From Rubellimicrobium roseum (GTDB lineage: Bacteria; Pseudomonadota; Alphaproteobacteria; Rhodobacterales; Rhodobacteraceae), in assembly GCF_006152145.1 (NCBI RefSeq), contig NZ_VDFV01000030.1, positions 1-48,282 of the forward strand: 48,282 nt of DNA, given 5' to 3'. A model generated the notes under the pieces. It ran no database searches. It was given only the letters and a program-made list of their open reading frames with translations, and was not told where the DNA came from. Positions within the stretch are counted from its first letter, which is position 1. Each line of letters starts with the position of its first letter. Positions 1 through 48,282 of this stretch are shown in pieces. The position numbers and the translations under genes are program-made.

Positions 1-68
1 TGGCCGCCCAGATAAGCAGGCAGACCCGCCGCGCGAGCCCCCTCGCTCATGGGTTACGCAACAACGCC
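1..68 (-). mobile_element. End of an IS5-family (IS903-like) insertion sequence, partial
   Basis: Positions 1-68 are the exact reverse complement of 48213-48280, and the match stops abruptly after position 68. Read outward from position 68 the sequence begins GGCGTTGTTGCGTAACCC, which matches the IS903 terminal repeat as I recall it (GGCTTTGTTGAATAAATC) at 13 of 18 positions, including the leading GGC and TTGTTG. An open frame starting with ATG at 50-48 on the minus strand runs off the window and could be the start of the transposase. The body of the element lies outside the window. The repeat and its boundary are seen directly; the family assignment is inference. Confidence 0.65.
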
Positions 69-330
69 TCGAACCGGAGCCGGAAGGCATCCCCTTGGGT
101 CGTGGGGGAACGAGGCGCAACGGCTCCACCATCATCCGCGCTCCATCGCGGGATCGGCAAGGCGGCCGACGCGACTCCTCCCACGACTCGCCCGTGCCTG
201 AAGCCCGAAGGGGTCCGATGGCCGAGGATGGCAGGGCTCGCCATCGTGCTGCCTGGAAGGGAACGCCTGCCCGCCCTTGTCGTTCGTCCCTGGAACTGAA
301 GCGCCGCACATGTCAGCCAGCGAGGACACG
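69..330. other. Leader region without a supported gene
   Basis: This stretch lies between the IS boundary and the first gene. Several frames are open on both strands, as expected at this GC content, but none gives a recognisable protein. It probably holds the promoter of the SDR gene, although I see no clear -35/-10 pair. Confidence 0.4.
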
Positions 331-1365
331 ATGGCACATAATCCCCGAGCCGTCGTCATCACCGGAGCCTCGGCCGGCGTGGGCCGCGCCGTCGCCTGCG
401 AATTCGCCCGGCACGGCTGGTCCGTTGGCCTCGTGGCGCGAGGGCAAGCCGGCTTGGAGGCGGCGCGCGCCGAAGTCGAGCGGCTGGGCGGCAGGGCCTT
501 CGTCCTGCCGGCCGACGTCGCCGAGGCCAAGGCGGTCGGCACGGCGGCTGACCGCTTCGCCGACCGGTTCGGCCGGATCAACGTCTGGATCAACGCCGCC
601 ATGGCAACGGTCCTCTCCCCCGTGTCGGACACGACGCCCGAGGAGTTCAGCCGGGTGACCGACGTGACCTATCTGGGTCAGGTCCATGGCGTCATGGCCG
701 CGTTGCGCCATATGCGGGGCGAGGGGCAGGGAACCATCGTCAGCATCGGGTCGGCGCTGGCTTACCGCGGCATCCCGCTGCAGGCACCTTATTGCGCGGC
801 GAAGTTCGCCACCCGCGGTTTCCTCGATGCGCTCCGGACCGAGCTTCTGCACGAAGGAAGCCCGGTTCGCGTGACCGAGGTGCATCTTCCCGCAGTGAAC
901 ACGCCGCAGTTCGACTGGGCGCGGAACAAGATGCCACGGCGGGCGATGCCCGTGCCGCCCGTGTTCCAGCCCGAGGCGATCGCGCGAGAGGTCTATAGGG
1001 CTGCCTTGAGTGCGCCTCGCGAGATCTGGCTCGGCGGTTCGGCGGCGAAGGCGATTTTGGGTGATGCCTTCGCGCCGCGGCTCGTGGACCGAATGCTGTC
1101 GACCCAGGGCTATTCCGGCCAGCAGACCGAGGATCAGGCTCGCGAACGGCCCGACAACCTGTTCGAGCCCCTCGACCGCGAGCGGGACTTCGGCGCGCGG
1201 GGCCGCTTCGACGACATCGCATCGGACGGCGTGACGGCGTTCAATCCGGTGTGGCTGAAGGTCGGCGCCATCGCGGCGGTCGGGGCCTTGGCGGCCGGAG
1301 GCTTCGCGCTGGGGGCAGCCTGGGGGCGGAGTTCGGCTTCGCCAGTCCAGCGGCCTCGGGCTTGA
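331..1365 (+). CDS. SDR family oxidoreductase with C-terminal membrane segment
   Basis: This is a classical-type NAD(P)-dependent short-chain dehydrogenase of about 344 residues. The Rossmann glycine motif TGASAGVG lies near the N-terminus, and the catalytic Ser followed by YCAAK (the YxxxK pair) lies near residue 150. The usual NNAG motif is altered to NAAM. After the roughly 250-residue SDR domain there is an extension ending in a hydrophobic, Ala/Gly-rich helix (WLKVGAIAAVGALAAGGFAL), which probably anchors the protein in the inner membrane. I chose the ATG at 331 because GAGG lies 5 nt upstream; in-frame ATGs at 277 and 310 have weaker ribosome sites. The substrate is unknown. The GH13 gene follows after about 20 bp and may share the transcript. 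Confidence 0.85.
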   Translation: MAHNPRAVVITGASAGVGRAVACEFARHGWSVGLVARGQAGLEAARAEVERLGGRAFVLPADVAEAKAVGTAADRFADRFGRINVWINAAMATVLSPVSDTTPEEFSRVTDVTYLGQVHGVMAALRHMRGEGQGTIVSIGSALAYRGIPLQAPYCAAKFATRGFLDALRTELLHEGSPVRVTEVHLPAVNTPQFDWARNKMPRRAMPVPPVFQPEAIAREVYRAALSAPREIWLGGSAAKAILGDAFAPRLVDRMLSTQGYSGQQTEDQARERPDNLFEPLDRERDFGARGRFDDIASDGVTAFNPVWLKVGAIAAVGALAAGGFALGAAWGRSSASPVQRPRA

Positions 1366-1386
1366 CCGGCGCGAGGCAGGTTCAGC

Positions 1387-3054
1387 ATGACGCACGAGCT
1401 CTGGTACAAGAACGCCGTCATCTACTGTCTGAATTTGGAAACGTTCCTTGATTCGGACGGCGACGGAATAGGCGATTTTCGCGGTCTCCTGCGGCGGCTC
1501 GACTATCTGCAGGGCCTAGGCATCACGACGATCTGGCTCATGCCGTTCCAGCCCTCGCCCCGTCGCGATCATGGCTACGACATCGCGGACTACTACGGCG
1601 TCGATCCCCGCTTCGGAAGCCTCGGGGATTTCGTCGAATTCACGCAGGCCGCCCGGCAGCGGGGCATCCGGGTCCTCATGGACCTCGTGCTGAACCACAC
1701 TTCGAACCAGCACCCATGGTTCCATGAAGCGCGCAAGGACCCCGCCTCGCGCTTTCGCAACTGGTACGTCTGGTCCGACACCAAGCCCGCCGACGCTGAC
1801 GAAGGCGTCGTGTTCAAGGGTCTGCAGGAGTCGACCTGGACCTACGACAAGGCCGCCGGGGCCTGGTACTTCCATCGTTTCTTCGATTTCCAGCCCGACC
1901 TGAACGTCACAAACCCGGAGGTCGAGGCCGAGCTCCTGAAAATCATCGGCTTCTGGCTGCAACTCGGGGTAAGCGGCTTCAGGGTGGATGCCGTGCCCTT
2001 CCTGATCGGCGTCCGGGCTGCAGAGGGCGTGGAGGCGGGACGGCGCTACGACCTGCTGCGCCTCATGCGGCGGTTCCTGCAATGGCGCCAAGGCGACGCC
2101 GTCTTTCTGGCCGAAGCCAACATCCCACCCAAGGAAAGCGTGGAATACTTCGGGCCCCAGGGCGACCGACTGCACATGGTGTTCAACTTCCACGTCAACC
2201 AGAACCTCTTCCTGTCGCTGGCGACACAGGACGCCCGTCCACTTGCGAGAGCCATCAAGGCGACCTCGAACATTCCCGACGGGGCGCAATGGGCCCAGTT
2301 CCTCCGCAATCACGACGAGCTCGACCTGAGCAGCCTGGCCGAGGAGGACCGCGAGAAGGTCTTTGCCGCCTTCGCGCCGGACCCCGAGATGCGCGCCTTC
2401 GGCCGAGGCATCCGTCGTCGGCTGGCCCCCATGCTCGACGGGGACCGGCGCAGGATCGAAGTCGCCTACAGCCTGCTCTTCACCCTGCCTGGCACGCCCG
2501 TGCTCCGCTATGGGGACGAGATCGGGATGGGCGACGACCTGTCCTTGCCCGAACGCGAGTCGGGCCGCACGCCGTTGCAATGGTCCGGTGGTCCGCAGGG
2601 CGACTTCACCAGGAACGAGCGGCCCGTCGCACCCGTAATCGAAGACGGGCCTTATGGCACGGGTCATATCAACGTCGCCGCGCAGCGCCGCGTTCCCAAC
2701 TCGCTCCTCAACTGGATGGAGCGGATGATCAGGACCCGAAAGGAAGTCCCGGAGATCGGCTGGGGCAGCGTGACGGTGCTTTCCGTCCGCGACCCTGCGT
2801 TCCTTGTGCTGCGCTACGACTGGCGCGGCAATTCCGTCGTGGTCCTGCACAACCTGACCCATGCGCCGCGTGAGGTGCGGTTCCATGCGGGCGAGGAGGA
2901 CCGGCATCGCTGTCTGGTCAATCTTCTTTCGGGCGAGCACAGCACGGCCGACGAGTCAGGGCGGCACTGCATCCTGCTCCAAGGCTACGGGTATCGCTGG
3001 TTCCGGTGTGGCGGGCTTGACGACCTGCTGTACCGGAACGAGGTGGGCGAGTAG
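1387..3054 (+). CDS. GH13 alpha-amylase family protein, trehalose synthase-like
   Basis: This is a 555-residue GH13 (beta/alpha)8-barrel glycosidase. The N-terminus carries the signature of trehalose synthases and oligo-glucosidases (WYKNAVIYCLNLETF, then DGDGIGDFRGL). Conserved region I is DLVLNHTS, the nucleophile Asp lies in GFRVDAVPF, the acid/base Glu in FLAEANI, and the third acid in FLRNHDELD, so all three catalytic acids are present. There is no signal peptide, so the enzyme is cytoplasmic. Relatives interconvert maltose and trehalose or hydrolyse short alpha-glucans, which would fit osmoprotection and sits well with the glucan operon nearby. The C-terminal domain is short and no maltokinase is fused. 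The exact substrate cannot be decided from sequence. Confidence 0.88.
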   Translation: MTHELWYKNAVIYCLNLETFLDSDGDGIGDFRGLLRRLDYLQGLGITTIWLMPFQPSPRRDHGYDIADYYGVDPRFGSLGDFVEFTQAARQRGIRVLMDLVLNHTSNQHPWFHEARKDPASRFRNWYVWSDTKPADADEGVVFKGLQESTWTYDKAAGAWYFHRFFDFQPDLNVTNPEVEAELLKIIGFWLQLGVSGFRVDAVPFLIGVRAAEGVEAGRRYDLLRLMRRFLQWRQGDAVFLAEANIPPKESVEYFGPQGDRLHMVFNFHVNQNLFLSLATQDARPLARAIKATSNIPDGAQWAQFLRNHDELDLSSLAEEDREKVFAAFAPDPEMRAFGRGIRRRLAPMLDGDRRRIEVAYSLLFTLPGTPVLRYGDEIGMGDDLSLPERESGRTPLQWSGGPQGDFTRNERPVAPVIEDGPYGTGHINVAAQRRVPNSLLNWMERMIRTRKEVPEIGWGSVTVLSVRDPAFLVLRYDWRGNSVVVLHNLTHAPREVRFHAGEEDRHRCLVNLLSGEHSTADESGRHCILLQGYGYRWFRCGGLDDLLYRNEVGE

Positions 3055-3444
3055 GTGATGCAGGTGGTCACGCCTTGAACAGTGACCTGGCGCATCTCTG
3101 CTTGTCCACCAATGACCGGACTGGGTCAGGTTGCGATCTGAGCCATGATGAACTCGTGCGGTGATCCGCAACCCGAGCGCGTCGAGCGACGGAACGACAA
3201 CGCTCTTGGTGTCGCGACCTCTTCTTGGAAGCTGGTTCCGGCCACAGCGCCCTGAACCGACCACCTGCGACGCGCCGGCTGGCGTCGATGTCGTTGCTGC
3301 GTTTCATCCAGCCTGCCGTGATGCCCGGATCGTCAGTTGCCTTGACCGGGGCGGAATTCCACCGCGCCCGGTTCTTCAGCTTTTCCTTCAGATCGAACCT
3401 GGGACGCCAACCCCGATAGCGCGACACAAGTCCAAGACGAGGTC
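3055..3444. other. Intergenic stretch of about 390 bp without a supported gene
   Basis: The stretch lies between the convergent GH13 and glycosyltransferase genes. Short frames are open on both strands but none is recognisable. A small inverted repeat (GGTCAC at 3066-3071, GTGACC at 3082-3087) just after the GH13 stop could be a weak transcription end, although no T tract follows it. Confidence 0.4.
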
Positions 3445-4677
3445 TCAGCGTCCGGCATCGGGCAGTCCCGGAAGGTCATCGCCGAAGAGAAGCTCCTCCC
3501 ACTGGTCGAGGATGACTTCGGGGGCGTAGGGCTCGACGCTGGCAGGGCCGGCGGCGCCCAGGGCCTCGCGCCGGGGGGCATCGGCCATGAGCGACCCCAA
3601 CGCCGTGGTGAGGTTGTCCAGCCGGTCGCCTTGGTCTGGCAGGAGTACACCGTTCTCACCATCCCGGACGAGACGATTCAGGCCCGAGCAGTCGGCAAAG
3701 CCGATCACCGGCAGGCCGGAGGCCAGCGCCTCGGTCACGGCAAGGGGAAAGCCCTCGAACTCGGCCGGGTGAGCGAGGATCGCGGCGGACTGGTACTGTT
3801 CGGCAATCTCGCCACTGTGGCCCATGAGGTGAGCGGTCGTCAGGCCTGCGGCGTCGATGCGTGACTGAAGCTCGGATCGCAGAGGACCGTCGCCGAAGAT
3901 CTTCAGTTCCCAATCAGGGAAGGACGGTGCAAGGCGGGTCCAAGCGTCGATGAGCAGTCCGTGCCGCTTGACACTGGCCAGCCGTCCCACGGAGAGCACC
4001 ACTTTGTCGCGCGGCTTCGCGCGCAGATGCAGGGGCACGGGGGTCACGGCGTTGGGCAGGACCGCCACGGCACGGCGCAGGTGCGGGGGATACCAGTCGC
4101 GGTATTCCGGCAGGAGCACAGCGATCCGGTCCATCCGCGACATGAGCTCCAAGCGACGCCGGCGGTCGAGCCTGCTCGGATCCCAGCGGGACGGGTTGAG
4201 GAAGTCCTGTTCGGGCGCGTTGTGCATGGAGGCCACTCGGCGCACCGGATAGGTGGTCCGCGCCAGCGCCAGCGCGGTGATGGCAGGCGGCATGAAGGCC
4301 ACCGCAGCCGCAGGACGCGTCGCCTCGATATGAGTGCCCAACCGACGCCAGAAGGCGCCATGCCGGCTGAGCCAGGCGAGCCGGTCGAGGCCCGGGACGT
4401 CGTGCGCGCGCTCGACCAGTCGGCGGGCTCTATCGACGGGCCGCTGCCAGCGGGAACGCTCGGGTTTGCGAAGATTCGACAGGATCACGCCCGGTACCAC
4501 CGGATAGAAGGGCGGCCGACCGCGATACTCGCACGTCACGATCTCAACCTGATAGCCGCGTCGCGCCAAGGCGTTCGCAGTCTCAACCAGGACGCGCTCG
4601 GCACCACCGCTGCGCTCGGCGAGCTTTTGGATGATCAGCAGGATTCGGCGGCCCTGCACTCGTGCAGGGACCGTCAC
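3445..4677 (-). CDS. Glycosyltransferase family 4 protein
   Basis: This is a 410-residue GT-B fold glycosyltransferase. The N-terminal half contains a glycine-rich loop (AERSGGAERVL) as in GT4 enzymes. The C-terminal half has the donor-binding pattern, with SVGRLASVKRHGLLIDA, IFGDGPLRSEL and the E-x7-E motif in EFEGFPLAVTEALA. Such enzymes add a sugar from a nucleotide-sugar donor with retention, usually onto a lipid-linked or exported polysaccharide. It starts with GTG at 4677, overlapping the stop codon of the upstream GT2 gene by 4 bp (GTGA), so translation is probably coupled. The acceptor is unknown; the nearby sulfotransferase suggests surface polysaccharide work. Confidence 0.9.
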   Translation of the reverse strand: MTVPARVQGRRILLIIQKLAERSGGAERVLVETANALARRGYQVEIVTCEYRGRPPFYPVVPGVILSNLRKPERSRWQRPVDRARRLVERAHDVPGLDRLAWLSRHGAFWRRLGTHIEATRPAAAVAFMPPAITALALARTTYPVRRVASMHNAPEQDFLNPSRWDPSRLDRRRRLELMSRMDRIAVLLPEYRDWYPPHLRRAVAVLPNAVTPVPLHLRAKPRDKVVLSVGRLASVKRHGLLIDAWTRLAPSFPDWELKIFGDGPLRSELQSRIDAAGLTTAHLMGHSGEIAEQYQSAAILAHPAEFEGFPLAVTEALASGLPVIGFADCSGLNRLVRDGENGVLLPDQGDRLDNLTTALGSLMADAPRREALGAAGPASVEPYAPEVILDQWEELLFGDDLPGLPDAGR

Positions 4678-5648
4678 GATTGGGCGTCCTGTTGCAGGCT
4701 CGCAGGCTTGGCCGGGGCGCCCTTAAGCCGCCGCCGCGCGAGCCCCACAACCATTCGTGCCGTGTGGCGCGGGCTGCCCAGCGCGCCTCGCAGCAGGAAG
4801 AGCGTGGCCGCGTAGGGCCTGTCGTTGCTCTTGGCGAACTGCGAAGCGAGGCGGGCGGCCTTGTAGTGGAGTTCGGAGGCCAGGGACGGGGGATAGCGCT
4901 TCAGGGCTGGCGCGTTCTTGGCCAGGATCAGCTTGTAGCAGGCGTGGATCTCGGCTGCGTTCCGGCCGAGGTGGGACTTGAAGTAGCAACAAAGTCCTTC
5001 GCGTCCGCGCGGCGACGAGATCTGGCCGCCCGCGCGCACGAAGTTGATGAAATAATCGAGGTCCTGAAGACGGGGCAGCCGCTCGTCGAAGCGGCCCGCG
5101 ATGCGGAAGGCCTCGGCGGTGCCAAGGAGAGTCCAGAGATAGGCCCGCAGGTTCGACCCGATGAGGAGCGAGCGCAACTGATCGCCCCGGGTGTCCTGGG
5201 TGAGCGTCCGCGTCTTGTCCGCCTGGGACCAATCGTAGGCACAGGTCACCCAGATCCGGTTCGGATCCCTGCCGTTCAGGCACAGGTTGGCGAGGTGTTC
5301 GAACTGCCGGGTGAGCTTCTCGGGATACCAAATGTCACCGGCGTCCAGCCAGGCTACATAAGGCGATTGGATGGCGTCGATCAGGCGGTTGCGGGTGCGT
5401 GGACGGCCGAGATTGCGGTCGTTGCGCAGGAGCACGAGGTCATGGCGGCCCAAGGCTCGGAAGTGCTCGCACTCGACCTCTGCCTCGGCGAAGGATTCCT
5501 CGGGCGAGCCGTCATCCACGACGACCACCCGGATCCGCCCTCCCCAGGTTTGTTGCGTGATCGAGTCCAGCGAGCTTCGCAGCCCCGCTGGATCGCGATA
5601 GTGCGGGATCAGGACATCAAGGTCGTGGCTCATGGCCTTCATTTGCAT
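4674..5648 (-). CDS. Glycosyltransferase family 2 protein
   Basis: This is a GT-A fold glycosyltransferase of 324 residues. The N-terminus is typical of GT2: DVLIPHYRDPAGL, then VVVVDDGSPEES, and a DxD-like metal/nucleotide site in AWLDAGDIWYPEKL. The C-terminal half is helical and lacks clear membrane segments. The ATG at 5648 opens the frame, but the ATG at 5633 has AAGG just upstream and is an equally good start. The gene overlaps the GT4 gene by 4 bp, so the two probably act in one pathway. It lies 117 bp downstream of the sulfotransferase on the same strand, possibly in one transcript. Confidence 0.88.
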   Translation of the reverse strand: MQMKAMSHDLDVLIPHYRDPAGLRSSLDSITQQTWGGRIRVVVVDDGSPEESFAEAEVECEHFRALGRHDLVLLRNDRNLGRPRTRNRLIDAIQSPYVAWLDAGDIWYPEKLTRQFEHLANLCLNGRDPNRIWVTCAYDWSQADKTRTLTQDTRGDQLRSLLIGSNLRAYLWTLLGTAEAFRIAGRFDERLPRLQDLDYFINFVRAGGQISSPRGREGLCCYFKSHLGRNAAEIHACYKLILAKNAPALKRYPPSLASELHYKAARLASQFAKSNDRPYAATLFLLRGALGSPRHTARMVVGLARRRLKGAPAKPASLQQDAQS

Positions 5649-5765
5649 CTGAGACTCGGGACGTCGGGCTACGACAGACGAAGCCGGGCAGAGAGTACCG
5701 GATAGGCCGAGCCCATGCGGGCCGCAAGCACAAGGGCAGGGATGGCGCGAAGCGCCGTTGTCCCG

Positions 5766-6407
5766 TCAGGCGACACGGCACTCGGGCGTGTTGAAGACTC
5801 CCTCGGGTATCTCGGTCGCCGAATAGCCGAACGTGGTGAAGTCTTCGGCGTAGAACTCGGCGATGCGTTCGACCGTCGCCGAACTGGCGTTGATCGTGCC
5901 AGACTTGGACTGGTTTGCCCGTGGAATCGACTCCGTTTTCGCCGACAGGCCCAGCCGCGTCAGGCAGGCCTGAAGCGGCTTGTCGAGGCCGTCCTCCAGC
6001 TGGAAGACCTCCACATCATCCCCGATGAACTCGTGCTGCGGGCGAATGTGGTTGTCGAGGATGAACTGGTTGTCCACGTAGTTGCGAAACTGCGACTCCA
6101 CCCAGCGGTCGAAAGGGGCAAGTGGCGACTTCGCGAACTTCTCGCGCCAGCGGTACTCACTTGCGAGCCGAGCGAAGGGGTTACGAACGATCGCAAGGCT
6201 GTAGTCGTAGAATCGGCGAGGGATCCATTGTCGCGTGACTTCCCAATGCATATGCTGAGGCGTGCAGTGGGAGAAGCCGACCGACTTCGGCGCCTTCAGA
6301 GCCTGCTTGGCCCCGGATGCGCGCAGGACGTTCTCAACAGTCGATCCGCCGGTCTTCGGGATGTGAACGAAAAGAACAATTTCTTCGGCGTGGCGAAACA
6401 GCGGCAT
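5766..6407 (-). CDS. Sulfotransferase family protein (carbohydrate-type)
   Basis: This protein of about 213 residues belongs to the sulfotransferase-2 superfamily. The 5'-phosphosulfate (PAPS) loop is near the N-terminus (FVHIPKTGGSTVENVL) and the 3'-phosphate region is SLAIVRNPFARLASEYR. Members transfer sulfate from PAPS to sugar hydroxyls. I chose the ATG at 6407 because the family fold begins right after it and a GGAG lies upstream; an in-frame ATG at 6488 would add 27 residues without similarity to the fold. Together with the downstream GT2 and GT4 genes it suggests a small locus modifying a surface glycan. A true sulfate acceptor is not known, and other sulfotransferase-fold enzymes of polysaccharide loci have uncertain activity. 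Confidence 0.82.
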   Translation of the reverse strand: MPLFRHAEEIVLFVHIPKTGGSTVENVLRASGAKQALKAPKSVGFSHCTPQHMHWEVTRQWIPRRFYDYSLAIVRNPFARLASEYRWREKFAKSPLAPFDRWVESQFRNYVDNQFILDNHIRPQHEFIGDDVEVFQLEDGLDKPLQACLTRLGLSAKTESIPRANQSKSGTINASSATVERIAEFYAEDFTTFGYSATEIPEGVFNTPECRVA

Positions 6408-7502
6408 CGGCGGGCTTGGACTCCTTCCGGCAGGGTGGACCGGACATGCAGCGGCGCCGTACGCATCCGGAATTGTTTCCGGGCGCACTTCATGTCGGCC
6501 AGGGCCTGCTGCCCGAGAAGGTTCGCCTCAGGCTCTGACGACTGGCCACGCCGACCGATCCTGAAGTGGAGCCGTCTTAGCTGCTACGGCCGTGCCGGTC
6601 AACGGCAGGGCCGCGGCCATGATCGTCCTGGGCTGTCTAGGTCAAGCTGGTCACTGCTGCCTCCGCTTTCGCCATGGCCACGCGAGCCCGCTTGGCTCGC
6701 TCGGCGTCTGGAACAAGTTCGCCCGGCTCGGCGCCTTCTTGGCGCAGACATTCGTGCTGATTCTGGAACCGCTCGGCCACGCGCCTTGTCCGGACGATGA
6801 AGGACATAGACCTGGGGTCGGGACCTTTCATCCGTCGGGCAGCTCCGCCTTGCCCGTCCCGACTTTCGGCCGATCTGCCAGAAACATTTGGTTCATCTAG
6901 CGCCATGGCCGGCGCTCGGCCGACAAGCCCGAATTGCCACCACGCAAATGGCCGCAGACCCACAACCGAAGGTCCCAAAGACAAGGCCAATACAATCGCA
7001 GGAAAATGGGTATGTGGCGGCGCTCCGTGCCCGGCTCGAGAACGAACTGCTCCTGAAGGAGCATGCCGGCAGCCTGTGAGAAACGGAGATTATCGTCGAA
7101 AGCTGGCGCCTGCCTTTCGAGGCCGTCCGTCTACACGCTTCCTTCAAGGAACGTCCCGCCTTGGCCGTGAAGAAAGCATCCCAACGCTTGCCGGCAACCA
7201 GCGGCTTTACCCGTACCCGCTTCGCCAGCCTCTCGGTAGCTGCGCGGCCCGTGCTGCACCGACATTCTCCTTTCCACCTGATGGAGGCCGGTCAGAGCGA
7301 CATCGGAATGGATTGCGATCGGTACAGTTCTAGGCGCACTGTCGCGCGGGTCGCAAATTTAGCAACCACACCGACTCCGTCACGAGTGCGGCAGTGGCCC
7401 AGCCCGAAGGGTGCCCCCACTCTGCGCTTGACGCAAGGTGCGTTCCCTGATCGCATAACCCCAACGTTGGCGTAAGTCCAACGAGTCCAGGAAGGGGGAG
7501 TC
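6408..7502. other. Gene-poor stretch of about 1.1 kb
   Basis: No gene I can recognise lies here, on either strand. Frames are short, overlapping and mutually inconsistent, and the base composition is more mixed than in the neighbouring genes. The region has the look of decayed sequence, perhaps an old mobile element, but no identifiable remnant supports that. It holds the upstream regions of the sulfotransferase (minus) and the isomerase (plus). Confidence 0.4.
6637..6807 (-). CDS. Possible small hypothetical protein
   Basis: This is a 56-codon frame with a charged, helix-favouring product (begins MSFIVRTRRVAERF, then ERAKRARVAMAKAEAA). It is the only frame in the gene-poor stretch with protein-like composition. 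The ribosome site upstream is poor and I recognise no family, so it may be chance or a remnant. Confidence 0.2.
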   Translation of the reverse strand: MSFIVRTRRVAERFQNQHECLRQEGAEPGELVPDAERAKRARVAMAKAEAAVTSLT

Positions 7503-8351
7503 ATGCGAGGCTTCGGCGTCCACACCAGCATGTGGACGATGCGCTGGGATCGGGCAGGGGCGGAACGAACCATTCCCGCCGCCGCGGCCTACGGCATGGA
7601 CTTCATCGAGATCGCGCTCCTCGATCCTGCCATTGTCGATGCGCCGCACACCCGCGACCTCCTCGACCGCTACGACCTGCGCGCCGTCTGCTCGCTGGGC
7701 CTGCCCGAACCCGTCTGGGCCTCCGTCAACCCCGAAGGCGCCATCGACCATCTGAAACTCGTCCTGGACACCGCCGCCGCGATGGGGGCCGAGGCGGTGT
7801 CGGGTGTGACCTATGGCGGCATCGGCCAGCGCTCGGGCCGGCCGCCGACGGCGCCGGAATACGACAACATCGCCCGCGTGCTGGACGCCGCTGCCCGGTA
7901 CGCCAAGGGGCTCGGGCTCGCCTTCGGCATCGAGCCGGTCAACCGCTACGAGAACCACCTCGTCAACACCGCCGCACAGGCGAAGTGGATGATCGAGAAG
8001 GTGGGCGCCGACAACATCTTCATCCATCTCGACACCTACCACATGAACATCGAAGAGAAGGGGGCCGGAAATGGCATCCTCGATGCGCGCGAGCACCTCC
8101 GCTACATTCACCTCTCCGAGTCCGACCGCGGCACGCCGGGCGAGGGGACCTGTGACTGGGACGAGGTCTTCGCCACCCTCGCCGCCATCGGCTTCACGGG
8201 CGGGCTTGCGATGGAAAGCTTCATCAACATGCCTCCCGAGATCGCCTACGGGCTTGCGGTCTGGCGCCCCGTGGCCGACAGCTTCGAGGAGGTGATGGAC
8301 CGCGGTCTCCCCTTCCTCCGCAACAAGGCACGGCAATACAGGCTCGTCTGA
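7503..8351 (+). CDS. Sugar phosphate isomerase/epimerase, D-tagatose 3-epimerase-like
   Basis: This is a 282-residue xylose-isomerase-like TIM barrel. The metal and catalytic residues of the D-tagatose/D-psicose 3-epimerase group are visible: Glu in GIEPVNRYENH, Asp and His in IHLDTYHMNIEE, His in IHLSESDRGTPG, and the second Glu in AMESF. Family enzymes epimerise ketohexoses at C3 (for example D-fructose and D-psicose) with a divalent metal in the cytoplasm. A good ribosome site (AAGGGGG) precedes the ATG. The stop codon overlaps the ATG of the next gene (TGATG), and that gene encodes a small-molecule kinase, so a ketose made here may be phosphorylated by it. The sugar used is not certain. 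Confidence 0.88.
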   Translation: MRGFGVHTSMWTMRWDRAGAERTIPAAAAYGMDFIEIALLDPAIVDAPHTRDLLDRYDLRAVCSLGLPEPVWASVNPEGAIDHLKLVLDTAAAMGAEAVSGVTYGGIGQRSGRPPTAPEYDNIARVLDAAARYAKGLGLAFGIEPVNRYENHLVNTAAQAKWMIEKVGADNIFIHLDTYHMNIEEKGAGNGILDAREHLRYIHLSESDRGTPGEGTCDWDEVFATLAAIGFTGGLAMESFINMPPEIAYGLAVWRPVADSFEEVMDRGLPFLRNKARQYRLV

Positions 8352-8980
8352 TGGAACCGACTGACCTCGACACCCTCGCGGGACTTCTGGCCGCGCGCGC
8401 CACTTCCGACCGCATGATCTGCGCCATCGCGGGCGCGCCGGGCTCAGGCAAATCCACCCTGGCCGAGGCGCTGGTGGCGCGGCTCAACGCCGGGGCTCCC
8501 GGCTTGGCCGCGCTCCTGCCCATGGACGGCTTCCACTACGACGACCTCCATCTCGTCCCCGCCGGCCTGCGACCCAGGAAGGGCGCCCCCGAGACTTTCG
8601 ACGTGGGTGGCCTGCGCCACCTTCTCGTGCGCCTCCGGTCGAACGAGGAGGAGGCCATCGCCGTCCCCGTCTTCGACCGCGACATCGAGATCGCCCGCGC
8701 CGGAGCCCGGCTGATCCCCGCCTCGGTTCGCGTCATCGTCTCGGAAGGCAACTACCTCCTCCTGCGGCGCGCGCCCTGGGACTCGCTCCGTCCGCTCTTC
8801 GATGTGACGGTGATGATCGAGGTGCCCGAGGACGAACTACGCGCGCGTCTCCGCCGGCGGTGGCAAGGGTACAACCTCACCGAGGACGAGATCGCCTGGA
8901 AGCTCGACGGCAATGACCTGCCCAACGGCCGCGTCGTCGCGCAGGAAAGCGCGCCCGCCGACTTCGTGGTCCGTCCCTAG
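8351..8980 (+). CDS. Nucleoside/sugar kinase of the P-loop uridine kinase-like family
   Basis: This is a 209-residue P-loop kinase. The Walker A motif is GAPGSGKSTLAEAL and the substrate/metal region PMDGFHYDD follows at the expected spacing. EGNYLLL and a lid-like RLRRRW segment complete the uridine kinase/pantothenate kinase fold. Close relatives in alphaproteobacteria are annotated as fructose transport system kinases (FrcK-like) or nucleoside triphosphate hydrolases. It is translationally coupled to the epimerase-like gene, which favours a ketose substrate over a nucleoside; that is inference. Its 3' end overlaps the convergent opgC by 4 bp. Confidence 0.85.
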   Translation: MEPTDLDTLAGLLAARATSDRMICAIAGAPGSGKSTLAEALVARLNAGAPGLAALLPMDGFHYDDLHLVPAGLRPRKGAPETFDVGGLRHLLVRLRSNEEEAIAVPVFDRDIEIARAGARLIPASVRVIVSEGNYLLLRRAPWDSLRPLFDVTVMIEVPEDELRARLRRRWQGYNLTEDEIAWKLDGNDLPNGRVVAQESAPADFVVRP

Positions 8981-10134
8981 CGGGCCGGCCAGCGGTCCTT
9001 GGCGAAGGCCAGCGCGAACTGGAGCCAGAGCCCGGCCCCCAGCATCGCGCTGTCGAGAAGCAGGTCCTCGCCCGTCTCGGTCTTGATCCCCTGCAGCAGG
9101 AACGCGAGAACCGAGCCCAGCGCGAAGACGGGCAGGGCGTGTCGCCCCAGAAGCGCAAAGGGCGCGCCCACCGCCGAGGCGCAGACCCGCCGAACGACGG
9201 GCAGCGTCGCCAGCAGATAGGCCAGCGCCAGCGCATGCAGGAGCCGCGGCGCCGTCTCCCAGACCTTCTGGTGGTTGACGAGCACCCAAGGCGCGCCCGC
9301 CTCACTCAGGAGCCACATCCCGTGGTTCATGGCCTCGCTCACCGGCGGGACCCAGCGCCACATCAGGACGAGCAGCAGGAACGCTCCGCAAAGCCATAGC
9401 AGCCAAGCCTTCGCCGGCACGAAGCGCCGCCCTTCCTTGAGCCGGAGCCCCGTGAAGAGCCCGATCACGAACAGGATCTGCCAGGAGAAGGGCGAGAACT
9501 GCCAGCCCCGCTCGATGGGCCAGGTGGGCACGTTCCACCGCATCTGCCCCGCCACGAACCATAGCGTGACCGAGCCCACGAGCAGCGCGCGCGGTGCGCG
9601 CCAAGCCGCCCAAAGGAGCGCGGGCGTCACCGCCAGCAGCACGCAGTAGAGCGGCAGGATGTTGGCGTAGCCCAACTGGTCTATCAGCAGCGGCAGCGCG
9701 AAGAGCGTCTGGAGCGGGTGCAGATATATCCCTTCGATGCCGTTCAAGTGCAGAAGGCCGGGGATGTTGGCCCAGAGCGCGAGCCCTGCCGCGATGGCGA
9801 AGGCCAGTGCCGTGACCAGCACGTGCACGAGATAGAGCGTCCAGACCCGTCCCCAGATCCGTGCGAGCCCCGTCCAGGCCTGCCCGCCGGGCTTGAAGGC
9901 CAGGCCATAGGCCAGCCCCGCCGAGACGCCCGACATCAGCACGAAGCCCTCGGCCGCGTCCGAGAAGCCGAAGCTGCGCGAGGTAAGGTTCTCGTAGAAG
10001 TTGCCCGGGACGTGGTTGATGAAGATCATCACCAGCGCGATGCCTCGCAGCACGTCGAGCCGCGGATCGCGCGGGCTGCGGGGACGCCCGACGGGGACCG
10101 CCGCGCGCACCTCGCCGGGGCCCAGTTCACGCAT
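8977..10134 (-). CDS. opgC: OpgC membrane protein, succinylation of periplasmic glucans
   Basis: This is a 385-residue integral membrane protein with about ten hydrophobic segments. It begins with the OpgC-type acyltransferase signature: DPRLDVLRGIALVMIFINH, then a Phe/Ser-rich loop and a GFVLMSGVSAGLAYG segment. OpgC adds succinyl groups to osmoregulated periplasmic glucans, working in the inner membrane. The gene is last in the opgG-opgI-opgH-opgC order known from Rhodobacter sphaeroides, and its start overlaps the end of opgH by 8 bp. Its 3' end meets the kinase gene on the other strand. Confidence 0.93.
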   Translation of the reverse strand: MRELGPGEVRAAVPVGRPRSPRDPRLDVLRGIALVMIFINHVPGNFYENLTSRSFGFSDAAEGFVLMSGVSAGLAYGLAFKPGGQAWTGLARIWGRVWTLYLVHVLVTALAFAIAAGLALWANIPGLLHLNGIEGIYLHPLQTLFALPLLIDQLGYANILPLYCVLLAVTPALLWAAWRAPRALLVGSVTLWFVAGQMRWNVPTWPIERGWQFSPFSWQILFVIGLFTGLRLKEGRRFVPAKAWLLWLCGAFLLLVLMWRWVPPVSEAMNHGMWLLSEAGAPWVLVNHQKVWETAPRLLHALALAYLLATLPVVRRVCASAVGAPFALLGRHALPVFALGSVLAFLLQGIKTETGEDLLLDSAMLGAGLWLQFALAFAKDRWPAR

Positions 10135-11803
10135 GATGAACCTGCCGCAGGGCGCCCAGCGCCAGCTCGGGCCGCGACCAGCGCCGCCGCTCGTCGCCAG
10201 CGCGGGCCAGCACGCCAGGGGCGACCAACTCCTCGGGCGTGGTGAACAGCCGCGATCGCGGCGGGCGCGAGGTCCAGGCGATGATCCAAGGCGCAGCCAG
10301 CATGGGCCCGCCCAGCGGCAGGAGCCAGGGCAGGAGCCCCGGCTGTAGAAGGACCGCCGACGCGAGCAGACCTGCGCCCCAGAGCGTGATCCACCAGCCC
10401 GCGCGCCAACCCTCGGTCAAGCTCAGCGTGCTGTCGCCTCGCGCCTGCGCGGGCCAACCGCCGTCGCGCCCCATCAGCACCTGCAGCACCGAACGCGCCT
10501 GGAACATGAGGAGCACCGGGGCGATCAGCGCCGATTGCAGGGTCTCGGCCATCACCGAAGCCCCGAGCAGGGGCCAGCCGCCGAAACCCGCCGCCCGGTC
10601 GCGGGCGGCCAGAGTCACAAAGACCTTAGGCCCGAACAGGAGCGCGAGCACGAGCCCCGCGAGGTGGCCGATCCCCTTGGTGTCGATCACCCCCGCCAGT
10701 CCCGTCAGCACGAATCCGAGCCACAGGACGGGCACCAGATAGGCGAAGATCCCTTGCGCGAAGACGAAGCGGCTCCAACCCTTCAGCCCCGGCGCCAGCA
10801 TGATCCGCGCGTGCTGCAGGTTGCCTTGGCACCAGCGCCGGTCGCGCTTGGCATAGGCCACGATGTTCTCGGGCCCCTCCTCGTAGGAGCCCTCAAGGTC
10901 GGGGTCGAGCCGCACCGTCCAGCCCGCCCGCGCGAGCAGCGCCGCCTCCACATAGTCATGGCTCAGGACATGCCCGCCGAAGGGCGGCGGCCCCGACAGC
11001 ACGGGCAGGCCGCAGCTTTCGGCGAAGGCGCGCACGCGGATGGCGGCGTTGTGGCCCCAGAACGGCCCGACCTCGCCTTGCAGCCGCGATAGCCCGCGTG
11101 CGAAGACCGGCCCGTGGAAGGCCCCTGCGAAGGCCATCATCCGCCCGAACCGGGACCGCGCTCCCACGATCGCGGGCGCCGTTTGAAGAAGCCCCAGCCG
11201 CGGATCACCCTCCATCCGCCGCAGCATCGTGCGGATCGTGCGCCCCGTCATCAGGCTGTCGGCGTCGAGAACGATGGCGTGGTCGTAGGCCCCGCCCGAA
11301 CGGCGGATGAAGTCCTCGATGTTTCCCGCCTTGCGGCCGCGGTTGTCGGTGCGGCGCCGATAGAACAGCCGCCCCTCACCGCCGGTCTCGTGCACGAGGC
11401 GCCGGAAGAGCCGCGCCTCCAGGGTCGCAAGCGCCCCGTCGCGGGTGTCCGACAGGACGGCGATGTCCACCTGACCCCCCAAGCCCACCAGATGCAGGTC
11501 GGCGTCCATCGCCGCAATGCGGGCGAAGATCTCGCGCGGCTCCTCGTTGCAGATGGGGACCAAGATCACCGCCCGCCCCCGGAACTCGCCCTCGGGCGGG
11601 GCCGAGGGGCGCGGGCCCAACCCCAGCACCGACAGCGCCGCGCCGAAGGCCAGCCAGAAGGTGGCGACCAGCACGGACAACCCCTGCACGACGCTCAGCG
11701 CCCCCGGCTCCTCGCCCCAGAGCAGGAGCCCGAGCGCGACGGACGCGAGGACCGCCGCCGCCCCGAGAGTGGCGGCGCGGAGGAGGGCGGTCCGGCCGGT
11801 CAT
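10127..11803 (-). CDS. opgH: OpgH, glucan biosynthesis glucosyltransferase
   Basis: This is a processive GT2 membrane glucosyltransferase of 558 residues. The cytoplasmic catalytic core shows VPICNEEP, ADSLM as the DxD-type site, and the product-binding motif RRWCQGNLQHARIM, equivalent to QxxRW. Two hydrophobic segments lie at the N-terminus and several in the C-terminal third. It polymerises UDP-glucose into the linear backbone of periplasmic glucans and moves it across the inner membrane. It is shorter than the roughly 850-residue E. coli protein because the long N-terminal cytoplasmic part is missing. It begins 2 bp after the opgI stop and overlaps opgC. Confidence 0.95.
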   Translation of the reverse strand: MTGRTALLRAATLGAAAVLASVALGLLLWGEEPGALSVVQGLSVLVATFWLAFGAALSVLGLGPRPSAPPEGEFRGRAVILVPICNEEPREIFARIAAMDADLHLVGLGGQVDIAVLSDTRDGALATLEARLFRRLVHETGGEGRLFYRRRTDNRGRKAGNIEDFIRRSGGAYDHAIVLDADSLMTGRTIRTMLRRMEGDPRLGLLQTAPAIVGARSRFGRMMAFAGAFHGPVFARGLSRLQGEVGPFWGHNAAIRVRAFAESCGLPVLSGPPPFGGHVLSHDYVEAALLARAGWTVRLDPDLEGSYEEGPENIVAYAKRDRRWCQGNLQHARIMLAPGLKGWSRFVFAQGIFAYLVPVLWLGFVLTGLAGVIDTKGIGHLAGLVLALLFGPKVFVTLAARDRAAGFGGWPLLGASVMAETLQSALIAPVLLMFQARSVLQVLMGRDGGWPAQARGDSTLSLTEGWRAGWWITLWGAGLLASAVLLQPGLLPWLLPLGGPMLAAPWIIAWTSRPPRSRLFTTPEELVAPGVLARAGDERRRWSRPELALGALRQVHHA

Positions 11804-11805
11804 GC

Positions 11806-11958
11806 TCAGAGCGCGCCCAATGACAGGAGGCCCAGCCAGCGGCGCCGATAGCGGCGTTCGAGCACCTGCGGTGGCATGGCCAGCGGCGCCTCGGGCGGCG
11901 CGAGCCTCTGCGCGAGGTCCGTCTCGTCCAGGATGAAATGTTGACTCCCGTCGGGCAT
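11806..11958 (-). CDS. opgI: Small protein between opgG and opgH (OpgI position)
   Basis: This is a 50-residue protein whose ATG overlaps the opgG stop (TGATG) and whose stop lies 2 bp before opgH, so it is tightly embedded in the operon. The product is hydrophilic at first (MPDGSQHFILDETDLAQRL), then has a proline-rich middle and a basic patch (LERRYRRRW) followed by a short hydrophobic tail. In R. sphaeroides a small gene, opgI, occupies this position in opgGIHC; the symbol is assigned by position. It may supply part of the N-terminal region missing from this shorter OpgH, but that is inference. Confidence 0.7.
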   Translation of the reverse strand: MPDGSQHFILDETDLAQRLAPPEAPLAMPPQVLERRYRRRWLGLLSLGAL

Positions 11959-13514
11959 CAGACGTTCACCCACTGATAGGCCCAGGTCTCGCTCAGCCGC
12001 GCGTCGGGGCTGGCGAGGTGCAGGGTGATCTCGACGACGGAGTCCTTGGGCGCGGCCACGTCCAACACGACGCGCCAGTCGCTCCCCTCGGGCAGGCGCT
12101 CCAGCACCTGCGACAGCACGTGGCCGCCCGACAGCGTGACGACCGGCTCCACCGGGGCGCCCGCCTCCAGCGAGGCCAGCGTCCCGCCCCGGAAATCCAC
12201 AGCGAACTTGCGCGCGTTCTCCAACGCCTCGACCCCCGACACGCCCCCCGCGCCAGCGCGCGTCTCCGCAACAACGGCGAGCGGGCCATCGGGGTCCGGG
12301 GTCAGGTCGCCCCAACGCAGAGTATAGGCGAACTCCCGCGCGTCGCCAGGGGCGACCTTCGCCTCGGGCACCCACATGGCCACGATGTTGTCGTTGGCCT
12401 CCAGGTCCGAGGGAATCTCCACCAGCCGAACGGCGCCCGCGCCCCAGTCGCCCTGCGGCACCACCTCAATCGAGGGACGCAGATCATAGCGCGCGCCGGG
12501 GTCCTGATAGCTCTCGAAGTCGCGCATCCGCTGGTAGAGCCCGAAGCTGCGGGGCGAGGTCTCGGCGAAGTAGCTCGACGCCAGCCGCTCGGGGTTGTTG
12601 AGCGGCCGCCACACGCGGTCGCCGTCGGCCTTGGCGATCCCGAGCCCGTCGCTGTCATGCACGTTCGGCCGGTAGTCGTCGAACTCCCCCCGGTTCTGCC
12701 CCGCGAACAGGAACATCGAGGTCAGCGGCGCCACGCCCAGTTCCTCGACGGCCGAGCGGAAGAACAGACGCGCGGTCACGTCGATCTCGGTCACGGCTCC
12801 GGGCCGGATCACGAAGCGGTAGGCCCCGGCGAGGCTCGGCCCCTCCAGAGTGGCATGGACCGTGGCCACCTCGCCCTCGCGCGACAGATAGAAGCGCGAG
12901 AAGCGGGGAAACTCCTCGGGCGTCATAGTCCAGGTGTTGAGCGCGAGGCCCCGCGCGCTCGCTCCGTAGACGTTGCCCTGGCCCAGGGCGCGGAAGTAGC
13001 TCGCTCCCACGAAGGACACGACCTCGTCCCAGCGATCGGCGTCGTTGAGCGGCCAATTGAGCTTGAAGCCGGCGACGCCAGGCAGGTCGCCATGCTCCGG
13101 CACCTGGTCGGTCAGTTCCCCGAAATACTGGAAGTCGTCGGTGCTGAACGCGATCTCGTGCGCGGTGCCGTCCGACACGTCGAACAGCCGCACGGGCTCG
13201 GGGAAGAGCCAGCCCATGTGGAAGGCATGAAGCCGCCAGGCGTCGGGCCCCTCGGACCAGCGTGCCAGGTCGTCGCGGAAGCGGATCAGACGGTAGCCGT
13301 CGTAGTCGAGCGGGCTCCACCAGCCTTCGGGTGTGTCGGCCGGAACGTAGGGCTGACCCGCCAGCGCCCGCATCTCCTCGGTGAGCCCGTCGAACGAGAA
13401 CGGCTGCGCGGCCTGCGCCTCTGCCCGCCCGGCAAGGTGGGGCAGCAGCGCCGCGAGCGCCGCAAGTTTCAGGAGGTCCCGCCGCGTGGGGGTCGTCAGG
13501 GCATTGGAAGGCAT
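11958..13514 (-). CDS. opgG: OpgG/MdoG family periplasmic glucan biosynthesis protein
   Basis: This 518-residue protein has an N-terminal twin-arginine signal (TRRDLLKLAALAALL) that probably directs Tat export to the periplasm, which is typical of the OpgG/OpgD family. After it comes the family start FSFDGLTEEMRALAGQPYV, and the C-terminal part is an immunoglobulin-like beta domain. OpgG is required for making the branched periplasmic glucan backbone together with OpgH. It is the first gene of the opgGIHC operon, and its stop overlaps the opgI start. The ribosome site is weak. Confidence 0.95.
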   Translation of the reverse strand: MPSNALTTPTRRDLLKLAALAALLPHLAGRAEAQAAQPFSFDGLTEEMRALAGQPYVPADTPEGWWSPLDYDGYRLIRFRDDLARWSEGPDAWRLHAFHMGWLFPEPVRLFDVSDGTAHEIAFSTDDFQYFGELTDQVPEHGDLPGVAGFKLNWPLNDADRWDEVVSFVGASYFRALGQGNVYGASARGLALNTWTMTPEEFPRFSRFYLSREGEVATVHATLEGPSLAGAYRFVIRPGAVTEIDVTARLFFRSAVEELGVAPLTSMFLFAGQNRGEFDDYRPNVHDSDGLGIAKADGDRVWRPLNNPERLASSYFAETSPRSFGLYQRMRDFESYQDPGARYDLRPSIEVVPQGDWGAGAVRLVEIPSDLEANDNIVAMWVPEAKVAPGDAREFAYTLRWGDLTPDPDGPLAVVAETRAGAGGVSGVEALENARKFAVDFRGGTLASLEAGAPVEPVVTLSGGHVLSQVLERLPEGSDWRVVLDVAAPKDSVVEITLHLASPDARLSETWAYQWVNV

Positions 13515-13895
13515 GATCTCGGATTCGCAGGAATGTCGGGCCAGTCGCGGCTTGCCGGATCACTTGCGGGAGAATGCTGCACCTGCAAGGGGGGGTGCCC
13601 ACCCTCGGCAGAGCGCCGCCTATGCCACGGCGCCTAACCCCCTCGGAGAAAACTAGGTTTTCCTGCTCCCCAGCGCATGAGCCTTCTAGCAGGCGCATAC
13701 CGGGGATGCAGAAATCGCAGGGCAAAACGCACAAGAAGACAGCCCCGGCGAAACCGGTGCGGGGGCCAAAGCACGGCCCGTAGGTCCTTACGGCGCTCCG
13801 ATATCAGATAACAGCGCCCTAAACCATGCCTGACACGCTTCGGACGTTGCGGCGTGATGTCGGGGCACGGCTTCGCGCTGCCCCGACTCCGGGCT
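13515..13895. other. Intergenic stretch upstream of opgG
   Basis: About 380 bp lie between opgG and the aminopeptidase gene, both on the minus strand. The part nearest opgG should hold its promoter. A short inverted repeat AAAAC-TAG-GTTTT is at 13649-13661 in a locally AT-richer patch. A 25-codon lysine-rich frame at 13706-13783 on the plus strand lacks a ribosome site and I do not call it. Confidence 0.4.
13859..13887 (-). terminator. Hairpin after the aminopeptidase gene
   Basis: A 9-bp perfect stem (GTCGGGGCA / TGCCCCGAC) with an 11-nt loop sits just downstream of the aminopeptidase stop codon. No T tract follows on the minus strand, so termination may be inefficient. Confidence 0.45.
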
Positions 13896-15125
13896 TCAGT
13901 TCGCCCATTCGCCCGCGCGCATCACAGGCTCGTGCCGCCCGTCGGCATGGACACCGTCGACGTCGATCTCGCCCGAGCCGATCATCCAGTCCACGTGCAC
14001 GAGGCTCCGGTTCATGCCCCGTTCGGCCAACTCCTCGGCCGGCCGCGTCGCGCCGCCCCGGATGGTGCTGGGATAGGCCTGGCCCACGGCGATGTGGCTC
14101 GCCGCGTTTTCGTCGTAGAGCGTGTTGTTGAAGAGAAGGCCCGACTGCGAGATGGGCGAGGACTGCGGCACCAGCGCCACCTCGCCCAGCCGCGCCGCGC
14201 CCTCGTCGGTGGACAGGAGGCTCTGGAGCGTCTCCTCGCCGCGGTCGGCACGGGCCTCGACGATACGGCCTCCCTCGAAACGCACCCGGATGCCGTCGAT
14301 CAGCGTTCCCTGATACGAGAGCGGCTTGGTCGAGCGCACCGTGCCCTCGGCGCGGTCGCGGTGGGGCATGGTGAACACCTCTTCGGTCGGGATGTTGGCG
14401 AGGCAGTAGACCCCGTTCTGCGCCTTGCCCCCGGCCGACAGCCATTCGTGGTCGTCGGCCAGCCCGAGCGTCAGGTCCGTCCCCGGCCCGCGGTAGCGCA
14501 GGGAATGGAAGCGCCGTTCGTTGAGCCACGTGGCCCGGCGGTCCAATTCGGCCGCGTGCGCCTTCCAGGCCGCCACCGGATCCGGCTGGTCGGCGCGGGT
14601 GCAGGCCAGGATCGCTCCCCAGAGCCGCTCCACCGCTTCATCCTCGGGCAGGTCCGGAAAGACCGACCGCGCCCAGGCGCGCGTGGGATAGGCCACTATG
14701 GACCAGTTGATGGCAAAGCTCGTAATCAGCTCCATCGCCGGCTTGTAGGCGCGCGACCGCGCCCGGTTGGCCCGCGCCACCTTGTCCGGGTTTTGCCCGG
14801 ACAGCAGGGCAGGGTCGTCCCCCGCGATGGCCATCCGCGCGGCGTTGCCCCGGAAGGCCGCAGCCGTCCCGTCGTAAAGCCAGCCCGCCGCCACGTCGAA
14901 GGCCTCGTCCGGGGCATGGCGGAAGCGCGCCAGCGTCACCGCGTCGTCGTTGTAGAGCGGCGTGACCAGGCTCGCCCCCGCCCGATAGGCGTGCTCGGCG
15001 ACGCGGGCCACCAGCGGCGCGGCCTCCAGCGGCGCCGTCAGCACGAGCTGCTGCCCCGGCTGGAGGTTCAGGCCGGAGCGCACCGCAAGTTCGGCATAGC
15101 GGTCGATCAGGGCGTCATCGGGCAT
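13896..15125 (-). CDS. Aminopeptidase, M29 family
   Basis: This is a metallo-aminopeptidase of about 409 residues, in the length range of thermophilic-type M29 enzymes (AmpS, aminopeptidase T). The N-terminus (LIDRYAELAVRSGLNLQPGQ) is characteristic, and NLPTEEVF-like (NIPTEEVFTMPHRD), FNNTLYDENAASHIAVGQAY and HVDWMIGSGEIDVDG contain the metal-binding Glu, His and Asp residues. It would trim N-terminal residues from peptides in the cytoplasm. The ATG at 15125 has GGAG 8 nt upstream; the longer open frame up to 15251 is not protein-like and would run into the divergent kinase. The gene is divergent from the LOV kinase with 117 bp between them. Confidence 0.92.
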   Translation of the reverse strand: MPDDALIDRYAELAVRSGLNLQPGQQLVLTAPLEAAPLVARVAEHAYRAGASLVTPLYNDDAVTLARFRHAPDEAFDVAAGWLYDGTAAAFRGNAARMAIAGDDPALLSGQNPDKVARANRARSRAYKPAMELITSFAINWSIVAYPTRAWARSVFPDLPEDEAVERLWGAILACTRADQPDPVAAWKAHAAELDRRATWLNERRFHSLRYRGPGTDLTLGLADDHEWLSAGGKAQNGVYCLANIPTEEVFTMPHRDRAEGTVRSTKPLSYQGTLIDGIRVRFEGGRIVEARADRGEETLQSLLSTDEGAARLGEVALVPQSSPISQSGLLFNNTLYDENAASHIAVGQAYPSTIRGGATRPAEELAERGMNRSLVHVDWMIGSGEIDVDGVHADGRHEPVMRAGEWAN

Positions 15126-15242
15126 GTGGCATCTCCAGCGTTCATGTTCGAGCAACCAAGCTAAACGCCTCGGTAAGGAGGGGCAACGCGCGGTCCTCCC
15201 CCGATTCGCGCAACACCCTCGGAACGATGGTAGGGTGCCCCC

Positions 15243-18200
15243 ATGACTCAATCCGCCCCTGTCTCTTTTCTCATTCCTTTCCTCGCCCCCAGCGAAACGG
15301 GCCGTTGCGATCGCGAGCCCTTGGTGGAACCGGCCCGCGCGCTATCTGTGCATCAGCACGTCGCCGGTTCCCGCGAACCGGCCGGGGCAGGAACACGCGT
15401 CCGCCGGGACAAGAACCGAGAGCATCGCTTGAGCGAGCCGATCGACCGACTTCCGCCCGAGGAGGCGCTCCGCGACTCCCGGCGCATTCATGCCGAGATC
15501 ACGGGGTTTGACGCGGGCACCGACCCCTTCGTCGCGGCCGTGCGCGCGACGCGGATGCCCATGATCATCACCAACCCCCGGCTGCCCGACAATCCGGTGG
15601 TCTTCGTCAACAACGCCTTCTGTCGGCTCACCGGCTACGAGCGCGACGAGATCCTGGGCCGTAACTGCCGCTTCCTCCAGGGTCCCGACACCGATCCCGC
15701 CGCGCTGTCCCGCATCCGCGAGGCCATCGCGGCCGTCCGCTCCATCGAGATCGACATCCGCAACCACCGCAAGAACGGCGAACCCTTCTGGAATCGCCTG
15801 CTCCTCGCCCCTGTCCGCGACGCCCATGGCGATCTGGCCTACTTCTTCGCGAGCCAGGTCGACGTCACGCTGGAGCGCGAAAAGCTCGCGAGCCTCGAGT
15901 CCAGCAACGCCGCCTTGCTGGCCGAGCTCAACGGTCGACTGCGCGAGCAGCAGGCCCGCGATGAGGAACTGCGGTTCGCGCTCGACGCCGGCCGCTTCGG
16001 GGCCTGGAGCCTCGACCTCCTGAGCGGCGAGTTGACCACCTCGCCCACCTGCCGCGCGACCTTCGGCCGCGATCCCGACCAGCCCTTCGACTCCGCCGAC
16101 CTGCTGGCCGCCATCCATCCCGACGACCGCGCCGCCATGCAGGCGGCGATGGCGGCCAGCGTCGCGGACCGGACCGAGTACGACACGAGCTACCGCGTCG
16201 TCCTGCCCGACGGCGAACTCCGCTGGGTCGCCGTCCGGGGCCGCCCCCGCTACGCCGAGGACGGAACGCCCCTGCTCCTCGCCGGTGTGTCGCTCGACGT
16301 CACCGAGGCGCGCCGCGCCGAGCTGATGCGCGAGGCGCTCCTGCGGCTCAACGACGACCTGCGCGACCTCGACGATCCGGGCGACATCTCCTTCGTCGCC
16401 GGCCGCATCCTGGCCGAGACGCTGGGCGTGGACCGCGCGGGCTATGGCACCGTGGACTCCCTCACGGAAACCATCGCCATCGAGCGCGACTGGAACGCAC
16501 CGGGCGTCCGCAGCCTTGCCGGGCGGCTGCGCTTCCGCGACTTCGGCTCCTACATCGAGGAACTCCTTCGCGGCGAGACGGTCGCCTTCGCGGACGCCGA
16601 GTCCGACCCCCGCACCAGGGCCACCGCCGGGGCGCTCAAGGCGATCGGCGCCCAGGCCGTCGTCAACGTGCCGATGGTGGAGGGCGGTCGCACGGTCGCG
16701 CTCTTCTACATCAACCACGCCACGCCGCGGCGCTGGCGCCCGGATGAGATCGCCTTCCTGCGCGACGTGGCCGAGCGCACCCGCGCCACCATCGAGCGGC
16801 GCCGCGCCGAGAGCGCGCTGCGCGACGCCAACGACCGCCTGCGCTTCCTCGACGCGCTAGGGCGTGCGACGGCGACGGCTGGCGACGCCGACGCCGTCAT
16901 GGCGATCACCACCGAACGCCTGGGCCTGCATCTGGGTGCAACGATCTGCGCCTATGCCGACATGGACCCCGACGAGGACGGCTTCGACATCCGCGGCGAC
17001 TGGGCGGCGCCGGGCGCACAGAGCATCGTCGGACGCTACCGGCTCGCGGCCTTCGGGGTCGAGGCCGAGCGCGAGCTGCGCGCTGGGCGGCCGCTGGTGA
17101 TCGAGGACGCCCGCGCCGAACTCGCACCCGAGGCGGCTGCGACCTTCGAAGGCATCGGCATCCGCGCCACGATCTGCGTGCCGCTGCGGCGCGACGGGCG
17201 CCTCACGGCCCTGATGGCGGTGCACCATGCCGTGCCCCACCGCTGGACGGCTGCCGAGCGCGCGGTAATCCGCGAGGTGACGGATCGCTCTTGGGCCCAT
17301 ATCGAGCGCGCCCGCGCCGAGGCTGCGCTCCGTGCCACTGCCGATGCGCTGCGCGAGCTGAACGAAACCCTGGAGATTCGCGTGCAGGAGCGCACCCGCC
17401 AGCTCCTCGAAGCCGAGGAGGCGCTGCGCCAGAGCCAGAAGATGGAGGCGGTGGGCCAGCTCACCGGCGGGCTCGCGCACGACTTCAACAACCTCCTGAC
17501 CGGCATCGGCGGCAGCCTGGAGATGATCCGCACCCGCCTCGACCAGGGCCGCCCCGAGACGGTGGCGCGCTACCTGGGTGCCGCCGAAGGCGCGGTCAAG
17601 CGCGCGGCCTCGCTCACCCACCGCCTTCTGGCCTTCTCGCGCCGCCAGACGCTCGATCCCCGGCCCACCGACGTCAACCGTCTGGTGATGGAGATGGAGG
17701 AGCTGATCCGCCGTACCGTGGGCCCGGCGGTCGAACTGGACGTCGCAGGGGCCGGCGACCTCTGGCCCACGCTCGTCGACCCCCACCAGCTCGAGAACTC
17801 GCTCCTCAACCTCTGCATCAACGCCCGCGACGCCATGCCGGACGGCGGGCGGCTGACCATCGAAACGGCGAACCGCTGGCTCGATCCGCGGATGGCGCTG
17901 CCTCTGGACCTCGATCCCGGTCCCTATATCGCGCTCAGCGTCACCGACACCGGCACGGGCATGACGCCCGAGATCGTGGCCAAGATCTTCGATCCCTTCT
18001 TCACCACGAAACCTCTGGGGCAGGGGACCGGGCTTGGCCTGTCGATGATCTACGGCTTCGCGCGGCAGTCCGGGGGGCAGGTCCGGGTCTATTCCGAGCC
18101 GGGGCAGGGCACGACCATGACGATCTACCTGCCGCGTCACCAGCGCGCGGAGGAATCGGCCCCTGCGCCTCGCCCCGCCGCGCCCGTCCCGGGCGACGGA

Positions 18201-18563
18201 GAGGTGGTGCTGGTGATCGACGACGAGCCGATGATCCGCATGCTGATCCGCGAGGTGCTGGACGAGTCGGGCTACGGTGCGCTCGAGGCCGAGGACGGCC
18301 CCTCGGGGCTGCGCCTTCTTCAGTCGGGCGCGCGGATCGACCTGCTCATCACCGACGTGGGCCTGCCAGGTGGCCTCAACGGGCGGCAGGTGGCGGATGC
18401 GGCGCGCGTCCTGCGGCCCGACCTCCCCATCATGTTCATCACCGGCTACGCCGAGAACGCGGTGGTCGGAAACGGCCATCTCGACCGGCAGATGTCGATC
18501 GTGACCAAGCCCTTCGACATGGACCTCCTCGCCCGCCGCATCCACGCGGCGCTCCGGGGCTGA
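15243..18563 (+). CDS. LOV-PAS-GAF-GAF hybrid histidine kinase with receiver domain
   Basis: This is a 1106-residue hybrid sensor kinase without membrane segments. The N-terminal 90 residues are unassigned. A LOV domain (about 95-200) has the photoactive Cys142 in GRNCRFLQG, the hallmark of blue-light sensing through FMN. A PAS domain (about 225-335) and two GAF domains (about 370-520 and 540-690) follow. The HisKA domain has His746 in GGLAHDFNNLL; the HATPase has NLCINARDAM, DTGTGM and GTGLGLSMIYGF; the C-terminal receiver has Asp1038 in LLITDVGLP and the Lys in VTKPF. It should autophosphorylate in response to light or a GAF ligand and pass phosphate to its receiver. The output partner is not encoded next to it. 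The SRPBCC gene follows 3 nt after the stop. Confidence 0.93.
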   Translation: MTQSAPVSFLIPFLAPSETGRCDREPLVEPARALSVHQHVAGSREPAGAGTRVRRDKNREHRLSEPIDRLPPEEALRDSRRIHAEITGFDAGTDPFVAAVRATRMPMIITNPRLPDNPVVFVNNAFCRLTGYERDEILGRNCRFLQGPDTDPAALSRIREAIAAVRSIEIDIRNHRKNGEPFWNRLLLAPVRDAHGDLAYFFASQVDVTLEREKLASLESSNAALLAELNGRLREQQARDEELRFALDAGRFGAWSLDLLSGELTTSPTCRATFGRDPDQPFDSADLLAAIHPDDRAAMQAAMAASVADRTEYDTSYRVVLPDGELRWVAVRGRPRYAEDGTPLLLAGVSLDVTEARRAELMREALLRLNDDLRDLDDPGDISFVAGRILAETLGVDRAGYGTVDSLTETIAIERDWNAPGVRSLAGRLRFRDFGSYIEELLRGETVAFADAESDPRTRATAGALKAIGAQAVVNVPMVEGGRTVALFYINHATPRRWRPDEIAFLRDVAERTRATIERRRAESALRDANDRLRFLDALGRATATAGDADAVMAITTERLGLHLGATICAYADMDPDEDGFDIRGDWAAPGAQSIVGRYRLAAFGVEAERELRAGRPLVIEDARAELAPEAAATFEGIGIRATICVPLRRDGRLTALMAVHHAVPHRWTAAERAVIREVTDRSWAHIERARAEAALRATADALRELNETLEIRVQERTRQLLEAEEALRQSQKMEAVGQLTGGLAHDFNNLLTGIGGSLEMIRTRLDQGRPETVARYLGAAEGAVKRAASLTHRLLAFSRRQTLDPRPTDVNRLVMEMEELIRRTVGPAVELDVAGAGDLWPTLVDPHQLENSLLNLCINARDAMPDGGRLTIETANRWLDPRMALPLDLDPGPYIALSVTDTGTGMTPEIVAKIFDPFFTTKPLGQGTGLGLSMIYGFARQSGGQVRVYSEPGQGTTMTIYLPRHQRAEESAPAPRPAAPVPGDGEVVLVIDDEPMIRMLIREVLDESGYGALEAEDGPSGLRLLQSGARIDLLITDVGLPGGLNGRQVADAARVLRPDLPIMFITGYAENAVVGNGHLDRQMSIVTKPFDMDLLARRIHAALRG

Positions 18564-18566
18564 TCC

Positions 18567-19148
18567 ATGCCGTTTCCATCCAGCCGCTACCGGATCGTGA
18601 CCATCTGGCGCGTCGAGGCCAGCCTGGAGGAGGTGGGCGCGGTGCTGGCTGACATCGGGGGTCTGAGCACCTGGTGGCCCTCGGTCTATCTGTCGGCCGA
18701 GGAGATCGCTCCCGGCGACGCCTTGGGGGTGGGCAAGGTCGTGGCGCTCCACACGAAGGGCTGGCTGCCCTACACCCTGCGCTGGCGCTTCCGCGTGACC
18801 GAGGTCGACCCGCCCCGCCGCGTCGTGCTGGTCCCCGAGGGCGACTTCACGGGCCGCGGCACCTGGACCTTCGCGCAGGAGGGGGCCGTCGCGGTGATCC
18901 GCTACGACTGGGACGTGGAGGCGCGGAAGCCCGTCCTGCGCGCCTTGACCTGGCTCCTGCGGCCCCTGTTCACGGCCAACCACCTCTGGGCCATGCGCCA
19001 GGGCGAAGAGAGCCTGCGCCTAGAAGTCCGCCGACGCGCCGCCACCGAGACCGAGCGCGCCCGCCTCCCTCCGCCGCCCGGACCCTCGCGCCTGACCTTC
19101 AGCCGCTCCGCCCGAGCGCCAGCGATCCAAGGAACAGATGCAGCATGA
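18567..19148 (+). CDS. SRPBCC family protein
   Basis: This 193-residue protein has the helix-grip (START/polyketide cyclase-like) fold pattern: an N-terminal strand and helix (YRIVTIWRVEASLEEVGAVLADIGGLSTWWPSVY), central beta strands ending in VILVPEGD-like sequence, and a long C-terminal helix. Such proteins bind hydrophobic small molecules; the ligand here is unknown. It starts 3 nt after the LOV kinase stop and is probably co-transcribed. Its last 50 bp overlap the 3' end of the convergent PAS kinase. Confidence 0.82.
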   Translation: MPFPSSRYRIVTIWRVEASLEEVGAVLADIGGLSTWWPSVYLSAEEIAPGDALGVGKVVALHTKGWLPYTLRWRFRVTEVDPPRRVVLVPEGDFTGRGTWTFAQEGAVAVIRYDWDVEARKPVLRALTWLLRPLFTANHLWAMRQGEESLRLEVRRRAATETERARLPPPPGPSRLTFSRSARAPAIQGTDAA

Positions 19149-21315
19149 GCGGATCGAGGGGCTTGTAGAGCGTCTCGACTCCCAAGCGGCGGGCCTCGGC
19201 CAGGACCTCGGGCGTGCGGTTCGCGGTGACGAGCCGCGCGGGGACGCGCCCGAGCTTGCGCCGCAGCCGCTGGATCGCCCGCGTTCCCGTCTCGCCGTCG
19301 TCGAGCTGGAAGTCCACGAGCAGCGCATCGGGCCGGCTGTCCGGCTCCTTGACTAGGAACAGCGCCTCGTCGGCGCCACCGGCGTCCAGCACCCGGACGC
19401 CCCAGCTTTCCAGAAGAAGCGCCAGCGCCCGCCGCATGTCGCCGTCGTTCTCGATGATCAGCACGGTCAGTCCGTCATGCCGCCATTCGCCCCGGCCCGC
19501 CCGGCGCGGCTCGGCCGGCAGATGACCTGCTCGCTCGGCCAGTGGCACCGTCACGGTGAAGGCCGTGCCCCGCCCCGGCACCGAGGCCAACGTCAGCGGG
19601 TGGCCCAGCATGGCGCAGGCTCGATCTACGATGGCAAGCCCCAGTCCCAGCCCTTCGCTGGCCGAGGCGCGGCGGCCCAGGCGGTGGAACTCCTTGAACA
19701 CATTTTCCTGTTCGGCTTCAGGAATGCCGGGACCGGTGTCCCAGACCCCGAGCCGCACGCTCGATCCCATGCGTCGCGCGCCCACCAGGATGCGCCCCCG
19801 ATCCGTATAGCGGATGGCGTTGCCGAGGAGGTTCTGCAGGATGCGCTTGATGTAGGTGGGGTCCGTCGTGACTCGCAGCGTCGAGGGGCGCACCGAAAGG
19901 CGCAAGCCCTTGAGGGCTGCCGCCGGCGCGAACTCGTCGCGGAGCTGGGTGAGAAGCGCCCCCAGCTCCACCGTGCGGATGTCGGCGCTCGCGCGGCCCG
20001 ACTCGAGCTTGGAGATGTCGAGGAGCGCGCCGATGATGTCCTGCACCGAGCTGAGGGCGTTCTGCGCCTTGGTGACGACCTCGCGGTGGCCGGCCTCGGG
20101 CAGCTCCTCCTCGATGGAGGACAGGTAGAGCTTGGCGGCCGAAAGCGGCTGGAGAAGATCGTGGCTCGCGGCGGCGACGAAACGCGAGCGGCTGGCGTTC
20201 GCCCGCTCGGCCACGGCGAGCGCGTCCTCCAGCTCCAGCGTCCGCTCGGTCACGCGCGCCTCCAGCCGCTCGTTGGCCTCCGACAACGCGAGCGCTGCCT
20301 CGCGTTCGGCGCTCACGTCCGTGAGGCTCAGCACGAAGCCGCCGTCGGGGATCTCCTCGGCGAACACATCGAACCAACGGCCCTCGCCGCGCCGCAGCTC
20401 GAACCGCAGGGGCAGGCGCCCGCCGGTCCGCCGCGCCCAGGCCAGCACCTCGCGCGGGGGCAGATCGTCGCTCAGCCGCGCTTCCGACAGGAGCCGCTCC
20501 AGCACGAGGTCGAAGTCGAGTCCCACACGCAGATGCGTGAGCGGGAGCCCGATCAGAGAGGCCAGCCGCCTGTTGAACCCCGCAAGCCGTCCGCGCGGAT
20601 CGACGATGCAGACGCCCTGGTCAATGTGCTCGAGCGTGGCGCGGATCAGCCGCGCCTGGTCGTCGAGCATCCGCCCGTGCTCCTCGCGCTCGGCGCGGAT
20701 GATGTCGCTCACGTCGGTCTGCATGACCACGGTCTGCCCGGCGGCCATGCGGTGCTCGCTCACCTGCACCCAGCGCTCGCCCACCATGCGGACGTTGAAC
20801 ACGACGTGCATCTCGCCGTGGTGGCCCATGCGGTTGACCGACCATTCCTCGCGCGACATGCCGGGGGGCAGGTCGAGGAAGGCGCTGCGGCTCACGAGAT
20901 CGACATACTCGGCGAAGCCCAGCCCGGGCTTGAGCGCGTGGCGGATGTCGGGCAGGTGCATGGCGAAACGCGAGTTGCACAGCACAAGCCGGTCGTCGGG
21001 ATCGAAGAGCGCGAAGCCTTCCTGGATCGTCTCGATGGCGCCGGCGAGGTCCGAACGCGCCCGCTCCGTCTCGCGGATGGCGGCGGCCAGTCGGGCGTTC
21101 GACTCGTTGAGGAGGTCGAGCGCATGCTCCAGGTCGCGCGTGCGCTCGCGCACCTGATCCTCCAGCATCACCGCACGCTGGAACTGGCCGTAGGCCGCGC
21201 CCCGGTCGTCGTCACCCTGCTCCACGCGCTTCATCAACGCTTCGCAGATGCGCAGGAGCTTCTGGTTCTGCCGCTCGAGCGGCTCGGTCGGGTCGATCAG
21301 CGCGGCGGCGGTCAT
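19099..21315 (-). CDS. PAS-domain hybrid histidine kinase (NahK/ErcS'-like)
   Basis: This is a 738-residue soluble hybrid kinase. A coiled-coil N-terminus precedes two PAS domains (about 95-210 and 225-340; the second begins near the segment GVCIVDPRGRLAGFN). The HisKA domain has His385 in AAASHDLLQPLSAAK, the HATPase has LGNAIRYTDRG, DTGPGIP and GLGLGLAIVDRA, and the C-terminal receiver has the Asp in ALLVDFQLDDG. This domain order matches the NahK/ErcS' group. ErcS' is part of the network controlling ethanol oxidation in Pseudomonas, which fits the quinoprotein locus beside it. It lies 3 bp after the FIST gene and ends a response regulator-FIST-kinase operon. The signal sensed is unknown. 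Confidence 0.92.
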   Translation of the reverse strand: MTAAALIDPTEPLERQNQKLLRICEALMKRVEQGDDDRGAAYGQFQRAVMLEDQVRERTRDLEHALDLLNESNARLAAAIRETERARSDLAGAIETIQEGFALFDPDDRLVLCNSRFAMHLPDIRHALKPGLGFAEYVDLVSRSAFLDLPPGMSREEWSVNRMGHHGEMHVVFNVRMVGERWVQVSEHRMAAGQTVVMQTDVSDIIRAEREEHGRMLDDQARLIRATLEHIDQGVCIVDPRGRLAGFNRRLASLIGLPLTHLRVGLDFDLVLERLLSEARLSDDLPPREVLAWARRTGGRLPLRFELRRGEGRWFDVFAEEIPDGGFVLSLTDVSAEREAALALSEANERLEARVTERTLELEDALAVAERANASRSRFVAAASHDLLQPLSAAKLYLSSIEEELPEAGHREVVTKAQNALSSVQDIIGALLDISKLESGRASADIRTVELGALLTQLRDEFAPAAALKGLRLSVRPSTLRVTTDPTYIKRILQNLLGNAIRYTDRGRILVGARRMGSSVRLGVWDTGPGIPEAEQENVFKEFHRLGRRASASEGLGLGLAIVDRACAMLGHPLTLASVPGRGTAFTVTVPLAERAGHLPAEPRRAGRGEWRHDGLTVLIIENDGDMRRALALLLESWGVRVLDAGGADEALFLVKEPDSRPDALLVDFQLDDGETGTRAIQRLRRKLGRVPARLVTANRTPEVLAEARRLGVETLYKPLDPLMLHLFLGSLALGRSG

Positions 21316-21318
21316 GGG

Positions 21319-22488
21319 TCAGGCGTCGCCCGACGGCGGGAAGATGGCAACCCCGGTCATGGTCTGGTTGACGTGCATCCCGTTGATCTGCTCGCCATAG
21401 GTCGAAAAACCCACGACGCGGTTCTTGGACAGGATCGACGACAGGGCGCGGGTCTGCTGGGTCTGCTCGGCCTCCAGCCGGCGCAGGATGCAGTCGCAGG
21501 CCCAGATCGCCTCGGGCTCGCGCCCTCGGCGGATGCGCGCAAGCTCCTGCTCCAGGTGCTCGGCCATGTTGTCGGGCTCGGCCAGCGTCAGCACCAGCCC
21601 TTCGTCGATGGCCGAGAAGAACACGAGGTCGCCGTTGTCGAGAACCCGCTGGATGGCGCGGACGTGGTGGGCGCCGCCGAAGCGCACCACGACGGGATGG
21701 GCGGCGAAGGTCAGGGCCGTCAGGTCCTCGGGGTCCTTGCCCAGTACGCGGGCGTATTCGCGCGCGGCGGGCTCGGCGTTGATCTGACGGACGATGCGGC
21801 GCGTGGGTTCGGCCTCGGTGACGACCATGCGGGTGCCGGACGGGCGCAGGTGGTTCAGCGTGAAGACCTGCACCTCGCAGTCGGTGCGGATCATGCAGGC
21901 CACCGCCGCGTGGCGCATCACCTCGCCGCCCAAGGCGACATAGGTCTCGCGGAAGTGGCTGCCGTCCCCGGCCGAGCCGCCAAAGAGCGGGACCGGTCCG
22001 AGGCCCGCCGCGAGGGTGGAGACCAACTCGTCCTCGCGGACCGATAGCCCGTCCACGACGAGGAAAGCGAATTCGTTGGTCCAGCGCGGCTCGGTGGCCA
22101 CCAGCGCCGTGCGGGCGCGGATCATGTCGCCCACCAACAACTCACTGTCGAGGTCGTCGAGATTCGGCACCAGCACCGGGACCGCCACGAAGTTCCCGCG
22201 CGGCAGCCCCAGCGCCACGATGGCGCCCTCGACGTAGCCGCCCGCCCCCAACTCGCCCGCGGTGGTGCAGCCCACCACCACGCTGTCCGGATAGATCCGG
22301 GCGGCTTCGGCCATGATGGCGGCGAAATCCGCAAGTGGCGTCACGAAGAGCGCCACGAAGGCCAGGTCACGCCCCAGCGCCTCCGCGAGGCGGGGCACCG
22401 CCCCGGCTTCGTCGTGGGCAACCTGCGCCGTTCGCACCCGGGCCAAGCCGGGGTCGGGCGCAAGGCGCAGGGCCTCGCTCCTGGTCAT
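21319..22488 (-). CDS. FIST-domain signal transduction protein
   Basis: This 389-residue protein has the FIST N domain (DFAAIMAEAARIYPDSVVVGCTTAGELGAGGYVEGAIVAL) followed by the FIST C domain (ending with RVVGFSTYGEQINGMHVNQTM). FIST is a sensory module predicted to bind small ligands such as amino acids and is often encoded near kinases and regulators. The ATG at 22488 has a strong site (GGAGGA) upstream; the open frame to 22560 is not needed. It lies between the response regulator and the hybrid kinase on one strand, so it probably modulates kinase signalling. Confidence 0.93.
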   Translation of the reverse strand: MTRSEALRLAPDPGLARVRTAQVAHDEAGAVPRLAEALGRDLAFVALFVTPLADFAAIMAEAARIYPDSVVVGCTTAGELGAGGYVEGAIVALGLPRGNFVAVPVLVPNLDDLDSELLVGDMIRARTALVATEPRWTNEFAFLVVDGLSVREDELVSTLAAGLGPVPLFGGSAGDGSHFRETYVALGGEVMRHAAVACMIRTDCEVQVFTLNHLRPSGTRMVVTEAEPTRRIVRQINAEPAAREYARVLGKDPEDLTALTFAAHPVVVRFGGAHHVRAIQRVLDNGDLVFFSAIDEGLVLTLAEPDNMAEHLEQELARIRRGREPEAIWACDCILRRLEAEQTQQTRALSSILSKNRVVGFSTYGEQINGMHVNQTMTGVAIFPPSGDA

Positions 22489-22556
22489 GATCCTCCTCCC
22501 CAGGGAACCGCTTGTCGTTCTAGCTCGGTTCGCCGGGGAGCGTAGCGGCAAGGACC

Positions 22557-23252
22557 TCAATCGTGCAAGATCGTGGCGAAGCTGACTTCGCGCGCCAGCA
22601 GCACCGCCTGGGTCCGCGTCTGGACGCCCAGCTTGCGCATGATCGCGGTGACATGGGCCTTCACCGTGGCGTCAGCGATGGACAGGTCGTAGGCGATCTG
22701 CTTGTTTAGCTTGCCCTCACAGATCAGTTCCAGGATGCGCGCCTGCTGGCGGGTGAGTTGCTGGAGCCGGCGGATGACCTCCTCGGGCCCGGTGACGGGA
22801 CCTTCCTCCTCGATCACGACACCCTCAGGCACGAAAACGTGACCGGTAGCGATGCGGTCGAGTGCCCGGCGAAAGATCTCGCGCTGGCTGTGCTTGGGCA
22901 CGAAGCCCGCCGCGCCGGCCCGCAAGGTGGCCGCGATCATGCGGTGGTCGGTGATCGACGACACGACCACCACCGGCACCTCTCCGGCCGCCGCGCGCAG
23001 CCGGATCAGCCCGTCGAGCCCGCTCACGTCCGGCAGGTTGAGATCGAGCACGATGAGGTCCACCGCTTCGCCCGCCTCCAGCCGGTCGAGCGCCCCGGCC
23101 AGCGTGTCGGCCGTCTCGGTCCGGCCGATGCCGGCCACAGCGCGCAGCGTCATCGAGAGCGCATCGCAGAAGAGGGGGTGGTCGTCCACGATCAGCGCCG
23201 CCGCGAAGGTCCGGGGACGGGGAGCGAGGGGGCTGGCCAGCATGGGCGTCAT
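22557..23252 (-). CDS. LuxR-family (NarL-type) response regulator
   Basis: This is a 231-residue two-domain response regulator. The receiver domain has the acidic start LIVDDHPLFCDAL, the phosphorylated Asp in LIVLDLNLPDVSGLDG and the conserved Lys in FVPKHSQREI. The C-terminal HTH is of LuxR type (LTRQQARILELICEGKLNKQIAYDL, then IADATVKAHVTAIMRKLGVQ). It resembles the ErdR/AgmR-type regulators of PQQ alcohol dehydrogenases. It heads the regulator-FIST-kinase operon, and the kinase is the likely phosphodonor. Its DNA target may be the 7-2-7 repeats described elsewhere in this annotation, which is a hypothesis. Confidence 0.93.
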   Translation of the reverse strand: MTPMLASPLAPRPRTFAAALIVDDHPLFCDALSMTLRAVAGIGRTETADTLAGALDRLEAGEAVDLIVLDLNLPDVSGLDGLIRLRAAAGEVPVVVVSSITDHRMIAATLRAGAAGFVPKHSQREIFRRALDRIATGHVFVPEGVVIEEEGPVTGPEEVIRRLQQLTRQQARILELICEGKLNKQIAYDLSIADATVKAHVTAIMRKLGVQTRTQAVLLAREVSFATILHD

Positions 23253-23387
23253 CCTGGGGTTGTGTCGGCTTCAGGTTAGCAGCCCATGCCCTCGCCGCCT
23301 ACTCCACCAAGGTCGCAGCCGATGAAAAGGGAACCGGCGCGCCCCTTGCGGTGCGCGCCGGTCATCAACAGGCGTGGCGGAAGGGGG

Positions 23388-25154
23388 TCAGCCCGCCGAG
23401 GCCAACTGCCGGGGCAGCTTGAACGTCCAGACCATGCCACCCTGGTTGAGGTAGTTCACGCGGTTGGCGACCTCGCCGCCCCAGAGCGGCACCGCGCCGC
23501 CCCAGCCCGAGACCACGGTCACGTACTGCTCGCCGTCCTGCTCCCAGGTGATGGGCTGGCCGACGATGCCCGAACCGGTCTGGAAGGACCACAGGATCTC
23601 GCCTGTCTCGTCGTCGAGCGCGATGAACTCGCCTTCGGGCGTGCCGGTGAACACGAGGCCGCCCGCCGTGGTCATGACGCCGCCCCAGAGCGGGGCCTCG
23701 TTCTTGTACTCCCACTTGATCTCGCCCGTGTCGGGGTCGATCGCCTTGAGGCTGCCGATGTGGTCCTCGAAGATCGGCTTGATGGTGAAGCCGGACCCCA
23801 GGTAGGCCGCGCCCTCGCGGTAGGTGACGGGCTCGTTCCAGATGTCCATGCCCCATTCGTTCGAGGGCACATAGAAGTTGCCGGTGCGCTGGCTGAAGGC
23901 CATGGGCATCCAGTTCTTGCCGCCCAGGAACGACGGGACGGCGAAGACGGTCTCGCCCTTCTCGCCCTCGGCCGCGGCGCTGGGATCGCCCGGACGGTTG
24001 TCCTCGACGTAGATGGGCCGGCCGGTTTCGTCGATGCCCTCGGCCCAGCTGATCTGGGACACGAAGGGCGTGGCCCGCAGGAAGGCGCCGTCCTCGCGGT
24101 TGAGGACGTAGAAGAAGCCGTTGCGGTCGGCGGTGGCCAGGCGGCCGTTCCCTTCGCGGTCAGTGTAGGCCACGACCTCGTTCACGCCGTCGAAGTCCCA
24201 GCCCTCGCGCGGGGTGGTCTGGAAGTGCCACTTGATCTCGCCGGTGGCCGGATCGATCCCCAGGCGCGAGGCGGCGTAGAGGTTGTCGCCTGCGTTGCCC
24301 TCGACAGGCGTGCCCGCGTTGCGCAGGTGGCTGTTCCAGGGCGCGGGGTTGCCGGTCCCGAAGATGAGCGTGTCGGTCTCGGCATCGTAGGAGCCGCCCA
24401 GCCAGGTCGCGCCGCCCCCGGTCCGCCACATGTCGCCCGGCCAGGTGGCGTTCAGCGTGCCGGTCATGGTCGAAGGCTGGCCGTTGAGCGTCCCCATGTG
24501 GCCCTCGATGGTGGGACGGGTCCAGACGATCTCGCCCGTCTCCACGTCGCGGGCCTGCACCTCGCCCACGATCCCGAACTCGCCGCCCGAGTTGCCGGTG
24601 ATGACGAGGTCGTTCACGATCAGCGGCGCGGCGGTGTAGCTGTAGCCCGCCTTGTAGTCCGCGATCTCCTTGTTCCAGATTACGTCGCCGGTCTTGCGGT
24701 CGAGCGCCACGAGACGGGCGTCGAGCGTGCCGAAGATCACCTTGTCGCCGTGCAGCGCGGCGCCCCGGTTCACCACGTCGCAGCAGGGCAGGATGCCTTC
24801 GGGCAGGCGGGCGTCGTACTGCCAGATCTCCTTGCCGGTGGCGATGTCGATGGCGAAGAGACGGGAGTAGGACCCGGTGACGTACATGATGCCGTCATAG
24901 ACGAGCGGCTGCGACTCCTGCCCGCGCTGCTTCTCTCCCCCCAGCGAGAAGGCCCAGGCCGGCACGAGGTTCTGCACGTTGTCCCGGTTCAGCGTCTCGA
25001 GCGGGCTGTAGCGCTGGAGCGTCTGCCCCATGCCGTTGGTCACGACGTCGCCCACGGTGGTCGCGTCGTTGGCGATGGCCTCGGCCGTGACCTGGGCCTG
25101 CGCGGCCCCGACCGCCAGAAGGCTGACCGTCGCGGCCAGCATCAAACGTCTCAT
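23388..25154 (-). CDS. PQQ-dependent alcohol dehydrogenase with lanthanide signature
   Basis: This is a 588-residue periplasmic quinoprotein (signal [20 protein letters not shown]) with the eight-bladed propeller of type I alcohol dehydrogenases. The adjacent-cysteine disulfide motif is [12 protein letters not shown], and the C-terminus ([26 protein letters not shown]) is clearly ExaA-like. The catalytic Asp320 lies in GWDFDGVNE; Asp322, two residues later, is the extra acid that marks lanthanide-dependent enzymes (XoxF, ExaF, PedH), where calcium enzymes have Ser, Thr or Ala. It should oxidise primary alcohols, passing electrons to cytochrome c-550. GGAGG precedes the ATG. Two 7-2-7 repeats lie upstream in the 344-bp gap. 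Confidence 0.95.
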
Positions 25155-25249
25155 GTGATCCTCCCTGTGCCGTCATGGCCTTGTCCGAACGCCCCTGGCG
25201 AAGGCTGGCCTGCAGGAGGAAGTATTGGGCGGCGGGACGGGCCGGGATA

Positions 25250-25265
25250 TGCCACGTTGGTCGTA
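25250..25265 (-). promoter_or_regulatory. Candidate operator A, 7-2-7 motif
   Basis: TGCCACG-TT-GGTCGTA. The right half is the full GGTCGTA and the left half keeps 4 of 7 positions of its complement TACGACC. The centre lies about 104 bp upstream of the dehydrogenase ATG, and its GGTCG starts exactly 33 bp before that of site B. Confidence 0.45.
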
Positions 25266-25282
25266 AACGGCCCGACCCGGGC

Positions 25283-25298
25283 TGCGGCTTTGGTCGTA
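25283..25298 (-). promoter_or_regulatory. Candidate operator B, 7-2-7 motif
   Basis: TGCGGCT-TT-GGTCGTA. The right half is a perfect GGTCGTA and the left half matches 4 of 7. It lies 33 bp (about three helical turns) from site A with the same TT centre. Confidence 0.45.
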
Positions 25299-25498
25299 GT
25301 GACCCGAAGCGTGTCGCAGGGCGGCTCGCGCGGGGTGTCCTGGAACGGTCATTCACTCCATGGGACGCACGATCCGGGGCGCTCCGGCGCTGACCTCGAC
25401 AGGGGGGCTGGACTGCTGGGTCGGTTCCGCGCTGGCGACTCGGCCAGCCGTCCCGCATGACCTTGTCCGACGGCGGAGGTGCCAGATAGGCGGGCCTG

Positions 25499-26035
25499 TC
25501 AGAACAGGGGCGCGTACTTCCAGTTGTCGGCGTCGGGCGTGACCACGTCCAGGTCGTAACCCGAGGCCACCAGCCGCTGCGCGTCCGTCACGCCCGCCTC
25601 GGCGGCCCGGTCCACCAGAGCCCGGCCGGCCTCTTCGTCCAGCGCCGTCCCGTGCCCGCGCAACAGGTCCAGCCCATGATTGAACATCCCGATCGGATCG
25701 CCCGCCTCGGCGGCGCGGCGGTTCCACTCGGTCGACGCGTCCGGATTGGTGTCGCCGCCGAAGCCGTTGTCCTCGAGGTAGCTCATCCAGGTCATCGCGC
25801 CGGTGTAGCCGGACTCGGCGCAGGCCTCGAAGGTCTCGCGCGCGATGGCGTGCTGGCCGGACTTGGTCATCAGGTAGCCCGAGGCGCAGGTCGTCATGTC
25901 GGTCTGCCCGCGCCGGGCGTTCTCCACCATGCGGTCGAGCGTCATCTCATCGGGGTTCGTGGTCCCGTACTGGTCGAGATCCTCGGCGAGCGCCGGGGTG
26001 GCGAGGAGGATCATGGCGGTGGCGCGCAGGATCAT
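25499..26035 (-). CDS. Secreted Sel1-like repeat protein
   Basis: This 178-residue protein has a short signal (MILRATAMILLATPALA) and alpha-helical Sel1/TPR-like repeats, for example AIARETFEACAESGYTGAM, EWNRRAAEAGDPIGMFNHGL and EEAGRALVDRAAEAG. It probably acts in the periplasm as a protein-interaction module. The ATG at 26035 has AAGGAG at good spacing. It lies between the ABC permease and the dehydrogenase and is likely part of the alcohol oxidation operon. A role as assembly or partner protein is inference only. Confidence 0.82.
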   Translation of the reverse strand: MILRATAMILLATPALAEDLDQYGTTNPDEMTLDRMVENARRGQTDMTTCASGYLMTKSGQHAIARETFEACAESGYTGAMTWMSYLEDNGFGGDTNPDASTEWNRRAAEAGDPIGMFNHGLDLLRGHGTALDEEAGRALVDRAAEAGVTDAQRLVASGYDLDVVTPDADNWKYAPLF

Positions 26036-26104
26036 GGGGATCTCCTTGTCCCGGGGGTCTGGGCCGAAGCTAAGGCGGCAGAACATGCAGGTCATCCGTC
26101 CTGG

Positions 26105-26111
26105 GGTCGTA
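26105..26111 (-). promoter_or_regulatory. Half-site GGTCGTA upstream of the Sel1 gene
   Basis: A single GGTCGTA lies about 70 bp upstream of the Sel1-like gene, without a matching left half. It is weaker evidence than the other sites and could be chance. Confidence 0.25.
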
Positions 26112-26118
26112 GAAACGG

Positions 26119-26910
26119 TCAGGTCTTCTGCCGCATCATCCCGCGCGCCGGGTCGTAGCCCCAGAGGGACAGGCCCAGGAACGCCGCCATCGCGAGCAGC
26201 GTCCAGCCCAGCGCGGGTCCGTTCGGCTGGGCGTAGAGCGCGAAGCGGATCAGCTCGACAGCCTGGGTGAAGGGGTTCACCGCGCAGATGTCGCGCAGGA
26301 GCTGGCTCGCCTCCTCCATGCGCCAGAGCGGGTAGAGCGCCGAGCTGAGGAAGAACATGGGAAAGATCACGAAGTTCATCACGCCCGCGAAGTTCTCGAG
26401 CTGCCGGATGAGCGAGGACAGCGCCAGCCCGAGCGCCCCCAGCATCAGCCCCGCCACGACCAGCGCGGGCAGCACCGTCAGGAAGCCCAGCGCTGGTAGC
26501 CGCACGCCCCAGAGCGCGGCGATCAGGAGGAACGCGTAGCACTGGAGCACGCCCACCGCCGTCCCGGCGAGCAGCTTGCACAGCAGGAGCCACCAGCGAG
26601 GCAGGGGTGCGGTCAGCAGGAGCCGCATGGAGCCCATCTCGCGGTCGTAGACGAGGCTGAGCGACGATTGCATGCCGTTGAACAGGAGGATCATCCCGCA
26701 AAGGCCCGGAACGATGTAGGTCTCGTACTCGATGTAGGTCGTGTAGGGCGGGGTGATCGAGAGCCCCAGCGCCGCCCGGAACCCGGCGGCGAAGACCACG
26801 AGCCAGACGAGCGGGCGGACGAGGGCGGCGAAGAAGCGGCTGCGCTGGTGCAGGAAGCGCAGGGCCTCGCGGGCGACGATGGCGCGCAGCGCGATCAGGT
26901 GGGGGCTCAT
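26119..26910 (-). CDS. ABC transporter permease, PQQ alcohol dehydrogenase-associated
   Basis: This is a 263-residue ABC-2-type permease with six hydrophobic segments (for example FFAALVRPLVWLVVFAAGF and NFVIFPMFFLSSALYPLW) and the YETYIVPGLCGMILLFNGMQ pattern of this family. It forms the membrane part of a transporter with the ATPase, whose gene overlaps its start by 4 bp (ATGA). This family is known beside PQQ alcohol dehydrogenase genes; the cargo is not established. The ATG at 26910 was chosen by the overlap and the family start. Confidence 0.92.
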   Translation of the reverse strand: MSPHLIALRAIVAREALRFLHQRSRFFAALVRPLVWLVVFAAGFRAALGLSITPPYTTYIEYETYIVPGLCGMILLFNGMQSSLSLVYDREMGSMRLLLTAPLPRWWLLLCKLLAGTAVGVLQCYAFLLIAALWGVRLPALGFLTVLPALVVAGLMLGALGLALSSLIRQLENFAGVMNFVIFPMFFLSSALYPLWRMEEASQLLRDICAVNPFTQAVELIRFALYAQPNGPALGWTLLAMAAFLGLSLWGYDPARGMMRQKT

Positions 26911-27629
26911 GCGGCGGCCCGCGTCAGATCGAGGAAGACCTGCGTGAGAGGCGCCCCGCGCGCCACGGCACCGGCGGTGGCCTGCCGCAGCACGCGGCCC
27001 TGATGCAGGATGACCAGCTCGTCCGTCGGCTCCACCTCGTCGACAAGGTGGGTGGCCCATAGGACGGTGAGGCCGTCGTCGCGCGCAAGCTGGTGCACAT
27101 GGGCGGTGATGGCGGCGCGGGCAGAGGCGTCCAGCCCCACGGTGGGCTCGTCCAGCAGCAGAACGGCCGGATCGTGCAGGAGCGCGCGGGCGATCTCGGC
27201 GCGGCGGCGGTGGCCGCCGTTGAGCGCCCGCGCCGTCTCGTTCGCGCGCTCGGCCATGCCCAGGCGGTCGAGCGCGCGTTCGATGCGGCCAGAGGCCGCG
27301 CGCCCCGACAGGCCCTGGAGGGCCGCGAAGTAGCGCAGGTTCTGCGCCACCGTGAGGTCGAGATCGAGCGTCGGCGCCTGGAACACCACGCCCATGCGCG
27401 CGAGCGCCCGCGTGGGATGGGTCCGGATGTCGTGACCCGCCACGTGCACCGCGCCCGCGGGCGCCGCCAGAAGGCCCGTGAGCAGCGCGAACAGCGTCGA
27501 CTTGCCCGCGCCGTTGGGGCCCAGCAGCGCGCAGAACCGGCCCGGCTCCACCGCAAGGCTCACCGCGTCGAGCGCCACCTTCGCGCCGTAGCGGTAGCTC
27601 AGGTCCTGGACCCGCAGGCCGGCGTCCAT
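26907..27629 (-). CDS. ABC transporter ATP-binding protein, PQQ alcohol dehydrogenase-associated
   Basis: This is a 240-residue ATPase with Walker A GPNGAGKST, the Q-loop VVFQAPTLDLDL, Walker B VLLLDEPTVGLD and the H-loop WATHLVDEV. The signature motif LSGGQ is altered to LNGGHRRRAEIARALL, which still aligns with the family. It energises the overlapping permease. Its ATG lies 2 bp after the stop of the beta-propeller gene, so the genes form one operon. Confidence 0.93.
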   Translation of the reverse strand: MDAGLRVQDLSYRYGAKVALDAVSLAVEPGRFCALLGPNGAGKSTLFALLTGLLAAPAGAVHVAGHDIRTHPTRALARMGVVFQAPTLDLDLTVAQNLRYFAALQGLSGRAASGRIERALDRLGMAERANETARALNGGHRRRAEIARALLHDPAVLLLDEPTVGLDASARAAITAHVHQLARDDGLTVLWATHLVDEVEPTDELVILHQGRVLRQATAGAVARGAPLTQVFLDLTRAAA

Positions 27630-27631
27630 GC

Positions 27632-28594
27632 TCAGGTCCCCGGCCGAAGGGCCGCGCCCCAGGGGAAGCGGCCGACCTTGATGGATTGCAGCGCCTCGCG
27701 CGAGGCCACGTCGATCACCGTCACATCCCCCGACACGCCGTTGGTGGTGAAGAGCTTCTCGCCGTTCGCATCGAAGGCCATGTGCCAGACGCGGCGGCCC
27801 ACGAGGATGTAGTCCTCGACCTCGTAGGTGGTAGCGTTCACGACGGCGACGTGGTTCGCGGGCCCCAGCGCCACGAAGACCGTTCCGTGGTCCGCCGTGA
27901 ACTCGAAGCCCACGGGCTGGATCTTGTCGGGGTGGACGCCCGCGATCTCGAAGCGGATCTTCGCGAGCTCCCCTTGCGTGGCCGTGTCGAAGACCGTCAC
28001 CGTGCCCCCGATCTCGGAGGACACCCAGAGCCGGCCGCCGTCCTCGGTGAACTCGGCGTGGCGGGGCCGGGTGTCCACGAGCGTGTTGGCGAAGGTCTCG
28101 TGCGTCGCCGTGTCGATCCAGTGGGCCATGTTGGTCGTCTCGCTCGTGGTGATGGCCACCTTGCCGTCGGGCGAGACCGCCATGCCCTCGGGCTCGATGC
28201 CCACGTCGATCTGGGCCACGACCCGGCGGCTCTCCACGTCCACCACCGTGCTGATGGCGTCATCCTCGTTGGCGATCCAGAGATGCCGGCCGTCGGGGGC
28301 CAGCGCGAACTGCTCGGGGTCCTCGCCCGAGGGAAGGTCATGGAGGATCTCGCCGGTCTCGGGGTCCATCACCTGCACGGCGTCGCTGTCCGAGGCGCAG
28401 ATGTAGACCACGCTGCCGTCATGGGCGAAGGTGATCCCGCGCGGACGTTCCCCCGTCTCGATGGTGCGGACCACCTCCAGCGTGCCGGTGTCGATGACGC
28501 TGATGGTGTCGTCCAACTCGTTCGTCACCCAGATCTCGCCCGCCCAGGCGGGGGCGGCGAGAAGGGTGGCGCAGGACAGGAGCAGGCGGCTCAT
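27632..28594 (-). CDS. YVTN-type beta-propeller protein, PQQ catabolism-associated
   Basis: This 320-residue protein has a signal peptide (MSRLLLSCATLLAAPAWAG) and repeated propeller blades (IWVTNELDDTISVIDTGTLEV, then WIANEDDAISTVVDVESR, then LFTTNGVSGDVTVIDVASR). This family is found with PQQ-dependent alcohol oxidation genes and works in the periplasm. The function is not firmly known; a role in docking or assembling the ABC or dehydrogenase system is inference. I chose the ATG at 28594 since the signal begins there. Confidence 0.9.
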   Translation of the reverse strand: MSRLLLSCATLLAAPAWAGEIWVTNELDDTISVIDTGTLEVVRTIETGERPRGITFAHDGSVVYICASDSDAVQVMDPETGEILHDLPSGEDPEQFALAPDGRHLWIANEDDAISTVVDVESRRVVAQIDVGIEPEGMAVSPDGKVAITTSETTNMAHWIDTATHETFANTLVDTRPRHAEFTEDGGRLWVSSEIGGTVTVFDTATQGELAKIRFEIAGVHPDKIQPVGFEFTADHGTVFVALGPANHVAVVNATTYEVEDYILVGRRVWHMAFDANGEKLFTTNGVSGDVTVIDVASREALQSIKVGRFPWGAALRPGT

Positions 28595-28689
28595 GGCGGG
28601 ACCTCGACATGTCATGAGGGAAGAGTCGCAGGAGAAGGTTAACAGGTCCTTCCACCACCGCGCGGTCGGGTTACCGGAAGGTTGACGCC

Positions 28690-29874
28690 TCATCCGGCCG
28701 CTCCGAAGGCCGTGCAGGCGCTTTCGGGCCGGTCGGTGCCCAGCGTGTCGAGCTCGTCCGACTGGTGCAGGAAGGGCTCGAAGGGGGCCATGCCGATCAT
28801 GGCGCGGGGGCTGACGACCGGGATCGGCTGGCGAAGCTGTCCGTCCCAGTCGCGGAAGGACAGCGCCCGCCCCTTGAAGCCGTCGAGCGCGAAGTCGGGC
28901 GACAGGAGATAGGCGCGGATCGCCTGGGGGTCGGCCGATCCCGTGCGCGTCACCGCTTCGCCCAAGCTGCGGACGGCGGCCCAGGCGGCGTAGTCCTTGG
29001 GGCGCATGGGGCGGCCCGCGAGGTCCCCGAAGCGGGACTGGAGCTGCGAGGCCCCCCAGTTCTCCAGCACGGGGGACCAGGCGACAGGCGTGATGCCCTC
29101 GGAGCCCGCGACGGGTCGCGGCTCCCAGGTGTTGAAGAGGACGTAGCGCCCGAAGTCGCCCGTCTCGTCGGCCACGAGCAGCACGTCGTGGTCGGTCAAG
29201 TCCTGCGTCAGCATCGGCACCTCGGCCTGCGCGGTGCGGCCGAGGTCCCCGTCGAAGTCCCAGGGGCGGTCGTCCTCCAGGGTCAGGCCGAACTTGGCCG
29301 TGGAGGCCCGCAGCGCCGCGCCCCAGGCCCGGTCATCGGGAAAGGGGCCTTCGAGGAGGGCCACCGAAGTCCAGCGGCGAAGCTGGAGGAACTGCGCCAG
29401 CGCGTCGGCGCGCATGGCGAGCGAGGGCAGGGCGTGCAGCACGTTCGCCCGGCAGTCGGCGCCGCGCAGCCCGTCGTCAGGGGCGCCCACGTTCAGGATC
29501 AGCGCGCCCTGCGCCTCGGGCAGGTCGGCCAGGCGCAGGAGGGCCGCCGCGGGCGCGTCCACGAGCAGGAGCCGCGAGCCGGCCAGCGCCTCGCGCGCGG
29601 CGGGCAGGAGATCCTCGCCCGGCGGCACCTCGGCGACCGACAGCACGTAGTCGTGGCCCAGGAAGCGGCCCGTGGTCGCGTTGTCGTCGCGCCCGAGCCG
29701 GGCCCCGGCGATCCCCTCGTCCTCAGGGATCGGGTCGAGGTCGGACAGCACGGGGGGACGCTCGACCTGCTGGCGCAGGTAGGCGATGGGAACCGGCATC
29801 TCCTCGGCCCCGAGCGGCGAGGAGGCGGCGAGGACGGCCCAGAGAAGGGCCGCCGCGCGGGCGGGTCGTCGCAT
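28690..29874 (-). CDS. ABC transporter substrate-binding protein, PQQ alcohol dehydrogenase-associated
   Basis: This is a 394-residue periplasmic binding protein of the Leu/Ile/Val-binding fold, with a signal sequence (MRRPARAAALLWAVLAASSPLGA). The two lobes are visible from segments such as LILNVGAPDDGL and RPWDFDGDLG, and the C-terminus is the typical YAAWAAVRSLGEAVTRTG. It matches the binding protein of the PQQ-associated ABC system; the ligand is unknown. GGGAGGAAACC precedes the ATG. It is first in the operon running to the Sel1 gene, and divergent from cytochrome c-550. Confidence 0.9.
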   Translation of the reverse strand: MRRPARAAALLWAVLAASSPLGAEEMPVPIAYLRQQVERPPVLSDLDPIPEDEGIAGARLGRDDNATTGRFLGHDYVLSVAEVPPGEDLLPAAREALAGSRLLLVDAPAAALLRLADLPEAQGALILNVGAPDDGLRGADCRANVLHALPSLAMRADALAQFLQLRRWTSVALLEGPFPDDRAWGAALRASTAKFGLTLEDDRPWDFDGDLGRTAQAEVPMLTQDLTDHDVLLVADETGDFGRYVLFNTWEPRPVAGSEGITPVAWSPVLENWGASQLQSRFGDLAGRPMRPKDYAAWAAVRSLGEAVTRTGSADPQAIRAYLLSPDFALDGFKGRALSFRDWDGQLRQPIPVVSPRAMIGMAPFEPFLHQSDELDTLGTDRPESACTAFGAAG

Positions 29875-29924
29875 GGTTTCCTCCCTTTGCGGGGCAGGAT
29901 AGCGGCGGCCCGCCCCGGCCGAAC

Positions 29925-29940
29925 CGCGACCATGGTCGGA
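29925..29940. promoter_or_regulatory. Candidate operator C, palindromic 7-2-7 motif
   Basis: CGCGACC-AT-GGTCGGA, with a perfect 12-bp palindrome CGACCATGGTCG at 29927-29938. It lies between the divergent binding-protein and cytochrome genes and could serve both promoters. Confidence 0.55.
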
Positions 29941-29957
29941 GGCCGGAAGGGCGCGTT

Positions 29958-29973
29958 TCCACCAAAGGTCGAA
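29958..29973. promoter_or_regulatory. Candidate operator D, 7-2-7 motif
   Basis: TCCACCA-AA-GGTCGAA. The GGTCG half is intact and the left half is weak. It lies exactly 33 bp from site C, the same spacing as sites A and B. Confidence 0.4.
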
Positions 29974-30051
29974 TGGCAGCGCACCTGACCTTCCGCCATG
30001 CTTTTCCTCAACCGCGCCCCCCAAGACGGCGCCCCGAGGAGGAAGGCCCCC

Positions 30052-30741
30052 ATGACGCTCATCCGTGCCCGCTGGCCGCTCGCCGCCGGCCTTGTCGCCG
30101 TCGCGACCTTCGCGTTCGCCCATGGCGACGTGGCCCCGCAGGCGGTCAACACCGACACCCTGCCCGACGTGGGCGAGGAATGGCTGACCGAGAACCCCTA
30201 CCGCGCCATGGAGCCGGAGGTGTTCGAGGAGGCGATCCGCGTCGGCGCCTCGGGCTACAACCAGAACTGCGCGCGCTGCCACGGGCTGGAGGTGATCTCG
30301 GGCGGGCTCGCCCCCGACCTGCGCTTCCTGGAGGCCGAGGAATACGGTGACGAATGGTACGCCGAGCGGTTCCAGCACGGCATGACCCAGAACGGCATCA
30401 CCAAGATGCCCGCCTTTGGCGAGATCCTGGGCCAGAAGGCCGCCTGGGCCATCCGCTCCTACATCGAGACGCGCCCGGACGACCGGCAGGTGGCCGAGGC
30501 CGCGCCCAAGCTGACCGAGATGCGCGACAAGCTTGCCGCCCTGGCCGAGGACCCGTCGGGCGCCGACGTCGAGGCGGTCAAGGCCGAGCTGATGGAACTG
30601 AACGCGGGCTTCGAGACGCTCTCGGGCGCGCCCGTCGCCGACAGCGCGGCGGCCCACGCGGCCCGCGTGATCGACGGCAGCCCCGAGAAGTTCCACGAGG
30701 CGGCCGAGCTCATCTCCGTCTCGCTCTCGGCGGCCCAGTAG
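30052..30741 (+). CDS. Cytochrome c-550 (PedF-like)
   Basis: This is a 229-residue periplasmic cytochrome with a signal peptide (MTLIRARWPLAAGLVAVATFAFA). The heme motif CARCH is at residues 73-77 and the axial Met is in TKMPAFGEIL. It resembles the c-550 electron acceptor of PQQ alcohol dehydrogenases and should take electrons from the ExaA-type enzyme. The helical C-terminal extension (about 100 residues) has no heme motif. I chose the ATG at 30052 because GAGGAAGG precedes it and the signal starts there; an ATG at 29998 is less likely. The next gene starts 4 bp after its stop. Confidence 0.93.
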   Translation: MTLIRARWPLAAGLVAVATFAFAHGDVAPQAVNTDTLPDVGEEWLTENPYRAMEPEVFEEAIRVGASGYNQNCARCHGLEVISGGLAPDLRFLEAEEYGDEWYAERFQHGMTQNGITKMPAFGEILGQKAAWAIRSYIETRPDDRQVAEAAPKLTEMRDKLAALAEDPSGADVEAVKAELMELNAGFETLSGAPVADSAAAHAARVIDGSPEKFHEAAELISVSLSAAQ

Positions 30742-30745
30742 GCTC

Positions 30746-31648
30746 ATGCGCCGGCGCGCCTCTCTTCTTGTCCTGCTGGCGGCTCTGGGCCTGCCGGGGG
30801 CGGCCCTCGCGCGGTGCGAGGGGGTCGTGCCCGGCCAGCGGCCGCAGAACGCCGACCGCGACTTCGTGGGCGAAAGCCTCGACGACATCGTGGAGCGGGG
30901 CTGGATCGAGTTCGCCGTCTACGAGGGCCTTCCCCCCTATTCCTGGGAGGAGGGGGGCGAGCCCAAGGGTCTGGACATCGGGATCGGCCGGATCATCGCC
31001 GAGGCGCTGGGGGTGGAGCCGCGCTTCCGCTTCGTCTCCTCGGGCGAGAACCTGGAGGCGGACCTGCGCTTCAACGTCTGGCAGGGGCTGCCGATGGGGG
31101 CGGGCGAGAACGTCGTCGCCAACGTCATGCTGCACGTGCCCTACGACAGCAACTTCGCCTGCCGGGTGGAGCAGGTGGTCTTCACGGGCCAGGCCTACCA
31201 GGAGCAGGTGGCCATCGCCTACCGGAAGGACGCCTATCCCGAGAACCCGCCCACGCCCGCCTATTTCCGCTTCGACCTCGTGGCGGTGGAGAACGACACG
31301 ATCGCGGACTTCTACCTGGCGAGCTTCGCGGGCGGGCAGATGAACGCCAACATCCGGCGCTTCGCCTCGATCGAGGGGGCGGTGGAGGCCGTGAACCGGG
31401 GCGAGATTGGCGCCGCCATGGGGCCGCGCGCGCAACTGGAGGCCGCGGCGGGCGAGGGAGTGGCGGTCGCCACGCCGCCGCTGCCGGGACTGGCGATGCA
31501 CAAGTGGACGGTGGGGCTCGCGGTGCATCACGCGCACCGGGACCTCGGCTATGCGGTCGACGACGCCGTGGCGGCGGCGCTGGCCGATGGGCGGATCGCC
31601 GCCCTCTTCCAGGAGGCGGGGCTCTCGTTCACGCCGCCCGAGCGTTAG
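30746..31648 (+). CDS. XoxJ/MoxJ-like periplasmic binding protein
   Basis: This is a 300-residue substrate-binding-fold protein (family 3 type) with a signal (MRRRASLLVLLAALGLPGAALA). It has VERGWIEFAVYEGLPPYSWEEGGEPKG-type N-lobe sequence and a C-lobe ending ALADGRIAALFQEAGLSF. Proteins of this type sit next to quinoprotein dehydrogenases and are thought to help assemble or activate them; an amino acid ligand is less likely here. It is in an operon with cytochrome c-550 and is followed by a good terminator. Confidence 0.85.
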   Translation: MRRRASLLVLLAALGLPGAALARCEGVVPGQRPQNADRDFVGESLDDIVERGWIEFAVYEGLPPYSWEEGGEPKGLDIGIGRIIAEALGVEPRFRFVSSGENLEADLRFNVWQGLPMGAGENVVANVMLHVPYDSNFACRVEQVVFTGQAYQEQVAIAYRKDAYPENPPTPAYFRFDLVAVENDTIADFYLASFAGGQMNANIRRFASIEGAVEAVNRGEIGAAMGPRAQLEAAAGEGVAVATPPLPGLAMHKWTVGLAVHHAHRDLGYAVDDAVAAALADGRIAALFQEAGLSFTPPER

Positions 31649-31688
31649 GATTTCAGGTCCGTTTCTCCTCCCTGTCGGACCCGACTGC

Positions 31689-31723
31689 GCGCCCCGTGAC
31701 CCAAGGTCCGGGGCGCCTTTTTT
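31689..31723 (+). terminator. Rho-independent terminator
   Basis: An 8-bp perfect GC stem (GCGCCCCG / CGGGGCGC) with a 12-nt loop is followed by CTTTTTT. It ends the cytochrome c-550/XoxJ-like transcript. Confidence 0.85.
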
Positions 31724-31724
31724 G

Positions 31725-32600
31725 TCAGAGCGTGAAGAGGTCGCCGGCGGTCGTGACGGCCGTCGCCCGCAGGCCGGGGCCAAGGCGGTCGAGGATGCGC
31801 CGGGCCTCGGCGGCATTTGCAAGGCAGAGCGCGGTGGAAAGCCCGTCCGCCAGCGCCGCCTGCGCCGCCACGACGGTGACCGTGGACCACAGGGGCGCGC
31901 CGCCACGAGGATCGAGGATGTGGCCCGCGCCGTCCGGCAGGATCATGGCGCCGGGCGAGGAGGTGGCGCAGGCGGTGCCGTCCAGCGTGACCTGACCGAG
32001 CCGCCCGTGCGCGGGGTCCTCGACGCCCAACCGGAAGGGGCCGGAAAGCGCGCGGAACTCACCGATCTCGACCAGCGCATGGATCAGGCCTTCCTCGGCC
32101 AGCACCGCCGTCACCCGGTCGGTCGCGTAGCCCTGCGCGATCCCGTTGAGCGTGAGCGCCTGGCCGGGACGGAGCGTCACCGCCTCGGGGCTCACCGTCA
32201 CCCCGTCCCAATCGACGAGGCGCCGCGCCGCCTTCGTGTCGCCGCCGTTCGCGTGGGCGAGCCAGAGCGGCTGCACGGTCGGGTCGAAGCGCCCCCCGGT
32301 CGCCACATGGAGCTGTCCGGCCAGCGCCAGCACCTCCAGCAGCTCGGGCGGCGGCGCGTTCAGCCGCCCGGCCGCGTTGAGCCGCGACAGCGCGGAGCCG
32401 GGGTCGTAGAGGCTGAAGACGCGCTCGATGCGCTCCATCTCGGCCCAGGCGCGGGCGCGGGCGCGGGCCGTCACCTCCGGCGGGCCATGAAGGGTCATGC
32501 GCGCCTCGGCGCCCAAGGCGATCCGGGTCTCCTCGGCGCGCGAGGGCAGGGGGCAGAGGGCGGTGGCGGCGAGGATGGTGAGGGCGCGGCGGCGGTGCAT
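31725..32600 (-). CDS. apbE: ApbE family FAD:protein FMN transferase
   Basis: This is a 291-residue ApbE protein with an N-terminal signal (MHRRRALTILAATALCPLPSRA). The family motifs are present: SLYDPGSALSRLNAAG, GGRFDPTVQPLW, LNGIAQGYATDRV and ADGLSTAL. It transfers FMN from FAD to a Thr in periplasmic flavoproteins. Its ATG overlaps the stop of the NosR-like gene by 1 bp (TGATG), and that protein carries the expected target motif around Thr152, so the two form an enzyme-substrate pair. Confidence 0.95.
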   Translation of the reverse strand: MHRRRALTILAATALCPLPSRAEETRIALGAEARMTLHGPPEVTARARARAWAEMERIERVFSLYDPGSALSRLNAAGRLNAPPPELLEVLALAGQLHVATGGRFDPTVQPLWLAHANGGDTKAARRLVDWDGVTVSPEAVTLRPGQALTLNGIAQGYATDRVTAVLAEEGLIHALVEIGEFRALSGPFRLGVEDPAHGRLGQVTLDGTACATSSPGAMILPDGAGHILDPRGGAPLWSTVTVVAAQAALADGLSTALCLANAAEARRILDRLGPGLRATAVTTAGDLFTL

Positions 32601-34669
32601 CAGGCGGCCTTTCGCTGCGGAACGGCGCGGGGGCCGCGCGCGGCCAGGATCCTGGGCACGCACTGCTTCGGGTCGTCGAGGATCTGCACGCAGTCGAGGC
32701 ACTGGAAGCATTCGGAATAGTCGATCTTGCCGCTCGCCTCGATCGCCCCGTAGCGGCAGCGGACCTTGCAGAGCTGGCACGGCGAGCCGCATTCCGCACG
32801 ACGCGCGATCCAGTCGCGGCCCCGCAGGAGCCCCCCGATGGCCATGACCGCGCCCAGCGGGCAGACATAGCGGCAGAAGCCCTTGAACATCACCGTGCCC
32901 AGCACCAGCCAGAAGGCCGCATAGACGACATAGAACCAGTCGCGGACGAAGAAGGTGGTGATGGCGGTCTTGAAGGGCTCGACCTCGGCGGCCTTGTCCA
33001 CATGGGCGGGCGACAGGACCACCGTGGCCACCAGTCCCGCGAGCAGCACGTACTTCGCCCCCTTCAGCCGGCGGTCCCACGCCGCCGAGGGCTCCCACTG
33101 CGGCAGGCGCAGCCAGCGGCCCCCATGATGCGCGAACTCCTGCAGCGCTCCGAAGGGGCAGAGCCAGCCGCAGAAGAGCCCGCGCCCCCAAAGGACGAAG
33201 CCGACGATGGCCGCGCTCCAGACCGCGAGCCCGAAGGGGTCGTAGAGCAGGAAGGCGTAGCTCCCGCCCTCCCAGGCCGTGCGGATCGTTCCCAGCACCG
33301 TGACGATGGAGAGCTGCCCTTGGCCCCACCAGCCCACGAAGCCCGTGACTACGGCCAGCACGCCCAGCCGGACCGGCGTGAGCCAGCCCTTCCGCGCCAC
33401 CCGGTGCATGAGCGGCCCCACGAGCAGAAGCAGGACCGCCAGCAGCCCGCCGAGGAGCGCGAGGTCGGTCGCGCGGCTCCGCAACGCCTCCATCGCGGGC
33501 GAGAGCGGCGCGGCCTCACCTTCGCGCACGAAGAACCGCTCGGGCGTGGCATGCGGGGCCTCCAGCGCCACGCGGCCCAGTTCGGGCTGGAACATCCCGT
33601 GCTCGCGCACGGCCTCGACCTCCAGCACCCAGGGGCGCGAGGGGTCGAAGCCCAGCCGCCGGTCGGTGCGCAGGATCATCGCCGTCCCCTCGGGCACGCC
33701 GGGCAGGAGGTCCACCGAGATGTCCGCGTCCCGCAGCGCCACCGGCAGTCCGTCCTGCGAGGCCGTGAGCCGGTCGGGCGCGGTGTTCCGCACGAAGTCC
33801 CCGGACACGAGCCCGTGGCGGCCCGCGTCGATGACGAGGATCGGCTCCTCCGACGGCGAGATCGCCAGCAGGCGGTCCAGCTTCTCCTGCGTTTCCGCCC
33901 CCAGGACCGCCGCGCGGATCGAAGGCGGCCCCAGGTCCACGATCCAGAGATCGAGATAGATGCCCTCGGGGTCGGCCTGCGCCTCCGGGTCGTCGTCGGC
34001 CCAGACGGTGCCGGCGAAGGCGGCGTCCACCTCGGCGTTGGTCACCACCTTGCGCGAGGCGATGCCCTCGGCCACGAGGTCGTCCCAGGTCAGGTCCTCG
34101 GCGTAAGCCGGGTCCGGCGCAGCGGGCGGGGCGGCGGCCAGGCCCTGCATCTTCTCGCGCGCGACCTCGCGCGTGGCGGCCAGGATCGACTCGTGCGCGA
34201 TGCGGACCGAGGCCGTGGCCTTGGTCACGCCGTCCAGATAGACCAGCGCCCCGCCCGCCTCCGCGTCGCCATAGGGCGTGCCCACCACCATCGGCTGCGC
34301 GATGGACAGCCCGCGATACTGCTCCAGGAAGGCCCGGAACGGCGCTTCGCCCAGGCCCGAGACGAAGATGGGCTCGTTGTGGTCGATCAGCTTCACGTCG
34401 ATGAAGCGCCCGTCGAGGTCGATGGCCACGAAGAGGTTCACCGGCGCGCCAGAGAAGCCGGGCAGGGGGGCCATGGGCTCGGTTTCGAAGACGTAGCCCG
34501 CGAGCGCGCCGCCCGAGTTCAGGAGCTCCCACACGCCCCGGTCGTTCACCGGCTCGCCGATGGACATGGGCGGGCGGACGAAGGCCCCCAGCGCCTCGCG
34601 GTCCAGCACCTCGGCGCGGGCGGCGGTGGCGAGGAACAAAAGGGCGAACAGGCGAAGAAGCACGGCCAT
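32600..34669 (-). CDS. NosR/NirI-like FMN-binding Fe-S membrane protein
   Basis: This 689-residue protein has a signal, a periplasmic FMN-binding domain with the flavinylation motif DGVTKATAS (Thr152), a second periplasmic domain, then about six membrane helices. Two membrane-region CxxxCP motifs (CGWLCPFGALQEF and CRYVCPLGAVMAI) and a ferredoxin-like tail follow (CGSPCQLCKVRC, then CFQCLDC). NosR and NirI pass electrons from the quinone pool to periplasmic proteins. No denitrification genes are nearby, so its role here is tied to the alcohol oxidation locus or to supporting maturation. The ATG at 34669 was chosen because the signal begins there. Candidate operator E lies just upstream. Confidence 0.92.
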   Translation of the reverse strand: MAVLLRLFALLFLATAARAEVLDREALGAFVRPPMSIGEPVNDRGVWELLNSGGALAGYVFETEPMAPLPGFSGAPVNLFVAIDLDGRFIDVKLIDHNEPIFVSGLGEAPFRAFLEQYRGLSIAQPMVVGTPYGDAEAGGALVYLDGVTKATASVRIAHESILAATREVAREKMQGLAAAPPAAPDPAYAEDLTWDDLVAEGIASRKVVTNAEVDAAFAGTVWADDDPEAQADPEGIYLDLWIVDLGPPSIRAAVLGAETQEKLDRLLAISPSEEPILVIDAGRHGLVSGDFVRNTAPDRLTASQDGLPVALRDADISVDLLPGVPEGTAMILRTDRRLGFDPSRPWVLEVEAVREHGMFQPELGRVALEAPHATPERFFVREGEAAPLSPAMEALRSRATDLALLGGLLAVLLLLVGPLMHRVARKGWLTPVRLGVLAVVTGFVGWWGQGQLSIVTVLGTIRTAWEGGSYAFLLYDPFGLAVWSAAIVGFVLWGRGLFCGWLCPFGALQEFAHHGGRWLRLPQWEPSAAWDRRLKGAKYVLLAGLVATVVLSPAHVDKAAEVEPFKTAITTFFVRDWFYVVYAAFWLVLGTVMFKGFCRYVCPLGAVMAIGGLLRGRDWIARRAECGSPCQLCKVRCRYGAIEASGKIDYSECFQCLDCVQILDDPKQCVPRILAARGPRAVPQRKAA

Positions 34670-34705
34670 GCGGGGCAGGATAGGAACGGCCCGCCCGCCC
34701 CGACA

Positions 34706-34721
34706 TCCGACCTTGGTCGCG
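34706..34721. promoter_or_regulatory. Candidate operator E, 7-2-7 motif
   Basis: TCCGACC-TT-GGTCGCG, containing the inverted repeat CGACC-TT-GGTCG. It lies about 45 bp upstream of the NosR-like start in the divergent promoter region shared with the aldehyde dehydrogenase. Confidence 0.5.
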
Positions 34722-34778
34722 AATCGGCGGGCCCCCAAAGCGGCTTTCCGTAACGGCAAAGAGCCGCCCAAAATCGGC

Positions 34779-34794
34779 TAAGACCTTTGTCGTG
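34779..34794. promoter_or_regulatory. Candidate operator F, 7-2-7 motif
   Basis: TAAGACC-TT-TGTCGTG. The left half matches TACGACC at 6 of 7 and the right half GGTCGTA at 5 of 7. It lies about 77 bp upstream of the aldehyde dehydrogenase ATG and 73 bp from site E. Confidence 0.45.
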
Positions 34795-34863
34795 GCTGAA
34801 ACAGCTCACCCCGCGTGTCAACGTTTGGCCGTGGCCGCGAGGAGGCGGCGCAGGGAGAAGAAC

Positions 34864-36381
34864 ATGAACAAGGTCGAACATTTTCGCGTAGCGGCTTCGC
34901 CCTACAAGACGCGCTACGACAACTTCATCGGCGGCAAGTTCGTCGCCCCGAACGCCGGCCGCTACTTCGAGAACACCTCGCCCGTCACCGGCCAGGTCCT
35001 GTGCGAGATCGCCCGCTCGGACGCCTCGGACGTGGAGGCCGCGCTCGACGCCGCCCATGCCGCCAAGGATAGCTGGGGCAAGACCTCGGCCGCGCATCGC
35101 GCGGTGATCCTGAACAAGATCGCGGACCGCATGGAGGAGAACCTCGCCCTCCTCGCCACCGCCGAGACCTGGGACAACGGCAAGCCGATCCGCGAGACGA
35201 CGGCCGCCGACCTGCCGCTCGCCATCGATCACTTCCGCTACTTCGCCGGCGTCGTGCGCGCGCAGGAGGGCGGGATCTCCGAGATCGACCACGACACGAT
35301 CGCCTACCACTTCCACGAGCCGCTGGGCGTCGTGGGCCAGATCATCCCGTGGAACTTCCCGCTGCTGATGGCGACCTGGAAGCTCGCCCCGGCGCTCGCC
35401 GCCGGCAACTGCGTGGTCATCAAGCCCGCCGAGCAGACCCCCGCCTCGATCATGCTCTGGGTCGAGCTCATCGCCGACCTGCTGCCGCCCGGCGTGCTCA
35501 ACGTCGTCAACGGCTTCGGGCTCGAGGCCGGCAAGCCGCTCGCGTCCTCGAACCGGATCGCCAAGATCGCCTTCACCGGCGAGACGACGACGGGCCGGCT
35601 CATCATGCAGTACGCGTCGCAGAACCTGATCCCGGTCACGCTGGAGCTGGGCGGCAAGTCCCCGAACATCTTCTTCAAGGACGTGGCCCGCGAGGACGAC
35701 GACTTCTTCGACAAGGCCATCGAAGGCTTCGTGATGTTCGCGCTGAACCAGGGCGAGGTCTGCACCTGCCCGTCGCGCGCCCTGATCCATGAATCGATCT
35801 ACGACCGCTTCATGGAGCGCGCGCTGGCCCGCGTGAACGCCATCGTCCAGGGCGACCCGCTCGACCCGGCGACCATGATCGGCGCGCAGGCGTCGTCCGA
35901 GCAGCTCGAGAAGATCCTGTCCTACATGGACATCGGCCGCCAGGAAGGCGCCGAGGTGCTGGCGGGCGGCGAGCGGGCGAACCTCCAGGGCGACCTCGCG
36001 AACGGCTATTACGTCAAGCCCACGGTGTTCAAGGGCACCAACAAGATGCGGATCTTCCAGGAGGAGATCTTCGGACCGGTCGTGTCCGTGACCACCTTCA
36101 AGGACGAGGACGAGGCGCTGCACATCGCCAACGACACGCTCTACGGCCTGGGCGCCGGCGTCTGGTCGCGCGAGGCCAACACCTGCTACCGCTTCGGCCG
36201 CGCGATCCAGGCGGGCCGCGTCTGGACCAACTGCTACCACGCCTATCCGGCCCACGCGGCCTTCGGCGGCTACAAGCAGTCGGGGATCGGCCGCGAGAAC
36301 CACCTCGACATGCTGGCCCACTACCAGCAGACCAAGAACATGCTGGTCAGCTACTCGCCCAAGAAGCTCGGCTTCTTCTGA
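34864..36381 (+). CDS. Aldehyde dehydrogenase (ExaC/AldB-like)
   Basis: This is a 505-residue NAD(P)-dependent aldehyde dehydrogenase. The motifs are clear: [20 protein letters not shown], the cofactor Gly loop FTGETTTG, the general base Glu in [11 protein letters not shown] and the catalytic Cys in [13 protein letters not shown]. It oxidises the aldehyde made by the alcohol dehydrogenase to the acid, in the cytoplasm. AGGGAG precedes the ATG. The gene is followed by a strong hairpin with TTTT and then by the DUF779 gene, a common neighbour of this enzyme. Confidence 0.96.
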
Positions 36382-36404
36382 TCCTCGGGCTAGGATCGAG
36401 GCGC

Positions 36405-36436
36405 GGGCGCGCGGGGCACACCCCGCGCGCCCTTTT
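36405..36436 (+). terminator. Strong rho-independent terminator
   Basis: A 12-bp perfect stem (GGGCGCGCGGGG / CCCCGCGCGCCC) with a CACA loop and TTTT tail lies between the aldehyde dehydrogenase and DUF779. Read-through may set a lower level of DUF779. Confidence 0.85.
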
Positions 36437-36454
36437 CCTTGGAAGGACGAGGCC

Positions 36455-36811
36455 ATGAACGACATGACGACCCCGGCGCTCGACAAGGTCAGCGCCACCC
36501 CCGAGGCGCTCCAACTCCTGGCCGAGATCGTGGCCGACCACGGTCCGGTGCTGTTCCACCAGTCGGGCGGCTGCTGCGACGGCTCCTCGCCCATGTGCTA
36601 CGCGCAAGGGGATTTCCTGGTCGGCGACCGCGACGTGAAGATGGGCGAGATCGGGGGGATGCCCTTCTACATCTCTGAATCCCAGTTCGAGGCGTGGAAG
36701 CACACCGACCTCCTGATCGACGTGGTGAAGGGCCGGGGGGGCATGTTCAGCCTCGACAACGGGCGCGAGCGGCGGTTCCTGACGCGGTCCACCATCTGCC
36801 TGCGGCCCTGA
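36455..36811 (+). CDS. DUF779 domain-containing protein
   Basis: This is a 118-residue protein of the DUF779 family, with the cysteine-containing segment FHQSGGCCDGSSPMCY and FYISESQFEAWKHTDLLIDV. The family is commonly found next to aldehyde dehydrogenases; its function is not known. The paired Cys residues could bind a metal or act in redox, which is inference. A ribosome site GGAAGGACGAGG precedes the ATG. Confidence 0.93.
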   Translation: MNDMTTPALDKVSATPEALQLLAEIVADHGPVLFHQSGGCCDGSSPMCYAQGDFLVGDRDVKMGEIGGMPFYISESQFEAWKHTDLLIDVVKGRGGMFSLDNGRERRFLTRSTICLRP

Positions 36812-36881
36812 CTGCCCGTCCGGGCAGTGGGCGTGCGGGGCAGGGTCCCTTAGCTCTGGTGCAACCCGCAAGGAGGGCACC

Positions 36882-37751
36882 ATGAGCGATCTGTCCGAAC
36901 TTTCCCGCAGCCTTTCGGCGCTCGCCGCGCGATACGCCCCCGGCGTCGTCGGCGTCCTGGGCGCCCGGTCCTGGTCCTCGGGCTTCGTCTGGCGCGAGGG
37001 CCACGTCGTCACCGCCGACGAGGCGCTGGACGCCGAAGGCGAAGTGGCCGTGATCCTTCCCGACGGCACCCGCGCCCCGGCCACCGTCGCAGGCCGCGAC
37101 CCTTCGACCGACGTGGCGCTCCTGCGGGTGGAGGGCACGCTGCCGCCACCCGTGCCGCTGTCGCCCCAGGTTCCCGCGCTGGGCGAACTGGCCCTTGCCG
37201 TCGGGCGGGGCGGCGAGGGGCCTCTGGCGGCGCTGGGCCTCGTGGGCGCGGTCGGGCCGGCCTGGCGGTCCCTGCGGGGCGGCACCATCGACGCCCGGCT
37301 CGGGCTCGACCTGCGGCTCCCCCGCGCCGCCGAGGGCGGCCTGGCGATCACGGCCGAGGGCCAGCCTTTCGGCATGGCGGTCTTCGGGCCCCGCCGCTCC
37401 ACGCTGGTCATTCCCGCGACCACCATCGAGAGGGTCGTGTCGCATCTCGCCCAGCACGGCCGCATCGGACGGGGCTATCTCGGCCTCGGGCTCCAGCCCG
37501 TCCGGCTGGAAGGCAGCGAGGAGCGGGGCGTCATCGTGGTCAGCGTCGACGCGGACGGCCCCGGTCGGCGGGCCGATGTGCGGCAAGGCGACGTGATCGC
37601 CCGCTGGGACGGCGAGCCCCTGCGCGGGATGCGCTCCGTCATGGCCCGCCTCGGCCCCGACAGCGTCGGCCGGACGGTGGAGCTCGGCCTCCTGCGTGGC
37701 GGCCAGCCCCTGAGCGCGACGCTGACCATCGGGGAGCGCCCCGCCCCGTGA
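36882..37751 (+). CDS. HtrA-like protein apparently lacking catalytic His and Ser, with PDZ domain
   Basis: This 289-residue protein has the S1C (DegP/HtrA) fold followed by a PDZ domain (GRGYLGLGLQPV, then ADVRQGDVIARWDG). The His motif, usually TNNHVV, reads VTADEAL and has no His. The Asp motif STDVALLRV is intact. The GNSGGPL region reads AAEGGLAITAEGQPFG, so the nucleophile Ser is missing. There is no signal peptide. It therefore looks like a cytoplasmic pseudo-protease that may bind proteins or peptides rather than cut them. The next gene, a LuxR-type HTH, overlaps it by 4 bp, so a sensory role is possible. Confidence 0.88.
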   Translation: MSDLSELSRSLSALAARYAPGVVGVLGARSWSSGFVWREGHVVTADEALDAEGEVAVILPDGTRAPATVAGRDPSTDVALLRVEGTLPPPVPLSPQVPALGELALAVGRGGEGPLAALGLVGAVGPAWRSLRGGTIDARLGLDLRLPRAAEGGLAITAEGQPFGMAVFGPRRSTLVIPATTIERVVSHLAQHGRIGRGYLGLGLQPVRLEGSEERGVIVVSVDADGPGRRADVRQGDVIARWDGEPLRGMRSVMARLGPDSVGRTVELGLLRGGQPLSATLTIGERPAP

Positions 37752-38107
37752 GCGACCCCCTCGCGCTCTCCCTCCGGGTGACCGATCCCGAGCTGGCCGA
37801 GCGGCTGGCCGAGGTGCTGGCGGGCGTCCCCGGCCTGACGCTCGTCCGCGAGGGCGAGTCCGCCGATGCGACGATCACCGATGCGCCCGCGCCGACCCCC
37901 GCCGGCGACGGCGGCCTGACGGCGCGCGAGCGCGAGGTGCTGGCGCTTCTCACCGAGGGCGCGTCGAACAAGGAGATCGCGCGGAGGCTCGGCATCTCGG
38001 TCCACACGGCCAAGTTCCACGTGGGCCGCGTCATCGACAAGCTGGACGCCACCGGCCGGACGGACGCCGTCGCCCACGCCGCCCGCACGGGCGTCATCCA
38101 CCTCTAG
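37748..38107 (+). CDS. LuxR-type HTH transcriptional regulator, short
   Basis: This is a 119-residue protein starting with GTG inside the end of the HtrA-like gene (GTGA). The C-terminus is a LuxR/NarL-type HTH (LTAREREVLALLTEGASNKEIARRLGISVHTAKFHVGRVIDKLDA). The N-terminal 50 residues are too short for a complete receiver domain and have no clear phospho-Asp. It probably binds DNA, perhaps controlled by the coupled pseudo-protease. Its targets are unknown. Confidence 0.88.
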   Translation: MSDPLALSLRVTDPELAERLAEVLAGVPGLTLVREGESADATITDAPAPTPAGDGGLTAREREVLALLTEGASNKEIARRLGISVHTAKFHVGRVIDKLDATGRTDAVAHAARTGVIHL

Positions 38108-38208
38108 GCCGCGCCTGACGCTTCGTCGGCCGGAACCCCCGTTCCTCCCAGAGGTTGAACCACACGGCGACGGGCCACGCCCGGCGCGTTCATGGAGGAA
38201 GGCCCAAG

Positions 38209-38481
38209 ATGGCACATGCAAGCCGCAAGCACTTCGGCCCGGGATCGCAGGGCAAGGGGGATGGCACGGGCGCGATGTCGACGCTCGACACCGCCGAGAT
38301 CCCCGCGAACATGGTCCTGAGCAATCGCGACAAGGCCCAACATTCCGATGACCGCGGCCTGGACAGCAAGATGGTCCAGACGATGCAGTACAGCGACCAT
38401 GCCGCCAACCGCCGCGCGGACGAGGACGAGCCCGCCGATGTCGCCCGGCCCATCGATGGCGACGAGAACGAGACGACCTGA
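38209..38481 (+). CDS. Small hydrophilic hypothetical protein, 90 aa
   Basis: This is a 90-residue protein rich in Asp, Gly, Ala and Lys (MAHASRKHFGPGSQGKGDG, later DDRGLDSKMVQTMQYSDH). It is probably disordered and lacks a signal peptide. The ATG at 38209 is preceded by GGAGGAAGG. It begins a run of three small genes on one strand. I recognise no family; the composition resembles stress-response proteins, which is only an impression. Confidence 0.75.
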   Translation: MAHASRKHFGPGSQGKGDGTGAMSTLDTAEIPANMVLSNRDKAQHSDDRGLDSKMVQTMQYSDHAANRRADEDEPADVARPIDGDENETT

Positions 38482-38492
38482 GGAGCCAACCC

Positions 38493-38678
38493 ATGTCCAG
38501 CAAGATGCCCCCCATCCCGCCCGGCAACCAGAGCGACAAAGGCCCCGTGTCCGAGGCCCATCCCGAGGATCATGGCCAGAACGTCGGCAACGCCCAGAAG
38601 GCCAACCCCGACAAGATCGGGCAGGCCGGCAACAGCAAGGTGAACACGACCCACCAGGGCTACCAGCAGGATCGCTGA
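38493..38678 (+). CDS. Small hydrophilic hypothetical protein, 61 aa
   Basis: This is a 61-residue protein rich in Pro, Asn, Gln, Gly and Lys (MSSKMPPIPPGNQSDKGPV, ending with HQGYQQDR). It has no hydrophobic segment. It follows the 90-residue gene after 11 bp with a GGAG site, and the next gene starts 1 bp after its stop (TGACATG). It is likely intrinsically disordered; the function is unknown. Confidence 0.72.
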   Translation: MSSKMPPIPPGNQSDKGPVSEAHPEDHGQNVGNAQKANPDKIGQAGNSKVNTTHQGYQQDR

Positions 38679-38679
38679 C

Positions 38680-38865
38680 ATGAGCACCTCCTCCAAGAGC
38701 CCCAACACCATCCGCCAGGGCGGTCCCGGCGCCAGCCACGAGAACGCCAACGATCCGCCCGATCCCAAGAAGCCGGGCCCGGACGACGGCAGCAAGCACA
38801 GCCGCGAGTCCACCGGCGGGGGCGAGCAGGACCTCAAGTCCTCGCGCGATCCCAAGTACAAGTAG
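38680..38865 (+). CDS. Small hydrophilic hypothetical protein, 61 aa
   Basis: This is the third of the run: a 61-residue protein rich in Ser, Pro, Gly, Lys and Asp (MSTSSKSPNTIRQGGPGASH, ending with SSRDPKYK). It starts 1 bp after the previous stop and is followed by a hairpin. It has no hydrophobic core and is probably disordered. I recognise no family. Confidence 0.7.
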   Translation: MSTSSKSPNTIRQGGPGASHENANDPPDPKKPGPDDGSKHSRESTGGGEQDLKSSRDPKYK

Positions 38866-38880
38866 GCGCACGGCGCCGGC

Positions 38881-38914
38881 GAAGGCCCCGCGGCCGGACG
38901 GTCGCGGGGCCTTC
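38881..38914 (+). terminator. Hairpin after the three small genes
   Basis: A 12-bp perfect stem (GAAGGCCCCGCG / CGCGGGGCCTTC) with a 10-nt loop lies shortly after the third small gene. The T tract is lacking, but the position and stem strength suggest a terminator. Confidence 0.6.
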
Positions 38915-39010
38915 GTCATGGGGGCTGGTCCCGCCAGCGGGCCGGCCTTATCTCTTCACGGAAACGTGGGAACGGCCTGCCGGACGCGGGCCCAGGCAGG
39001 AAGGCAGGCC

Positions 39011-39970
39011 ATGGCATCGGGACTCTTCGCCCTTCTGGACGACGTGGCGGCCATCGCCAAGGTAGCGGCGGCGACGCTGGACGACGTGGCCGCGCAGACG
39101 GTCAAGGCGGGGGGCAAGGCCGCGGGCGTGGTGATCGACGATGCCGCCGTGACGCCCCGCTACGTGGTGGGCTTCGCCGCCGAGCGCGAGCTGCACATCA
39201 TCTGGCGCATCGCGCTGGGCTCGCTCAAGAACAAGCTGATCTTCCTGCTGCCGGCCGCGCTCCTCCTGTCGGCCTTCCTGCCCTGGGCGATCACGCCCAT
39301 CCTGATGATCGGCGGCGCCTACCTGTGCTACGAAGGCGCCGAAAAGCTCCTGCATCTCCTTCTGCCCCATGACGACCACGCGGCCGAGCGGGTGGAGCAC
39401 ATCGCCCAAACTCCCGAGGAGCTGGAGCAGGAGAAGATCGGCGGCGCGATCCGCACCGACCTGATCCTGTCGGCCGAGATCATGGCCATCGCGCTAGCCA
39501 CCATCGAGGCGCCGGACCTGCTCACGCGCGCCGTCGTGCTGGCCGTCACGGGCCTCGTCATCACCGTGGGCGTCTACGGGGCCGTGGCGCTGATCGTGAA
39601 GGCCGACGATATCGGCGCGGCCATGGCGCGCGGCGCCCGCACGGGGCTGGGCCGGGCCATCGGACGGGGCCTTGTCGTGGGGATGCCGTCCTTCCTGTCG
39701 CTCCTGTCCGTCGTCGGCACGGTGGCCATGCTCTGGGTCGGCGGCGGGATCGTCATCCACGGCCTGGCCGAGTTCGGCTGGCACGGGCCCGAGGAGGTCA
39801 TCCACGGCCTCGCCCATGCCATTGCCGGGGTCACGGGGCCTTTCGAGGCCGCGCTCGACTGGGTGCTCCGGGCTCTGGGCTCGGCGGTGGTCGGCTTCGC
39901 GCTGGGGGCGGCGATCCTGGGCGTCCTGCGCATGGTCAAGCCCGCCCCCGCGCATGGCGAGGGGCACTAG
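39011..39970 (+). CDS. DUF808 family membrane protein
   Basis: This 319-residue integral membrane protein belongs to the DUF808 (YedI-like) family. The N-terminus (MASGLFALLDDVAAIAKVAA) and DDAAVTPRYVVGFAAEREL are typical. Several long hydrophobic segments follow (for example LIFLLPAALLLSAFLPWAI and GLVVGMPSFLSLLSVVGTVA). The function of the family is not known. I chose the ATG at 39011 because the family starts there. Its last bases CTAG also form the stop codon of the convergent SDR gene. Confidence 0.92.
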   Translation: MASGLFALLDDVAAIAKVAAATLDDVAAQTVKAGGKAAGVVIDDAAVTPRYVVGFAAERELHIIWRIALGSLKNKLIFLLPAALLLSAFLPWAITPILMIGGAYLCYEGAEKLLHLLLPHDDHAAERVEHIAQTPEELEQEKIGGAIRTDLILSAEIMAIALATIEAPDLLTRAVVLAVTGLVITVGVYGAVALIVKADDIGAAMARGARTGLGRAIGRGLVVGMPSFLSLLSVVGTVAMLWVGGGIVIHGLAEFGWHGPEEVIHGLAHAIAGVTGPFEAALDWVLRALGSAVVGFALGAAILGVLRMVKPAPAHGEGH

Positions 39971-40800
39971 CGCCCCAGGAATTCCTTGAAGGCGTCGCCG
40001 AAGTCGGGGTGCCAACGCGACAGCGCCGGGCGCCCCTCGGTGACGTCGCCCGCGCCCCAGGCGATCCGCTTGCGGTCGGTGGCCCAGTCCACCTCGTTGT
40101 CGGGGCAGATGATGTAGAACTGCCCGGCCTCCACGCCCTCGATCATCCGCTCCGCGACCTGATCGGGCGTCCAGGCCCCCGCGGGCTTCTCGGTGGCGTC
40201 CCCCGCCGTCATGCCGGTGAAGGTGAAGCCCGGCACCAGAAGATGCGCCGAGAGCCGTGCCCTCTCGATCTGCCGGAACTCCCAGGCGAGTTGCTCGGTC
40301 ACGGCCTTCACGGCCGCCTTGGAGGCGTTGTAGGCCGCGTTCCCCGGCGGATTGGTGATCCCCTGCTTGGAGCCGAGGTTCACCACCGCCGCCTCGCGCT
40401 TCGCCTCGATCATCCCCGGCACGAAGGCCCCGAGCCCGTTCACCACGCCCCAGAGGTTCACGCCCAGCGTGGCCTCCCAGGCGGCGCGATCGCCCCAAGG
40501 CTTGGACGCCCGGCCGATGCCCGCGTTGTTCACCAGGAGATCCACCGGCCCGTGCATGGCCAGCGCCGCGTCGCGCAGGCCCTCGACCGAAGCTGCGTCG
40601 CTCACGTCGCAGACCGCGTGCGCCACGCGGCCCGGCGCGGCCTCGGACAGCGCGACCGCCGCCCGCTCCAGCCGCTCGCCATCGCGGTCGGCGATCGTCA
40701 CGCGCATGCCCCGCGACAGGCAGGCCCGCGCGATGGCGAGGCCGATGCCCCCCGCCGCCCCGGTGATGACGGCCGACCGGCCTTCCTCGAACACGCCCAT
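39967..40800 (-). CDS. SDR family NAD(P)-dependent oxidoreductase
   Basis: This is a classical SDR of about 277 residues. It has the Gly motif TGAAGGIG, NNAG, and the YNASK catalytic pair after the Ser of NLGSKQG. The C-terminal extension (TPDQVAERMIEGVEAGQFYIIC) is of the type seen in SDRs acting on lipid or aromatic substrates; the substrate is unknown. I chose the ATG at 40800 as the frame start nearest the Rossmann fold. It overlaps the DUF808 stop by 4 bp in the convergent direction. Confidence 0.9.
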   Translation of the reverse strand: MGVFEEGRSAVITGAAGGIGLAIARACLSRGMRVTIADRDGERLERAAVALSEAAPGRVAHAVCDVSDAASVEGLRDAALAMHGPVDLLVNNAGIGRASKPWGDRAAWEATLGVNLWGVVNGLGAFVPGMIEAKREAAVVNLGSKQGITNPPGNAAYNASKAAVKAVTEQLAWEFRQIERARLSAHLLVPGFTFTGMTAGDATEKPAGAWTPDQVAERMIEGVEAGQFYIICPDNEVDWATDRKRIAWGAGDVTEGRPALSRWHPDFGDAFKEFLGR

Positions 40801-40916
40801 GCGCACCTCCCTGCCTGCTCCCACGCGGTTGCGGCGAATCTAGGCCACCGCCGGGGACCGCCCAGGGACCTTGCCGGCGCCTTCGCCGTTGGAAGGGAAC
40901 AGGAAGGGAGCCGCCC

Positions 40917-41666
40917 ATGTCCACCGACGATCGCAGCCGGGTCGTGTATCCGCCGCTCGACACCCCGAAGCCGGTGGCCGAGGGGATCTGGGTCGTGGAC
41001 GGCGGTCCCATGCACGTGGCCCTGATCCCGATCCCCCTCCGCATGACGGTGGTGCGGCTGGGCACGGGGCAGGTCTGGTTGCATTCGCCTACGCTCTACA
41101 GCGCGAGGCTCCGCGCCGAGATCGAGCGCATCGGCCCCATCGCGCATCTGGTCGCGCCCAACATCGCCCATTGGACGCACCTCAAGGAATGGCAGCGCCA
41201 CTTGCCCAATGCCACGGCCTGGGCCGCGCCGGGGCTGCGCGACCGCTGGCAGGTGCGCCTGTCGGGCGTGCGGCTCGACCGCGACCTGGGGCTCGCGCCG
41301 CCCGACGAATGGAAGGACGACCTCGACCAGGCGCTCCTGAAGGGCGGGCTGGGCCTGTCGGAGGTCGCCTTCCTCCACCGGGCCTCGCGCACGCTGGTCC
41401 TGACCGACCTCGTGGAGAACTTCGAGCCCGACAAGCTCAACCCCCTCCTGCGCCCGGCGGTACAAGCCTCGGGTGCCATGGCGCCCGAGGGCATGGCGCC
41501 ACCGCACTACCGCTTCGCCGCCAACCTGCGCCGCACCGAGGCCAAGCTCACCGCCCGCCGCCTGCTCGACTGGCAGCCCGAGCGTGTGATCTTCGCCCAT
41601 GGCGCCTGGTTCCAGAGCGACGGCACCGCCCGCCTGCGCCGCTCGCTCCGCTGGCTCCTCGATTGA
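40917..41666 (+). CDS. DUF4336 domain-containing protein
   Basis: This is a 249-residue DUF4336 protein, a family related to the metallo-beta-lactamase fold but with a weaker metal site. The core shows [42 protein letters not shown] and [10 protein letters not shown]. The function is unknown. GGGAG precedes the ATG. Its stop overlaps the likely TTG start of the next metallo-hydrolase gene (TTGA), so the two are translationally coupled. Confidence 0.88.
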
Positions 41667-42652
41667 GCTGGCTCGTCCAGCCGCGGCTGGTGAACGGGCC
41701 CTTCGGCGATCCGGGCGTGTATCTCGACTTCCTCTTCGGCCGCCGGGCGATGCTGTTCGACCTGGGCGACCTGTCGGCCCTGACCCCGCGCGAGCTTTTG
41801 CGCGTCACCGACGTCTTCGTCTCGCACCGGCACATGGACCACTTCGTGGGCTTCGACCTGCTGCTGCGCCTGCGGCTCAACCGTCCTGGCACGCTCCGCC
41901 TCGTCGGGCCGCCGGGCCTGATCGGCGGAGTGCGGGCCAAGCTCGACGCCTATGCCTGGAACCTCCTGGGCGAGGGCTCGGCCGACGTCACGCTTCTCGT
42001 GGCCGAATACACCGACCGCCTCGGCCCCTGGACCGCCTTCCGCGCCCGCGACGCCTTTCGCCCGACACCGGGTGGCGAGCCCGGCCTCGCCCCGGGCCTC
42101 GTGCTGGCCGAGGACGACCTGGAAATCGAATGCACGGTGCTCGATCATGGCCTTCCTTGCCTCGCCTTCGCGTTGCAGGAGCGGCGCCGCGTGAACGTCC
42201 GCGCCGACGGACTCGACCTGCTGGGCCTCGTGGCCGGTCCCTGGCTCAACGCCGCCAAGACCGCCGTCCGCGCCGAGGCCCCCGACGACACGCCCGTCGC
42301 CGTCGATGAGGGCCGGACGGTCCCGCTTGGCGACCTGAAGGCCGAGGCCCTGCAGATCGCGCCCGGCCAGCGCATCGCCTATGCGACCGACGCGGCGCCC
42401 ACCTCGGAGAACGCCGCCCGCATCGCCACGCTGGCCCGCGACGCCCATCTCCTCTTCATCGAGGCGGTGTTCCTGCACGAGGACCGCGCCCTCGCCGCGC
42501 AGCGCCTCCACCTCACCGCGCGCGCCGCCGGAGAGATCGCGCGGGCGGCCGGGGCCCGTCGTATCGCCGTCTTCCACCATTCACCCCGCTACGCCGACCA
42601 GCCCGACGCCCTGCGCGCCGAGGCCGAGGCGGCCTTCTCGGGCGGGGGCTAG
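41663..42652 (+). CDS. MBL-fold metallo-hydrolase (RNase Z-like)
   Basis: This is a protein of about 329 residues with the metallo-beta-lactamase fold. The metal motif is [18 protein letters not shown] (HxHxDH), with the second acidic site in AYATDA and a later His in FHHSPRY. The layout resembles RNase Z/arylsulfatase-type members, but the substrate is unknown. No ATG lies near the fold start; the TTG at 41663 overlaps the DUF4336 stop and gives [10 protein letters not shown], which fits. It is coupled to the DUF4336 gene. Confidence 0.85.
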
Positions 42653-42730
42653 GCCGATGTCCGTGCTTTCGGGCTGGCCCCCGCCGCGCTGCCGCGTAAC
42701 GTGGCCCCCGAACGGACCGCGACAGGACCC

Positions 42731-43477
42731 ATGAAACGGCTTCTCGATCTCTTCGGCCGCCGCCGCGCGGCGCCTGTGCCCTTCGACGCCCCCCTCGCGC
42801 CTGCCGAGCCGCTGGCCGTCATCGGCGACGTCCACGGGCGCGACGACCTCCTCGCGCGGCTTCTCGACCGCCTGGGGCGAGAGGCCCCGGACCACCGCGT
42901 GATCCTCGTGGGCGACTACCTGGACCGGGGCGAGGGCAGCGCGGCGGTGCTGCGCCGCCTCCCGGCCCGGCCCGACCTCGTCTGCCTCAAGGGCAACCAC
43001 GAGGCCATGTGCCTGGGCTTCCTCGAGGACCCGCCGCGCGAGGGGCGGCGCTGGCTGGCCAATGGCGGCCTCCAGACGCTCGCGAGCTTCGGCGTGGGCG
43101 GCCTCACGCCCACCTCCGGGCCCGAGCCGCTCTACGAGGCGCGCGACCGCCTGGCCGTGGCGATGGGCGAGGAGCTGATCGGCTGGGTGCAGGCCCGGCC
43201 GCTCCACTGGGCCTCGGGCAACGTCGCCGTCACCCATGCCGGCGCCGACCCCGCCCTGCCGATGGAGGAGCAGGACCGCCGCGCGCTGCTATGGGGGCAT
43301 CCCCGCTTCGCGGAGACGCCGCGCGTGGACGGGCTCTGGATCGTCCATGGGCACACGATCGTCCCCGAGCCCCTGGCCGAGGCGGGCCGCGTCGCCATCG
43401 ACACCGGGGCCTACGCCACCGGGCGGCTCACGGCGGCCCTGATCGGGCCCGGCGAGCTGCGCTTCCTGTCCACCTGA
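42731..43477 (+). CDS. Metallophosphoesterase, PPP-type phosphatase
   Basis: This is a 248-residue calcineurin-like phosphatase. All motifs are visible: GDVHGRDDLL, GDYLDRGEGS, GNHEAM, THAGADP and VHGHT, which supply the two-metal site. It is likely a cytoplasmic serine/threonine protein phosphatase or a diadenosine tetraphosphatase-like enzyme. The ATG at 42731 begins the basic start MKRLLDLFGRRR; the ATG at 42701 is less likely. It converges with the phosphomannomutase gene with 10 bp between the stops. Confidence 0.92.
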   Translation: MKRLLDLFGRRRAAPVPFDAPLAPAEPLAVIGDVHGRDDLLARLLDRLGREAPDHRVILVGDYLDRGEGSAAVLRRLPARPDLVCLKGNHEAMCLGFLEDPPREGRRWLANGGLQTLASFGVGGLTPTSGPEPLYEARDRLAVAMGEELIGWVQARPLHWASGNVAVTHAGADPALPMEEQDRRALLWGHPRFAETPRVDGLWIVHGHTIVPEPLAEAGRVAIDTGAYATGRLTAALIGPGELRFLST

Positions 43478-43487
43478 GCCGGCCCGG

Positions 43488-44879
43488 TCAGGCCAGGGCG
43501 GCGCGCAGCCGTTCCAGCCCGCGCGCCAGCAGGTCCTCGGCCGTTTCCGGGCTCTCGGCTTCGACATAGAGCCGAAGCTCGGGCGCGTTGCCGGACGGGC
43601 GCACGTGCAGGACACGCTCGCCAAAGCCCATCCGCACGCCGTCCGTCAGATCGAGCACCGGCTCGCCCGACAGGCCCAGCCCGTCCAGCAGCCCCGCGCG
43701 CCCTCTAGGGTCCGCGAGCCCCGCCACCAGCGCCGCCGACCGCTCCACCGGGATCTCCTGCAGCCGGTCCGCCGCCGTGAAGCGCGCGGGCTCCTCGGCC
43801 ACGCGCGCGGCGACTCCATCCGGGCTCGCGGCCAGCACCGCCAGGATCGGCAGCACGGCGTCGCGCGTGGGCAGCGCGGGCAGGGAACCCGCCGGCCCGC
43901 GCGCTTCAAAGCCCAGCAGGAACCCCCCGTTCGCCTCGTAGCCCACGACCCGCGCCGAAGGCTCGGCCCTTGCGGCCTCCTCCATCGCGGCGATCACGAA
44001 GGGCGAGCCGATCCGGGTGCGCGCTACGCGGGCGAAGCGCCCCCCGGCCTCGGCCCCGCTGTTCGAGGAGACCGGCGTCACGACCACCCCCGCGCCCAAG
44101 GCGGCGGCGGCGATCTGGCCCAGCACGTCGCCCGGCACCACGCGCCCGGCCTCGTCCGCCAGCAGCGGCCGGTCCGAATCCCCGTCCGTCGACACGATGG
44201 CGTCAAGCCGCAGCTCCTCGGCCCAGCCCTTCAGCCGTGTCCGCACCACGGCGTCCACGGCCTCGGTGTCCACCGGAACGAAGGTCTCGGAGCGATCGAT
44301 CTCGACCACCTCGGCCCCAAGCGCGCGCAGCGTCTCGGCCAGATGGTCCCGGCCGACCGCCGAATGCGCCCAAAGGCCCAGCCGCCGTCCGGCCAGCGCG
44401 TCGGGACCGAAGGCCGAGACGTAGCGCGCCACGTAGCGGGCTCCCGCCTCGGGGTCCGCGCGGAGCGATCCGGGGATGCCGGGCGCCGCCGCGGCCCCGC
44501 CCAGCGCGGCCAGGATCGCGGCCTCGTCGGCCTTGGCGATCTCCTCGCCGCCGCGCAGGTAGAACTTCAACCCGTTACGGTCCGCCGGGATATGGCTACC
44601 CGTCACCATGACCGCGCCCGCGTCCGCCTCGCGCGCGGCCAGCGCCAGCGCGGGCGTGGGCAGGGCGCCGCAGTCCACCACGTCGCGCCCGCAGGCCCGC
44701 GCCGCCTCCGCCACCACGCGCGCGATCGCAGGCGAGCTGTCCCGCAGGTCATGGCCCACGAACAGCGCCGCCCCCGTATCGCAGGCGGCCAGAAAGGCCC
44801 GCACATGCGCCGCCACCAGATCGGGCGTCAGCTCCGTCACCAGCCCGCGCAGGCCGCTCGTTCCGAACTTGGGAGCCAT
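43488..44879 (-). CDS. Phosphomannomutase/phosphoglucomutase family protein
   Basis: This is a 463-residue alpha-D-phosphohexomutase. It begins FGTSGLRG; the phosphoserine is Ser95 in TGSHIPADRNGLKF, where the family usually has TASHNP; the metal loop is DGDSDRP; and the C-terminal phosphate-binding loop is RPSGNAPELRLYVE. It interconverts hexose 1- and 6-phosphates for polysaccharide sugar supply. GAGGATGAG precedes the ATG. The altered Ser loop is shared by some alphaproteobacterial members, so I still expect activity. Confidence 0.93.
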   Translation of the reverse strand: MAPKFGTSGLRGLVTELTPDLVAAHVRAFLAACDTGAALFVGHDLRDSSPAIARVVAEAARACGRDVVDCGALPTPALALAAREADAGAVMVTGSHIPADRNGLKFYLRGGEEIAKADEAAILAALGGAAAAPGIPGSLRADPEAGARYVARYVSAFGPDALAGRRLGLWAHSAVGRDHLAETLRALGAEVVEIDRSETFVPVDTEAVDAVVRTRLKGWAEELRLDAIVSTDGDSDRPLLADEAGRVVPGDVLGQIAAAALGAGVVVTPVSSNSGAEAGGRFARVARTRIGSPFVIAAMEEAARAEPSARVVGYEANGGFLLGFEARGPAGSLPALPTRDAVLPILAVLAASPDGVAARVAEEPARFTAADRLQEIPVERSAALVAGLADPRGRAGLLDGLGLSGEPVLDLTDGVRMGFGERVLHVRPSGNAPELRLYVEAESPETAEDLLARGLERLRAALA

Positions 44880-45168
44880 CTCATCCTCGTCGCTGCCCTG
44901 ATCCGACGCCGGGTGCCCGGCCTCGCGGGCCGGCCCCGGCGCGCCCTCCTAGCGTAGCGAGGTCCCGTCGCCCATAGCTTCGCGCGCCAGCGTCGCACCG
45001 GCCCGGAGGTCCCCGGCAGCGGCGCCGGCCTCACTGCGAATCACTTGCCGGGCGGCTTTCCGTGGCTCGTCGGAACATTCGTTAAGATCACGTGAATGGA
45101 ACGCGCGGTGCTATAGGAAAGAATTAATCGGCCATTCCTACCCTGGGATCGTTCAAGGAGGAACACCG

Positions 45169-45228
45169 ATGACCGATTTCCAGATCATCCCGCAGTACCC
45201 GGTCGCGCCCGGCGCGTTGGAGGCCTGA
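45169..45228 (+). CDS. 19-codon leader ORF before the tailspike-like gene
   Basis: This is a short frame with an excellent ribosome site (AAGGAGG, spacing 7) that encodes MTDFQIIPQYPVAPGALEA and stops 1 bp before the ATG of the large gene (TGACATG). The GGAGG site of the large gene lies inside it. It may couple or tune translation of the large gene, or encode a conserved peptide; no family is known to me. Confidence 0.55.
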   Translation: MTDFQIIPQYPVAPGALEA

Positions 45229-45229
45229 C

Positions 45230-47002
45230 ATGACGCTGGCCAACCTTCCTGCCACGACCTTCACCGGCGCCGAACTCGGGGCCCGCGTCAATGCCGCGCT
45301 GACCGAGTTGCGCGCCGGCCGCCGATTCGCATCGGTGGCAGCGCTGCTGGCCGACCAGACCCTGTCCTACGGACAGGGCAGCCGCATGGTGCAGGCGGGC
45401 GACTTGGTCGAGACCGAAGGCTTCCGCTACCAGGTCGCCGCCGCCACGGCCACCGATCATCACGTGACGACGGCCGGGGGCGTCAGGCTCTATGTCGCCG
45501 CCGGCGAGCGCCCCGAGGCATTCGGCGCACTCGCCAACGGGGCTGCCGACGACACGGCGGCCTTCAACGCCGCCCGGATCGCGCTGGCTCGCCACAGGAT
45601 CTTGGCGCCCGGCTCCTACCGCCTCAACGCCTTCCGGCTCACCACCTCTGGCCTGGACGGGCAGGGCAGCGGCGTGCTGACCGCCGCCGCCGGCGCGGAA
45701 CGGGTGCTGGCGCTCGGGCTCGATGCGACCCACCACTGGCGGCATCGCGCCGTGCGGGGCGTCACCATCGACGGCAACACCCGCCTCTCGGACGGGATCG
45801 ATTTCAGCAACGGCGGCACCAACGACGAGGCCTCCGGGCGCTGGACGGTCGAGGCGTCCTTCCTGCGCAACTGCCGGCACGGCATCCGCAAGCGCTTCGG
45901 CAACATCGGCAACATCTTCCGCAGCGTGAGCGTGCGGAACTGCGACTTCGGCTATCACGCCGTGGGCCAGACCACGCCCGTCATGCACGGCGGCTGCGAC
46001 CTGTGGCACGGCGGCGAGATCGCCGGCTGCTCCACCGCCGCCATCTACATCAACAGCCCGCAGGTGGGCACCGGCGGCACGGAGTTCGACGGCCTGGTGG
46101 TCGAGGACAACCCCGGCATGGGGGTCTTCGTCGCGGCCTGGGCCTCCAGCTACACGCCGCTCGTGTTCCGCAACTTCTGGGGCGAGAAGAACGCCACCGG
46201 CGGCAACGTCACCATCGACGGCCTGAGCTACGCGCCGCGCGACTTCTACCTCAAGGATGCCGCCGCCGTGCTCATCGAAACCTCGGCCATCCGCAAGCTG
46301 ACCGTGGACAATTCCAGGGTGGTCCTCGACGCCTGCTTCTTCGACGACCAGACCCAGATCGAGGTCATCAACGGCGGCGTGCTTCAGATCACGCGGGCGA
46401 ACGTGGACGGGCTGCGGGCGGCCGTCGTCGTGGACAGCCTGATCCGCTCCGCCCGCGCCGCCGGGAGCTTCGCCGCCGCCCATCGGGCCCCGCCCCGGAC
46501 CCACCAGACCCGCAGCCTGCCCGGCTCGGGCGTGGTGCGCGCCTCGCGCTCCTTCGGCGGCACGACGGCGATCCCGGCGGACAGCCCGAGCACGGAGCCG
46601 CTGCAATCCACCCAGGTCATCGACGGGGCCTTCGACCCGCAGGCCGCGCAGTTCAGCCAAAGCGCCAATCAGCAGGTGTTCCTCAACCTGGGCGGGGTCA
46701 CGGATGGCCGCTGGTACGTCTACACCTGGGACTGGAAGCAGGTCAGTGGCGCGCCGTCGAGCATCACGCTCGTGGGCGGCACGACGCTCAGCTCGGGATT
46801 CGCGGCCCTGAGCGCGCCGCTTGGCCAATGGACCACCATGGGCGGTGTCGCGAGGGCCGGCGCCACCGGGTCGATCGCCATGCGGATCAACAGCAACAGC
46901 GGGGCGCATGTGTTCCGGCTGCGCGACGCCCAACTGGTGCAGTTCGACACCGAGGCCGAGGCGCTGTCCTTCTACAACTCGCGAGCGTTGGCGATGGCCT
47001 GA
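45230..47002 (+). CDS. Right-handed beta-helix protein, tailspike/pectate lyase-like
   Basis: This 590-residue protein has no signal peptide. The N-terminal domain (ALTELRAGRRFASVAALLAD, then AGDLVETEGFRYQVA) resembles a tailspike or polysaccharide-binding head. PEAFGALANGAADDTAAFNAARIAL is the classic start of pectate lyase/GH28-related beta-helices, and repeated beta-helix rungs follow. The last 150 residues form a beta-sandwich-like module. It may bind or degrade surface polysaccharide, either as a phage-derived tail protein or as a polysaccharide-processing enzyme. The catalytic residues cannot be identified. Confidence 0.8.
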   Translation: MTLANLPATTFTGAELGARVNAALTELRAGRRFASVAALLADQTLSYGQGSRMVQAGDLVETEGFRYQVAAATATDHHVTTAGGVRLYVAAGERPEAFGALANGAADDTAAFNAARIALARHRILAPGSYRLNAFRLTTSGLDGQGSGVLTAAAGAERVLALGLDATHHWRHRAVRGVTIDGNTRLSDGIDFSNGGTNDEASGRWTVEASFLRNCRHGIRKRFGNIGNIFRSVSVRNCDFGYHAVGQTTPVMHGGCDLWHGGEIAGCSTAAIYINSPQVGTGGTEFDGLVVEDNPGMGVFVAAWASSYTPLVFRNFWGEKNATGGNVTIDGLSYAPRDFYLKDAAAVLIETSAIRKLTVDNSRVVLDACFFDDQTQIEVINGGVLQITRANVDGLRAAVVVDSLIRSARAAGSFAAAHRAPPRTHQTRSLPGSGVVRASRSFGGTTAIPADSPSTEPLQSTQVIDGAFDPQAAQFSQSANQQVFLNLGGVTDGRWYVYTWDWKQVSGAPSSITLVGGTTLSSGFAALSAPLGQWTTMGGVARAGATGSIAMRINSNSGAHVFRLRDAQLVQFDTEAEALSFYNSRALAMA

Positions 47003-48066
47003 AATCCGCCGAGGCCTGGCCCTGGCACGACAGGGCCAGGCGCAACCTGACCGATCACGCGAGACAGGCTGTTCGTGGGTTGTGCCCTGCCTCTGAGCAC
47101 CACGTGACGCCTCTGGCCCGCGTGGGCGCTATGGGGCAGGGGAAGCTGTCCACCACTCTGGAGACTTGGCCAGGAAGCCGACCAAGCCGGTGGACCTTGC
47201 CCCGGACCTCATGGCCGTTGTCGGGCGCGTCTCCCGCCTGCAGAACGGGACGGAGGCGATCACATGACCGATGAGCCCGACCACGGCTGCCTGCGTGGAG
47301 CGGTGATTGACCCTGGGAGCCCGACTGCAGGGCGAGTCGGAGTCGGAGATTCGATGTCGTGGCAGGGCGCCAAGCTTCCGACGATCCGCACGTGGCCGAA
47401 GGCGTGTCTTCGGCGCAGATGCGGCGCTCTCTCCATGACCTCCTCTCGTGTCTTGTCCGGATATTCGTGCGGCACGGATGGCCTGCTCGCCCGGCCGATG
47501 CCAAGATGCGCGACGGCCGTATTCGGACACCTGGGTGGGCTCCAAGATCAGTGACCTGCGGCGGATCTCCCGTTGGTCGCGGTCGTCGACGGCGCCCTCG
47601 CTCTCCTCGCCGGAGACAATCGAAGGTGGCTCGCTGATCGTGCCATGACACGCCGGGCTGGGCGTGCCCGAGTTCAGGGGCCTGGAGCCGATCAAGGATG
47701 CGACAGCGCTGCGAAGGAAGCGGGGGCCGACCTTTCCTTGGACCGGGCCAAGCCTCGCACCTTCGCGGCGGCCCCGCCATCGGTGCGCTCGTGGGACCGT
47801 ACTTCTGAGGCGCCCGAAGCCGCTGGCCGCCAGCCGGGTTCACGACCACCGGCGATGGCGGCCAGATCAGACGCGTTCGATCACGAATGCCTCCCTCCAA
47901 CGTCGGCTCGGGAAGCCGCCCCGACGGACCAGGTCCGTCGCAGGGGTCTACAGCGTCAACGTCAAGATTTTAACAAGCTTTATCCTCTTTGCTGCTCGCT
48001 GGTGCCGATAACGACGGATCGGAGTGAGAGTGGTGTCGCCCATCCAACGTCAACTATGTGGAGTAA
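47003..48066. other. Gene-poor stretch of about 1.06 kb
   Basis: No recognisable gene lies here. Frames are open but inconsistent between strands and do not resemble proteins I know. The GC content falls in the last 120 bp, approaching the truncated secreted-protein gene, which suggests the last part has a different origin. Decayed mobile DNA is possible. Confidence 0.4.
47014..47041 (+). terminator. Hairpin after the tailspike-like gene
   Basis: An 11-bp perfect stem (GCCTGGCCCTG / CAGGGCCAGGC) with a 6-nt loop starts 12 bp after the stop codon. There is no T tract. Confidence 0.55.
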
Positions 48067-48069
48067 ATG

Positions 48070-48234
48070 ATGAAACTGAAAGCAGGGTTACTGGCGCTGT
48101 CGTTAGCGTTGGGAATGACCGGTGGCGCGCAGGCCGCAACCATTCTCTACGCGACCGGTGCCACCATCGTACAAGACGGCCCGCGCGGCATCACCAACGA
48201 TCGTAACAACCTGGCGTTGTTGCGTAACCCATGA
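48070..48234 (+). pseudogene. Secreted protein gene truncated by the insertion sequence
   Basis: The frame starts ATGATG at 48067/48070 after a GGAG site and encodes a clear signal peptide (MKLKAGLLALSLALGMTGGAQA) and then the mature start ATILYATGATIVQDG. The IS boundary at 48213 falls after the codons for TNDRNN, so the last residues before the TGA at 48232 come from the IS. The native gene continues beyond the IS or is lost. The codons (TTA, AAA, GCA) are AT-richer than those of the neighbours, which suggests transfer. The mature start resembles exported sorting-signal (VPLPA/PEP-CTERM type) proteins, but that is a loose impression. Confidence 0.75.
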
Positions 48235-48282
48235 GCGAGGGGGCTCGCGCGGCGGGTCTGCCTGCTTATCTGGGCGGCCATG
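48213..48282 (+). mobile_element. End of an IS5-family (IS903-like) insertion sequence, partial
   Basis: 48213-48280 is the perfect reverse complement of 1-68. It begins at GGCGTTGTTGCGTAACCC, an IS903-like terminal repeat. The open frame from the ATG at 48231 (MSEGARAAGLPAYLGGH) continues off the window and may be the transposase start. The element cuts the secreted-protein gene before it. Both copies show the same end of the element, so they lie in opposite orientation. Confidence 0.65.

Follow-up and report, generated by a model that had tools for sequence, protein, structure and literature searches.

The gene found at positions 23388-25154 (minus strand) of the window, the term used here for the entire 48,282-nucleotide stretch of Rubellimicrobium roseum DNA that was analyzed, encodes a 588-amino-acid PQQ-dependent alcohol dehydrogenase of the PedH/ExaF type, as reflected in its TIGR03075 score, its matches among PDB chains and its position in a phylogenetic tree. 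The metal-site motif, the ligand columns, the phylogeny and the gene context are described below, as is a TIGR03075 search of the genome in which no calcium-type copy was found. By analogy with characterized relatives, the enzyme is very likely lanthanide-dependent. It most probably acts as a PedH/ExaF-type enzyme in which a lanthanide would be held by E192, N269, D320, D322 and PQQ, with electrons passing to PedF and a PedABC-type transporter serving the system; the identity of the metal, the catalytic steps, the substrate, the electron path and the role of the transporter are drawn from characterized relatives and from general knowledge of the family. An earlier note on this DNA had proposed a lanthanide-type enzyme at this locus and, considering the ligand columns, the tree position, the ped-type context and the lack of a calcium-type copy over the cut-off in that search, this is the best-supported reading.

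Results

When compared with TIGR03075, the profile of the methanol/ethanol PQQ dehydrogenase family, the product of the 23388-25154 ORF scored 767 bits (cut-off 480). Together with a third-position GC content of 0.95 and the 77-91% identity, over the best segment, of the best 80 of at least 565 stretches encoding a relative in a public genome collection, this score indicates that the ORF is a real gene. As judged by eye, the N terminus of the protein resembles a signal peptide. The reverse complement of plus-strand positions 24186-24200 reads TGG GAC TTC GAC GGC and encodes WDFDG, comprising W319, D320, F321, D322 and G323 when counted from the ATG of the ORF, with the D320 codon being found at 24195-24197 and the D322 codon at 24189-24191. 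The two aspartates that the earlier note had assigned to this motif, Asp320 and Asp322, are present under the same residue numbers.

The scan of the public collection, which may omit entries closely related to the window's own genome, revealed Rubellimicrobium aerolatum to offer the closest of the best 80 relatives (91% identity), and 567 plasmid records contained a match. All 80 of these relatives read TPREGWD[Y/F]DGVNE, with Tyr being present in 53 and Phe in 27, such that Asp at this motif is not a matter of chance. In the stretches covering the 80 relative loci, 63 of which extend about 8 kb to both sides, no second enzyme of the same kind was found, the sole exception being a weak 133-residue match in one locus (L142).

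Comparison with PDB chain sequences showed the two PedH entries, 6zcv (822 bits) and 6zcw (816 bits), to be closest to the window enzyme, followed by Pseudomonas aeruginosa ExaA (1flg; 684 bits), with the quinohaemoprotein, methanol dehydrogenase and XoxF chains scoring at most 365 bits. In these alignments, PedH and ExaA both present their catalytic Asp at D320, whereas D322 coincides with the extra Asp of PedH and with a Ser in ExaA; at the D322 position, PedE has been reported to carry Ser and PedH to carry Asp (PMC5487730). When aligned end to end, WDFDGVNE is identical in PedH 6zcw, whereas ExaA 1flg reads WDFSGNNE. Two additional metal-ligand columns are occupied by E192 (24579-24581, minus strand) and N269 (24348-24350, minus strand), with Glu and Asn, respectively, appearing in each of the best 80 relatives. 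Adjacent cysteines are found at C124-C125 (24780-24785, minus strand), a pair whose role is described in PMC12997753.

Eight columns were inspected, namely, those of E192, N269, D320, D322, C124-C125, F409 and W558, all of which match Pseudomonas putida KT2440 PedH (6zcw) and are the same in all of the best 80 of at least 565 relatives, as well as in every one of the 19 Asp-type copies that came from the phylum sample considered below, of which the window enzyme is one. The 6zcv and 6zcw chains differ from one another at the F409 and W558 columns; we take these two columns to line the substrate pocket and the two residues to have been changed in 6zcv. The 6zcw entry represents PedH with a praseodymium ion (PMC11996626). 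By analogy with this solved homolog, D322 would lie within the metal site. In the comparison with PedH and ExaA that the earlier note had proposed as a check, Asp322 thus falls on the metal-site Asp column of PedH. An AlphaFold2 model built with 23 close sequences (mean pLDDT 69, falling below 50 at residues 317-324) adds nothing on the geometry of D322.

A phylum sample of 199 genomes was searched with an ExaA-type query at E 1e-150, with up to six candidates being scored per genome. In this manner, 25 copies in 20 genomes, including that of the window, passed the threshold, with Asp being present at the second position of the motif in 19 and Ser in six. Of the copies serving as anchors, L151 scored 1314 bits against ExaA 1flg, while L172 scored 1109-1114 bits against PedH. 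In a tree comprising 45 selected rows (37 Asp, seven Ser and one Ala), all seven Ser-type rows formed a single group (support 100/98). The window enzyme fell outside this group, among the Asp-type enzymes, where it paired with the R. aerolatum protein (100/100); this pair belongs to an alphaproteobacterial Asp group of 18 rows (100/100). Around the Ser group, the Asp-type groups came out as an open fork with respect to their branching order.

The idea that the enzyme is an ExaA-like protein with one swap, that is, a calcium enzyme of the ExaA/PedE type with a single Ser-to-Asp change, was rejected on the basis of the PDB scores and the tree. Such a protein is hardly conceivable, even though the window enzyme shares 57% identity with an ExaA-type copy of the same family (L066): PedH scores some 130 bits above ExaA, the motif continues with VNE as in PedH rather than with the NNE of ExaA, and a swapped protein should fall within the Ser group, which excludes the window enzyme at 100/98. 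ExaA does share with the window enzyme the family, the catalytic Asp and the Cys pair, yet differs in presenting Ser for D322 and NNE for VNE and in belonging to a separate tree group. The description of the enzyme in the earlier note as otherwise ExaA-like must therefore be corrected, with the protein being PedH-like throughout (816 vs. 684 bits) and lying outside the Ser-type ExaA clade. Asp322 is, moreover, to be expected, as the enzyme is of the PedH/ExaF type as a whole. The TIGR03075 match, the extra Asp, the Glu and Asn ligands and the Cys pair are all those of PQQ-ADH type 2b, to which PedH and ExaF belong, and Asp stands where enzymes of the ExaA/PedE type present Ser, Thr or Ala. Assignment to the XoxF type is countered by the 38% identity to the XoxF protein of the same genome, by a deep split between the two in the tree and by the ped-type neighbors of the window enzyme.

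Those neighbors begin, on the minus strand and in order of position, with genes encoding a NahK/ErcS'-like hybrid histidine kinase (19099-21315; NF041831, 422 bits, cut-off 1500; NF041832, 371.5 bits, cut-off 400; Pfam matches), a NosP-like FIST-domain protein of a nitric-oxide sensor family (21319-22560; NF041558, 372 bits, cut-off 450; Pfam FIST) and an ErdR-like response regulator of the NarL/LuxR type (22557-23252; NF041830, 163 bits, cut-off 390; Pfam matches), the frame of which overlaps that of the NosP-like protein by 4 bases. These are followed by the dehydrogenase gene, hereafter pedH, and then, still on the minus strand, by genes encoding a small Sel1-like protein whose N terminus resembles a signal peptide (25499-26035, with the first ATG taken as the start; Sel1 match below the Pfam cut-off), a PedC-type ABC-2 permease (26119-27060, with the conserved part at 26140-26895; TIGR03861, 435 bits, cut-off 241), the ABC ATP-binding subunit of a PQQ-ADH system (26907-27629; TIGR03864, 344 bits, cut-off 302), a PQQ-associated beta-propeller protein (27632-28693; TIGR03866, 516 bits, cut-off 287) and the substrate-binding protein of the PQQ-ADH ABC system (28690-29751, the start being approximate; TIGR03863, 478 bits, cut-off 414). 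The open frame of this last protein extends to 30888, with the TIGR03863 match starting at its residue 381.

On the divergent side are found, in order, genes encoding cytochrome c550 PedF, the predicted electron acceptor (29998-30741, plus strand; TIGR04494, 193 bits, cut-off 122), a PedG/XoxJ-like solute-binding protein (30746-31648, plus strand; Pfam SBP_bac_3, 33 bits, cut-off 26), a NosR-like ferredoxin-type protein (32600-34771, minus strand; NF046105, 438 bits, cut-off 1000; Fer4_5), an acetaldehyde dehydrogenase of the ExaC type (34792-36381, plus strand; NF050026, 951.5 bits, cut-off 900) and a DUF779 protein. The SBP_bac_3 match and the place of its gene beside pedF suggest that the 30746-31648 product may be PedG. 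With four ABC-system families and PedF scoring over their cut-offs beside a PQQ-dependent alcohol dehydrogenase, the region presents the PedABC genes, pedF and dehydrogenase gene of a ped cluster.

The tandem arrangement of pedH followed by the regulator, NosP and NahK genes was seen in 45 of the 80 relative loci, or in 44 when counting just the 75 loci that include 4.3 kb or more of downstream sequence. Of the 75 loci with enough upstream sequence, 43 have the four ABC-system genes, in order, ahead of pedH. The tandem regulator, NosP-like and NahK-like genes after pedH suggest NO-linked control. As a separate observation, 50 of 77 usable loci show a match to the Sel1-like protein encoded between pedC and pedH in the 2.5 kb that precede pedH; in a search of 20 genomes, strong matches appeared only in five, all alphaproteobacteria and including the genome of the window, with the rest yielding weak matches or none. 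This protein itself matched no family over a cut-off. The NosR-like protein at the edge of the cluster was matched in 18 of the 80 loci, a count that is probably a lower bound, with the 8-kb flank reaching just its end.

A TIGR03075 profile search of the complete assembly (4.85 Mb in 155 contigs, 99% complete) returned two copies over the cut-off, namely, the window enzyme and a protein encoded on contig C131, both of which contain DxD, with no calcium-type paralog scoring over the cut-off. The statement in the earlier note that the window holds no calcium-type paralog is accordingly correct and, as far as this search reaches, can be extended to the assembly. The C131 protein is a XoxF (1040 bits to 6oc5), reads WDYDGVNE and, like the window enzyme, belongs to a DxD-bearing lanthanide type, in this case that of methanol dehydrogenases. 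Its gene neighbors encode a methanol-related cytochrome (TIGR03874) and then a MoxJ-type protein (TIGR03871). PqqE is also encoded in the genome (576 bits, cut-off 381). Given that XoxF is the sole other family member over the cut-off, the methanol/ethanol-type quinoproteins of this host all appear to be lanthanide-dependent. A hit on contig C75 (L003) was considered as a calcium-type paralog and rejected, being glucose-dehydrogenase-like (TIGR03074, 540 bits, below the cut-off of 833); this protein reads HHDIWDYD near the metal-site position. Across the genus, seven of eight genomes, again including that of the window, hold a TIGR03075 copy over the cut-off, and Asp is found in all 12 such loci, the window's among them. 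In one genome of the genus, an additional TIGR03075 copy (L022, G003:C84) is broken into pieces with stops.

With two lanthanide-type enzymes encoded in one genome, it is possible, albeit on the unlikely side, that growth on ethanol proceeds mainly via the C131 XoxF, leaving the PedH-type enzyme for other alcohols or aldehydes. XoxF does have the cytochrome and MoxJ-type protein as neighbors and, in the Roseobacter-group strain Marinibacterium anthonyi La 6, for which lanthanum was required for growth on ethanol, a xoxF5 mutant lost such growth (PMC5934484). The F409 and W558 columns of the window enzyme, however, match those of PedH 6zcw, and an ExaC-type acetaldehyde dehydrogenase is encoded in the same cluster as that enzyme. 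As La 6 needs lanthanum on ethanol, yet loses ethanol growth when xoxF5 is mutated, either the PedH-type enzyme or XoxF may carry ethanol growth in the host of the window.

The distribution of Asp and of Ser, Thr or Ala at the second position was considered in an evenly drawn sample of 295 genomes of the same family, nearly one per genus, using a TIGR03075 threshold of E 1e-140 or better and scoring at most four candidates per genome. The profile was matched in 89 of the 295 genomes, at no fewer than 103 places. Asp is present in 98 of the 103 places, as called by a DNA pattern in 60 (each within a listed place), by alignment in 35 and by direct reading in three (L156, L158 and L177), while the other five contain Ser (one), Ala (two) or Thr (two). 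An internal stop was seen in two of the 103. The first pattern employed had a tail that excluded the ExaA motif (NNEL) and hence gave a biased, all-Asp result; it was followed by a reading of all 103 places. The five non-Asp copies are distributed over five genomes, four of which also carry an Asp-type copy, with the fifth (G090) also having a XoxF-like fragment too short to reach the motif. In 84 of the 89 positive genomes, only Asp-type copies were found, and Asp-type-only looks like the rule in the sampled family. A calcium-type DNA pattern yielded four matches in the family, of which those in G026 and G132:C15 lie outside all listed TIGR03075 places and are probably due to chance; both Thr-type copies and one of the Ala-type copies escaped this pattern.

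PedC scored over the cut-off in 91 of the 295 family genomes, comprising 85 of the 89 enzyme-positive genomes and six of the 206 others; the four enzyme-positive genomes lacking a PedC match over the cut-off are 82, 83, 84, and 94% complete. The association between PedC and the enzyme is strong, with the statistic describing it (a Fisher p-value) ignoring relatedness. In a chosen set of 47 genomes, PedC was over the cut-off in 41. The remaining six include three Asp-type genomes (G482, G485 and G006, the last being 85% complete), which count against a strict PedC link, along with G354, the copies of which are all of the Ser or Thr type, and with G026 and G007, neither of which gave a strong TIGR03075 match. 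The use of PedC to distinguish lanthanide from calcium enzymes was rejected, since PedC cannot separate the metals when calcium-only genomes are nearly absent from the family sample.

DxD is treated as a lanthanide marker in PMC11996626, where enzymes containing it are reported in 20% of marine microbial genomes and where metal heterogeneity within type 2b is also noted. By itself, DxD is no proof of lanthanide use, as glucose dehydrogenases also carry it; a characterized membrane glucose dehydrogenase with the motif is predicted to be merely facultative for lanthanides (PMC11996626). Residue and metal are likewise not locked in the Ser direction, given that a Methylopila PedE with Ser retained 60-80% of its activity in 10 mM lanthanides (PMC10409515). 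It could be that the window enzyme is metal-promiscuous, with D322 permitting lanthanides and calcium also giving physiologically useful activity. The facultative behavior predicted for DxD-containing glucose dehydrogenases would fit such an enzyme, as would the WDYD of the glucose-dehydrogenase-like L003 and the behavior of La 6 on methanol, where this strain, described in PMC5934484 as having a single xoxF5 and no mxaF, grew with slight stimulation by lanthanum. Promiscuity is nonetheless very unlikely, considering that the columns inspected here are of the PedH type, that La 6 absolutely required lanthanum on ethanol (PMC5934484) and that PedH was inactive under the conditions of the calcium enzyme PedE, as reported in PMC5487730.

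Discussion

If the window enzyme functions as a lanthanide-dependent PedH/ExaF-type dehydrogenase, then it would be exported to the periplasm and there hold a light lanthanide by means of E192, N269, D320, D322 and PQQ. D320 would serve as the base, while the lanthanide would polarize PQQ, allowing it to accept a hydride from a short alcohol such as ethanol. Electrons would then go to cytochrome PedF (29998-30741), with the aldehyde generated being oxidized further, either by the PedH-type protein itself or by the ExaC-type dehydrogenase (34792-36381). The PedABC-type genes (26119-29751) presumably encode an ABC system of the kind reported to bring lanthanides into the cytoplasm. As to the metal itself, PedH is active with a set of lanthanides, although not with Er, Sc, Y or Yb (PMC5487730).

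Apart from the columns shared with KT2440 PedH, the window resembles P. putida KT2440 in its ped-type neighborhood, which in that species includes PedABC, PedF and NosP- and NahK-like genes (PMC12997753). The same report, which covers the PP_2663-PedS1 pair, PedA1A2BC and PedFG of P. putida, calls PedA1A2BC essential for PedH-dependent growth and states that it is missing from P. aeruginosa PAO1, where the calcium enzyme is the sole one present. KT2440 also possesses the calcium enzyme PedE and a PedS2-PedR2 switch (PMC12997753); by contrast, no calcium-type copy was detected by the TIGR03075 search of the genome of the window, where XoxF is the other family member over the cut-off. ExaF of Methylorubrum extorquens AM1, likened to the window enzyme on the basis of published descriptions, is a lanthanide ethanol dehydrogenase of PQQ-ADH type 2b (PMC11996626) with PedF- and PedG-like neighbors (PMC12997753).

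The enzyme is thus an ordinary further member of the known PedH/ExaF kind. What its genome adds is evidence that an alphaproteobacterium can carry solely lanthanide-type methanol/ethanol quinoproteins. In those genomes of the family with Asp-type copies only, alcohol oxidation by these enzymes should fail without rare earths. As the dominance of lanthanide- over calcium-type enzymes in the ocean has already been published (PMC11996626), the gain lies in a clear further case and a count rather than in a new idea. A bolder proposal, advanced here as speculation and considered improbable, is that quinoprotein alcohol oxidation in this clade is lanthanide-only, lacking both a calcium backup and a rare-earth switch, with pedH being placed under the control of an NO-sensing module comprising NosP, NahK and the regulator, which is encoded directly downstream of it. 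Were this so, rare-earth alcohol oxidation would be linked with nitric oxide or with respiration at low oxygen, with the NosR-like protein perhaps serving as an electron or sensing partner.

As regards the genus, Rubellimicrobium is listed among thermophiles in PMC7996495 and is also named there in a reference. Elsewhere in the window, positions 15243-18563 (plus strand) encode a hybrid histidine kinase of 1106 residues, in which an N-terminal match of the LOV type (blue-light) and a CckA-like kinase portion each score below the respective cut-offs, while a glucan glucosyltransferase of the MdoH family is encoded at 10127-11803 (minus strand), with a score over the cut-off.
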